This document shows positions 1 through 64,000 of a stretch of DNA of 64,000 nt, piece after piece. The position numbers and the translations under genes were made by a program. The stretch comes from Tetraselmis striata (lineage: Eukaryota; Chlorophyta; Chlorodendrophyceae; Chlorodendrales; Chlorodendraceae): the NCBI GenBank assembly GCA_006384855.1, contig VCJN01003005.1, forward strand, positions 62,001 through 126,000, written 5' to 3'. The notes under the pieces were generated by a model. That model ran no database searches and was not told the DNA's origin. It saw only the letters and a program-made list of their open reading frames with translations. The number at the start of each line of letters is the position of its first letter. Within the stretch, counting starts at the first letter, position 1.

Positions 1-1895
1 CGGGCACCCATGGGAACTCCAGCCAACCGCCCTAACCGCCCCCCGAACGACCATCATGCGTAGCGCAGGCAGGCGGTAGAGTATCTGTGCTGATGGGACC
101 CAGAAACCTTTGGGGGTGCGTGATACTGGTACCAGGATGCTGTAGTGAGCTTTCTTTAAAGTAATTTAAGGATTAGCCGATTTTGGTGCCCGGCCAATGT
201 AGGGCCTTGCCTCGCTAGATGCGAGGAGTTTCACGATACATACGAAATAAAGTAGCGACTACTGCGGAGCCCCCTAGCCTGGTGTCGTCACGGTTGCCTA
301 CAGTAATAATCCTTACCACCGGCACTGGTGTGAATTACAAAAAGGCAGTAACAAAGCCACCTCCTGCTAAAAGCAGTACTAAAATATCGACACAGCAGCA
401 AGCCGCCTTTAGCCGGCCCTGGAATTACACTGGTGTGAATTACAAAAACGGCAAAAGGGAATAATTATACTGGTACAGGTACTGATACCGTACCTGTATC
501 ATTCCACGCGGTAAGTGTAAATAAAGCGATGAGTGCGTACTATCATACAGGATATCTGATGCTCCGATGATATACAGGTTTTGATGTGAACAGCTGAACA
601 CATACAGGGAACAAGTACTACAAGCAGGGTAACACCCTATAACACCGCGAAGAACTGGCGACTGAGGCGGACGAGAACGAGTACAAGCCAAGCGAAGTAC
701 GAGTATGAGCATTGCGAGTGCGAGTACAAGTGAAGGCGAAGCACTGGTACGAGGACGACGAGGCCTCAGTACGACAGCCCGTGACTAAACCACCCAGAAG
801 TGGCACACTGCTTGACAGTAAGCCGGTACCGATAGTAGCCCTGGTAGCGGCACTGGCGCAGGGAGCTCAGTCTCACCTCTCGGACGCGGGACAGCTCGCA
901 AATAAGTTTGCGCTTCAGCTCTTGAGTTCCCGCACCACGGAAAGAGTGGCTCAAGAAGGCATCATAGGTCACCGAGTCCTCCGCGCCGGTGACATCGTTG
1001 GCGCTGATCAGGCGAGCGGCCTTTTGGTTCAGCTCCCGCAGATCTGCTTCCTGCGCAACGAAGCGAGCTTCTTGTCCACTGAGCCAGTGATCGGCCGCGC
1101 TTGTTGCAGCTACCTCGAGGCCGATCATCGCCGCCACCTTGGCGTTGTGCAACGACGGAAGTTGTCGTCGCCCGTGGGGTTTCACCCCGTGAGTGAGCGT
1201 ATTCATTTTGCCGTCCCCAGCCGCAGCTGCCGGGGTTACAGATGGTCGCGAAGCCGCAAAGCGCCTGGCCAGCGAAGACGAAAATCTCTACCTGGCAGGT
1301 GCAGTAGCGGGCGTCAACTTATTCCAGACAACACTGAAGAACAGTGCTCGGCAAAACTGTGGTGCGGCTGGCGACTGGCTGGGTGTACAGTAGACAGTTT
1401 TGTCGTGGTGGAGTGCAGTAGTGAGGATCGAGTATCCTCTGCAGAAGTAGCCACTGCTGATTTTTTTTCCAACACGGCGCTGCTGATGATCACATCACTG
1501 CTGATGCTGCTATATTGTATTGCTACCTCCATAAATATTACATGAGCTAGCAGCAGAAGGCGATATCGGAAATCACCAAAATAAAAGGCAATCAGAAAGG
1601 TCCTCTACAACGACTGATACCGGTCCGCTACCTCCATACAGTAATAATACACTACAGCAAATCCGTCCGGGCCTGACATTGTACGGGTTACATTTCTGCC
1701 CCGCGGCCCAACCAAAACAGCGCGCCCGCCGAGCGCTGCAGATTTCAGTTCCGACTGCCCTTGATTTCAGTTCTCGCTCGACGGCTGGCGATACCACGAG
1801 CCTATCAGCCATCGACAAGAGTTAATAGTTGCTACACCCATAATAGACACCCGTACACGGGATCTTGGGGTGGTCCGGGGTCAAATAGTCTATAG
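1..1895. other. Unassigned left flank of the old gypsy copy
   Basis: No recognisable gene family was found here. A short direct repeat (ACTGGTGTGAATTACAAAAA) occurs at about 325 and again at about 430. The only reading frame that looks protein-like is the minus-strand frame at 766-1206, listed separately. The stretch ends where the first gypsy LTR begins (TGCGAGAGTCTCAACAGG at 1896). Confidence 0.4.
766..1206 (-). CDS. Hypothetical protein fragment, possibly one exon
   Basis: A 146-residue minus-strand frame. Its central part (about residues 20-110) is rich in Ala, Glu, Arg and Leu and looks helical, unlike the shadow frames around it. No domain was recognised, and no convincing splice partners or promoter were seen. 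A longer plus-strand frame (712-1545) overlaps it and is Arg/Ser-rich and shadow-like. It could be an exon of a decayed element gene. The call rests only on composition. Confidence 0.2.
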   Translation of the reverse strand: MNTLTHGVKPHGRRQLPSLHNAKVAAMIGLEVAATSAADHWLSGQEARFVAQEADLRELNQKAARLISANDVTGAEDSVTYDAFLSHSFRGAGTQELKRKLICELSRVREVRLSSLRQCRYQGYYRYRLTVKQCATSGWFSHGLSY

Positions 1896-2207
1896 TGCGA
1901 GAGTCTCAACAGGATAGAGACTCAAAGACAAACAAAGGTGGGTGTGCAGTGGTGGTGCAGAGGCGAGAGGCTACAGTGTTTTTCAGAATACAATAATTGT
2001 TACAAGTTGTCACCACCCGCTGCTACAAATAATCTAGCAATCGTCGGCCACGCCGACCACTAGCAGCACGCCCACTGCCAAGGGCGTCACCATGGAGAGT
2101 AAGACTGAAGGCAGAACGTCAGCCCCGTCATTGTACGGCAATTCATAACATATGCCCTGCACTGCCAAGAATAGAATTTATCAGATAGACAGGCAGACAT
2201 AATTATA
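1896..2207 (-). repeat. Gypsy LTR, first part (interrupted)
   Basis: Matches the LTRs at 32529, 39541, 46584 and 53547 from TGCGA at 1896 onward, including the segments around CACCCGCTGCTA and AGCAGCACGCCCACTG. The match stops at the Ginger-like element and resumes at 6250. Confidence 0.75.
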
Positions 2208-2500
2208 TGTTAAGACCCATATGGAAACGTGACACATGTGCGCCACATGTGCACATGTGTCATCTGAGGACACATGTGCACATTTGTCAACACATGCACA
2301 TGTGTCATTGTGTTTTTTGACACATGTGCACATTTGTTGTACGATGACACATAAACACCTGTGTCAACTCCGGAGTTGACACATGTGCATTTGTGTTATC
2401 ACATGTCCACATGGGGCATATTTCCGGCTGATGACGACACATGTAAACATGCGCCGTATTGATCGATACACATGTGCATATGGGTCACCGGCGTCCACTG
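2208..2500. repeat. Left TIR and subterminal palindrome cluster of the Ginger-like element
   Basis: After the TIR come about ten degenerate copies of ACACATGTGCACATGTGT-like palindromes, interrupted by short spacers. The same motif fills the inner side of the right end (6080-6222). Subterminal repeats of this kind are often transposase-binding sites; that role is inferred here. Confidence 0.7.
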
Positions 2501-3186
2501 CTTTCTACGCATATGCACAGGGTCGTATCTTATCCGTGAAAAACGAGATAAGTAGCGACCCTCCGGAGGGGCGATAAACCGCCGGCGCAAGTTGTTCAGG
2601 GGTGGCTGCCTGACGGGGGCGGCGGGCGCGCGGGCGGCGGTTCGCCCGCCAGTTCAAAATGGCGCGTGCACAGGTTGGATCGCGCACTCAGAACCCTTAC
2701 TCCGAGCCCGCCTTGCCCCCTTGCCCCCCTCCAGCGCTGGCCCCAACCGGCGAGGCGGTCTCGACTGAGGGACGTCATGCTCGACGGCCAGCCAGCCGCG
2801 GCGGCTATCGCTCCGGACTGCGCCAATGTTCCACAGCACGGGGGCCGGCGGCGTTGCCGGCCTACAGGCACCCGCTTCCAACGCTGTGCCGCCTCCAGAG
2901 GACACTGCCTACATGGTCGACCTGCATCGGCAGGTTTTCAACGCCAAGCTCCAGGAGTATATGGCCAGCAAAGCAAAGGACATGACACTATTATTCGAGT
3001 CGGAGTACGCACAAGCTCTGGAGTGCTTGCGCATACACGACACCCTTGAGGTAGGATCGGAGGTAAGCCGCCGACGCCACCCCGCCACCGCCGCCGCCGA
3101 GGAGCCGCCGCGGCCGCCGTCCGCCACTTGCCCCTACTCCACGTTGCCCATGGGCGCTCTCGCCTTGCGATGCTGGGCTAGAACGA

Positions 3187-3210
3187 CCCCCCCCCCCCCC
3201 CCCCCCCCCC
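3187..3210. repeat. Poly-C tract (24 bases)
   Basis: Uninterrupted run of C inside what is probably an intron of the Ginger-like gene. One of about ten long C or G runs in the window. Confidence 0.9.
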
Positions 3211-4031
3211 GGCTCTCTGTCGTTCTCCCAGCGGTCCCTATGTCCCTCGCCTCCCTATACCGACCAACCGATCAGATTATATGACAATGGCGTTCCTGCC
3301 TCGCGCGATCTTGGACTATGATGCCCCCGATCTCCACCCCTGCTCCCCGCCGCCCTCTATCGTCGTCTCCTTCCTCTATCTCTCATGATCCCTGACAAAA
3401 TTGAACAATGGTATGCTTTAGATATGGTCTTACTTTCCTCCTCGGCGCGGGTGCTATGGTTTCAGGAAAGGAAGAAGGCAGCCCCTACTGCGAGAAAATT
3501 CGGACTTCTCACTCGTGGCGGGGGTCAAGTATTGGTCAAGTATTGGTCAAGAGGCCAGTGCCCCCGTCCGCATCATGGCCGGGCCCTTGCGCGAGCCTAA
3601 CGCCCAAAGAGGAAGCAATATGGCTGGCGGTGGCGGTGGCTGAGGCGCAGAATGAGCATGTCCTGCCGCCCCCCCTTCCTGTGAGTTGGCAACATGTCTC
3701 CCCTTCTGGTCTGCTCTGACCCTGCTGTCGATGCTCGGCAGCTGGACCAGCAGACAGATGAGCGACGCGAGACAAGCTGCAAGCAGCGGCGGCCCCCGCC
3801 GAGCTCGGGGCCGCAGGCGCCAATGAGTGGGGGTCAAACGCGAAGACAGAGGTGGCGCGCATCCTTGTCGGTGTGCGGTTCCGGTCAGGGCCAGCCGCCG
3901 AGCTTCCGCCGCGGATGCGGCGTGCTAAGCAACCTCGTGGCTCTCAGTGGAGAAGCGTATAAGGCTGTGGTGCATCCGCCTGGGAGTATGTGACTGTCCC
4001 TCCAGTGAGCCTAGGTAGCTGTGCTTGGGGC

Positions 4032-4035
4032 TGTT

Positions 4036-4066
<31 letters not shown>

Positions 4067-4072
4067 GGGGGG
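4032..4072. repeat. (TG)n followed by a poly-G tract
   Basis: A short TG microsatellite runs into 23 consecutive G. Non-coding, inside the Ginger-like element. Confidence 0.9.
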
Positions 4073-6079
4073 TCCTGCATGTTGCTGGCTCTCATCGCTG
4101 TGCTCGACCCGACGGCGGCTTGCCTAACTCTGCGCTTGGGGCGTGGGTGCAGGTGGAGGTGCAGGTAGAGTGGAACCCCACGCTGAAAGCGCTCCGTGAC
4201 GCCATGGCGCAGCTCCACCCCACCTTGTTGTACTTTGTCTGCCCCGCCGTGGATACAGGGGACGGCAGCAGCGGCGGCATATCATTGGGGGCGCAGCGTC
4301 TGGGCGGCGGTAACGTGGAGGCCGGCGGCGTGGCAACCCAGGAGGATATCGCGGCGTGCACTTGCTCCGGTGCGTGGCAGCACCCGCCAGGTTGCCCCTC
4401 CTGGGCTTGCCGCCGTCCGCATCGCCATCACCTTTGCGGTGCACGCTCTGCCGCACGCTTGACGGCATGCCATCATAGTTGTTAGCTTTTCTGTCGCACT
4501 TGATGCAAAAAACATATTGACATGAAATATGATATTTGATATTAGAAGTACAGGTGCCAACTTTCCCATAAGATTTTTTTTTGTAAGCCTCAAGTTATGC
4601 AAGCTATATAAGAGCACTCCCTCTAGTCCCGCTATTGTTACGTCTAGATTTGACGTGGCACGCAAGGCAGGTTCCTATTCCCCGTGTTATCAATACCCCG
4701 TCTGCACCCGTAGCATATGTATGAGAATGTTAAATAATGATCAGAAAATAAAAATGTATCCACCCATCCGTCAGCGCCATTGATGGCACAGCATTGGCTC
4801 CTGCGCAGTCATTGGTGTGCTGCTTTTGCGCCGCGGCGATGTGATGTTTGCTATAACATGTGCTTCTTCAACGTCGCAACGCCTGACACTCCGTGTCGGT
4901 GCCGGGCAGGGCGTGTATGTGGATGCGAAGGCCGGGATGCGGCTGGCGGAGGTGCTGCGGCGTCGCTGACGTAGTGTGCTGGGTGTACAAACAGGAGGAG
5001 GTGCCCGTGTAGATGGCTGCAGACGGCAGCATAGCGAGCGCTTTCAGCCGCGCATTCTTTGGGCATTTGTGTTTGATGTCCTGCTGGGTGCGCTCTGAAT
5101 CACGGGAGCGGTCTGGCCAATTAGACCAGGACGTCGCAGACACGTTAGAGCGCCAAGCCATCAGGTCTAGGCGTGCCGACGTTCAGGCCAAGCAAGCCAT
5201 AGCAATGCGGACCAGAGTGGCTGCACATCATGGGTCAGCACCATTGATTGGTGATGTCGTCCGTATTCCAATTCTAAGCGTCGACCGCTCCAAGCCAGAT
5301 GCACAATGCTTGGTGTGCATTGTCATCGAGGTAACAAGCCCTATGTATATGTAAACATATTTTTGGTATGGCATTGCCTACATACTATGTGCTTGTGGTT
5401 TTGATTTATTGGGTGTGTGACATATCATGGGTTTGAACTGGTGTTTCAGATGACTGAGCATGGCCTTTCAGGCTTGCAACCAAGGATGGAGTCATACGGC
5501 CAACTTTTCGCCACGAAGATATTGATCCTGTGCGTGACAGTGTCCCAGCGCAACACGGGCTGCAGGGTGTGCTGAGGGACAGCCAAGTGGGTACAGATAT
5601 CAGTGCGCAATGCATCAGCTTCTGCATCCCTATTTGGTGGCCAGGGTGTGTTGAGGTGTAGTTGCAAGGGTCCGTGCAGAACCAATGTATGTGCATGCCA
5701 CAACGCACGCAGGAAATGCAACTCCCGGTGTCACGATGGCAACATTTACGACGAGGGAGCTTCCACTAGCCAAGTTACGACCCCTGTCCGTGTCCTAAAG
5801 TAGTGCGCAGCAATGTAATGATATGACACCTGCCAACACTAACTTTGCCATTGTCTAAATGCTGACGACATCCTTTTGTACATTGCTGGCTGATGTTGCT
5901 TTGTAGTGCCTTAATCTACATTTTAAGGGCATCAAACGAGTGGCCGGCAGCATGCTTAAATAATTTATTTGTGCCTTCTGGAATATTTATATTTCAATAA
6001 TTCTAAATTAGAACCCTACGCTCGAATTCCGCGGACAAAAATGAACGTATATTCATAGGTGTCTTATCGCACACTCGAA

Positions 6080-6245
6080 AATGACACATGTGTACATGTG
6101 TCACGTGTCGGGCCGCAGATATGCACATGAGCCATAATGTTAATGCCTCATGTGCACATGTGTCGTGATCAACCGAAAAAATGACATATGTGCACATGTG
6201 GCGACACATGTGCACATGTGTCACGTTTTCATATGGGTCTTAACA
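6080..6245. repeat. Right subterminal palindromes and TIR of the Ginger-like element
   Basis: Contains a perfect 20-base palindrome, GACACATGTGCACATGTGTC at 6203-6222, plus degenerate copies at 6081-6102, 6149-6165 and 6184-6200. The terminal bases mirror 2208-2241 in inverted orientation. Confidence 0.75.
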
Positions 6246-6249
6246 TATA

Positions 6250-6404
6250 TAATACAGCACGCCGATATACGAGTACTCATGCGCGTGACATGCGCGCACT
6301 CGTACTCTTGTACCCGTAGAATGTACATCATTCAGTGGTACCGGCTCTCGTACTGTATTATGCCAAAGATAGCGCATGACAGGTTATACATTATAACTGT
6401 CACA
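6250..6404 (-). repeat. Gypsy LTR, second part
   Basis: Continues the LTR interrupted at 2207 and ends ACTGTCACA at 6404, the same terminus as the other LTRs. It is followed by the polypurine tract (on the minus strand) and the 3' end of pol. Confidence 0.75.
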
Positions 6405-6615
6405 CTACATCTCCCCACCCTTGGACAACATAAAGCGGTATTCAATTTGCAGTTGGAATTCTAGCCGGATGTTTAGCCGCATGCTGCAGAAACTCATCTG
6501 ACTCAGCAAACAGCAGCCACATCGGCGTATCCAGAACACTTTGCAAAGCAACAGTCCGTTTTACATCAAACAGACGATGCCAAACATGTGCAATAGTTTT
6601 ATCATTCTGCAAAGT
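6405..6615 (-). pseudogene. Gypsy pol 3'-end fragment of the old copy
   Basis: Encodes the C-terminal tail of the integrase region (VWHRLFDVKRTVALQ), closely matching the end of the whole pol at 47107. It stops at the MITE. Confidence 0.75.
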
Positions 6616-7094
6616 CACACCGGTTCGCGTAGGTACTCGTTTCTGAAGACCGTAACCGGGGCTCAAATCCGAGATGTGTAGCTGGCAACGCTTTTTGGCT
6701 ACGTGGCACGCGCTGCGTGCGAAATATTAGCACGTGACCGCTCGCCCTCCTCCCTCATCATCCCGCCGCCAGCCCCATCCCTGCCCGCGACACACAAGAC
6801 GAGGCACCTGAACGCCACCATATGACTACGTTAGCGCGCTGCTACCGCGGTATGCGCGTGATGGTGCCGGCCGGTGTGTTCGACTGGCATCGGTGGGGCG
6901 GGATGGCTTGGCGAGACGGGTGGTCACGTGGGCTCTGAGTTTTGATCAAATGACGTTATATTTGACTGTATCAACCGGACACTAATCACTATTCGCACTC
7001 GTTTCGGTAGTTGCATCTCAGGATTGGGACCCCGCTACACACAGCTTAAACCCCGGGAGGATTTCATTCAGCGAGTATCCAGGGAACCGGTGTG
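6616..7094. mobile_element. MITE of 479 bp inside gypsy pol
   Basis: Begins CACACCGGTTC and ends GAACCGGTGTG, a perfect 11-bp inverted repeat. Gypsy sequence reads ...GCAAAGT before it and GTGCACC after it, matching GCAAAGTGCACC in the other copies, so a 2-bp GT duplication is implied. No coding capacity was seen. The superfamily is undetermined. Confidence 0.65.
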
Positions 7095-7108
7095 GTGCAC
7101 CAGAAATT

Positions 7109-7140
7109 AACAGTATTGCAACCTATTTTGCCCCGAGGCA
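7109..7140 (+). repeat. Left terminal inverted repeat of the 12-kb element
   Basis: Starts AACAGTATTGCAACCTATTT and is matched 25/32, ungapped, by the reverse complement of 19148-19179. A further shared TAGGGTTTG lies about 50 bp inward at each end. Confidence 0.7.
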
Positions 7141-7289
7141 CGCGGTGCATTGTGGTTAGGTCTAAATTAGGGTTTGGGGGCAGGAGTGGGATTGCAAGCT
7201 AATATGAATGCCGGTTGGTTCATTTTGTGCCAAGTCGGGGAAACCAATTCCGTCCAAGCAGGGACAAATCAAAAGAGTGAAGGAAACGG

Positions 7290-7428
7290 GATGGTTACAA
7301 GAAGTTTGCGCCATCAGGGGCTGAAACTCTGTCCAAACAAGGACAAAAATAAGGGCGGGGGCCGTGATGGCTACAAGTAGTTTGTGCCGTCCGGGGCTGA
7401 AACTCTGTCAAAGCCGGGACAAAACATA
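7290..7428 (+). repeat. Two diverged ~70-bp tandem units ending in GGACAAAA hairpins
   Basis: Units at 7290-7365 and 7366-7428 share the order GATGG(T/C)TACAAG, GGGGCTGAAACTCTGTC, then GGACAAAA. CTCTGTCC...GGACAAAA and a related CGTCC...GGGACAAA at about 7250 can form short stems. Related stems occur at the other end of the element (18239-18310, 18964-18984). Confidence 0.55.
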
Positions 7429-7544
7429 TGAGCGGCTAATTTTGCGGAATTGTACTACATATCATCATCTTCGATCACATAATCCCCTCGGCGCTCTGCC
7501 GCCTCTTGCCTCTTCTTCGCTGCCGCAAGACGCTCTGAGAACTC

Positions 7545-10500
7545 CTATGACACGGTCATTGGATGGGGTAGACCCGGCCACTTCTCGAAGTCACTTGGAC
7601 GCAGTCTTTGAGTCTCGTCCCATGGCTTCTCTTTGAACCATGAGGTCATCCTGGACTTCATCCCAGCGATTTGCGTCTTCTGGTTGTCAATGAGGATAAT
7701 CTTCAAGTTCCTGTGTGTGAACGAGTAGCTATGATCCATATGGTCCCACCACACGGAAAAGGCCGCAGCGACCTGGAAAAGGCGTGGCAAACCGCACAAG
7801 GCGTTAGTTTTTTTATGCTGATCCCATTAAGACACTCACCCGGGTTGCACCCCTCACGCACCGCGGTTGTCCCGGTTCCGGCTGTGACGTCGACGATTGT
7901 TGTCCCGTCTGTTGCCGCCATCTTAAGGTGCTTGGCGAAGAGAGCGATAGGCTTTTGGTACTTGTTCACCGTCTGTCTGTTCTCGTCCTTCAATTTCGAA
8001 CTGTCTTTGAAGTGACCCAACATGATGGATGTAGAGAATCTGGAAAGGCACAACCGGCTTAGCGAGTAGAATAATACAAGCCGGCTATTTTCCACGGATC
8101 AAATCTCACCTTCGGGGATCATCGAAACGGATGTTGTCAGCTATGATGCTTGGCGGGGGCTTCCTGACGTAGAGGTAGTACTCAGCGTCGTGACGCAGAG
8201 AGCTGCCCATCTTCATCCCGCAATCCTTGGCCCAAGTCAGGACGTGATAGATGAGGTCCTCAGCTTGTTTTTGAACGGCTGTGATTGCGGATCCAAGTTG
8301 CTGGTCCGAGAGGTGAATGAAGAAATGGCACCCATCGAGAGCAGTGTGGACGTCAGAAGATCCAGTCAGGATATTCAACTGCCTGCGCGGGGGAAAAATC
8401 GGGAATGAGATAAATGAAAGCACAGTCATCTACGCACCGGGTTTGTGGGGGTTGTCTTGCCTGGCGAAAGCAAACACGTCGTTGAAGTCGTCCGTACCCC
8501 ACGCAGCATCCTTCGAGTCCCATGTGTGCGAACCAGTTCCGAAAAGCGCGTCGGCAATGAAGACTGTTGCCTTTCTGGCACGAACTGCCGACATGGCGTC
8601 CGCGACGAATTGTTTTGTCGCGGGAGCCTTGAAGTTCCCCTCCACAATGCAAGTCTTGCAAAGCTCCGTGTTCAACCACGCCTGGTCATCCTTGTCGACC
8701 CCTTCTCCCTTGGGCATCACCGGAAGTTCCTCGGCCTGTGCGTATTAGAAAACAGATTCGGGTTAATGGCTCACAACGAAAATTCAGAAGAGCATTTGTG
8801 GTTGCACAAGATCTTAGTTACCTTCATCGATATCCACAGCTCATTAGAAACATTCGGAGCGGAAACCGCGATAAGCTCCGGCGCACATGCGAGAAGAGCA
8901 AACTCTGTGAAGAAGGAGATGACCAAGTCCGGCATCTGATTCTTGATGCGATACGCCTCACTCCTTATGGTGGTGTTGGTGGCCGCGATATGCTCTCGAA
9001 CCGGTAGTGGTGTGAGACAATCGGCGGATTTCATGTCCCCCCATCTGGCAGGAGAGGTCAGCAAGACCATCAAAGGACCGGAGCGATGAGCACCTTTGAA
9101 CAAATCCTGGAACTTTCTGGGGAAGCCTGTTGGGCCGAGGTCATCAACCTTGGCTCGGAACTTGATGATGGCGTCAAGGCGAGCGGCCGCTTGCTCATCC
9201 GACACTTTGTCTTGCACATCCCAATCGATTATGTGGTCCGAGAGATATTTCCCCCAATTCCTGGCCGGTTCGTCCGGCGTCAGCAGTTGGATTGTCTCCC
9301 TGCCCTTGGCCGTGTCAATGACATTCATGAGCTTGATGCTTGCTCGACGCAAGAGATCGCGAAACCTCCAGGTCTCAATCATCGCGAGCCACTCCGCGTT
9401 GGTGTGCGTAACAGCCATGGGGCCATTGTCGCCGGCATGCTTAATGTCATCCACCAGCTCGTAGAGGCTCGGGGTCACACTGTGCTCGCCTTGGATGAGC
9501 AGTCCAACCACCAGGTACATCTGGCCCACAGGGAGATCCGCGCTGTCGCTCTGCTTGGCAAGAGACGGCTCGTCTAGCCAGGGCGCATGGGGTCCAAAGC
9601 CAACATCCTGGGTCGAAAAACAAACTTCAGTACGGAGAAAGACATGTTAGTATTCCATATGATTAAGACACTGGGGTCGGTCACAACTTACCTCCATGAG
9701 GGCGACTCGGAAGTGAGCTCTGTCTTTCCCGAAGCCGTACTTCTTGTTATCGAGGATTGTATTGATAGGCTTCCGAATTGCTTCGTAAACCTTGCTCACT
9801 TCCTTCTGGGTGAGTTGCCTGCCGTAATTGAGACGCTCGACTCTATCGAGTTCTTGCTGGTAGTACACAAATAGGTCTCGGAGTTCCATCCTCGAACACC
9901 GAGGTCCACATGCCGGTAGGCTTCAGAAATCTGCTCAAGGGGCTCAAAAACACTGCGCAAATCATTTGTCAGAATCTAACAACATTAACAACACGATAAA
10001 TTTTCATCATGTACGCAGCTCACCGTTGTGGGCGCGAGCAGAGGTCAATCAAAATTGATAACTCGCTGCTCTTCTCATCTTTGATGCCGATTTTCTCAAG
10101 TTCAACTTGAAGAATTTTCAGACTTCTTGAACTCCTTCACTACCCTGATTTGCGGAAGTTCCCTAAAGCCGGGGCGATTTGCATCCTGTTCTGCATACCG
10201 GCTCTCGAAACATATGCGAAGGTTCTGCAGAAACAATTGCACCGATTTCAAAATTCCGAACGATTGTACCTCGATGACAAACCGTTTCGTCCCGCTGATG
10301 ACAGAACGTTTCGCCCCTTTTAATGACAGAACGTTTCGTCCCACTGATGACAAACCGTTTCGTCCCACTGATGACAAACCGTTTCGTCCCACTGATGACA
10401 AACCGTTTCGTCCAACTGATGACAGACCGTTTCGTCCCACGGATGACAAACCGTTTCGTCCCGCTGATGACAAACCGTTTCGTCCCACTGATGACAAACC

Positions 10501-13500
10501 GTTTTGTCCCGCTGATGACAGAACGTTTCGTCCCACTGATGACAGAACGTTTCGTCCCACTGATGACATACCGTTTCGTCCCGCTGATGACATACCGTTT
10601 CGTCCCGCTGATGACAGACCGTTTCGTCCCACTGTGACATATTTTTAACCCGCTAACGACAGAACGACTTTTGTCACACTTTACGCCTATTTGCTGCCAC
10701 GGTCAGCTTAATAATAATTTGGGAGAATGGGCCACTCACCAAGAGTTTGTGCATTGACGTGTCTCCCACGACGGTGTGACCCGCCTCGTTGAGCTTCATA
10801 GACATGTAGCGGCAGACTTCTCGCGAGAGGCCGATGTACATCTTAGCCGACGTGAGGTGGATGCCTTTGTTGGCTTTGTAGATTTCCGGGTAGTTTACTT
10901 TCACCATGCGCTTCGCCTCCCGTCTGTGGCTGCCGTCGATGTTGGCTTGAAGCGCGCCGTAGGCGCTAAGAAACTCGATGATGACGTCGATCTCTGGCTT
11001 GTAGGAACTTGAATCCGCCAACCTCGGGTTCTCCCCGCCTTCGTGTGCTGCGACTAGCTCCTTGTAGTTGGCCATGGTCAGAGCGAGGGGCTCGTACTCT
11101 TTGGAGAAACAATCGCGGTTCTTGTGGACTACTGGAAAGGACACCGAGAAATTCTCGGCGGACAGGGAAGGATTCCTCTGAATAACAAATGCAAGAAACG
11201 GATGTCAGTAAGTTGCATTGTGTATTGATTTACATGTAACTACACATATCTGACTTGGATAGGTACAACAGGTCGCGATAGGCTTTTACCTTGTAGCTTT
11301 GCGTCACCATATTGCAGTCTTGCAGCTTTGGGGAACGGAATTCAAATTCCGGCGGCGGAGCGACGAACTTATCGGATATGAAGCTGAAAATGTGAGGCAG
11401 CCCCGTATCCTTGTCGACGACGAGGTTGACTCTGTCGGCGTATAACGGGTTGATGTCGCCACCGTGAGATGTCTTCACCTCTGGATCAGCAATCTCGACT
11501 CTGAGGTGGCCGTAAGAGATACAGTCGACGGCACCGGTGTTGTGGAAGCCATTCAAGGCCGGCGGGACGGCCAACGTGTTGACGTATGGAAGCGCGTTCT
11601 TAAAATCCTTGTCAAATTTGGCCAAGTCATCGATGTCAATCTGACCAGACGCGAAACCTGTCAGCGCCTGCGCCAGCACATTGCGCTCGACCAAAGTCCA
11701 TGCGTAGTAAGACTGGAACCGCGGTTGGAAGCAGAGTTGCGGTTGGATCGCGTGGAGTAGCAACCTCTCAAAGCTGACATCGATCCTGAACTCCTTGTGC
11801 ACTGTCAAGCGATAAGGTTCAAGGGAGATCTGCGGTAACAAGCATAAGAATATTAATACTTATTGAAACACGACATTGACACGAATTCAGACATCATATA
11901 AGCTTTACTCACCTCGTAGTTTCCGGCCGAGTCCAGCTCGACGTCCTTGATCTTTCCGATACACGCGAGAAGTGGCCCCTTCGGATCATCGAAAAAGTCC
12001 TTGCCAGTCAGCAGGCTCGCCTTAGGCGATTCGATGTACAAATAGATATGTATCTCAGCACTTGTGTTCTTGAACCAGTGGATAGTCCAGCTCCTTGAGG
12101 TAAAGTCGTTGTAGGAGTCATTTTCTTGGGACCCGTCCCTCTCGTCAAAGAAGTCGTCGTAAGAGGCGACCGTCATCAGCTTTGTCTTCCTCTCGGGTCC
12201 AGGAGTGCCGGTGATGTCGAGAGCTTGCTTACGCTTCTCTGCCGCCCGTTGCCTCTGTTCTTCCTCTGTGCCGAAGACCTCTTCATCCGTGCACATACTG
12301 AGGAATTCAGGAACCCTTCTCGGAGCCTCGGCAATAGGGGCTCGAGAATCAGAGGCTCCAGAACCAGACGCTTGCCCGGTAGTCGGCGCTGGAGTCTCGA
12401 GCTCGGCCTCTGGCTCCGGGTCAAGCCGAGTGGGCTCGGGCTCCGGCTCCGGCGCAGTGTGCTCTATTTCAGGCTCAGGCTCTGTTTCCGGTACTTGAGA
12501 TGGGCCTTTAGACAAAGAAGAGCCTTGATTCGGGGAGCCTGTAAAGAATGAGTAGAGAGTACTCAACACACCTGCAGTGGGCGTCACGATTAACTACTGA
12601 ACATTATCGCCATAGACCATCAAAGCCAAGCGTAATTTTTCTTACCTGGGGATCCCGATTTACCAGCTGCTTCCGACGCGGTTGCCTGCGCCAATTTACG
12701 ACCTGTTGGAACGTCAGATAACTCATTGACGAGAAAGTAATCGAAGGGAGTGAGAAGGCATGGATTGATACTTTCAGTCACAATTACCTGGAGTCACAAT
12801 CGTCTCTGAAACCTTTTCTTTTCCCTTGGATTCCTTTGAAGCTTGAGTCGCTACTGGCTCATGTGCGCGTCCTTTCGAACCTGTCAACACACATGATTTC
12901 AAACAATGTAAATATGACACAGTGCACTCACAAAGGCAGGGATTGATACTTTCAGTCACAATTACCTGGAATCACAATCGTCTCTGAAACCTTTTCTTTC
13001 CCCTTGGATTCCTTTGAAGCTTTAGTCGGTACTGGCTCATGTGCGCGTCCTTTCGAACCTGTCAACACACATGATTTCAACCAATGTCAATATGACACAA
13101 TGCACTCACAAAAATCATATGATTGGAGAGGCAAGGACCTGATTGATAGTAAGCTTGCATGAGTTTTTCGTAATCGATTAGCCTTCGCGCTGTCTGCATT
13201 TGAGCATCTGAGAGGACCTGGCCGCTCTTGATTCGGGCCGTCAAAAGGGCGGCGGCCGATCTTTCTCCTTGCGAGTGCGTGCCGTAAATCGTCACTCTAC
13301 CTCCTAAAAGGCTCGGTTTCCAGGGGTTACTTGATGCCTCAGCGCCCGCTCTAGCTGCAGAAGCTGAGGCTGCACGGCTCTTCTTCGCCGCCGGCTGCTC
13401 GGGCACAGAAGATGACGCCTTGTGTTTTCTCCCGACTAGCGCTCCGAGCGCATCGAATTCTTTTGCTTTCTCGGTAGGTTTTGATGTCCGCTTGGACCTT

Positions 13501-14567
13501 CGACCTATAAATATCATATCCTGTCAGACCGTTTCGTCCCACTGATGACAGACCGTTTCGTCCCACTGATGACAAACCGTTTCGTCCCACTGATGACAAA
13601 CCGTTTCGTCCCACTGATGACAAAACTTTTCGTCCCGCTGATGACAGACCGTTTCGTCCCACTGATGACAAACCGTTTCGTCCCGCTGATGACAAACCGT
13701 TTCGTCCCACTGATGACAGACCGTTTCGTCCCACTGATGACAAACCGTTTCGTCCCGCTGATGACAGAACGTTTCGTCCCACTGATGACAGACCGTTTCG
13801 TCCCACTGATGACAAACCGTTTCGTCCCACTGATGACAGACCGTTTCGTCCCACTGATGACAAACCGTTTCGTCCCACTGATTACAAACCGTTTTGTCCC
13901 ACTGATGACAGACCGTTTCGTCCCACGGATGACAAACCGTTTCGTCCCACTGATGACAAACCGTTTTGTCCCACTGATGACAGACCGTTTCGTCCCACTG
14001 ATGACAAACCTATTTTCAATACATTATGTACTGCGGTTTAATAATGTAATGTCTTTAAGTACTGCGCTTCACACTAATATTAAACCACTCCTTACGGCGT
14101 AGTACATGCAGAGGTTCCCCCTGGCCGCTCTTCACCTCCACCCCCTCCCACTACCAATTGGCATCCTTACTGAACTTGCCGCAGCTGCCTCGACGGGACG
14201 TAATACTACCCTGCAGGACCTTGATGCCGCTCGTCTCGTTTGGGTTTCTATTCCCACTCGTCTGCCTACACCTCGAGCGGTCCTAGATTACACCGCTTCT
14301 ACAGGGAACCCTAACCGAACTCGCTAGATCTGGCCGCATCACGCGTCGAGCAGGCAGGCGGCTACTGCACGCTCCCACTCGTCTGCCTACACCTCGAGTG
14401 GTCCTAGAGTACACCGCTTCTACAGGGAACCCTAACCGAACTCGCTAGATCTAGCCGTATCACGCGTCGAGCAGGCAGGCAGCTACTGTACGCGCGCGCA
14501 ACTCACTTGGGGTGGCGTTGTCCTTGTCTTCCTTGTCCTTGGCAGGCTCGTTCTTCTTCGGCGCCAT
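7545..14567 (-). CDS. Multi-exon protein with C-terminal amino-methyltransferase-like domain
   Basis: Exons on the minus strand: 14507-14567 (MAPKKNEPAKDKEDKD), 13139-13504, 12966-13058, 12788-12880, 12646-12702, 11913-12538, 11290-11829 and 10740-11177. All have GT-AG borders and matching phases. Then come 10224 leftward to about 10024 (structure unclear), 9692 to about 9890, 8822-9607, 8438-8735, 8110-8382, 7840-8039, and 7545-7772. The N-terminus is basic, followed by a Pro-Glu-rich stretch (EPEPE) and a large region of unknown fold. The C-terminus resembles beta-class N6-adenine/N4-cytosine methyltransferases: ADALFG...WD (motif IV position), a long helix then LTWAKDCG...HDAEYYLYVRKPP, KPIALFAKHLK (motif X), DVTAGTGTTAV (motif I, AdoMet binding) and NLKIILIDNQ (motif II-like). 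The catalytic DPPY/F is replaced by DALF. My phases fail at about four 3' junctions, so small frameshifts or errors are likely. Divergent from the transposase gene. Confidence 0.65.
10273..10636. repeat. 24-bp minisatellite array 1 (intron of the methyltransferase-like gene)
   Basis: About 15 units of CCGTTTCGTCCCACTGATGA plus CA(A/G)A. GTTTCGTC and GACAAAC within each unit are near-complementary, so each unit can fold as a short hairpin. It lies in the intron between the exon starting at 10740 and the one ending at 10224. Because 24 is divisible by 3, several frames are open on both strands (FVPLMT..., LSSVGRNG...); these are not taken as genes. Confidence 0.9.
12762..13117 (-). repeat. Tandem duplication of an exon with its intron (2 x 178 bp)
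   Basis: Units 12762-12939 and 12940-13117 are nearly identical. Each carries a 93-nt exon (12788-12880 and 12966-13058) encoding SKGRAHEPV...KEKVSETIV, with identical splice sites and phase 1. Both copies can be spliced in frame. The duplicated peptide is charged and probably disordered. Confidence 0.85.
13522..14010. repeat. 24-bp minisatellite array 2 (intron 1 of the methyltransferase-like gene)
   Basis: About 20 units of the same quasi-palindromic 24-mer as arrays 1 and 3, starting 17 bp from the acceptor of exon 2 (13504). Units differ mainly at ACAAACC versus ACAGACC and CCCAC versus CCCGC. Confidence 0.9.
14252..14493. repeat. 121-bp tandem duplication
   Basis: TCCCACTCGTCTGCCTACAC begins both units (14252 and 14373), and each ends in GAGCAGGCAGGC(G/A)GCTACTG(C/T)ACGC. 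A handful of differences separate them. Located within intron 1 of the leftward gene, next to its donor. Confidence 0.9.
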
Positions 14568-15114
14568 TCTGGCGGTAGGTAGGTTGACGCGGTAGATGAG
14601 CGGGTTTCTTGGTGGGAAGCGGTGAGGGAGAGGTGGAAATGACGTGGTTTCTGTCTGCCGCCGCTCTGACCCCTGCTGGACCAACGGCGCGCGTGCGCAC
14701 ACTATAGTGTACCTCGTCGTCGTCATCAGGTTCATGTATTTTGCACCGCGACGAATATACAAGGCTAACTACTGCGACTAAATATTACTATTACTGGAAG
14801 ATAAAATATTCCCTACTCGAGAGTCATAACGGTACGAGAGTACAGTGGCGTGGCAATAATATTCCTTCATGGGATGATATATTCCTTGGATTGGATTCGG
14901 GTGTACTTACTAGTATAGAACTATTTCCGACATACGAAAGAAACACGAAATAGCACGGTATTTGAGTCCTCAATAATTTTGACCCGTAGCTGGATATTAT
15001 GCCCCCCGGTCAACGGCCCGTCCGAGAACGGTCGTCGGCCGTCACTCTTCTTCACCACAGATCACAGTCCTTCAACCCCCCCCCCCCCCCCCCCACCCAC
15101 TCGCCCCGCGCTGC
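14568..15114. promoter_or_regulatory. Divergent intergenic region, likely bidirectional promoter
   Basis: The 547 bp between the two start codons (14567 minus, 15115 plus) is AT-rich in the middle (14760-14960) and has a 19-base poly-C run at 15076-15094. No TATA box was singled out. Head-to-head spacing suggests shared control; this is inferred. Confidence 0.4.
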
Positions 15115-18100
15115 ATGGCGGCGGTCGAAAGCATGGCCTCTTCTCCAGGATCCGGCGCGTCGGACACTACAGTTACATTACCGCTGTGTTCGTGCCGCAC
15201 CGGGTACTCGTGTGATTGCGACGCGCGTGCGAGTGATCGTAAGGAGCCTGAGAAAAGGAAGTACACGTGGGGCAAGGGCTCCGATGAGGTCGCCGAAAGC
15301 GATAATGGCAAGGTCTCGTCTCTGATCAGCAAGCGCACCTCTCGCGATTGTATCCGCCTCATGCTCGCCAAGGAGGCTAGCGAGCAGTCGCCATGCTGTT
15401 CGCGCAAGTGCGAGCACAAGCTATACACACAGTGCGGAGAGGCCCTCGTTGATGCCGTGTTGGACCGTGCGTTTACCGTATACTCTGGCAATCAGAACCG
15501 CTCCTTTGACCGGCTCGCTCAGGTTCTCAGGGGTGGCTACGAGTCGGCATCCGACAAGTTCGATTACATGTTCGATCACGGTGGCTACTTGCGATCTTTC
15601 GATCATCGCGGCCCCATCTACACGTGTGGGCGTGCGTGGGAGGTCTTGCATCAGGTCTCGAAACACAGACGTCTCGTGATCCAGCGGTCGGTGGTGGATA
15701 ACGAACCCACGTACATCAGGCAGCGCAAGCAATACGAGAGCAGACAAACCGGACCGAGGGAGCATGTGCGCATGTTTCTCGAGCACTTCTTCTCGGATGA
15801 CCTCGGTCACGTCGAGATCATGCCTTTTCATGACGGAAACAACGAGACCTTCAAGAAGCACCTACCTCCCTGGATGACCAAGATTTGCGTCTACTACTAC
15901 TACAAGTCGTGGGCCGAGGACGACAACGCCAATCTCCGTGGTGAGGCCCATTTTGTCCCACTGATGACATACCGTTTCGTCCCACTGATGACAGACCGTT
16001 TCGTCCCGCTAATTACACACCGTTTTTGTCCCGCTGATGACAAACCGTTTCGTCCCACTGATGACAGACCGTTTCGTCCCGCCGATGACAAACCGTTTCG
16101 TCCCGCTGATGACAAACCGTTTCGTCCCACTGATGACAAACCGTTTCGTCCCACTGATGACAGACCGTTTCGTCCCGCTGTTGACAAACCGTTTCGTCCG
16201 GCTGATGACATGCCGTTTCGTCCCACTGATGACATACCGTTTTGTCCCGCTGATGACAAACCGTTTCGTCCCGCTATCGCCAGAACGTTTAGTCCCACCG
16301 ACGCCGGACCGATTTCGTCCCACTGATGACAGAACGTTTCGCACCGCTCATGGCATACCGTTTCGTCCCACCGACCACAAAAGTATTTGTCCCACATAAT
16401 TAGCCGATATCGTCCCACTGCAGAGAGAACGTCTTGTCCCACTGCTGAGAGACGGTTTTGTTCCACTACTGACATACCGTTTCGTCACACTGATGACAGA
16501 TTGTTTCGCCATGCTAATTACAGAATTATTCACCCACTACCGATATAATTATTTCGACCACTTTAGACCGAACTTTTCTGTCTCGCATTATGAGACCTTA
16601 TTTGTATACCGACCTATCATGCACCTGCCCCTTTGTAGATTTGGCTACCGAGAGCGAAGTGAAGCTCGCATCGTTCGACACTTTCCGCCGGACTTGGAAG
16701 GAAGACTTCCCGGATGTCACCACGCCGAAGGTGAAGCGATTCAGCCACTGTCCCATATGCGCGGCGGGCAAAGCACTCAGAGACCAAGCTCGCGAGATTT
16801 GCACAAAGGACATGACGCCAGAGGAACGTCCAGTGCACCGTCAACATCAGCGGCTGGTGAGGCGTCAGGTCAGAGCTGAGCAGAAGGTACACCTCGAGAG
16901 AGTGCGCCAGGAACGAAGGGATCTGAACAACGCCGTCTTCCAGTCGCGCCTTGGCCATGGAAACTTCTTCTTCTTCGAAATTGATAGCATGGACTCCGCG
17001 AAAACCCTGCTGCCTCACTGGGTTCGCATCCCCAAGACTGTGAAGCCCGACATGCTCCTCAAGTACCACCTCACCTGTGTGAAGTACGACGGATACCGCC
17101 CGGACGACATCTACTACTACACCAACACCATCCCCCACGATTCGTCCACGACGTGCACTCTGATATGGATCATGAACATGAAGGTGAGCTCGTTAGCCTC
17201 CCGATAGGTTCGCCGTGGTTGTCCGGTAGCCATGGACTGATGAAATCTTGTCTGCGATGCAGGAAATTCAACACCGTGGTAGAAAGATTCCGTACATCAG
17301 AATCCAGATGGACAACAACGTCAGGGAGAACAAGAATAGGAACGTGGCGGCCCTCTGCAATTGGCTTGTGTCTATCGGCATCTGCGACGTCATTCATTTG
17401 GTCTTCTTGCCTGTCGGGCACACTCACGAACGGGTTGACCAGATCTTCAGCCGCATCAGTCTTGCGCTATCTCGCAGCTCCGCCTACACAATCGAAGGCA
17501 TTCTCGCCCACTCCGGAGATTGCTGAGCTCTCATTCTCCCGCGACTTCTCTGAGTGGTTAAGGCCCCATTTCCAAGACCACATTCAGGACATCAGAAAGC
17601 CGCACAAATTCGAGTTCACCCGTGACGACGCCGCCGCGTCTGGCGGCTCGTTGCGCACCGCCTTGTGGTCCAACACACTGCTTTCTGAGCCCGTGCAGAT
17701 CTTGAAGAGCGCGCCAACTGGGACGCCCGAGATTCGTGCGGGCCGGCCCCTTTTGTACGCTCTCTGCGACAAAAAGAAGCCCGACGCGGTGAAGGTCCAT
17801 AGGTACTTGGATGATTTCAAGAAGGTCAGGTCGTACATCACGGACCTGGCGGTCCAGTGGCACTTCTCCCCAGTCGAGCGCGAGAGCTGGAAGAATCTGC
17901 TCGACGACTTGGATGAGATGCAAACTGCTCCTTCGGCAGCTTTCTCCGTGTTCTGGCCGCAACGGAAAGAGGAAGTTGACGACTTCTTGCGCGAGCACGG
18001 GCAGACCGCGCCTGCTGCGGCACGTCACACGATGGCTACCAACGCAGACCTCAACAATGCCGCAGCCGCTCGCGTGGAAGCCGAGGTTCGTGCTCAAGTG

Positions 18101-18887
18101 CTTCAAGATGACAGCGCCTTCCGGGGAGTTCACGCCGGCGCCAAGGAGAGGCTTCATGACAACACATCGCCCAGCGATGCAAAGGGCTCGAACCTCGTTG
18201 TCATCGACGTCTCCGATGTGAGTCCCATTGTTTGTCATTTTTGTCCTTTACGGGACAAAACAATTTGGTCCTTCTACCTTGCTTGTTATTTTGTCCCAAC
18301 TGGGACAAAAATGGCGTGGCGTCTCGCTCGGGACTAACATAGCTCGCGGTCTTGGTCATCGTTAGGTGCATGAGGAAGACAAGTGTCCTGAAACTCTTGG
18401 TGATTGGGAGTCGAGATTTGTCATCGGGCTTGTGAAGTCGCGCGAGACTACCGAAGACACGTTGACCGTGGCCGTATACGAGCCCTTCCATGCCGATGCA
18501 AAGGGCAAACCCCTCATGCCCCTATGGTTGTACGCGCAGACAAAAGGAGGGAAGAAGCCAGTTGACACAAGCTGGGAGAAGTGCCTGACGCTTCCTTGGA
18601 AGCTTGTTGAAGCCGTCCCCCTATCGTACGCGAAGGCCATCCACGACGCGTCGGGAAGTCGAGAGGTGTTCAACGAGGACGGCACCATGGTCAGAAAGAA
18701 GTGGTACGGTAAAAGCGTCCAAGTCGTGAAGACATATGCGCAAACTGGGTGGCAAATCAGCCAGCCACGAAACAACTGCGTCCACGTCACGTCAACCACC
18801 CCAGCGCAACGCAAACCCGGCGGAGTCGTCAAGTTTAACGCAGCCACGAAGAAGGACTTGCTTGAGTTGGGGATGCTCAACGAATAA
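15115..18887 (+). CDS. DUF7869-type transposase-like protein
   Basis: Four exons: 15115-15940, 16639-17183, 17263-18217 and 18366-18887, all GT-AG, with phases 1, 0 and 0. ATG at 15115 follows a pyrimidine-rich leader. The N-terminal half has Cys pairs (CSCRTGYSCDC), a conserved-looking helical part and CPICAAGKA (about residue 310). The core matches the DUF7869 pattern: FFEIDSMDSAKTLLPHW, then QMDNNVRENKNRN, a hydrophobic strand, and FLPVGHTHERVDQIFSR. The acidic residues of the first two motifs plus ENKN or VDQ are candidate metal ligands. The C-terminal exon is Trp-rich and ends LLELGMLNE. One 1-nt frameshift probably lies at about 17490-17520, where the frame ending in a stop at 17526 gives way to one reading PEIAELSFSRDFSEW. 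The gene is otherwise open. It probably moves the 12-kb element. Confidence 0.75.
15951..16530. repeat. 24-bp minisatellite array 3 (intron 1 of the transposase gene)
   Basis: About 23 units, regular at first and increasingly degenerate after 16300. It lies wholly inside intron 1 (15941-16638). The array stays open in the frame of exon 1, so an unspliced transcript would add about 125 repeat-encoded residues before a stop at 16326. Confidence 0.9.
18239..18310. repeat. Two GGACAAAA hairpins in intron 3 of the transposase gene
   Basis: TTTTGTCC (18239-18246) pairs with GGACAAAA (18253-18260). TTTTGTCCCA (18289-18298) pairs perfectly with TGGGACAAAA (18301-18310) across a 2-base loop. A weaker relative lies at 18964-18984, beyond the stop codon. 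Confidence 0.8.
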
Positions 18888-18936
18888 ACTATCAGCAACG
18901 TCTTGTGGCTAGCTAGCCGCGGGATGTAATAATCAT

Positions 18937-18942
18937 AATAAA
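18937..18942 (+). other. Candidate polyadenylation signal AATAAA
   Basis: AATAAA lies 50 bp after the stop codon of the DUF7869-type gene. Suggestive only. Confidence 0.4.
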
Positions 18943-19147
18943 TATTGATTTCATTGCCTCATCTTGTCCCATTTTGGACAAAATGCTCCAAAACCAACAT
19001 TGGATATGCGTCGCGGCTGGCCTTATGCTGTTGAATGCTGCACTGCACCCAAGGTCTACAAACCCAAGCTACATCACCAGTGAGTCTTAAGTACTGATAG
19101 TAAACCCGGGAACTAGAATATAAACAAACCCTACGGTGCAAAATGAA

Positions 19148-19179
19148 TTCCACGGTGCAAAATAGATTAAATTACTGTT
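19148..19179 (-). repeat. Right terminal inverted repeat of the 12-kb element
   Basis: Ends ...AAATTACTGTT, mirroring AACAGTA at 7109. ATTTTGCACCGT also appears twice in tandem here on the minus strand. Confidence 0.7.
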
Positions 19180-22100
19180 AATTGCAATTGAGATCCTTTG
19201 CGGCCAAGCATCAAGCCAATCTTGACTGCGGATATCTTTTCAATTTCAAACTCCTGGCTTTCAGGATCTTCCTCAGAACCCGTGACCATTGGCACAACCG
19301 GTCGAATAGGTGCAGTCGGACATAGCCGCAAACTATTCACATGAAAAACCGGATGTAACTTCATCCCCGGAGGCAACTGCAACCGGAAACTATAATTGCC
19401 AATCTTCTCAATAATCGGAAAAGGACCCAACTGCCTATCCATTAACTTCTCGTTAGGTTGGCCTTTGATTTTCAGAAAGCGAGTTACAATACTCACTTTA
19501 TATCCAACATTGAAAACGGGAACATCCCTATGTTGCCTTTCCGTAGGACGAACAGTCAACTCATCCTTATTATGAATTGCCAAAATAGATTTGACTAAGT
19601 CATGGATGTCTTTCACATTCTGGATTTTCTATTGAGCACTGACTGACACATGTATTGTAGGCCTCATGGCAAACAATAAGTCAGGAGGTGTTTCAGGATT
19701 AAATCCGTAGTTAACCTCAAACGGCGTATGCTCAATACCAAGTGCATGATTAGAATTATACGAAAATTCCATCAACGGCAATTGATCAACCCAATTGGTG
19801 CCATCAAAGCAATAAAAACGCTCGAGTCAGTCCACAAACCCAATATGCCGCCATGGCTAGTACTCAGCTGCTCCCCGGAAACTACGGGCGCCTGCGCGAT
19901 TTTGAGAGGACTGCGAATAAGGGCCTGGCCTGGCCTGCCAGAGGTCAAATGCGAAACCTAATAGACAGAATCCGACATTAGAGATTTCTTACATTTTCAT
20001 TCCTGCCAGTCTCCCAACTACACAGGCCAGCTGCCTTGCGCCCTGGCTGCATGAGCCCGCATAGGGTTTGCTGCCCCCTAGGAGGCAGTGATAGTCTAAG
20101 ACAAAATATGTTATAATATGATACATAGTGGCATTGATCCTTTCAGTCAGACCATCCGTTTCAGGATGTTGACCACTAGACATGTTTAACTTATTGCCTA
20201 GGCGACGCCACAAAGTCTGCCAAAAAGACGACATAAATCTTGGATCACGGTCCGAAATTATAACCCTTGGTAAATCATGCAGCCTGTATACTTCCTTCAG
20301 AAATAATTCAGCTGAATATTCACCAGTCACTGTTTTAATCGTCGGAATAAAATGTGCTTGACGGGTTAGATGGCATACGACAACCAGCATTGCATCAAAA
20401 TCATTACTCACAGGTAAATCGGTAATGAAATCCAAACCAACTGAGTGCCATGGACGTGGCGGCACTGGAAGTGGCTGCGTCGGTGCTGCCGGTTGCGGTC
20501 GAGAACGTGCCCGCCTACATGTTGGACAATTCTCACAATAGGCTTTCACGCACGTCATGACGTATACGCGTCCGCCAAAAACGATCCAAGGCGCACGTGC
20601 CAAGAAACTCTGAACAGCCCGGTGCCCAGCAGTATCATGTAACTCATACAATATTTTGTTAATGAGCTGACGGGTTTTTAGGGATGCATAGGCATTTATG
20701 CCTCCAAAAAACCCGTCATGTTTGGACACATGTCCCGACTACTTCATCCACCCACCCCGTTCGGCATAGAAGTCGTCTGCCACATATACCCCGTTTTTAT
20801 CATGTCGAGTATGTCATCACTAAGCTTTAGAGTACTCACACTCATAGAAGCTATGGCAGTACATTGTGGGTTGTGTACACATTCAAGTGCCTCAGCCGTA
20901 TCCGGCACATACCCGGTCCAATAAAGGCCACCGAAATTTAACGGTTTGAAATCCGGTCTACGAGACAACGAATCTGCCTCATTCCACTTGCCTTTTCTAT
21001 ATGCAAGAGACATTGAACCCACATAAGAATGTAAGTCGCGAACATAGCGAGCTTGGCGTCTATTCATCCGTTCTGCAGGTTGCCTGAGCAAATGCCGTAG
21101 GGTGTCATGGTCTGAAACAACAAGGAATCGACGGCAACCTTCAAGGTAACACCTCCAATGCTTAATAGACTCACAGACGGCCAATGCCTGGTCATAAGCA
21201 GAGTAAGTATTCCCACGCTCAGCTGCATTCAGCTTCCGCGCCCAGAATGCCACTGGTTGAGAGCCTCCTCCCTGGTCCTGCAATAAACTGCAGCTAGCCC
21301 TACGTTGGACGCATCTGTCGCTACGGTGAACGTCACATCACTGCCTATTTCCGGTATATATGGTCAGACAAGGTGCGGAAATCAAACGCAGGCGAAGAGA
21401 CTCGAAAGCTTCCTAACAATCAGGACTCCAGTCTACTACGGCTGGTTGTGTTTTACGTAACCAATCGGTCAACTGAGTGGTTAAATCACTGAAATGGTGT
21501 ATAAACTTAGAGTGAAAAATGCAAATTGTACAAAACTTCGCGCTTCGCTCTGAGTTTTTGGCACGGGCCAATCTTTAATCGCAGATATCTTTGACTCAGA
21601 TACCTGTAGAATACCATCAGATACAGTGTAACCCAAATACTCCATAGATGTCATACCAAAGAAACATTTCTTTAGTTGCAAACGTAGGTTATGCTCAGAT
21701 AATTTTGCCACTACCATACGAATATGTTTTAAGTGGTCAACTTAATTCTCTGAATATATACATCTATCATCAAGATACACAACCACAAATTTACGCACAA
21801 GGGTCGTAAGATACCATTCATCATACGTTGGAAAGTTGCAGGGGCATTGCATAATCCAAATGGCATAGCAGTCCACTCTAACAATCCATCAGGTGTTTGA
21901 AATGCAGTTTTATGTATATATAGCCTCCTCAGCTATAGCTACCTGCCAATAACCAGAGGCTAGATCTAAATGGGTATAGCATCGAGCTTTCCTCAACTCA
22001 TCAAGAGTTTCATCCATATGCGGTAAGGGATACGCATCCTTCTGAGTAACATCATTGAGACCACGAAAGTCCACACATAACCGGAAAGATCCATCCGCCT

Positions 22101-22489
22101 TCCTAACAAAAAGAATAGGCGAGCCAAACTCAGATTGACTAGGACGTACAAGTCCGGCTTCAATAGCTGATTGTAATTGGCGATCTAACTCGGCACGCTC
22201 AGCCGGGGACAACCGATTGAGAAGTTGTTTCTTCATAGTACCAGTAAGATCAATCTTATGGTCCCATGGTCGATGCTGCGGAGCATTATCAACCTGTCGC
22301 CACACATCCGGAAATTCATCATAAAGATTTTTACGAACATCCTCCTTATTATGCTCAGGTAGCATTGCATCATCCAAATGCAGATTAGGGTCATCCTTAA
22401 TCATTCAATCTTCATGAGCACCAGTATTTAAGTTGATTTCAACCTTTAATATTGGCCTGGGATCATCCCATTTACTTAATAAAGCCACA
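19180..22489 (-). pseudogene. Gypsy pol remnant of the old copy
   Basis: Minus-strand pieces match integrase (DRDPRFMSSFWQTLWRRLG), RNase H, reverse transcriptase (LCVDFRGLNDVTQKDAYPLP) and the start of the protease region of the whole pol at 47107. The fragment is broken in many places and ends near 22489, where MULE-side sequence begins. Gag is absent. Confidence 0.8.
19826..20130. other. Unexplained ~0.3-kb insert in the integrase region
   Basis: Gypsy homology stops near 19826 and resumes near 20130. The DNA between has no counterpart in the other copies. No inverted ends or coding sequence were recognised. Confidence 0.5.
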
Positions 22490-22791
22490 AGGGAATGGGA
22501 CAAGATTATAGCGTAAATGGTAGAGGCCACTATACTTCACTTATGACTCACTGAAAATGGGACAATTTACTAGCTTTAAACCCTGTGCAGGTTTTTAGGG
22601 TTCGCGTGTACTGGCACAAAGTACATGATCACTTGGTGGCGGCGGAACGGGGCAAAGGCGGCGGGTCGAGGCAGGTTCTCCGAAGGTAGGTAGGTAGGTA
22701 GGTTGCCGCGAAGTCGGGGCAGTTCTCCGCCTCCCACACCTGCCTAACCGTTCTCGCTGAAACAAGTAGGAAGTAGGGCTGCGGGGTCAGT

Positions 22792-25700
22792 ATGGGTTCC
22801 CCCTTGCGGGCTACACTGTGAGATTCAGATGTGACGTAAATGTGCCCTACTGGTGACGAACGACGACATACGGGGACGATACGGGACGGACGAGGGACGT
22901 GGATTTCATACCCAGTAGCGACGACTATCGCGCACGACCTGTAAAGTACTATATGAATTTCTCGTTTCCATAATTTCATCAAATTGATATGCGCACGCGG
23001 GCTCGCGTGTCGCCCGCCGACGCGGAGTACCCGGGCTAAGTACAGGCGGCTGCAAGTACTCGCTGCACATCGCTGCACATCGCCGCGGTGTGCGGCGGTG
23101 TGCGGCACGACGGGCGGAGGTTTGGGCGGATGTAGGTGGTACGGTAGGTGGTAGGCGGTAGGTGGTGTTCGTAGGTGCGCGTTTTAATGCAGCCGCCCTA
23201 ACTGCTGATGATTGTGTAACGCCCCAGCACGCGCATGAAGTACGGGGTCGCCTGGCGGTTACCGCCGCTCACCGCTGAACCAAGCGCGGACAGCCGCGCA
23301 CTCGCATTTGTGCTCCCTGCCGGTGGTGGGCTACATCCACCCCAACTCTCAACCCCCCCCCCCCCCCCCCCCCCCGCGCGCGCGCGGCAGCAGGCATGCC
23401 GGGAGAGGGATGGATGTCGAGTGTGTCGAAGAATGGCGTGTACACATGCAAGCACTGCCACGGCATCGTGACGGGCAGTAGTGAAAGGACGGCGCGAGAG
23501 CGGCACTTCCGGAAATACCCGAACTGTAGCCACTCGTTGAAGCGTGCGGCTAAGTTGCACCGCAAGGCCGCCTTATTACAAGCAGCAGCAGCAGCAGGGC
23601 GGCAGCAGTAGCAGCAGCAGCGGCAGGGGCGGCAGCAGGAGTAGCTGCAGCCGTCGGAAACGGCCCGCCGGCGCCGGTCTCGGAGGACGATGTGATGGGT
23701 GTGGGGGAGGACCCCGTTGGCGAAGACGGTGTGGACATCGACGCGCCTGCGTGGCCGCCGGCGGACGTGGAAGCTGCCGATGAGGGCGTGATACGGAAAG
23801 GCGATCCCGGTGACTTCTACATGAAGGTCATCGCCAAGAAGTTCCGGGGAGTATGGCACTACGGCGTGATAACCGTCGTCGTTACCGAGTTGGTGTTGGA
23901 GGACTACGGCGGGGCGACCCAGTGGCGCGCTGTTTTCGAGGACGGTGACATTGTGGACCTTCTGCGTTCAGAGGTGAGTGGGCCCGGCCTGCGTGCGGGT
24001 GGCACCACTCAACTGCGGTTGTATGGAATCACACGCACCCGCCCGGTCGGCGTGGCAGGTCGTGGAGGCTATGGCGGCTGCCCAGGAGCACCCCCCTGTG
24101 GATGCGGACGGGGATGCTCGCTTGGTAACCGTCCATGAAGGCGATGACTTGTCCAGTGAATCACGCACCTTGCCCGGCGTGCGTTCAACACAACCCGGCT
24201 GGCGGAGGTTAAGCACAACACTGGCTGCCATGGCGTGTGCCATGTGCATGTGGTCCTTGGCTATGTCAGCATGGTCAACCTCTTCCCCCTTGCGCCGTTC
24301 CACCTGTTTTTTTTTGGCTTGGGAAGGGACTTCTGGAGGAAATTTGTCACCGTGCAGGGCCACATTGGATTCCGAGCTATGAAGCAGGAAGACCGGCGCC
24401 AGGCTTTAGTCCCGATACCCAGCAACTTTGAACGCGGGTTGCGCCCTTCGTTTGCAGTGTCCAAGAATCGAAAGGTAACCCCCCCCCCCCCCCCGGGCGT
24501 GGGCGTGCGTGGGCGTGGGCGTGACGGCATTCCCCTCCATGACTGCAGGGTCAGGCAAGGTGACGGTGCAGTCCGGCTGGGTCATGGAGGACTGCTTGAA
24601 CCACATGGAAACGTTTTCCATTCTTAACGCCGGTCCGCTGCTCGAGGAGGCCCGGGTGAAGGCGATCATGACCGAGAAGGAGCTTCGCGTCCCCAGGCGG
24701 TGCTTGGGCACGTGTACAAGCGCATGCAAGGAGCTGCGTGGTTCGTCACGCGGTGGGGGTTGCAGAATGTGGTGACGGAGGAGGACGGCCCCGAGCGCAA
24801 GGCGCAGGTGGACGCGCTCACCAGGGAGGGGAGGACTCTAGACCCAGCGCGGCGCCAAGGCGCAGCGGCCGGGGGAGCGCGGCGCCAAGGCGCGGCGGCC
24901 GGGGGAGCGCGGCGCCAAGGCGCGGCGGCCGGGGCAGCGCGGCGCCAAGGCGCGGCGGCCGGGGCAGCGCGGCGCCAAGGCGCGGCGGCCGGGGCAGCGC
25001 GGCGCCAAGGCGCGGCGGCCGCGGCAGCGCGGCGCCAAGGCGCGGCGGCCGGGGCAGCGCGGCGCCAAGGCGCGGCGGCCGGGGGAGCGCGGCGCCAAGG
25101 CGCGGCGGCCGGGGGAGCGCGGCGCCAAGGCGCGGCGGCCGGGGCAGCGCGGCGCCAAGGCGCGGCGGCCGGGGCAGCGCCGCGCCAAGGCGCGGCGGCC
25201 GGGGCAGCGCGGCGCCAAGGCGCGGCGGCCGCGGCAGCGCGGCGCCAAGGCGCGGCGGCCGGGGCAGCGCCGCGCCAAGGCGCGGCGGCCGGGGGAGCGC
25301 GGCGCCAAGGCGCGGCGGCCGGGGCAGCGCGGCGCCAAGGCGCGGCGGCCGGGGAGCGCGGCGCCAAGGCGCGGCGGCCGGGGCAGCGCGGCGCCAAGGC
25401 GCGGCGGCCGGGGGAGCGCGGCGTTAAGGCGCGGCGGCCGGGGCAGCGCGGCGCCAAGGCGCGGCGGCCGGTGCAGCGCGGCGCCAAGGCGCGGCGGCCG
25501 GGGCAGCGCGGCGCCAAGGCGAGTGGGATGGGCGGGGCAGCGGTTGCTACCGAGTGAGGCGTAGCATCGTTTGCAGTAGCAACGCAGCCTTTCCGGTTGC
25601 ATAGTGTGACGCTGCCTGGATGTAACCCAGCAGTACGCGCAAAGTGCAAGTGCAAGCTGCTGGTGGCGGGGATCCACGCGAGGTCGCAGGACGGTGCGCG

Positions 25701-28700
25701 AGGGGGGGGGGCGGGGGGCAGCGGCTGTGGGATAGGCGGGGCAGCGGTTGCTACCGAGTGAGGCGTAGCATCGTTTGCAGTAGCAACGCAGCCTTTCCGG
25801 TTGCATAGTGTGACACCGCCTGGATGTAACCCAGCAGTACGCGCAAAGTGCAAGTGTTACACGTCCGTGTGCCCCACCCAATGACATTGCGCCCGACCTC
25901 ACTGACGGCATGTCTCGCTCTCCTTCAGCTCCTGGGCCGTCCGCCGCCTCACCCTGCGCACCCCACCAACCGCGCGTGCCTTCTCGGAAGCCTCACACAC
26001 GGCGGCGCGAGTCGCGTCGTGGAACGCGTCCCTGACATGGCGGAACTCCGCCCTCACCGTGGCCGTGGTCGGGCAGGGGACTGCCCGCTGATGGGTCGCC
26101 ATGCATGGGTACTTGGGGCCGCACAAAGCCGGGGTGCCGTCGCAGCAACACTCCCAGTCCGTCCGTTGGCCGCAGTCCACGCACATGATAGTGCATGTGG
26201 CCGCCTCCCGCCACTGCTCGTAGTACTCCGGTCAACATGGCGACGAGCAAGTCGGCATGTCCCGCAGGTGGCTGCGGGGCGGGTGGCGCGAGCACAGCCT
26301 CGCTCGCCTCAACAACCCCCTCAGCCCGATCGGTCGCCTCGACCACGGCCTCCTCCGCCTCCTGACGCGGCGCACGAGGCGCATCATCGTCGCCTGGCAG
26401 GGCGTCCCCCCCCGCAACGGCGCCGTCGGCGGTGGCCGACGCCGTCGTGGCGGGGTGTTGTGAGGAGGTGGCCCTAGACATAGGTGGGGCCGGCACCGCC
26501 ATGTGTTGCTCCACATGCGGTGCGGTTCCTGACGCGACAGCTCCGTCGCACCAGTACCGGCGCCGGCACCCCACGCCTGCTGGGCTTACCACCAACCGGC
26601 ATGTTTCCTTTGGGAGGCGGTTCATCCGCGTCGGAGGTGAGCGGCGGTGCCAGTGTGGGTGTCGATACTGCCCGGCCATTAGGGCTCCCGCCGCATGCCG
26701 CTCCGCCGACCCACGCCGCGGCGTGTGCTGCGCCCCGCATAGTCGCCTCGAATATATTATACATGACGCGGGGACGGGGGGGGGGGGGGGATTCGTGCGT
26801 TTCGTATGTCGGCGGAACGGCGTGCGAAGCTGCGGCTGGCGAAGGTGGTGGAAGTAAGCGTGGCGGCATCGGCGGCGTATTACCGTGCGTGCATGCGTGC
26901 GCAACCCGGCGGCAGCAAGCGCCGGACTCGGCGTGTGCCGGCGGCAGAGCTGCGAAGCCATGGACACGGTACGGGATGCCAAGTTTGGCTAAGCAACTGC
27001 CGAGGCTGGCGGCTTAACCCCCATGTCCGGCGGTTGAGGGACGGAAAGTGCGTAGAAGTTGATCGGCAAAGCGGGCATATAAGCCTGGCTGTGCTAGGTT
27101 CCTATTAAGTAATGGCGGTTTGTGCTAAGTGATCCGTAGGGGTGGACCATGCAGCGCAGGTAGGGGGCGGTATAAATGAGGCCGGGCACATATACTGCTC
27201 CACGAAACGACACTGTCGCACGTGTAGTTGAATAGACGCCCCCCCCCCCGCCGGGTCGGCCCGCCGACCCGCCACGGCATGTAATATCTGTCATGCATCG
27301 CCGGGGTATGTGTGAGTGGATGCCCCGCCGCCACATCCCCCCCCCCCCCCCTCCCCCATTTACACTTGTGCACTCATTAAGTTTGGGCTGGTTTCGGAGC
27401 AGTACATGTACGTATGTATATACATACAATGGAACGTAGGACCTGCGCGGAAAGAGGCGGGGCTGGCGGAGTGCGTTGGGGGTGCGTAGAGTAGCGTGTT
27501 GGTGAGATTCGGGGTGCATCGGACGCCGGATGCCCATCCACCCAGCGTAAAAGACGCGTACGTAATATTCACACTATATATATTCACACGCAAATGTGTG
27601 AAAACCGGACATTCCGTGCCGGATGGGTGGGAATACGGCGTCCGATGCAGCCAAAACCCCAGCAACACGCTATTCTATGCACCGCCAATGCACTCCGCCA
27701 GCACCGCCTCATTCTCTGTCGATTTCGAAAACGCCTTCACATTATCCACCGCTAATTGCAATTGCCACCGTGTAATGTTGTCACGATGTGCGCACACAAC
27801 AACACTTACTACCGGTTCCGACGCGGATGGAGGCGAGGCTTGCGGAGTGCGTTGGGGGTGCGTAGAGTAGCGTGCTGCAAATAATGGGGGTGCATCGGAC
27901 GCCGGATGCCCATCCACCCGGCGTAAAAGACGCGTAATATTCACACTTTATTAACACACAAATGTGTGAAAACCGGACATTCCGTGCCAGATGGGTGGGA
28001 ATACGGCGTCCGATGCAGCCAAAACCCCAGCAACACGCTATTCTATGCACCGCCAATGCCCTCCGCCAGCACCGCCTCATTCTCTGTCGATTTCGAAAAC
28101 GCCTTCACATTATCCACCGCTAATTGCAATTGCCACCGTGTAATGTTGTCACGATGTGCGCACACAACAACACTTACTACCGGTTCCGACGCGGATGGAG
28201 GCGAGGCTTGCGGAGTGCGTTGGGGGTGCGTAGAGTAGCGTGCTGCAAATAATTGGGGTGCATCGGACGCCGGATGCCCATCCACCCGGCGTAAAAGACG
28301 CGTAATATTCACACTATATTAACACGCAAATGTGTGAAAAACGGACATTCCGTGCCGGATGGGTGGGAATACGGCGTCCGATGCAGCCAAAACCCCAGCA
28401 ACACGCTATTCTATGCACCGCCAATGCCCTCCGCCAGCACCGCCTCATTCTCTGTCGATTTCGAAAACGCCTTCACATTATCCACCGCTAATAATTGCAA
28501 TTGCCACCGTGTAATGTTGTCACGATGTGCGCACACAACAACACTTACTACCGGTTCCGACGCGGATGGAGGCGAGGCTTGCGGAGTGCACTGGCGGTGC
28601 ACAGACTAGCGGGTGACTAGATCCATTGTCGCTTATTCACAAGCACGGGCGGTGCTGCCAGACCTGATCGTCTACGGCCGATATAATATTCACACTATAT

Positions 28701-31700
28701 TAACATCGGTGCACACCGCCGCACACCGCCGCACACCGTTGCACAACGCTGCGCGCGCACATTCGTCGCACACATTATCCCGGATTCACTCGCCGTATCC
28801 ATTACGCCGTGCTACTTCAACAATAAACATTGCGAAATTACACCGACACAATGCCGCACCGACTAGCTCTTGACAATATGTGCATATAAATAGTAGTGGC
28901 GCGCTGCTCCTCGCCTCCGATGTGTCGTTGACTGCTGCGGAAGGCGGTCGTCGACTGGGTGTTAGTTTCTCCACCTCGGCCGCCCCCCCCCCCCCCCCCC
29001 CCCCCCTTCACCGCTCACAGCGCCATGGCCGACCTCGCCCCCCCGGGCAAAAGTGGGCGGCGAGCCTTGTTGTCTCGCGTGTCCGCGCCGCCGGCATCGA
29101 GGAGGACGAGAACGACATGAGGAAACGCGTGACAAGGTGGGCGCGCAACAAAACACTCCATCCTCCACATTAGCACGCACCCACTCGTGGCTAACTTGTG
29201 CCGCGCGCAAGTTCGTCCGGGAGCGCCGTAAGGCCCACCTCAACGCCAAGGCTTCCACAGTGCCAGCGGCGCAACTCGTGGTGGCCGAGGAGGCCGCATC
29301 CTCAGCCGCTTAAAGGCGAAACGATTGTGGCTTGTTGTTGGTGTCTGGGCACAAGGGGGCGTCCCGACGCGAAGGTAAGGAAGCTCATGGCGGCGTCGTC
29401 GACGGCACAGCCTCCCGGCGGGGTGGTGAAGACACTGACGGATGACAAGAAGCGGAAGAGGCCAGTGAAGAAACGCCGAGGTAAGAAACTGACGGTCGCG
29501 GAGTCGGAGGCGGAGTCGGAGGCGCAGGCGGAGGCGGAGGCGGAGGCGGAGGCGGAGGCAGCGAGATCGTCGAAGCGGAGGGTCCCCCGGGCACGCAAGA
29601 ACAAGAACAAGCAGTAGCCCCCGCCCCCTTACCCCCCTCCCCTCACTCCCCCGGCGGGAGCGGCGGGGGGGAGGGGGGGGGGGGAGGGGGCGGCGGGGGG
29701 ACCACGCCCGCCCGCCTCCCCCCCCCCCCCCCCCCCCCCCGGGCCACATTCCCCGATGGCAGCTGTCGCGAATATTGTAATTCAATCATTCTTCGGCAAA
29801 CCGCTGCCTGCCCCCGCCCTCCCCCTCGCGAATATTTATGTAACGTGAGCACTCTTTGGCAAAACATGGCAGCCAAACCGCCCATCTGATGACCTTTGAT
29901 CGGACGGCTGGCAGGCCCGTTCAACAGTACTAGCTGTAATGTACACAAAATTCCCCACTGTTACCAAATACAACGGCTGCGATTTGCGCTCCCATGTGCT
30001 AATAGGCGTAGTTATCCACAGGACCACTCGTCATCGTGCCCGGGTACCGGGTACCGGGTACTAGATACCCGGTACCGGCTCAATAAATATATCGCGTACT
30101 ACCCGGTACTACACGGACAACCTTGTACCTTATACGTCAGTGCCATGTAACATTTTACCGGGCTCGTACGACTACCACAATGATGACAAAAAGGATTTAT
30201 CGCCCGCCGGCAATAACGCCGGATGTACTCGCACGTAACTGGATGGACGTGCCGCCACCTACCAGCAGCAGCCTTCACGGATAAATAATAGTCGCTAGTA
30301 GTAGTGCTTCGTCACCCGTATGTCACATCTGAATCTCACAGTGCTATACACGAACTTCGCGCCGCACTTGGGGAGGTGCGGGAACTCCTTCAAGATCATG
30401 AGGGAATGTTGAGTAGGGAAGCTCTTATCGAGATGGCAACAAGTTGTATCGGGTCCGCCGTCGGCCGGCCCGTCTCCTCGCGTGGGGCAGCATTGCGTGA
30501 TGTTGCGACCTTCGAAGAGTCGTTAAGGGGGGCTGCCCAGCGCCCCACTGCGTCTTTGGCCGAAGTAGTGGCGTCTATAGAGGGTGCCGCAGGCAGCCCC
30601 GGCATGCAAGGCAGCGTTAGGCGTTCCGACACGGCAGTTGCAGGCGCCCCACGGCCCACCCCGGCTGAGGCTGAGGTACAACCACACCATATCGGTAGTC
30701 ACTGGCTTCCTGCCGAAGACGGCCACACTGAATATGCCGACTACAAAGCGGTCAAGTCGGTGATCTCAGGCCTCCCTACTAAATGGCGGTTTTTGTATGC
30801 CTCGGCGGCTACAAAGGTATGCTGCCCCTCGTCAAATAATTTCCGCGTGCAGGTAGCAGTCACCTGCGGTCGAACCAACGGAACTCTGTTTGTTACATGT
30901 GTACCAATGCCGGCAGCATGTAGCCTGCCCGGCCCGGATGCGCGCGGTTGTCAACAAGCAAACCGGCAAGTGGGAGTTGCAGTTCAGCAACGATGTTCAC
31001 ACGACTACACTTGTCGAGATCCGTGGTGGGGAGCGTGTACCTCAGTCGCTTCGGGGCATACTGCAGCCGCTCCTGCTTCGGGGAATGTCGCCAAAGAATG
31101 CGTTGGAGCATGTACCACGCTCGACCATACGCGCTGCCGGAGTCTTGGATGGCATGCGGCCCCAGCTCCTAACTCAGCTACGGCGGTGGAAAAAGTATTT
31201 GATCAAGCTCGGCAAAGGAGCGTTTCAGCTCACATCTTTTCACGATCTGCGCGAGTGGGCCGAGTCAAAGGCATTGCCATCAGGGACTGCGTTGGATAGA
31301 GTGTCAGAAACTGACTTGGTTGTGCTCCGAGACGGAGTAGATGAGGAGCCGAGTGCTGTGGCGATTTCTTCACTCGATCTTTTGGCCACGCTTCGGATGG
31401 CTTTGCTTTCTGGACTGCCCTTGCACCTTATGACTGACGGCACGCACAAGGTGTCGTTCAACAAGTTGGTCCTTATGACAGTCGGCACGACTACGATCAG
31501 AAAATCCAGCTTCAAACGGAAACTCGTCAACACGTTCTTGCCAATTGCGTTTTGCTTCGCTCGCTCGGAGACTGCGTCTGCCTTTCTGACACTCTTTCGG
31601 GGTCTCTCGTCAACCTGTCGCGAGCTTTTTGGCGTCGCCCTCGACCCTAGTGCTGTTGTCTCCGACAAGGGCTCTGGAGTGGTTTTGGCAATTAGGACGA

Positions 31701-32123
31701 TGTTCCCCGCGGCCAAGGTGACGCCCGTCTAATTCTTTGTCTATAAGTTGGAATCGGGTCGGGCCACAGAATTTGCTTGAACGTGTGTTATAACCGCCGC
31801 CTCAGGCTGTTACCTGCTACCACCACCTCTTTCGGAAGATTAAGACCAGGGGCACTAGGTTGAAGGAGGATGGCCGCAGCTACCCTGTCCTCACTCACGA
31901 ACGCAACAGATCGTTGTGTGTGGAGACTATCACCACGATCTACGAAAGCAGTACACGCGAGCAAGCTGAAGCCGTCGCCAAGGTTTTGATGGCGGAGTGG
32001 CGTCGAGTTGGTGAGAGACGGGCGGCGCGATGGCTCGAGAACGAGTACTTAGGCAGCAACCTAACCTGGATCAACTGCGTCCCAGATGTAGCAGGTTCTC
32101 GAGTCATATTTAAAATATGTTAG
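22792..32123 (+). CDS. MULE transposase, interrupted by the CACTA insertion
   Basis: ATG at 22792 begins MGSPLR; the CACTA element enters near codon 7. Coding resumes at 30347 (IHELRAALGEVRELL). Exon ends: 30816 (GT donor), 30860-31717, and 31806-32123. Removing the CACTA element and one CTA keeps all phases consistent, giving about 555 codons. After a helical N-terminal region comes a zinc-finger-like YQCRQHVACP...H segment at about 30900-31010, as in FAR1/MULE proteins. The transposase core follows: LMTDGTHKVSFNKLVLMTVG (first Asp), FARSETASAFLTLFRGL, VVSDKGSGVVLAIRTMFPAA (second Asp), then CYHHLFRKIK. Apart from the insertion no break was seen, so the CACTA insertion probably hit a working transposase. 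It is shorter at the C-terminus than many MULE proteins. Confidence 0.75.
22814..22837 (+). repeat. Left terminal inverted repeat of the CACTA element
   Basis: CACTGTGAGATTCAGATGTG plus AC; mirrored at 30320-30343. Confidence 0.85.
23050..23180. repeat. Left subterminal repeats
   Basis: GCTGCACATC doublet, GGTGTGCGGC doublet and a run of (G)GTAGGTGGTA-type repeats. The GTGTGCGGC part is inverted at 28708-28738. Subterminal arrays bind CACTA transposases in known members; that role is inferred here. Confidence 0.6.
23353..23375. repeat. Poly-C tract (23 bases)
   Basis: Immediately upstream of the ATG at 23396, giving a leader arrangement like that of the 12-kb element's transposase gene (poly-C at 15076-15094, ATG at 15115). 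Confidence 0.9.
23396..24842 (+). CDS. Zinc-finger and Tudor-like protein of the CACTA element
   Basis: ATG at 23396. Residues 15-50 contain YTCKHCHGIV...RHFRKYPNC, a BED-like Cys/His arrangement. An Ala-rich region at about 23580-23650 changes frame, so a slip or small intron lies there. The next piece (to 23972) has IAKKFRGVWHYGVI and WRAVFEDGDIVDLL, the pattern of PTM/EBS-type Tudor-like domains, and ends at a GTGAGT donor. Further pieces end at 24475 (donor GTAACC followed by poly-C) and run from 24550 (QSGWVMEDCLNHMETFSILN) to the GC minisatellite, including MQGAAWFVTRWGLQNVV in another frame. I do not recognise the overall family. It may bind DNA and chromatin for the element. Exon joins after 23972 are uncertain. 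Confidence 0.5.
24843..25525. repeat. 30-bp GC-rich minisatellite (~23 units)
   Basis: Unit GCGCGGCGCCAAGGCGCGGC plus GGCCGGGG(G/C)A. Nearly perfect for 680 bp, with unit length slipping once near 25350. Each unit contains GGCGCC. All frames are open and encode decapeptides such as RRQGAAAGGA; whether the upstream frame runs into it as protein is unknown. Confidence 0.95.
25527..25857. repeat. Direct duplication of ~125 bp, 205 bp apart
   Basis: GGCGGGGCAGCGGTTGCTAC through GCGCAAAGTGCAAGTG occurs at 25530-25653 and 25735-25857 with very few differences. Non-coding. Confidence 0.9.
25899..26482 (-). CDS. Cys-rich protein, C-terminal part
   Basis: The minus-strand frame starting near 26225 reads YYEQWREAATCTIMCVDCG, then a Cys cluster with the pattern C-x2-C...C-C-C...C...C...H (about 26190-26090), then a helical Arg/Glu-rich tail ending at 25899. 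This resembles the zinc-binding tails of some transposases. Upstream on the same strand (26482-26195) another frame begins MSRATSSQHP and is Ala/Pro/Glu-rich, ending ADLLVAMLTGVLRAV. An intron or frameshift near 26225 must separate the two. Family unknown. Confidence 0.45.
26806..27105 (+). CDS. Hypothetical basic protein fragment
   Basis: A frame starting MSAERRAKLRLAKVVEV encodes about 100 residues rich in Arg, Ala and Cys. No domain was recognised, and overlapping frames on the minus strand are equally long. Kept as a weak candidate because of its helical start. Confidence 0.2.
27433..28615. repeat. Tandem 368-bp repeats, each holding a large inverted repeat
   Basis: Three units start GGTGCATCGGACGCC at 27513, 27889 and 28257 (376, 368 and about 359 bp), preceded by a partial unit. 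In each, TGCATCGGACGCC is inverted about 110 bp later as GGCGTCCGATGCA, with similar flanks (CCCATCCACC / ATGGGTGGGA). GTGTGAAAACCGGACATTCC follows the AT-rich centre (AATATTCACAC...GTGTGAA). Frames of 80-90 codons on both strands are repeat shadows. Confidence 0.9.
28616..28969. other. Spacer with right subterminal repeats
   Basis: Contains the (GCCGCACACC)n run at 28708-28738, inverted relative to the left end. Nothing else was recognised. Confidence 0.5.
28983..29006. repeat. Poly-C tract (24 bases)
   Basis: Uninterrupted C run just upstream of an ATG at 29024, the third case in this window of poly-C directly before a candidate start. Confidence 0.9.
29024..29617 (+). CDS. Lys/Glu/Ala-rich small protein, probably intron-containing
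   Basis: ATG at 29024 (MADLAPPGKSGRR). Later frames carry VRAAGIEEDENDMRKRVTRW (to about 29150), KFVRERRKAHLNAKASTV (29210-29310), and a final part from about 29385 with KKRKRPVKKRRGKKL, an (EA)n stretch and KRRVPRARKNKNKQ before the stop at 29617. The basic clusters look like nuclear localisation signals. Family unknown, exon joins not determined. Confidence 0.35.
29655..29741. repeat. G-tract block followed by a poly-C run
   Basis: Interrupted G runs (29664-29700) precede a 23-base C run (29718-29740). The two blocks are complementary and could form a hairpin or a G-quadruplex. Confidence 0.85.
30036..30075. repeat. Hairpin of GGTACC repeats
   Basis: GGGTACCGGGTACCGGGTA is followed, after CTAGA, by TACCCGGTACC, giving arms of at least 11 bp. 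It lies about 280 bp inside the CACTA right end. Confidence 0.75.
30320..30343 (-). repeat. Right terminal inverted repeat of the CACTA element
   Basis: GTCACATCTGAATCTCACAG plus TG; reverse complement of 22814-22835. Followed by the CTA duplication. Confidence 0.85.
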
Positions 32124-32156
32124 GCCTGAATTTTTTCGACAATTCACGCCACTCAT

Positions 32157-32316
32157 CACGTCACTCATTATACAACAAATGAGGAGTACTTGCAGTGGAA
32201 GACTTGAAGAATCTGGAGCAACGCTCGCTCCGAAACCAGTGCGACAGTCTCAACAGGATAGAGACTCAGACAAACAAAGGTGGGTGTGCCATGGTGGAGC
32301 AGAGCAATCGCATCGC
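32157..32316 (-). repeat. Leader, primer-binding site and truncated 5' LTR of the old gypsy copy
   Basis: Matches 46500-46640 of the young array (ATACAACAAA, GCAGTGGAAGACTTGA, GCTCCGAAACCAG, then the LTR from TGCGACAGTC). Homology fades at the poly-G run that starts at 32317. Confidence 0.7.
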
Positions 32317-32528
32317 GGGGGGGGGGGGGGGGGGGGGTCGTTACAGCCATGTAATCATTGGACTTCCATTACGTTTTGCCTTGTAGCTAATATTCTATTA
32401 ATGTACTGTGCAGGTCATGCCTGCCCCGTCGTCATTGTCGACCACTCACTATACAAATGTACTGTAGCAGTTGCGTGATTACCCCCACAACGATTAGACA
32501 TTAATGCAAATATGACCGAGATCTCAGG
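32317..32528. other. Poly-G run and unassigned spacer before the young gypsy array
   Basis: A 21-base G run (32317-32337), then about 190 bp without a recognised feature. Ends in CAGG (32525-32528), the left copy of the array's target duplication. Confidence 0.6.
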
Positions 32529-33010
32529 TGCGACAGTCTCAGCTAGACTGACGGGAACAAACAAACAAAGGTGGGGTGCAGTGGTGGTGGTGGTGGTGCA
32601 AAGGCGAGAGACTTCCCGAGAGGAGAGTACAACAATAATTGGTTACAAGGTTGTCACCACCCGCTGCTATATGTACTAAGGCTAGTGTCGGCAGTGGCCA
32701 TGAGACCATGCCGACCTATAGCAGCACGCCCACTGCGAAGAGCGTCACCTTGGAGAGCAGAACAGAAGTCCAAACGTCTGCCTCATGGCATTGCTTAGTA
32801 TATTGCCTGGTACTGACAAGTCCCAAGCAGACATATACGGACCTTGGGTAATCGATACCCGGTACGAGTACTAGTGCGCGCGTCGTGCGCGCCCTCGTAC
32901 TAGTACCTGTCGTACCCGTAGAATGTTACGCTACTCTGCGGTACTGGTACTCGTACAGTATTATGCCAAAGATAGTGCAGGACAAGTTACACAAAAGTAT
33001 AACTGTCACA
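32529..33010 (-). repeat. Gypsy LTR 1 (leftmost)
   Basis: TGCGACAGTCTCAGC...ACTGTCACA, 482 bp, preceded by CAGG. Confidence 0.85.
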
Positions 33011-36000
33011 CTACATCTCTCCCCCCTTGGACAACATAAAGCAGTATCAATTTGCAGTTGGAATTCTAGCCGGATATTTAGCCGCATGCTGCAGAAACAC
33101 ATCTGACTCAGCAAATTGCAACCACATCGGTGTATCCAGAAAACCTTGCAAAGCAACAGTTCGTTTAACATCAAACAAACGATGCCACACAGGTGCAATA
33201 GTTTTATCTGCAAAGTGCACCAAAAATTGCAATTGAGTACCGTTGCGTCCTGGCATCAAGCCAACTTTGACAGCAGATATTTTCTCATTTCAAACTCTTT
33301 GGCTATCAGGATCACATTAGAACCTGTCACAATTGTACAACCGGTGGAATAGGTGCAGTCGGACAAGGCCGCAAACTATTCACATGGAAACCGGATGCAA
33401 TTTCATTCCCGGAGGCAACTGCAACCGGAACTATAATTGCCAATTTTTCTCAACTATTGTAAAAGGACCCAACTGTCTATCCATAAACTTTTTGGTTAGG
33501 TTGGCCTTTGATTTTTTTAACAAGCGAGTTACGATACTCACTTTATCTCCAACATTGAAAACTGGGAACAACCCTCCGTTGCCTTTCCGTAGGACGAACA
33601 GTAAACTCATCCTTATGAAATTGCCAAAATCGATTTGACTAAGTCGTGGATGTCTTTCATATTTCTGGATTTTCTGTTGAGCACTGACTGACACAGGTAT
33701 TGTAGGCCTCATGGCAACAATAAGTCAGGAGGTGTTTCAGGATTAAATCCGTAATTAACCTCAAACGGTGTATGCTCAATACCAAGTGCCCTAGTAGAAT
33801 TATACGAAAATTCCATCAATGGCAATTGATTAACCCAATCTGTGCCATCAAAGCAACAGAATGCTCTTGCTAATTCACAGACAATAGCAATTAATTCTTT
33901 CGGTCAGACCATCAGTCTCAGGATGTTGGCCACTAGACATATTTAACTTAGTGCCTAGGCGGCGCCACAAAGTCTGCCAAAAAGAAGACATAAATCTCGG
34001 ATCACGGTCCGAAATTAAGACTCGTGGTAAACCATGCAGCCTATATACTTCTTTCAAGAATAACTCAGCTGAGGTTTCACCGGTCACAGTTTTAATCGTC
34101 GGAATAAAATGTGCTTGACGAGTCAAAATGGCATACGACAACCAAACATTGTATCAAAACCTTTACTCACAGGTAAATCGGTAATGAAGTCCAAACCAAC
34201 AGAATGCCATGGACGATGGTGGCACTGGTAACCGGCTGCGTCGGTGCTGCCGGCTGTGGTCGAAGAACGTACACCGCCTACATGTTGGACATTTATCACA
34301 TATGGCTTTCACGTCGTGACGAATGCGTGTCCACCAAAAACGTTCCAAGGCACGTGCCAAGGTACTCTGAACAGCACGGTGCCCAGTAGTATCATGTAGC
34401 TCATACAATATTTTGTTAATGAGTGACGGTTATTAGGGATACATAGGCACTTATGTCTCCAAAAAAATCCGTCGTGTTCGGACACATGTCCCGACTTCCA
34501 ACCAACCCCCCCATAAGGAATAGAAGCCGTCCGCCTTATACCCTTCTTTGATCATATCGAGGATATCGTCACTTAGCTTTAGAGCACTCACACTCATAGA
34601 AGCTATGGCAGAGAACGGTGGGGAGTGTACACCTTCAAGTGTCTCAACCGCGTCCTGACAATCCCCGGTCCAATGTAGGCCTCCGAAACCAATAGGTTTA
34701 AAATCCGGTCTTCGAGACAGCGGATCCGCTCATTCCATTTGCCTTTCCTGTAAGCAAGGGACATTGAAACCAACTAGGCTGCAAGTCGCGTACATAGCGA
34801 GCTTGGCGCCTATTCATCCTTTCTGCAGTTGCCTGAGCCAAATGCCGTAGGGTGTCATGATCTGAAACAACAAGGAATCGACAGCACCTTCAAGGTAACA
34901 CCTCAATGCTTAATGACTCACAAATGGCCAAAGCTCTAAGTCATAAGCAGAGTAAGTGTTTCCACGCCTCAGCTTGTATTCAGCTTCCGCGCCCAATATG
35001 CCACTGGTTGAACGCCTCCTCCCTGGTCCTGCAGTAAAACTGCAGCAATCCCTACGTTGGACGCATCTGTCGCTTACGGTGAACGTCGCATCAATGCCTA
35101 TGTCAGGTATGATAAGACAAGGAGCGGAAATCAAACGCAGACGAAGAGTCTCAAAGGCTTCCTGACAGGCAGGACTCCAGTATACAACAACTGGTTTTGT
35201 TTTACGTAACAAATCTGTCAACGAGTTGTTAGATCACTGAAATGGTGAATAAACTTTGAGTAAAAATTGCAAAATTGTACAAAACTTCGCACTTCACTTG
35301 AGTGTTTTGGCACAGGCCAATCTTTTACGGCAGAAATTTTTGACTCACTCACCTGTAGCTACCATCAGATACAAGTGTATCCCAAATACTCCATGGAAGT
35401 CATGCCAAAGAAACATTTCTTTAGTTGCAAACGTAAGTTGTGTTCAGATAATTTTGCTAGAACCAAACGAATGTGTTCCATATGATCAGCATAATTTTCT
35501 GAATAATACAAATGTCATCAAGGTATACAACAACAAATTTGCGTAAGTACGGACGTAAGATGTCGTTCATCATGCGTTGGAAAGTAGCAGGGGCATTGCA
35601 TAAACCCAAAAGGCATTGCAGTCCATTCTAGTAATCCATCAGGTGTCTGAAATGCAGTTTTGTGAATATCTTCTTCTGCAACGGCTACTTGCCACTAACC
35701 AGACGCTAGGTCTAGATGAGTATAGCATCGAGCTTTCCTCAACTCATCAAGAGTTTTCATCAATACGCGGCAAGGGATACGCATCCTTCCGGGTGACATC
35801 ATTAAGACCACGATAGTCTACACATAGCCGGAGAGATCCATTCGCCTTCCTAACAAAAGAATAGGCGAGCCAAACTCAGACTGACTAGGACGTACAAGTC
35901 CGGCATCAATAGCTGATTTCAATTGGCGATCTAACTCAGCTCGCTCTGCCGGAGACAACCGATTGAGACGTTGTTTCTTCATAGTCCCAGTAAGATCAAT

Positions 36001-39000
36001 CTTATGGTTCCCATGGACGATGCTGTGGAGCACTATCAACCGGTTTTAACACATCCGGAAACTCTTCATATAGAATTTTACGAATAGTCTCCTTATATTC
36101 ATATAGCATCGAATCGTCCCATATGCAAATCAGGATCATCCCTAATCACATTTATATGGACTAGAATAGAACTCAGCCACACGAGGCTTTGCCTTCCCTC
36201 CCCGTGCCGTTTTCCTCATTAACTTCATTAGTTTATGACTGGAAATTGGAACAACACTCCGGACGGCGTTCTATTGCATCACAAGGGATATCTGTACCAT
36301 TTACGAGGGTTATCACACGATGTTCCCCATATTGGTACAGCAACTTGACTATCATCAAACCATGTCAATCCCAACACAAACATCAGACACATTGAGCTCT
36401 CTTTAGAACATGAAATACCTGGTCTTTAAAACCAGTGTCCTGCTAATTCAAAATTCAGGTAACAACTTGTGTACAACTCACACGTTACCATTATCAAGAA
36501 CGGACCGGCATTCTCTTAGAAAGTTTCTCAATCTGAATATTCATTTCTACGAACAAAGTCCTCAGAAAATGAAATTCAGTGACGCTTGCATGATCTATTA
36601 ATGCTTCAATATTAGCACCAATATGTAAGCTGATTTTAACCTTTAAGAGTGGCCTAGGGTCGTTCCATTAGACAGTAAAGGCCACAGTTGCAGGTTTTGA
36701 CACATTATCAACATCATCAGCTGGTTTATCAACGTGTTCTGAGTCAAAAGTACTTTGGTGAACATTTTCTGACTCCACGTTAAAAATCCTGAGTGCCTAC
36801 ATACACTTCTCCACTAACATTAGGGGTACAGGATTCATCCATAATATCATCAGGTATACTACATACACTTCTCCACTAACATTAGGGGTACAGGATTCAT
36901 CCATAATATCATCAGGTATACTACATTCACTGTCCACTAGCCATATACGAATGGGCCACGGCGTGGGGCGAACATCTGTATGAGAAGTAGCATTATCTGG
37001 TGATAAACGGGTAAACAATGGCGTTCTAGCCGGGAACTCCTGAATTAATTTCCAATGCTTTGACATAGCATTAATGTATTCCAGGCTGGCAGTATAAAAC
37101 AACCCAGAGTATCATTACGATTAGCTTTACGACACTGTTCAAAGTGTTTAGCTATTTGTTCTACTCTGTTCCCACGGTGGATGTATATATACTCGTTTCG
37201 CCAGATAAGTCCCTATCTAGAATTGAGTCATTGCTGAACAAAAGGGCAGATCTTTATGGGTATTCAATCCCTCATAATCTGCACATCCCTCTAGAGTAAA
37301 CTTATACTTATCAAAGAGAGGGTCAAAGATACGATCCATCAGTCTCCAGGTAACACCAGTATGTGTACTAGCATTCTGAACATTTTTATGACGGATAGCT
37401 TTCACTCGACGACGACCCGATAATTTTCGAGTTGATGTAACGAGTATGCTTTTCGTATCTATATGAGATGCTTTACTACCAACAAACATATTAGTAGGTG
37501 CATCTACAGGGGCTTGAACATTAGGGGCTGGAGCAGTAAATGGTGGTACTTCATCATTTATAAACAACAGGAATTACATTATCCCTATTATCTGTTACAG
37601 GACAGCCTGCTCAGCATTTAAGTCCCCAGCTACTGGTCTGTCAATACCAGCAGCTGCAGGGCACCCCTATTTACTCGGACACTCTTTAAACGTATGACCC
37701 TTTTTACCACACGTAAAACATGTGCGATTATTAAAGTGTTCACTGACCTTAGCTTTGCCGATTTTCTTGGCCATGCTGTCGTACTCCTGCTTCCGTCGCA
37801 GCGCCTCGCCAGTGAGTGGGTTGCCGTTTTTGTCCGTTGATGTGTTCTTCTTGGGTCGGCCGATAGAGGTCGACGGTTCGTCGACTCGACGCCTCTTGTC
37901 GCCATTGAACTTGCGCTTACGCTGACTTCTATCGAAGGTGTCGACGTTCCTCGCTCCGGTAGTCGCGACGCGGTCGTCGACTGCTCCGCGGTAGCCGTTG
38001 CGAGTTCTGTCGCCGAGAGTGGTATTTCCATTAACCAAACCAGTACAGTGGCTCACCAGTACAGCGATCGTTACATCGATCGACTTATGTTTCTCCTCCG
38101 CCAAGAAACGATGAGCTGCTTTCTTCAGCTCTGGATGACTAAGGCCTTCGGTGAACTTGATGCACATGAGTTCATCAGACATGTTTTGACGAGTCCGTGC
38201 ATATGTGGTCTCGAATACCTGTACGTATACGCAAAAAGGCAGGCGACTTGTTACGCCCCGCGTTGATTTGTAGTAACGAGTTGAACTTGATGCACGCCTC
38301 TTTCTGCAGATCTGGTACTTGTGCCGAGTTTCTTACGGCGATGATGAATTCTGCAGCCGTTGTAGGTCTTTCGGTATCAGGCTTGTTTTCAAATGATTGC
38401 CACCAAAGCTCGAACTCTCCAGTAAGTTGCTGTACCACATACATTAGTCCAGCAGGCGTATCTGCCTTTAATCCAACTTGTCCAACCATACTCGGTATTT
38501 TATGCAGCCAAATGTCCAGCGCCTCTATGTCATCATTGTTGATCTTGGGCTGTTGTTGCGCCTGATTTGCGTTGCGATTCTGTAAGCTGCGCCTCCGTAC
38601 GTTCATACCATGGTACTGGTCCATCAATTTCCATCTTATCCAACTCGGCCGCCAGGTCGATAGTCATATACTCATGAACTACCTCCCACAATGGCGACTC
38701 ATCATATCCAAAACGAAATGGGACTGTAACAGGAATGCCTGGGTAGGCCCTATTAGTCCAAATTCCAGACGTCGACGCGGCCTTATATACATTAGACCAT
38801 TTGTCAACGACTGCCGAGTGAATAGCATTCGCTGCGACATAGGGCTTGGCACGACACCATTGCCCCCGCAGGTGTTTAGCTATCTCGGTAGTGTACGACG
38901 GACGACTGTTGCCCGGTTCAATTGTTATACGATCAGGAAAACGCGGAGACCGATATATACTGGTGGAGCTGCCGCTGTCGCTGGCGTTAGTGGTCCAACA

Positions 39001-39540
39001 AACGGTATTAAGTTTTTCATTGACGAGCTGCCCGGCACGGGTACGGCCAACGGGTATCATTTTTTCAGCTCATAGAAGTTCAGTTGCGCTTCATAAAGGA
39101 AACAATCCATTTCGCAATCAATCGGTTACGCAGCTCGACAGAGAATCAAGTCAGCTGGATTTATAGTGATTACCTGTAACCAGACTATGCAGCATACCGG
39201 AAACATGCGACCATCGGCCTACTGACAATGTCTATAAGCGTCGGAAACTCCACATGGCAGGAATGCTGATATTTATTATGATTTCGGTTCGATTGTCCAG
39301 TACGATATCACGCCTCCAGCACCCACCCTCCAGGTGCCTGAAGTGACGATGGACAGCCTCAGACACTCCCGTTGTCCGAATGTAGCTTTGGTATCGGCGT
39401 TCCTTTTTCAATAGCCGCCAGTGCGCACGGGGTTGTAACTTGTTGCGCCTCATAGACGGCACTCATCATACAACAAACGAGTATGTATGTAGCAGGGTGG
39501 AAGACTTGACGAATGTAGAGCTTGGTTAGCTCCGAACCAG
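33011..39540 (-). pseudogene. Gypsy internal region, copy C (broken)
   Basis: Carries gag, the methyltransferase-like segment and pol in the same order as copy A, but is broken in several dozen places. Differences from copy A look mostly like one-base length changes rather than substitutions, so unpolished long-read sequence is a real possibility. Confidence 0.8.
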
Positions 39541-40041
39541 TGCGACAGTCTCAACAGATAGAGACTGTAGGGACAAACAAACAAGGTGGGGTGCAGTGGT
39601 GGTGGTGGCGGTGCAAAAGGCGAGAGACTTCCCGAGAGAGAATACAACAATAATTGGTTACAAGGTTGTCACCACCCGCTGCTATATATACTAAGGCTAG
39701 GTGTCGGCAGTGGTCATGAGGACCATGCCCGACCTATAGCAGCACGCCCACTGCGAAGAGCGTCACCTTTGGAGAGACGAACAGAAGTCCAAACGTCTGC
39801 CTCGTTTGGCATGGCATTGCTCAGTATATTGCCTGGTACTGACAAGTCCCAAGCAGACATATACGGACCTTGGGTAATCGATACCCGGTACGAGTACTAG
39901 TGCGCGCGTCGTCGTGCGCGCCCTCGTACTAGTACCTGTCGGTACCCGTAGGAATGTTACGCCACTCTGCGGTACTGGTACTCGTACAGTATTATGCCAA
40001 AGATAGTGCAGGACAAGTTACACAAGAGTATAACTGTCACA
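39541..40041 (-). repeat. Gypsy LTR 2
   Basis: 501 bp, shared between copies C and B; both sides are internal sequence. Confidence 0.85.
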
Positions 40042-43000
40042 CTACATCTCTCCCCCCTTGGACAACATAAGGCAGTATCAATTTGCAGTTGGAATTCTAG
40101 CCGGATATTTAGCCGCATGCTGCAGAAACACATCTGACTCAGCAAAGTGCAACCACATCGGCGTATCCAGAAAACCTTGCAAAGCAACAGTTCGTTTAAC
40201 ATCAAACAAACGATGCACACAGGTGCAATAGTTTTATCTGCAAAGTGCACCAAAAATTGTAATTGAGTACCTTTAGCGTCCTGGCATCAAAGCCAACTTT
40301 GACAGCAGATATTTTCTCAATTTCAAACTCTTGGCTATCAGGATCATCATTAGAACCTGTCACAATTGGTACAACCGGTCGAATAGGTGCAGTCGGACAA
40401 GGCCGCAAACTATTCACATGGAAAACCGGATGCAATTTCATTCCCGGAGGCAACTGCAACCGGAAACTATAATTGCCAATTTTCTCAACTATTGGAAAAG
40501 GACCCAACTGTCTATCCATAAACTTTTGGTTAGGTTGGCCTTTGATTTTTAACAAGCGAGTTACGATACTCACTTTATCTCCAACATTGAAAAACGGGAA
40601 CAACCCTCCGTTGCCTTTCCGTAGGACGAACAGTCAAACTCATCCTTATGAATTGCCAAAATCGATTTGACTAAGTCATGGATGTCTTTCATATTCTGGA
40701 TTTTCTGTTGAGCACTGACTGACACAGGTATTGTAGGCCTCATGGCAAACAATAAGTCAGGAGGTGTTTCAGGATTAAATCCGTAATTAACCTCAAACGG
40801 TGTATGCTCAATACCAAGTGCCCTAGTAGAATTATACGAAAATTCCATCAATGGCAATTGATTAACCCAATCTGTGCCATCAAAGCAACAGAATGCTCTT
40901 GCTAATTCACAGACAATAGCATTAATTCTTTCGGTCAGACCATCAGTCTCAGGATGTTGGCCACTAGACATATTTAACTTAGTGCCTAGGCGGCGCCACA
41001 AAGTCTGCCAAAAAGAAGGACAAAAATCTCGGATCACGGGTCCGAAATTAAGACTCCGTGGTAGAACCATGCCAGCCTATATACTTCTTTCAAGGAATAA
41101 ACTCAGCTGAGGTTTCACCGGTCACAGTTTTAAATCGTCGGAATGAAAATGTGGCTTGAGCGAGTCAGAATGGCAAATACGACAACCAACATTGTATCAA
41201 AACCTTTACTCACAGGTAAATCGGTAATGAAAGTCCAAACCAACAGAATGCCATGGACGTGGTGGCCTGGTTAACCGGCTGGCGTCGGTGCTGCCGGCTG
41301 TGGTCGAGAACGTACCCGCCTACATGTGGAAGATTTATCACAATAGGCTTTCACGTCGTGACGAATGCGTGTTCCACCAAAAACGTTCCCAAGGCACGCT
41401 GCCAGTGTACTCTTGAACAGCACGGTGCCCAGGTTAGTATTCATGTAGCTCATACAATATTTTGTTAAATGAGGGCTGACGGTTATTAGGGATACCATAG
41501 GCCACTTATGTCTCCCAAAAAATCCGTCCGTGTTCGGGACACATGTCCCGACTTCAAACCACCCCCCCCATAAGGAATAGAAGCCGTCCGCCCTTATACC
41601 CTTCTTTGATCATATCGAGGATAATCGTCACTTAGCTTTAGAGCACTGCACACTCATAGAAGCTATGGCAGAGAACGGTGGGGAGTGTACACCTTCAAGT
41701 GTCTCAACCGCGTCCCGGCACATCCCCGGTCCAACTGTAGGCCTCCGAAACCAATAGGTTTAAAAATCCGGTCTTCGAGACAGCCGGATCCGCCTCATTC
41801 CATTTGCCTTTCCTGTAAGCCAAGGGACATTGAAACCAACTAGGGCTGCAAGTCGCGTACATAGCGAGCTTGGCGCCTATTCATCCTTTCTGCAGGTTGC
41901 CTGAGCAAATGCCGTAGGGTGTCATGATCTGAAACAACAAGGAATCGACAGCACCCTTCAAGGTAACACCTCCAATGCTTAATAGACTCACAAATGGCCC
42001 AAGGCCTCTAAGTCATAAGCAGAGTAAGTGTTTCCACGCTCAGCTGTATTCAGCTTCCGCGCCCAATATGCCACTGGTTGAACGCCTCCTCCCTGGTCCT
42101 GCAGTAAAAACTGCAGGCAATCCCTACGTTGGACGCATCTGTCGCTAACGGTGAACGTCGCCATCAATCCTATGTCAGGTTATGATAAGACAAGGAGCGG
42201 AAATCAAAACGCAGACCGAAGAGTCTCAAAGGCTTCCTGACAGGCAGGACTCCAGTCTACAACAACTGGTTTTGTTTTACGTAACAAATCTGTCAACGGA
42301 GTTGTTAGATCACTGAAATGGTGAATAAACTTTGAGTAAAAATTGCAAAATTGTACAAAACTTTCGCACTTCACCTTGAGTGTTTGGCACAGGCCAATCT
42401 TTTTACGGCAGAAATTTTTGACTCACTCACCTGTAGCTTACCATCAGATACAATGTAATCCCAAATACTCCATGGAAGTCATGCCAAAGAAACTTTCTCT
42501 TTAGTTTGCAAACGTAAGTTGTGTTCAGATAATTTTGCTAGAACCAAACGAATGTGTTCCATATGATTCAGCATAATTTTCTGAATAAATACAAATGTCA
42601 TCAAGGTATACAACAACAAATTTGCGTAAGTACGGACGTAAAGATGTCGTTCATCATGCGTTGGAAAGTAGCAGGGGCATTGCATAAACCAAAAGGCATT
42701 GCAGTCCATTCTAGTAATCCATCAGGTGTCTGAAATGCAGTTTTGTGAATATCTTCTTCTGCAACGGGCTACTTGCCAATAACCAGACGCTAGGTCTAGA
42801 TGAGTATAGCATCGAGCTTTCCTCAACTCATCAAGAGTTTCATCAATACGCGGCAAGGGATACGCATCCTTCCGGGTGACATCATTAAGACCACGATAGT
42901 CTACACATAAGCCGGAGAGATCCATTCGCCTTCCTAACAAAAAGAATAGGCGAGCCAAACTCAGACTGACTAGGACGTTACAAGTCCGGCATCAATAGCT

Positions 43001-46000
43001 GATTTCAATTGGCGATCTAACTCAGCTCGCTCTGCCGGAGACAACCGATTGAGACGTTGTTTCTTCATAGTCCCAGTAAGATCAATCTTATGGTCCCATG
43101 GACGATGCTGTGGAGCACTATCAACCGGTTTTAACACATCCGGAAACTCTTCATATAGAATTTTACGAATAGTCTCCTTATATTCATATAGCATCGAATC
43201 GTCCATATGCAAATCAGGATCATCCCTAATCACATTTATATGGACTGAATAGAACTCAGCCACACGAGGCTTTGCCTTCCCTCCCCGTGCCGTTTTCCTC
43301 ATTAACTTCATTAGTTTTATGACTGGAAATTGAACAACACTCCGGACGGCGTTCTATTGCATCACAAGGGATATCTGTACCATTTACGAGGGTTATCACA
43401 CGATGTTCCCCATATTGTACAGCAACTTGACTATCATCAAACCATGTCAATCCCAACACAACATCAGACACATTGAGCTCTCTTAGAACATGAAATACCT
43501 GGTCTTTAAAACAGTGTCCTGCTAATTCAAAATTCATGGTAACAAACTTGTGTACAACTCACACGTTGACCATTATCAAGACGGACCGGCATTCTCTTAG
43601 AAAGTTTCTCAATCTGAAATATCATTTCTACGAACAAAGTCCTCAGAAATGAAATTCAGTGGACGCTGCATGATCTATTAATGCTTCAATATTAGCACCA
43701 ATATGTAAGCTGATTTTAACCTTTAAGAGTGGGCCTAGGGTCGTTCCAATTAGACAGTAAAGCCACAGTTGCAGGTTTTGACACATTATCAACATCATCA
43801 GCTGGTTATCAACGTGTTCTGAGTCAAAAGTACTTTGGTGAACATTTTCTGACTCCACGTTAAAATCCTGAGTGCCTACATAGCACTTCTCCACTAACAT
43901 TAGGGGTACAGGATTCATCCATAATATCATCAGGTATACTACATACACTTCTCCACTAACATTAGGGGTACAGGATTCATCCATAATATCATCAGGTATA
44001 CTACATTCACTGTCCACTAGCCATATACGAATGGGCCACGGCGTGGGGCGAACATCTGTATGAGAAGTAGCATTATCTGGTGATAAACGGGTAAACAATG
44101 GCGTTCTAGCCGGGAACTCCTGAATTAATTTCCAATGCTTTGACATAGCATTAATGTATTCCAGGCTGGCAGTATAAAAACACCCAGAGTATCATTACGA
44201 TTAGCTTTACGACACTGTTCAAAGTGTTTAGCTATTTGTTCTACTCTGTCCCACGGTGGATGTATATATACTCGTTCGCCAGATAAGTCCCTATCTAGAA
44301 TTGAGTCATTGTCTGAACAAAAGGGCAGATCTTTATGGGTATTCAATCCCTCATAATCTGCACATCCCTCTAGAGTAAACTTATACTTATCAAAGAGAGG
44401 GGTCAAAGATACGATTCCATCAGTCTCCAGGTAACACCAGTATGTGTACTAGCATTCTGAACATTTTTATGACGGATAGCTTTCACTCGACGACGACCCG
44501 ATAATTTTCGAGTTGATGTAACGAGTATGCTTTTCGTATCTATATGAGATGCTTTACTACCAACAAACATATTAGTGGTGCATCTACAGGGGCTTGAACA
44601 TTAGGGGCTGGAGCAGTAAATGGTGGTACTTCATCATTTATAGTAACAACAGGAATTACATTATCCCTATTATCTGTTACAGGACATGCCTGCTCAGCAT
44701 TTAAGTCCCCAGCTACTGGTCTGTCAATACCAGCAGCTGCAGGGCACCCCTATTTACTCGGACACTCTTTAAACGTATGACCCTTTTTACCACACGTAAA
44801 ACATGTGCGATTATTAAAGTGTTCACTGACCTTAGCTTTGCCGATTTTCTTGGCCATGCTGTCGTACTCCTGCTTCCGTCGCAGCGCCTCGCCAGTGAGT
44901 GGGTTGCCGTTTTTGTCCGTTGATGTGTTCTTCTTGGGTCGGCCGATAGAGGTCGACGGTTCGTCGACTCGACGCCTCTTGTCGCCATTGAACTTGCGCT
45001 TACGCTGACTTCTATCGAAGGTGTCGACGTTCCTCGCTCCGGTAGTCGCGACGCGGTCGTCGACTGCTCCGCGGTAGCCGTTTGCGAGTTCTGTCGCCGA
45101 GAGTGGTATTTCCATTAACCAAACCAGTACAGTGGCTCACCAGTACAGCGATCGTTACATCGATCGACTTATGTTTCTCCTCCGCCAAGAAACGATGAGC
45201 TGCTTTCTTCAGCTCTGGATGACTAAGGCCTTCGGTGAACTTGATGCACATGAGTTCATCAGACATGTTTTGACGAGTCCGTGCATATGTGGTCTCGAAT
45301 ACCTGTACGTATACGCAAAAAGTGGCAGGCGACTTGTTACGCCCCGCGTTGATTTGTAGTAACGAGTTGAACTTGATGCACGCCTCTTTCTGCAGATCTG
45401 GTACTTGTGCCGAGTTTCTTACGGCGATGATGAATTCTGCAGCTGTTGTAGGTCTTTCGGTATCAGGCTTGTTTTCAAATGATTGCCACCAAAGCTCGAA
45501 CTCTCCAGTAAGTTGCTGTACCACATACATTAGTCCAGCAGGCGTATCTGCCTTTAATCCAACTTGTCCAACCATACTCGGTATTTTATGCAGCCAAATG
45601 TCCAGCGCCTCTATGTCATCATTGTTGATCTTGGGCTGTTGTTGCGCCGATTTGCGTTGCGATTCTGTAAGCTGCGCCTCCGTACGTTCATACCATGGTA
45701 CTGGTCCATCAATTTCCATCTTATCCAACTCGGCCGCCAGGTCGATAGTCATATACTCATGAACTACCTCCCACAATGGCGACTCATCATATCCAAAACG
45801 AAATGGGACTGTAACAGGAATGCCTGGGTAGGCCCTATTAGTCCAAATTCCAGACGTCGACGCGGCCTTATATACATTAGACCATTTGTCAACGACTGCC
45901 GAGTGAATAGCATTCGCTGCGACATAGGGCTTGGCACGACACCATTGCCCCCGCAGGTGTTTAGCTATCTCGGTAGTGTACGACGGACGACTGTTGCCCG

Positions 46001-46583
46001 GTTCAATTGTTATACGATCAGGAAAACGCGGACCGATATATACTGGTGGAGCTGCCGCTGTCGCTGGCGTTAGTGGTCCAACAAACGGTATTAAGTTTTC
46101 ATTGACGAGCTGCTCCGCACGGTACGGCCAACGGGTATCATTTTTCAGCTCATAGAAGTTCAGGTGCGCTTCATAAAGGAAACAATCCATGCCATCAATC
46201 GGTACGCAGTCGAAGAGAATCAAGTCAGCTGGATTTATAGTGATTCCTGTTTCCGCTTGCAGCATACGAACTGCGACCATCGCGTACTGACAGGTCTATA
46301 AGCGTCGAAACTCCACATGGCAGGAATGCTGTATTATTATGATTTGGTTCGATTGTCAGTACGATATCACGCTCAGCACCCACTCCGGTGCCTGAAGTGA
46401 CGATGACAGCCGCAGACACTCCGCTGTCGAATGGTAGCTTGGTATCGGCGTCCTTTTCAATAGCCGCCAGTTGCGCACGGGTGTACTTGTTGCGCCTCAT
46501 AGCAGCACTCATCATACAACAAACGAGTATATGTAGCAGTGGAAGACTTGACGAATGTAGAGCTTGGTTAGCTCCGAAACCAG
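40042..46583 (-). pseudogene. Gypsy internal region, copy B (broken)
   Basis: Same content as copy A. The pol part is broken in several dozen places; gag and leader (about 44700-46500) are nearly clean. The change in quality along the unit is more like sequencing quality than age. Confidence 0.8.
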
Positions 46584-47070
46584 TGCGACAGTCTCAACAA
46601 GATAGAGACTGTAGGGACAAACAAACAAAGGTGGGGTGCAGTGGTGGTGGTGGCGGTGCAAAGGCGAGAGACTTCCCGAGAGGAGAATACAACAATAATT
46701 GGTTACAAGGTTGTCACCACCCGCTGCTATATATACTAAGGCTAGTGTCGGCAGTGGTCATGAGACCATGCCGACCTATAGCAGCACGCCCACTGCGAAG
46801 AGCGTCACCTTGGAGAGCAGAACAGAAGTCCAAACGTCTGCCTCATGGCATTGCTTAGTATATTGCCTGGTACTGACAAGTCCCAAGCAGACATATACGG
46901 ACCTTGGGTAATCGATACCCGGTACGAGTACTAGTGCGCGCGTCGTGCGCGCCCTCGTACTAGTACCTGTCGTACCCGTAGAATGTTACGCCACTCTGCG
47001 GTACTGGTACTCGTACAGTATTATGCCAAAGATAGTGCAGGACAAGTTACACAAAAGTATAACTGTCACA
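46584..47070 (-). repeat. Gypsy LTR 3
   Basis: 487 bp, shared between copies B and A. Differs from LTR 4 at only a handful of positions. Confidence 0.9.
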
Positions 47071-47106
47071 CTACATCTCTCCCCCCTTGGACAACATAAA
47101 GCAGTA

Positions 47107-50100
47107 TCAATTTGCAGTTGGAATTCTAGCCGGATATTTAGCCGCATGCTGCAGAAACACATCTGACTCAGCAAATTGCAACCACATCGGTGTATCCAGA
47201 AAACCTTGCAAAGCAACAGTTCGTTTAACATCAAACAAACGATGCCACACAGGTGCAATAGTTTTATCTGCAAAGTGCACCAAAAATTGTAATTGAGTAC
47301 CTTTGCGTCCTGGCATCAAGCCAACTTTGACAGCAGATATTTTCTCAATTTCAAACTCTTGGCTATCAGGATCATCATTAGAACCTGTCACAATTGGTAC
47401 AACCGGTCGAATAGGTGCAGTCGGACAAGGCCGCAAACTATTCACATGGAAAACCGGATGCAATTTCATTCCCGGAGGCAACTGCAACCGGAAACTATAA
47501 TTGCCAATTTTCTCAACTATTGGAAAAGGACCCAACTGTCTATCCATAAACTTTTGGTTAGGTTGGCCTTTGATTTTTAACAAGCGAGTTACGATACTCA
47601 CTTTATCTCCAACATTGAAACTGGGAACAACCCTCTGTTGCCTTTCCGTAGGACGAACAGTCAACTCATCCTTATGAATTGCCAAAATCGATTTGACTAA
47701 GTCATGGATGTCTTTCATATTCTGGATTTTCTGTTGAGCACTGACTGACACAGGTATTGTAGGCCTCATGGCAAACAATAAGTCAGGAGGTGTTTCAGGA
47801 TTAAATCCGTAATTAACCTCAAACGGTGTATGCTCAATACCAAGTGCCCTAGTAGAATTATACGAAAATTCCATCAATGGCAATTGATCAACCCAATCTG
47901 TGCCATCAAAGCAACAGAATGCTCTTGCTAATTCACAGACAATAGCATTAATTCTTTCGGTCAGACCATCAGTCTCAGGATGTTGGCCACTAGACATATT
48001 TAACTTAGTGCCTAGGCGGCGCCACAAAGTCTGCCAAAAAGAAGACATAAATCTCGGATCACGGTCCGAAATTAAGACTCGTGGTAAACCATGCAGCCTA
48101 TATACTTCTTTCAAGAATAACTCAGCTGAGGTTTCACCGGTCACAGTTTTAATCGTCGGAATAAAATGTGCTTGACGAGTCAAATGGCATACGACAACCA
48201 ACATTGTATCAAAACCTTTACTCACAGGTAAATCGGTAATGAAGTCCAAACCAACAGAATGCCATGGACGTGGTGGCACTGGTAACGGCTGCGTCGGTGC
48301 TGCCGGCTGTGGTCGAGAACGTACCCGCCTACATGTTGGACATTTATCACAATAGGCTTTCACGTCGTGACGAATGCGTGTCCACCAAAAACGTTCCAAG
48401 GCACGTGCCAAGGTACTCTGAACAGCACGGTGCCCAGTAGTATCATGTAGCTCATACAATATTTTGTTAATGAGCTGACGGTTATTAGGGATACATAGGC
48501 ACTTATGTCTCCAAAAAAATCCGTCGTGTTCGGACACATGTCCCGACTTCAACCACCCCCCCCATAAGGAATAGAAGCCGTCCGCCTTATACCCTTCTTT
48601 GATCATATCGAGGATATCGTCACTTAGCTTTAGAGCACTCACACTCATAGAAGCTATGGCAGAGAACGGTGGGGAGTGTACACCTTCAAGTGTCTCAACC
48701 GCGTCCGGCACATCCCCGGTCCAATGTAGGCCTCCGAAACCAATAGGTTTAAAATCCGGTCTTCGAGACAGCGGATCCGCCTCATTCCATTTGCCTTTCC
48801 TGTAAGCAAGGGACATTGAACCAACATAGGGCTGCAAGTCGCGTACATAGCGAGCTTGGCGCCTATTCATCCTTTCTGCAGGTTGCCTGAGCAAATGCCG
48901 TAGGGTGTCATGATCTGAAACAACAAGGAATCGACAGCACCCTTCAAGGTAACACCTCCAATGCTTAATAGACTCACAAATGGCCAAAGCCTCTAAGTCA
49001 TAAGCAGAGTAAGTGTTTCCACGCTCAGCTGTATTCAGCTTCCGCGCCCAATATGCCACTGGTTGAACGCCTCCTCCCTGGTCCTGCAGTAAAACTGCAG
49101 CAATCCCTACGTTGGACGCATCTGTCGCTACGGTGAACGTCGCATCAATGCCTATGTCAGGTATGATAAGACAAGGAGCGGAAATCAAACGCAGACGAAG
49201 AGTCTCAAAGGCTTCCTGACAGGCAGGACTCCAGTCTACAACAACTGGTTTTGTTTTACGTAACAAATCTGTCAACGGAGTTGTTAGATCACTGAAATGG
49301 TGAATAAACTTTGAGTAAAAATTGCAAAATTGTACAAAACTTCGCACTTCACCTTGAGTTTTTGGCACAGGCCAATCTTTTACGGCAGAAATTTTTGACT
49401 CACTCACCTGTAACTTACCATCAGATACAGTGTATCCCAAATACTCCATGGAAGTCATGCCAAAGAAACATTTCTTTAGTTGCAAACGTAAGTTGTGTTC
49501 AGATAATTTTGCTAGAACCAAACGAATGTGTTCCATATGATCAGCATAATTTTCTGAATAAATACAAATGTCATCAAGGTATACAACAACAAATTTGCGT
49601 AAGTACGGACGTAAGATGTCGTTCATCATGCGTTGGAAAGTAGCAGGGGCATTGCATAAACCAAAAGGCATTGCAGTCCATTCTAGTAATCCATCAGGTG
49701 TCTGAAATGCAGTTTTGTGAATATCTTCTTCTGCAACGGCTACTTGCCAATAACCAGACGCTAGGTCTAGATGAGTATAGCATCGAGCTTTCCTCAACTC
49801 ATCAAGAGTTTCATCAATACGCGGCAAGGGATACGCATCCTTCCGGGTGACATCATTAAGACCACGATAGTCTACACATAGCCGGAGAGATCCATTCGCC
49901 TTCCTAACAAAAAGAATAGGCGAGCCAAACTCAGACTGACTAGGACGTACAAGTCCGGCATCAATAGCTGATTTCAATTGGCGATCTAACTCAGCTCGCT
50001 CTGCCGGAGACAACCGATTGAGACGTTGTTTCTTCATAGTCCCAGTAAGATCAATCTTATGGTCCCATGGACGATGCTGTGGAGCACTATCAACCGGTTT

Positions 50101-50886
50101 TAACACATCCGGAAACTCTTCATATAGAATTTTACGAATAGTCTCCTTATATTCATATAGCATCGAATCGTCCATATGCAAATCAGGATCATCCCTAATC
50201 ACATTTATATGGACTGAATAGAACTCAGCCACACGAGGCTTTGCCTTCCCTCCCCGTGCCGTTTTCCTCATTAACTTCATTAGTTTATGACTGGAAATTG
50301 AACAACACTCCGGACGGCGTTCTATTGCATCACAAGGGATGTCTGTACCATTTACGAGGGTTATCACACGATGTTCCCCATATTGTACAGCAACTTGACT
50401 ATCATCAAACCATGTCAATCCCAACACAACATCAGACACATTGAGCTCTCTTAGAACATGAAATACCTGGTCTTTAAAACAGTGTCCTGCTAATTCAAAA
50501 TTCATGGTAACAACTTGTGTACAACTCACACGTTGACCATTATCAAGACGGACCGGCATTCTCTTAGAAAGTTTCTCAATCTGAATATCATTTCTACGAA
50601 CAAAGTCCTCAGAAATGAAATTCAGTGACGCTGCATGATCTATTAATGCTTCAATATTAGCACCAATATGTAAGCTGATTTTAACCTTTAAGAGTGGCCT
50701 AGGGTCGTTCCAATTAGACAGTAAAGCCACAGTTGCAGGTTTTGACACATTATCAACATCATCAGCTGGTTTATCAACGTGTTCTGAGTCAAAAGTACTT
50801 TGGTGAACATTTTCTGACTCCACGTTAAAATCCTGAGTGCCTACATACACTTCTCCACTAACATTAGGGGTACAGGATTCATCCAT
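47107..50886 (-). CDS. Ty3/gypsy pol polyprotein (copy A)
   Basis: An open frame of 1259 residues, retroviral-type aspartic protease region first (about 60-160, LIDHAASLNFIS). Reverse transcriptase follows (about 290-470, with [20 protein letters not shown] and YLDDICIYS), then RNase H (about 560-680, FTVATDASNVGIAAVLLQ). The integrase zinc finger (about 815-870, CDKCPTCRR) and DDE core (about 890-1040, LDFITDLP, DRDPRFMSSFW) come next. The tail, after HPVFHVNSLRPCP, is where chromoviruses carry a chromodomain; it ends with a short module (FLVHFADKTIAPVWHRLFD) that might be a divergent one. Domain order RT-RH-IN is that of Ty3/gypsy. The product would be processed by its own protease. Confidence 0.9.
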   Translation of the reverse strand: MDESCTPNVSGEVYVGTQDFNVESENVHQSTFDSEHVDKPADDVDNVSKPATVALLSNWNDPRPLLKVKISLHIGANIEALIDHAASLNFISEDFVRRNDIQIEKLSKRMPVRLDNGQRVSCTQVVTMNFELAGHCFKDQVFHVLRELNVSDVVLGLTWFDDSQVAVQYGEHRVITLVNGTDIPCDAIERRPECCSISSHKLMKLMRKTARGGKAKPRVAEFYSVHINVIRDDPDLHMDDSMLYEYKETIRKILYEEFPDVLKPVDSAPQHRPWDHKIDLTGTMKKQRLNRLSPAERAELDRQLKSAIDAGLVRPSQSEFGSPILFVRKANGSLRLCVDYRGLNDVTRKDAYPLPRIDETLDELRKARCYTHLDLASGYWQVAVAEEDIHKTAFQTPDGLLEWTAMPFGLCNAPATFQRMMNDILRPYLRKFVVVYLDDICIYSENYADHMEHIRLVLAKLSEHNLRLQLKKCFFGMTSMEYLGYTVSDGKLQVSESKISAVKDWPVPKTQGEVRSFVQFCNFYSKFIHHFSDLTTPLTDLLRKTKPVVVDWSPACQEAFETLRLRLISAPCLIIPDIGIDATFTVATDASNVGIAAVLLQDQGGGVQPVAYWARKLNTAERGNTYSAYDLEALAICESIKHWRCYLEGCCRFLVVSDHDTLRHLLRQPAERMNRRQARYVRDLQPYVGSMSLAYRKGKWNEADPLSRRPDFKPIGFGGLHWTGDVPDAVETLEGVHSPPFSAIASMSVSALKLSDDILDMIKEGYKADGFYSLWGGWLKSGHVSEHDGFFWRHKCLCIPNNRQLINKILYELHDTTGHRAVQSTLARALERFWWTRIRHDVKAYCDKCPTCRRVRSRPQPAAPTQPLPVPPRPWHSVGLDFITDLPVSKGFDTMLVVVCHLTRQAHFIPTIKTVTGETSAELFLKEVYRLHGLPRVLISDRDPRFMSSFWQTLWRRLGTKLNMSSGQHPETDGLTERINAIVCELARAFCCFDGTDWVDQLPLMEFSYNSTRALGIEHTPFEVNYGFNPETPPDLLFAMRPTIPVSVSAQQKIQNMKDIHDLVKSILAIHKDELTVRPTERQQRVVPSFNVGDKVSIVTRLLKIKGQPNQKFMDRQLGPFPIVEKIGNYSFRLQLPPGMKLHPVFHVNSLRPCPTAPIRPVVPIVTGSNDDPDSQEFEIEKISAVKVGLMPGRKGTQLQFLVHFADKTIAPVWHRLFDVKRTVALQGFLDTPMWLQFAESDVFLQHAAKYPARIPTAN

Positions 50887-51533
50887 AATATCATCAGGTA
50901 TACTACATACACTTCTCCACTAACATTAGGGGTACAGGATTCATCCATAATATCATCAGGTATACTACATTCACTGTCCACTAGCCATATACGAATGGGC
51001 CACGGCGTGGGGCGAACATCTGTATGAGAAGTAGCATTATCTGGTGATAAACGGGTAAACAATGGCGTTCTAGCCGGGAACTCCTGAATTAATTTCCAAT
51101 GCTTTGACATAGCATTAAATGTATTCCAGGCTGGCAGTATAAAAACACCCAGAGTATCATTACGATTAGCTTTACGACACTGTTCAAAGTGTTTAGCTAT
51201 TTGTTCTACTCTGTCCCACGGTGGATGTATATATACTCGTTCGCCAGATAAGTCCCTATCTAGAATTGAGTCATTGTCTGAACAAAAGGGCAGATCTTTA
51301 TGGGTATTCAATCCCTCATAATCTGCACATCCCTCTAGAGTAAACTTATACTTATCAAAGAGAGGGTCAAAGATACGATCCATCAGTCTCCAGATAACAC
51401 CAGTATGTGTACTAGCATTCTGAACATTTTTATGACGGATAGCTTTCACTCGACGACGACCCGATAATTTTCGAGTTGATGTAACGAGTATGCTTTTCGT
51501 ATCTATATGAGATGCTTTACTACCAACAAACAT
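50841..51533 (-). CDS. Methyltransferase-like extra domain between gag and protease of the gypsy element
   Basis: A 230-residue frame. Residues about 55-160 read DPLFDKYKFTLEGCADYEG, DRDLSGERVYIHPPWDRVEQ and NDTLGVFILPAWN. This is the pattern of phage-type Dam-like N6-adenine methyltransferase modules that some retroelements of algae and protists carry (HPPW at the DPPY/NPPF position). The assignment is by motif recall and has not been searched. The N-terminal part is basic (RRRVKAIRHKN). All three array copies carry the segment. It lies downstream of gag and overlaps the start of pol. Confidence 0.55.
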   Translation of the reverse strand: MFVGSKASHIDTKSILVTSTRKLSGRRRVKAIRHKNVQNASTHTGVIWRLMDRIFDPLFDKYKFTLEGCADYEGLNTHKDLPFCSDNDSILDRDLSGERVYIHPPWDRVEQIAKHFEQCRKANRNDTLGVFILPAWNTFNAMSKHWKLIQEFPARTPLFTRLSPDNATSHTDVRPTPWPIRIWLVDSECSIPDDIMDESCTPNVSGEVYVVYLMILWMNPVPLMLVEKCM

Positions 51534-51713
51534 ATTAGTAGGTGCATCTACAGGGGCTTGAACATTAGGGGCTGGAGCAGTAAATGGTGGTACTTCATCA
51601 TTTATAGTAACAACAGGAATTACATTATCCCTATTATCTGTTACAGGACATGCCTGCTCAGCATTTAAGTCCCCAGCTACTGGTCTGTCAATACCAGCAG
51701 CTGCAGGGCACCC

Positions 51714-53478
51714 CTATTTACTCGGACACTCTTTAAACGTATGACCCTTTTTACCACACGTAAAACATGTGCGATTATTAAAGTGTTCACTGACCTTAGC
51801 TTTGCCGATTTTCTTGGCCATGCTGTCGTACTCCTGCTTCCGTCGCAGCGCCTCGCCAGTGAGTGGGTTGCCGTTTTTGTCCGTTGATGTGTTCTTCTTG
51901 GGTCGGCCGATAGAGGTCGACGGTTCGTCGACTCGACGCCTCTTGTCGCCATTGAACTTGCGCTTACGCTGACTTCTATCGAAGGTGTCGACGTTCCTCG
52001 CTCCGGTAGTCGCGACGCGGTCGTCGACTGCTCCGCGGTAGCCGTTGCGAGTTCTGTCGCCGAGAGTGGTATTTCCATTAACCAAACCAGTACAGTGGCT
52101 CACCAGTACAGCGATCGTTACATCGATCGACTTATGTTTCTCCTCCGCCAAGAAACGATGAGCTGCTTTCTTCAGCTCTGGATGACTAAGGCCTTCGGTG
52201 AACTTGATGCACATGAGTTCATCAGACATGTTTTGACGAGTCCGTGCATATGTGGTCTCGAATACCTGTACGTATACGCAAAAAGTGGCAGGCGACTTGT
52301 TACGCCCCGCGTTGATTTGTAGTAACGAGTTGAACTTGATGCACGCCTCTTTCTGCAGATCTGGTACTTGTGCCGAGTTTCTTACGGCGATGATGAATTC
52401 TGCAGCTGTTGTAGGTCTTTCGGTATCAGGCTTGTTTTCAAATGATTGCCACCAAAGCTCGAACTCTCCAGTAAGTTGCTGTACCACATACATTAGTCCA
52501 GCAGGCGTATCTGCCTTTAATCCAACTTGTCCAACCATACTCGGTATTTTATGCAGCCAAATGTCCAGCGCCTCTATGTCATCATTGTTGATCTTGGGCT
52601 GTTGTTGCGCCGATTTGCGTTGCGATTCTGTAAGCTGCGCCTCCGTACGTTCATACCATGGTACTGGTCCATCAATTTCCATCTTATCCAACTCGGCCGC
52701 CAGGTCGATAGTCATATACTCATGAACTACCTCCCACAATGGCGACTCATCATATCCAAAACGAAATGGGACTGTAACAGGAATGCCTGGGTAGGCCCTA
52801 TTAGTCCAAATTCCAGACGTCGACGCGGCCTTATATACATTAGACCATTTGTCAACGACTGCCGAGTGAATAGCATTCGCTGCGACATAGGGCTTGGCAC
52901 GACACCATTGCCCCCGCAGGTGTTTAGCTATCTCGGTAGTGTACGACGGACGACTGTTGCCCGGTTCAATTGTTATACGATCAGGAAAACGCGGACCGAT
53001 ATATACTGGTGGAGCTGCCGCTGTCGCTGGCGTTAGTGGTCCAACAAACGGTATTAAGTTTTTCATTGACGAGCTGCTCCGCACGGTACGGCCAACGGGT
53101 ATCATTTTTCAGCTCATAGAAGTTCAGGTGCGCTTCATAAAGGAAACAATCCATGCCATCAATCGGTACGCAGTCGAAGAGAATCAAGTCAGCTGGATTT
53201 ATAGTGATTCCTGTTTCCGCTTGCAGCATACGAACTGCGACCTCGCGTACTGACAGGTCTATAAGCGTTGAAACTCCACATGGCACGAATGCTGTATTAT
53301 TATGATTCGGTTCGATTGTCAGTACGATATCACGCTCAGCACCCACTCCGGTGCCTGAAGTGACGATGACAGCCGCAGACACTCCGCTGTCGAATGGTAG
53401 CTTGGTATCGGCGTCCTTTTCAATAGCCGCCAGTTGCGCACGGGTGTACTTGTTGCGCCTCATAGCAGCACTCATCAT
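51714..53478 (-). CDS. Ty3/gypsy gag (copy A)
   Basis: Minus-strand coding from near 53478 (MMSAAMRRNKYTRAQLAAIE) to 51714, in two overlapping frames, so about one break. The middle matches retrotransposon capsid-type gag (ELWWQSFENKPDTERPTTAA, LPH-type helical region). The C-terminus has a basic segment and a single CCHC zinc knuckle (CFTCGKKGHTFKEC), the usual RNA-binding part of nucleocapsid. The equivalent segment in copy B (about 45012-46515) is similar. Confidence 0.85.
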
Positions 53479-53527
53479 ACAACAAACGAGTATGTGTAGC
53501 AGTGGAAGACTTGACGAATGTAGAGCT

Positions 53528-53546
53528 TGGTTAGCTCCGAAACCAG
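53528..53546 (-). other. Primer-binding site of gypsy copy A
   Basis: Directly inside the 5' LTR, the minus strand reads C then TGGTTTCGGAGCTAACC. TGG start and position fit a tRNA primer site; similarity to the plant initiator-Met site (TGGTATCAGAGC) is only partial. Confidence 0.65.
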
Positions 53547-54034
53547 TGCGACAGTCTCAACAAGATAGAGACTGTAGGGACAAACAAACAAAGGTGGGGT
53601 GCAGTGGTGGTGGTGGCGGTGCAAAAAGCTAGAGACTTCCCGAGAGGAGAATACAACAATAATTGGTTACAAGGTTGTCACCACCCGCTGCTATATGTAC
53701 TAAGGCTAGTGTCGGCAGTGGTCATGAGACCATGCCGACCTATAGCAGCACGCCCACTGCGAAGAGCGTCACCTTGGAGAGCAGAACAGAAGTCCAAACG
53801 TCTGCCTCATGGCATTGCTTAGTATATTGCCTGGTACTGACAAGTCCCAAGCAGACATATACGGACCTTGGGTAATCGATACCCGGTACGAGTACTAGTG
53901 CGCGCGTCGTGCGCGCCCTCGTACTAGTACCTGTCGTACCCGTAGAATGTTACGCTACTCTGCGGTACTGGTACTCGTACAGTATTATGCCAAAGATAGT
54001 GCAGGACAAGTTACACAAAAGTATAACTGTCACA
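53547..54034 (-). repeat. Gypsy LTR 4 (rightmost, 5' LTR of copy A)
   Basis: 488 bp, TGCGACAGTC...ACTGTCACA, followed by the CAGG duplication. Contains a hairpin-like GTACGAGTACTAGTGCGCGC / GCGCGC...CTCGTACTAGTAC block. Confidence 0.9.
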
Positions 54035-55774
<1,740 letters not shown>

Positions 55775-58700
55775 CTGGATGTGTGGCAGAGCATGCTGCA
55801 CGGTCCCGGCACCCTGTGCAGCGCTATGGCAAAATGAATGACGGGTTTGGGGACAAGTATGGCGTCATTCGGCCCAATGCACCATCACTGATATACACTG
55901 CTGAGATTTCATCAGGTTGTAGACATTCAATGTGGTAGCCGCAGTGTGAGCGCGCATGCTTGCCGGGTGTATGGCAGAGTATGCTGCACGGTCCCGGCAC
56001 CCTGTGCAGCTCTATGGCAAAATGAATGATGGGTTTGGGGACATGACTGGCATCATTCGGCCCAGTGCATCATCACTGATATACATTGCTGAGATTTCAT
56101 CAGGTTGTAGACATTCAATGTGGTAGCCGCAGTGTGAGCGCATGCTTGCCGGGTGTATGGCAGAGCATGCTGCACGGTCCCGGCACCCTGTGCAGCGCTA
56201 TGGCAAAATGAATGATGGGTTTGGGGACATGACTGGCATCATTCGGCCCAATGCATCATCACTGGTATACATTGCTGAGATTTCATCAGGTTGTAGACAT
56301 TCAATGTGGTAGCCGCAGTGTGAGCGCGCATGCTTGCCGGGTGTATGGCAGAGCATGCTGCACGGTCCCGGCACCTGTACAGCGCTATGGCAAAATGAAT
56401 GACGGGTTTGGGGACATGACTGGCATCATTCGGCCCAGTGCACCATCACTGATATACATTGCTGAGATTTCATCAGGTTGTAGACATTCAATGTGGTAGC
56501 CGCAGTGTGAGCGCATGCTTGCCGGGTGTATGGCAGAGCATGCTGCACGGTCCCGGCACCCTGTGCGGCGCTATGGCAAAATGAATGATGGGTTTGGGGA
56601 CATGACTGGCATCATTCGGCCCAATGCATCATCACTGGTATACATTGCTGAGATTTCATCAGGTTGTAGACATTCAATGTGGTAGCCGCAGTGTGAGCGC
56701 ATGCTTGCCGGGTGTATGGCAGAGTATGCTGCACGGTCCCGGCACCCTGTGCAGCTCTATGGCAAAATGAATGATGGGTTTGGGGACAGGACTGGCATCA
56801 TTCGGCCCAATGCATCATCACTGGTATACATTGCTGAGATTTCATCAGGTTGTAGACATTCAATGTGGTAGCCGCAGTGTGAGCGCATGCTTGCCGGGTG
56901 TATGGCAGAGTATGCTGCACGGTCCCGGCACCCTGTGCAGCTCTATGGCAAAATGAATGACGGGTTTGGGGACATGACTGGCATCATTCGGCCCAGTGCA
57001 TCATCACTGATATACATTGCTGAGATTTCATCAGGTTGTAGACATTCAATGTGGTAGCCGCAGTGTGAGCGCATGCTTGCCGGGTGTATGGCAGAGCATG
57101 CTGCACGGTCCCGGCACCCTGTGCAGCTCTATGGCAAAATGAATGATGGGTTTGGGGACAGGACTGGCATCATTCGGCCCAATGCACCATCACTGATATA
57201 CATTGCTGAGATTTCATCAGGTTGTAGACATTCAATTGGTAGCCGCAGTGTGAGCGCATGCTTGCCGGGTGTATGGCAGAGCATGCTGCACGGTCCCGGC
57301 ACCCTGTGCAGCGCTATGGCAAAATGAATGACGGGTTTGGGGACAAGTATGGCGTCATTGCGCCCAATGCACCATCACTGATATACATTGCTGAGATTTC
57401 ATCAGGTTGTAGACATTCAATGTGGTAGCCGCAGAGTGAGCGCGCATGCTTGCCGGGTGTATGGCAGAGTATGCTGCACGGTCCCGGCACCCTGTGCAGC
57501 TCTATGGCAAAATGAATGATGGGTTTGGGGACATGACTGGCATCATTCGGCCCAGTGCACCATCACTGATATACATTGCTGAGATTTCATCAGGTTGTAG
57601 ACATTCAATGTGGTAGCCGCAGTGTGAGCGCATGCTTGCCGGGTGTATGGCAGAGCATGCTGCACGGTCCCGGCACCGTGTGCAGCTCTATGGCAAAATG
57701 AATGATGGGTTTGGGGACAGGACTGGCATCATTCGGCCCAATGCATCATCACTGGTATACATTGCTGAGATTTCATCAGGTTGTAGACATTCAATTGGTA
57801 GCCGCAGTGTGAGCGCATGCTTGCCGGGTGTATGGCAGAGCATGCTGCACGGTCCCGGCACCCTGTGCAGCGCTATGGCAAAATGAATGACGGGTTTGGG
57901 GACAAGTATGGCGTCATTCGGCCCAATGCACCATCACTGATATACACTGCTGAGATTTCATCAGGTTGTAGACATTCAATGTGGTAGCCGCAGTGTGAGC
58001 GCGCATGCTTGCCGGGTGTATGGCAGAGTATGCTGCACGGTCCCGGCACCCTGTGCAGCTCTATGGCAAAATGAATGATGGGTTTGGGGACATGACTGGC
58101 ATCATTCGGCCCAGTGCATCATCACTGGTATACATTGCTGAGATTTCATCAGGTTGTAGACATTCAATGTGGTAGCCGCAGTGTGAGCGCATGCTTGCCG
58201 GGTGTATGGCAGAGCATGCTGCACGGTCCCGGCACCCTGTGCAGCGCTATGGCAAAATGAATGATGGGTTTGGGGACATGACTGGCATCATTCGGCCCAA
58301 TGCATCATCACTGGTATACATTGCTGAGATTTCATCAGGTTGTAGACATTCAATGTGGTAGCCGCAGTGTGAGCGCGCATGCTTGCCGGGTGTATGGCAG
58401 AGCATGCTGCACGGTCCCGGCACCTGTACAGCGCTATGGCAAAATGAATGACGGGTTTGGGGACATGACTGGCATCATTCGGCCCAGTGCACCATCACTG
58501 ATATACATTGCTGAGATTTCATCAGGTTGTAGACATTCAATGTGGTAGCCGCAGTGTGAGCGCATGCTTGCCGGGTGTATGGCAGAGCATGCTGCACGGT
58601 CCCGGCACCCTGTGCAGCGCTATGGCAAAATGAATGATGGGTTTGGGGACATGACTGGCATCATTCGGCCCAATGCATCATCACTGGTATACATTGCTGA

Positions 58701-61700
58701 GATTTCATCAGGTTGTAGACATTCAATGTGGTAGCCGCAGTGTGAGCGCATGCTTGCCGGGTGTATGGCAGAGCATGCTGCACGGTCCCGGCACCTGTAC
58801 AGCGCTATGGCAAAATGAATGACGGGTTTGGGGACATGACTGGCATCATTCGGCCCAGTGCAACCATCACTGATATACATTGCTGAGATTTCATCAGGTT
58901 GTAGACATTCAATGTGGTAGCCGCAGTGTGAGCGCATGCTTGCCGGGTGTATGGCAGAGTATGCTGCACGGTCCCGGCACCCTGTGCAGCTCTATGGCAA
59001 AATGAATGATGGGTTTGGGGACAGGACTGGCATCATTCGGCCCAATGCATCATCACTGGTATACATTGCTGAGATTTCATCAGGTTGTAGACATTCAATG
59101 TGGTAGCCGCAGTGTGAGCGCGCATGCTTGCCGGGTGTATGGCAGAGTATGCTGCACGGTCCCGGCACCCTGTGCAGCTCTATGGCAAAATGAATGACGG
59201 GTTTGGGGACATGACTGGCATCATTCGGCCCAGTGCATCATCACTGATATACATTGCTGAGATTTCATCAGGTTGTAGACATTCAATGTGGTAGCCGCAG
59301 TGTGAGCGCATGCTTGCCGGGTGTATGGCAGAGCATGCTGCACGGTCCCGGCACCCTGTGCAGCTCTATGGCAAAATGAATGATGGGTTTGGGGACAGGA
59401 CTGGCATCATTCGGCCCAGTGCACCATCACTGATATACATTGCTGAGATTTCATCAGGTTGTAGACATTCAATTGGTAGCCGCAGTGTGAGCGCATGCTT
59501 GCCGGGTGTATGGCAGAGCATGCTGCACGGTCCCGGCACCCTGTGCAGCGCTATGGCAAAATGAATGACGGGTTTGGGGACAAGTATGGCGTCATTCCGC
59601 CCAATGCACCATCACTGATATACATTGCTGAGATTTCATCAGGTTGTAGACATTCAATGTGGTAGCCGCAGAGTGAGCGCGCATGCTTGCCGGGTGTATG
59701 GCAGAGCATGCTGCACGGTCCCGGCACCCTGTGCAGCTCTATGGCAAAATGAATGATGGGTTTGGGGACATGACTGGCATCATTCGGCCCAGTGCATCAT
59801 CACTGATATACATTGCTGAGATTTCATCAGGTTGTAGACATTCAATGTGGTAGCCGCAGTGTGAGCGCATGCTTGCCGGGTGTATGGCAGAGCATGCTGC
59901 ACGGTCCCGGCACCGTGTGCAGCTCTATGGCAAAATGAATGATGGGTTTGGGGACAGGACTGGCATCATTCGGCCCAATGCATCATCACTGGTATACATT
60001 GCTGAGATTTCATCAGGTTGTAGACATTCAATTGGTAGCCGCAGTGTGAGCGCATGCTTGCCGGGTGTATGGCAGAGCATGCTGCACGGTCCCGGCACCT
60101 GTACAGCGCTATGGCAAAATGAATGACGGGTTTGGGGACATGACTGGCATCATTCGGCCCAGTGCACCATCACTGATATACATTGCTGAGATTTCATCAG
60201 GTTGTAGACATTCAATGTGGTAGCCGCAGTGTGAGCGCATGCTTGCCGGGTGTATGGCAGAGCATGCTGCACGGTCCCGGCACCCTGTGCAGCGCTATGG
60301 CAAAATGAATGATGGGTTTGGGGACATGACTGGCATCATTCGGCCCAATGCATCATCACTGGTATACATTGCTGAGATTTCATCAGGTTGTAGACATTCA
60401 ATGTGGTAGCCGCAGTGTGAGCGCATGCTTGCCGGGTGTATGGCAGAGTATGCTGCACGGTCCCGGCACCCTGTGCAGCTCTATGGCAAAATGAATGATG
60501 GGTTTGGGGACAGGACTGGCATCATTCGGCCCAATGCATCATCACTGGTATACATTGCTGAGATTTCATCAGGTTGTAGACATTCAATGTGGTAGCCGCA
60601 GTGTGAGCGCGCATGCTTGCCGGGTGTATGGCAGAGTATGCTGCACGGTCCCGGCACCCTGTGCAGCTCTATGGCAAAATGAATGACGGGTTTGGGGACA
60701 TGACTGGCATCATTCGGCCCAGTGCATCATCACTGATATACATTGCTGAGATTTCATCAGGTTGTAGACATTCAATGTGGTAGCCGCAGTGTGAGCGCAT
60801 GCTTGCCGGGTGTATGGCAGAGCATGCTGCACGGTCCCGGCACCCTGTGCAGCTCTATGGCAAAATGAATGATGGGTTTGGGGACAGGACTGGCATCATT
60901 CGGCCCAATGCACCATCACTGATATACATTGCTGAGATTTCATCAGGTTGTAGACATTCAATTGGTAGCCGCAGTGTGAGCGCATGCTTGCCGGGTGTAT
61001 GGCAGAGCATGCTGCACGGTCCCGGCACCCTGTGCAGCGCTATGGCAAAATGAATGACGGGTTTGGGGACAAGTATGGCGTCATTCCGCCCAATGCATCA
61101 TCACTGATATACATTGCTGAGATTTCATCAGGTTGTAGACATTCAATGTGGTAGCCGCAGAGTGAGCGCGCATGCTTGCCGGGTGTATGGCAGAGTATGC
61201 TGCACGGTCCCGGCACCCTGTGCAGCTCTATGGCAAAATGAATGATGGGTTTGGGGACATGACTGGCATCATTCGGCCCAGTGCATCATCACTGATATAC
61301 ATTGCTGAGATTTCATCAGGTTGTAGACATTCAATGTGGTAGCCGCAGTGTGAGCGCATGCTTGCCGGGTGTATGGCAGAGCATGCTGCACGGTCCCGGC
61401 ACCCTGTGCAGCGCTATGGCAAAATGAATGATGGGTTTGGGGACATGACTGGCATCATTCGGCCCAATGCATCATCACTGGTATACATTGCTGAGATTTC
61501 ATCAGGTTGTAGACATTCAATGTGGTAGCCGCAGTGTGAGCGCGCATGCTTGCCGGGTGTATGGCAGAGCATGCTGCACGGTCCCGGCACCTGTACAGCG
61601 CTATGGCAAAATGAATGACGGGTTTGGGGACATGACTGGCATCATTCGGCCCAGTGCACCATCACTGATATACATTGCTGAGATTTCATCAGGTTGTAGA

Positions 61701-63974
61701 CATTCAATGTGGTAGCCGCAGTGTGAGCGCATGCTTGCCGGGTGTATGGCAGAGCATGCTGCACGGTCCCGGCACCCTGTGCAGCGCTATGGCAAAATGA
61801 ATGATGGGTTTGGGGACATGACTGGCATCATTCGGCCCAATGCATCATCACTGGTATACATTGCTGAGATTTCATCAGGTTGTAGACATTCAATGTGGTA
61901 GCCGCAGTGTGAGCGCATGCTTGCCGGGTGTATGGCAGAGCATGCTGCACGGTCCCGTCACCTGTACAGCGCTATGGCAAAATGAATGACGGGTTTGGGG
62001 ACATGACTGGCATCATTCGGCCCAGTGCACCATCACTGATATACATTGCTGAGATTTCATCAGGTTGTAGACATTCAATGTGGTAGCCGCAGTGTGAGCG
62101 CATGCTTGCCGGGTGTATGGCAGAGTATGCTGCACGGTCCCGGCACCCTGTGCAGCTCTATGGCAAAATGAATGATGGGTTTGGGGACATGACTGGCATC
62201 ATTCGGCCCAATGCATCATCACTGGTATACATTGCTGAGATTTCATCAGGTTGTAGACATTCAATGTGGTAGCCGCAGTGTGAGCGCGCATGCTTGCCGG
62301 GTGTATGGCAGAGTATGCTGCACGGTCCCGGCACCCTGTGCAGCTCTATGGCAAAATGAATGACGGGTTTGGGGACATGACTGGCATCATTCGGCCCAGT
62401 GCATCATCACTGATATACATTGCTGAGATTTCATCAGGTTGTAGACATTCAATGTGGTAGCCGCAGTGTGAGCGCATGCTTGCCGGGTGTATGGCAGAGC
62501 ATGCTGCACGGTCCCGGCACCCTGTGCAGCTCTATGGCAAAATGAATGATGGGTTTGGGGACAGGACTGGCATCATTCGGCCCAGTGCACCATCACTGAT
62601 ATACATTGCTGAGATTTCATCAGGTTGTAGACATTCAATTGGTAGCCGCAGTGTGAGCGCATGCTTGCCGGGTGTATGGCAGAGCATGCTGCACGGTCCC
62701 GGCACCCTGTGCAGCGCTATGGCAAAATGAATGACGGGTTTGGGGACAAGTATGGCGTCATTCCGCCCAATGCACCATCACTGATATACATTGCTGAGAT
62801 TTCATCAGGTTGTAGACATTCAATGTGGTAGCCGCAGAGTGAGCGCGCATGCTTGCCGGGTGTATGGCAGAGCATGCTGCACGGTCCCGGCACCCTGTGC
62901 AGCTCTATGGCAAAATGAATGATGGGTTTGGGGACATGACTGGCATCATTCGGCCCAGTGCATCATCACTGATATACATTGCTGAGATTTCATCAGGTTG
63001 TAGACATTCAATGTGGTAGCCGCAGTGTGAGCGCATGCTTGCCGGGTGTATGGCAGAGCATGCTGCACGGTCCCGGCACCCTGTGCAGCTCTATGGCAAA
63101 ATGAATGATGGGTTTGGGGACAGGACTGGCATCATTCGGCCCAGTGCACCATCACTGATATACATTGCTGAGATTTCATCAGGTTGTAGACATTCAATTG
63201 GTAGCCGCAGTGTGAGCGCATGCTTGCCGGGTGTATGGCAGAGCATGCTGCACGGTCCCGGCACCCTGTGCAGCGCTATGGCAAAATGAATGACGGGTTT
63301 GGGGACAAGTATGGCGTCATTCCGCCCAATGCACCATCACTGATATACATTGCTGAGATTTCATCAGGTTGTAGACATTCAATGTGGTAGCCGCAGAGTG
63401 AGCGCGCATGCTTGCCGGGTGTATGGCAGAGCATGCTGCACGGTCCCGGCACCCTGTGCAGCTCTATGGCAAAATGAATGATGGGTTTGGGGACATGACT
63501 GGCATCATTCGGCCCAGTGCATCATCACTGATATACATTGCTGAGATTTCATCAGGTTGTAGACATTCAATGTGGTAGCCGCAGTGTGAGCGCATGCTTG
63601 CCGGGTGTATGGCAGAGCATGCTGCACGGTCCCGGCACCGTGTGCAGCTCTATGGCAAAATGAATGATGGGTTTGGGGACAGGACTGGCATCATTCGGCC
63701 CAATGCATCATCACTGGTATACATTGCTGAGATTTCATCAGGTTGTAGACATTCAATTGGTAGCCGCAGTGTGAGCGCATGCTTGCCGGGTGTATGGCAG
63801 AGCATGCTGCACGGTCCCGGCACCCTGTGCAGCGCTATGGCAAAATGAATGACGGGTTTGGGGACAAGTATGGCGTCATTCGGCCCAATGCACCATCACT
63901 GATATACATTGCTGAGATTTCATCAGGTTGTAGACATTCAATGTGGTAGCCGCAGTGTGAGCGCATGCTTGCCG
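55775..63974. repeat. Satellite DNA, 186-bp monomer, ~44 copies, higher-order structure
   Basis: Monomer contains GTATGGCAGAG(C/T)ATGCTG, GGTCCCGGCACC, GGCAAAATGAATGA, TGAGATTTCATCAGGTTGT and GCGCATGCTTGCCGG. Spacing is 185-188 bp. Variants (GACAAGTATGGCG, GACATGACTGGCA, GACAGGACTGGCA; TGTGGTAG versus TTGGTAG) recur in fixed order: the TTGGTAG block repeats at 559 bp (3 monomers) at 57073/57632, 59310/59869 and 62476/63035/63594. Long blocks recur at about 3166 bp (17 monomers; 58300 to 61467, 59310 to 62476). The array ends about 25 bp before the window edge; the left edge follows a diverged partial unit near 55775. Confidence 0.95.
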
Positions 63975-64000
63975 GTTGTTTGGATGTATGCTTTTCGAGT

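Follow-up and report, generated by a model that had tools for sequence, protein, structure and literature searches.

A DUF7869 transposon of Tetraselmis striata with a divergent ParB-like/methyltransferase-like gene

Elements of the Sola superfamily as a whole duplicate 4 bp of their target site, and the Sola1 transposase is of the DDD type; Sola is said to be the subject of Bao 2009. A paper on the brown alga Ectocarpus describes Sola1-1_Ec32, a 21.5 kb element in which an accessory gene lies opposite the transposase and encodes a protein of 1104 aa with ParB-like and N4/N6 DNA methyltransferase domains (PMC12477816). The paper proposes that the accessory protein binds and modifies the sequence of its own element. 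Sola2 duplications are 4 bp with the pattern AWWT in a second source, which also describes DNA transposons with accessory genes, among them Sola2-Fanzor elements and Mariner elements of viruses that carry methyltransferases (PMC3627910).

The window, a 64,000-nucleotide stretch of Tetraselmis striata DNA, contains an element that by its layout is of the kind published as Sola1-1_Ec32. Both are large DNA transposons with a ParB-like and DNA methyltransferase gene on the opposite strand, the ParB part being recognized here at motif level, but Sola1-1_Ec32 has 21.5 kb and 1104 aa where the Tetraselmis element has 12.1 kb and 1445 aa. The 4-bp duplication is shared with the Sola superfamily. Sola2-Fanzor and virus-borne Mariner elements likewise carry accessory genes, and Sola2 makes 4-bp duplications, but their accessory proteins and transposases are others, and the Tetraselmis duplications follow no fixed AT-rich pattern (PMC3627910). 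The features of the locus are as follows.

7109-19179, + strand: transposon, 12,071 bp, orientation set by its transposase
7105-7108, no strand: left target-site duplication AATT, read in the flank
19180-19183, no strand: right target-site duplication AATT, read in the flank
7109-7140, + strand: left terminal inverted repeat AACAGTATTGCAACC..., 25/32 bp identical to the right one
19148-19179, - strand: right terminal inverted repeat, paired with the left one
15115-18887, + strand: DUF7869 transposase gene, 4 inferred exons (15115-15940, 16639-17183, 17263-18217, 18366-18887)
17230-17526, + strand: stop-to-stop frame in exon 3 that gives the main DUF7869 match (PF25273, 92.5 bits, profile positions 44-130)
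7455-14567, - strand: gene of the ParB-like/DNA methyltransferase protein; copy C363 served to map its 11 inferred exons
minus strand, exons 1-6 of this gene: 14567-14507, 13504-13110, 12596-11913, 11829-11290, 11177-10740, 9930-9692
minus strand, exons 7-11 of this gene: 9607-8822, 8735-8434, 8382-8110, 8039-7862, 7772-7455
10740-11177, - strand: exon 5 with a ParB-like GSHRREA motif, at motif level only
7862-8735, - strand: exons 8-10, methyltransferase core with ADALFG in the place of motif IV, followed by QKPIALF... and DVTAGTGTTAV of motifs X and I
10273-10639, no strand: 24-bp minisatellite, 15.3 copies, intron 5 of the methyltransferase-like gene
13528-14010, no strand: 24-bp minisatellite, 20.1 copies, intron 1 of the methyltransferase-like gene
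15951-16508, no strand: 24-bp minisatellite, 23.2 copies, intron 1 of the transposase gene

A sequence-only reading had bounded the transposon by an interrupted gypsy sequence, an AATT duplication and 32-bp imperfect inverted repeats, and these boundaries hold. Compared over 40 bp, the inverted repeats share 27 bases. Profile scanning places gypsy SH3_Tf2-1 and RNase H domains on the minus strand right of the element, together with a sub-threshold H2C2 match. A query made of the joined flanks, representing the empty site, gave 41 matches, and 6 of them cross the junction unbroken at 97-99% identity (unbroken matches span query positions 136-267, junction at 149/150). The remaining 35, the window itself included, cover the left side only. 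The gypsy retroelement is the insertion target because the empty site runs unbroken over the junction, which rules out that it belongs to the same unit as the transposon. A retroelement or viral origin of the transposon was also rejected, with no such domain in the 16 element frames scanned.

The 224-Mb Tetraselmis striata genome was searched with the terminal 152 bp of each end, giving 386 and 388 candidates; the best 40 of each all match at 97% or more. Copies read at their ends begin and finish on identical bases; differing ends would have refuted the sequence-only reading. The element family has over a hundred copies in the genome, and the window holds one worn copy. Lengths range from 7.3 to 14.8 kb among 21 paired copies. 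A perfect 4-bp duplication flanks 15 of the 22 copies read at both ends and is absent from 7; the count combines 14 of 21 copies with both ends found by pattern and C735 (flanks AACT/AACT), which was read by eye after the pattern missed its left end through one base. Left flanks compared with the right flanks of other copies among the 21 agree in 4/420 cases. The 15 perfect duplications comprise 14 different tetranucleotides, so AATT is ruled out as a target motif: of the AATT-like duplications to be looked for in other copies, the 4-bp length stands and the sequence does not. Terminal inverted repeats and duplications of constant length are both present, as in DDE/D cut-and-paste transposons.

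Two divergent spliced genes fill the element, as first read. DUF7869 is detected in exon 3 of the + strand gene with E = 3.3e-26 (92.5 bits against a cut-off of 26), and the transposase domain is a clear member of the PF25273 proteins, whose Pfam name gives no function. Transposase P0001 scores 149.5 bits, and the best 150 of 548 genome candidates are all (150/150) over the cut-off. An intact copy encodes a transposase of 956 aa; the window gene is broken by a 23-bp deletion near 17492. The frame at 17230-17526 precedes the effect of the frameshift. D172, D255 and D297 are invariant in 7/7 alignment rows, with E294 as a possible alternative to D297, and L103 has GHTHDHID. An RNase H-like fold of the core is probable, with moderate support; the sequence comparison of the core with solved structures gave no credible match (best E 0.32). 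This connects a DUF7869 protein with defined ends, with 4-bp duplications and with this probable fold.

In an intact copy the second protein is 1,445 aa long and combines a beta-class DNA methyltransferase domain with a ParB-like motif. The N6_N4_Mtase match is sub-threshold in the window (22 bits), where the gene is broken by two stops and a 19-bp deletion near 9833 and has a further in-frame 108-bp deletion near 12432. In intact copy C363, a 1,028-aa part scores 27.8 bits against PF01555 and the domain itself 31.6 bits, over the 26.7 cut-off, so the methyltransferase-like assignment was sound. The domain shares PF01555, DVTAGTGTTAV and the order of motifs, with IV before X and I following X, with the beta-class enzymes CcrM, DpnA, MboIIA and RsrI, but the Tetraselmis protein differs in being eukaryotic, intron-rich and 1445 aa long, and in its ParB-like part and its ADALFG. 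The canonical beta-class catalytic motif IV is [DNS]PP[YFW]. ADALFG at this position is not canonical and is invariant in 15/15 gene models; cousin sequences L103, L104, L109 and L110 read ADIPYG there, and cousin proteins match known N6-adenine methyltransferases. The large exon of the gene has dN/dS <1 in 35/35 pairs. No ParB model of Pfam or NCBIfam matched, and the ParB-like profile A5 gave no credible match by sequence among solved structures. Only DUF6551 appears, in the cousin, at 0.0073 and below the cut-off, and hhalign aligns the proteins of the two hosts at the ParB-like motif (E 0.002, probability 13.6%). The predicted structure of the protein has a mean pLDDT of 28.8.

All three minisatellites lie inside inferred introns, two in the methyltransferase-like gene and one in the transposase gene; that both genes have them had been noted. 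Subterminal GGACAAA repeats are candidate binding sites. In the window element taken by itself, GATC and GANTC are rarer than a first-order Markov expectation (z -3.5 and -3.2).

The best explanation, at a probability of about 0.8 as a whole, is a large cut-and-paste DUF7869 transposon of Tetraselmis striata with a selected ParB-like/methyltransferase-like accessory gene. The transposase probably has an RNase H-like DDE/D core. It would attach to the AACAGTA... ends, cut the element out and insert it at staggered breaks with a 4-bp spacing and no fixed site sequence, a chemistry predicted from the fold. The accessory protein of the divergent gene would travel with the element, kept by selection, and most likely acts by binding the DNA of its own element, either marking it or controlling how the element is expressed or moves. 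Because the catalytic motif is altered, the protein may instead serve in binding or in sensing SAM. Since both genes of the window copy are defective and its ends are intact, we infer that it could move only in trans.

How the accessory protein might act divides the readings of its sequence. It may be an active enzyme that places N6-methyladenine or N4-methylcytosine on its own element, escaping silencing or timing transposition; the PF01555 score, the presence of motif I, the ADIPYG-bearing cousins with their matches to N6-adenine methyltransferases and the proposal made for Ectocarpus (PMC12477816) agree with this, but ADALFG in all 15 gene models makes it rather doubtful. A catalytically changed partner that keeps SAM and DNA binding, as a DNA-binding regulator, a transpososome scaffold or one of a pair with a host methyltransferase, is a tentative possibility. 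It would fit the conservation of ADALFG in a gene whose large exon is under constraint, and the GGACAAA repeats as binding sites, but the altered motif IV residues may remain catalytic, and minisatellite units account for 7 of these 15 sites (GGACAAA/TTTGTCC). More broadly, a widespread eukaryotic transposon class with DUF7869, AACA...TGTT ends and 4-bp duplications might carry a conserved, working ParB-methyltransferase part that in Tetraselmis lost its canonical motif under continued selection and became a DNA- and SAM-binding regulator, not a methylation writer; this is speculative and somewhat unlikely.

The gene could also be a passenger that contributes nothing to transposition. In line with this, 52/134 large-exon copies have no DUF7869 partner within 15 kb among the matches listed. 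Two other DUF7869 families of the genome were represented by one copy each, and no methyltransferase-like gene was found in either copy. However, 82/134 scored copies keep the divergent layout, so the pairing recurs; its absence elsewhere would have refuted the sequence-only reading. The dN/dS values and the same layout in another host and in Ectocarpus (PMC12477816) also speak against a passenger, which we consider improbable. The occurrence in another host is on five contigs that had been placed in the bin of a cyanobacterial MAG (Trichormus). A protein search with diverse alignment A3 returned 91 proteins from Tetraselmis and some unnamed sources, with no Ectocarpus among 7,996 candidates scored; a search with the second protein returned 19, from Tetraselmis only, among 7,992 scored. 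Phages gave no match, and none of 29 pattern matches in viral contigs was confirmed as a relative. The sequence-only reading could not name the element type and suggested that it may define a new superfamily or subgroup. For a new superfamily speak the Pfam name of DUF7869, which gives no function, and the literature searched, with most subscription journals outside it, where the word was not found. Against it stand the 4-bp duplications, a feature of Sola as a whole. They are given for Sola2 (PMC3627910), and an opposite-strand ParB-methyltransferase gene is already in print for Sola1-1_Ec32 (PMC12477816). A new superfamily is very improbable. The window element may be a new subgroup.

The pairing of a transposase with a ParB-methyltransferase is already known from Ectocarpus (PMC12477816). 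What appears new is Tetraselmis as a host, the DUF7869 link, one more host and the conserved altered motif, ADALFG against ADIPYG. The Pfam domain DUF7869 is linked to an element whose ends and duplications are defined, and the layout is extended to one more host beyond the published algae. Should the altered motif IV be inactive, the question is why the protein is retained. With more than 100 copies, some with intact frames, Tetraselmis striata is a host for direct measurement of transposon-borne DNA methylation.

The two genes of the transposon were read from the reference copy on contig C363, because the window copy is damaged. Both are spliced, as proposed in the sequence-only reading. In C363 the plus-strand DUF7869 transposase gene is split by GT-AG introns into four exons and yields a protein of 956 aa. 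The minus-strand accessory gene, a ParB-like/DNA methyltransferase gene, comprises eleven exons at inferred splice sites, again with GT-AG introns, and its 1,445-aa reading frame is free of stops. Over transposase residues 230-620, which cover two of its three splice junctions, identity to the public gene models P0001-P0004 is 100%, and the window transposase matches jgi/Tetstr1 TSEL_* models at up to 100%, which points to the green alga Tetraselmis striata as the host. Partial backing for the accessory-gene junctions comes from public models that share them and that omit various exons. Mapping from C363 placed a 23-bp deletion near 17492 in the window transposase gene, and two stops and a 19-bp deletion near 9833 in the window accessory gene, which also has an in-frame 108-bp deletion near 12432. 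Comparing C363 with the window copy gives a dN/dS of 0.43 for the transposase gene and of 0.63 for the accessory gene. The intron minisatellites described in both genes were recovered as three 24-bp arrays, in accessory gene introns 1 and 5 and transposase intron 1.

Reference copy and tandem duplications in the window element
C363: intact copy, 12,455 bp, ATGT duplication
12755-13112: tandem duplication, 178-bp unit, 95% matches, accessory gene intron 2
14252-14493: tandem duplication, 121-bp unit, 95% matches, accessory gene intron 1

Six-frame searches of the Tetraselmis genome scored 150 DUF7869 matches (of 548 candidates) and 134 matches to the large exon of the accessory gene (of 454 candidates). 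The pairing of the two genes recurs: among the matches listed, 82 of the 134 large-exon matches have a divergent DUF7869 match within 15 kb, and 52 have no such partner. The distance between the two is 7.5-8.4 kb in 59 of the 82 pairs. The left end is 1,586-1,783 bp away from the large exon in 28 cases; between the right end and the DUF7869 match the distance is 1,543-1,557 bp, also in 28 cases. Adjacent gene-model numbers, such as TSEL_018301/018302 and TSEL_043409/043410, show the same pairing. Nineteen of the 150 scored DUF7869 matches share a score of 131.5 bits, consistent with recent spread. One accessory-gene stretch is matched four times on a single strand within 16 kb (C340:53482-69180), as though parts of the element had been repeated in tandem there. 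The public model P0041 (TSEL_005106) fuses a DUF7869 domain to a methyltransferase domain and is probably a prediction artefact spanning a deleted or rearranged copy. The genome holds at least two further DUF7869 families, with loci on C652, C1345 and C1519. One (P0050) is ~35% identical to the window-type transposase, and the second is ~53% identical to P0050. The ParB-methyltransferase was not found in the one copy read of each of the two families on C652 and C1345; the C1519 copy is interrupted by the contig end.

The ends of the window copy (7109-19179) were confirmed in the window sequence (C2425:62001-126000 of the 224-Mb, 2,903-contig assembly G000). AATT lies on either side, and the imperfect inverted repeat AACAGTA.../...TACTGTT is identical at 25 of 32 positions. 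Other copies have the same ends: 152-bp terminal queries gave 386 and 388 genome candidates, and the 40 scored for each end match at 97-100%. The flanks of the copies diverge from one another immediately beyond the proposed ends. Both ends were examined in 22 copies and located by pattern in 21, of which 14 have identical 4-bp flanks and seven (C58, C226, C809, C914, C1399, C1441 and C2449) do not. In the 22nd, C735, the pattern is off by one base at the left end, and AACT was read by eye on both sides. As a chance control, mispaired flanks of the 21 copies agree in 4 of 420 combinations. The sequence-only reading had proposed checking other copies for AATT-like 4-bp duplications; the length held, with 15 of 22 perfect, and the sequence did not. 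The duplications are AATT, TCAC, CGAC, GTTC, GCTC, GTAC (twice), ATGT, ATAT, TAAC, ACCC, GTAA, TGAA, ATAG and AACT, and this variation between copies indicates no fixed target sequence.

Searching the genome with the two flanks of the window copy joined together gave 41 matches. Six cross the junction unbroken at 97-99% and are the empty gypsy site; each of the remaining 35, among them the left flank of the window itself, is confined to the left part. To the right of the transposon, the minus strand carries gypsy SH3_Tf2-1 and RNase H domains. At 47110-50919 a gypsy polyprotein frame stays open for 1,270 aa and includes protease, reverse transcriptase, RNase H, integrase H2C2 and SH3_Tf2-1 domains, and a minisatellite occupies 24845-25521 (30-bp unit, 22.6 copies, 96% matches, score 1249). 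The flank at the right end at C2206:16127 looks like the 24-bp minisatellite unit of the element itself; this copy has probably inserted into another one.

The window element contains 15 copies of the heptamer GGACAAA/TTTGTCC, where 1.94 are expected and none of 200 first-order Markov sequences had more than 10. Seven are minisatellite units, and the others are placed as follows.

GGACAAA/TTTGTCC heptamers outside the minisatellites
7262, 7341, 7417: three in line near the left end
18240-18309: four, forming two palindromic pairs within the last intron of the transposase gene
18976: one, ~200 bp from the right end

The heptamers are possible binding sites.

The accessory gene is constrained during the element's spread. 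Thirteen large-exon copies were picked for diversity, three of which contain a stop that was left out of the comparison; dN/dS is ≤0.56 in all 35 pairs with dS >0.1 (median 0.43). Against PF01555 (N6_N4_Mtase; cut-off 26.7), a 1,028-aa segment of the protein from the intact copy scores 27.8 bits, and the methyltransferase domain alone 31.6 bits. Motifs X (QKPIALF) and I (DVTAGTGTTAV) are plainly present. The motif IV position reads IADALFG, invariant in 15 of 15 Tetraselmis models. The upstream stretch NIDGSHRREAKRMVKENYP...KMYIGLS is similar to the core of ParB-type proteins; no ParB model of Pfam or NCBIfam matched. "ParB-like" is here a motif-level reading, which gains weight because the Ectocarpus report (PMC12477816) describes such a gene.

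A scan of GTDB contigs with a diverse alignment gave nine loci, eight from a Trichormus-labelled MAG and one from a MAG with the label Arcticimaribacter. The Trichormus-labelled loci (L103-L110; CAKZGI010000142.1 and others) carry eukaryote-type transposons and gypsy-like frames, the latter read by eye on L104. Introns, gypsy-like frames and such transposons suggest that these are contigs of eukaryotic origin placed in bacterial MAGs. L103, L104, L105, L109 and L110 pair a DUF7869 frame (888 aa in a single piece on L103) with opposite-strand ParB-like/methyltransferase frames. L106, L107 and L108 (3.7-4.2 kb) resemble L103 in the transposase part and lack a methyltransferase-part match; L111 (3.6 kb) matches neither frame. 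The L104 element spans 391 to 8114 with AACA at both flanks, a duplication made less telling because the element itself begins AACA. L103 and L110 have recognisable ends, with flanks that do not form a matching duplication. Six of seven right ends are TGTT and that of L105 is GGTT, L103 and the left ends having been assigned partly by eye; TGTT is also the Tetraselmis right end.

The transposases of the two hosts align at 30% over 355 columns (1e-40). The cousin methyltransferase, joined from pieces, matches CcrM (2.4e-6) and DpnA (9e-5) in the PDB, and more weakly MboIIA (0.004) and RsrI (0.015); its motif IV reads IADIPYG. For a ParB-type domain, the cousin protein yielded DUF6551 alone, below cut-off (E 0.0073). 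Comparison of the two hosts' protein profiles picked the ParB-like stretch at E 0.002 with a probability of 13.6%. A tblastn search with the Tetraselmis accessory protein found nothing at E 0.01 on L104, L105, L109, L110 and L111, and in BLASTP the methyltransferase parts could be aligned over no more than 82 columns, at the C-terminal end. Both results speak against deriving the accessory genes of the two hosts simply from one ancestor.

The sequence-only reading could not name the type of element and held that it may define a new superfamily or subgroup. A new superfamily is not supported, as the Ectocarpus report already describes a transposase with an opposite-strand accessory gene, the layout of the Tetraselmis element, in Sola1-1_Ec32. 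Judged on this layout rather than on Sola1 sequence, the two are probably the same kind of element. The term DUF7869 did not occur in the literature searched, in which coverage of subscription journals is thin. Apparently new here are the Tetraselmis host, the link to DUF7869, one further host and the altered motif IV.
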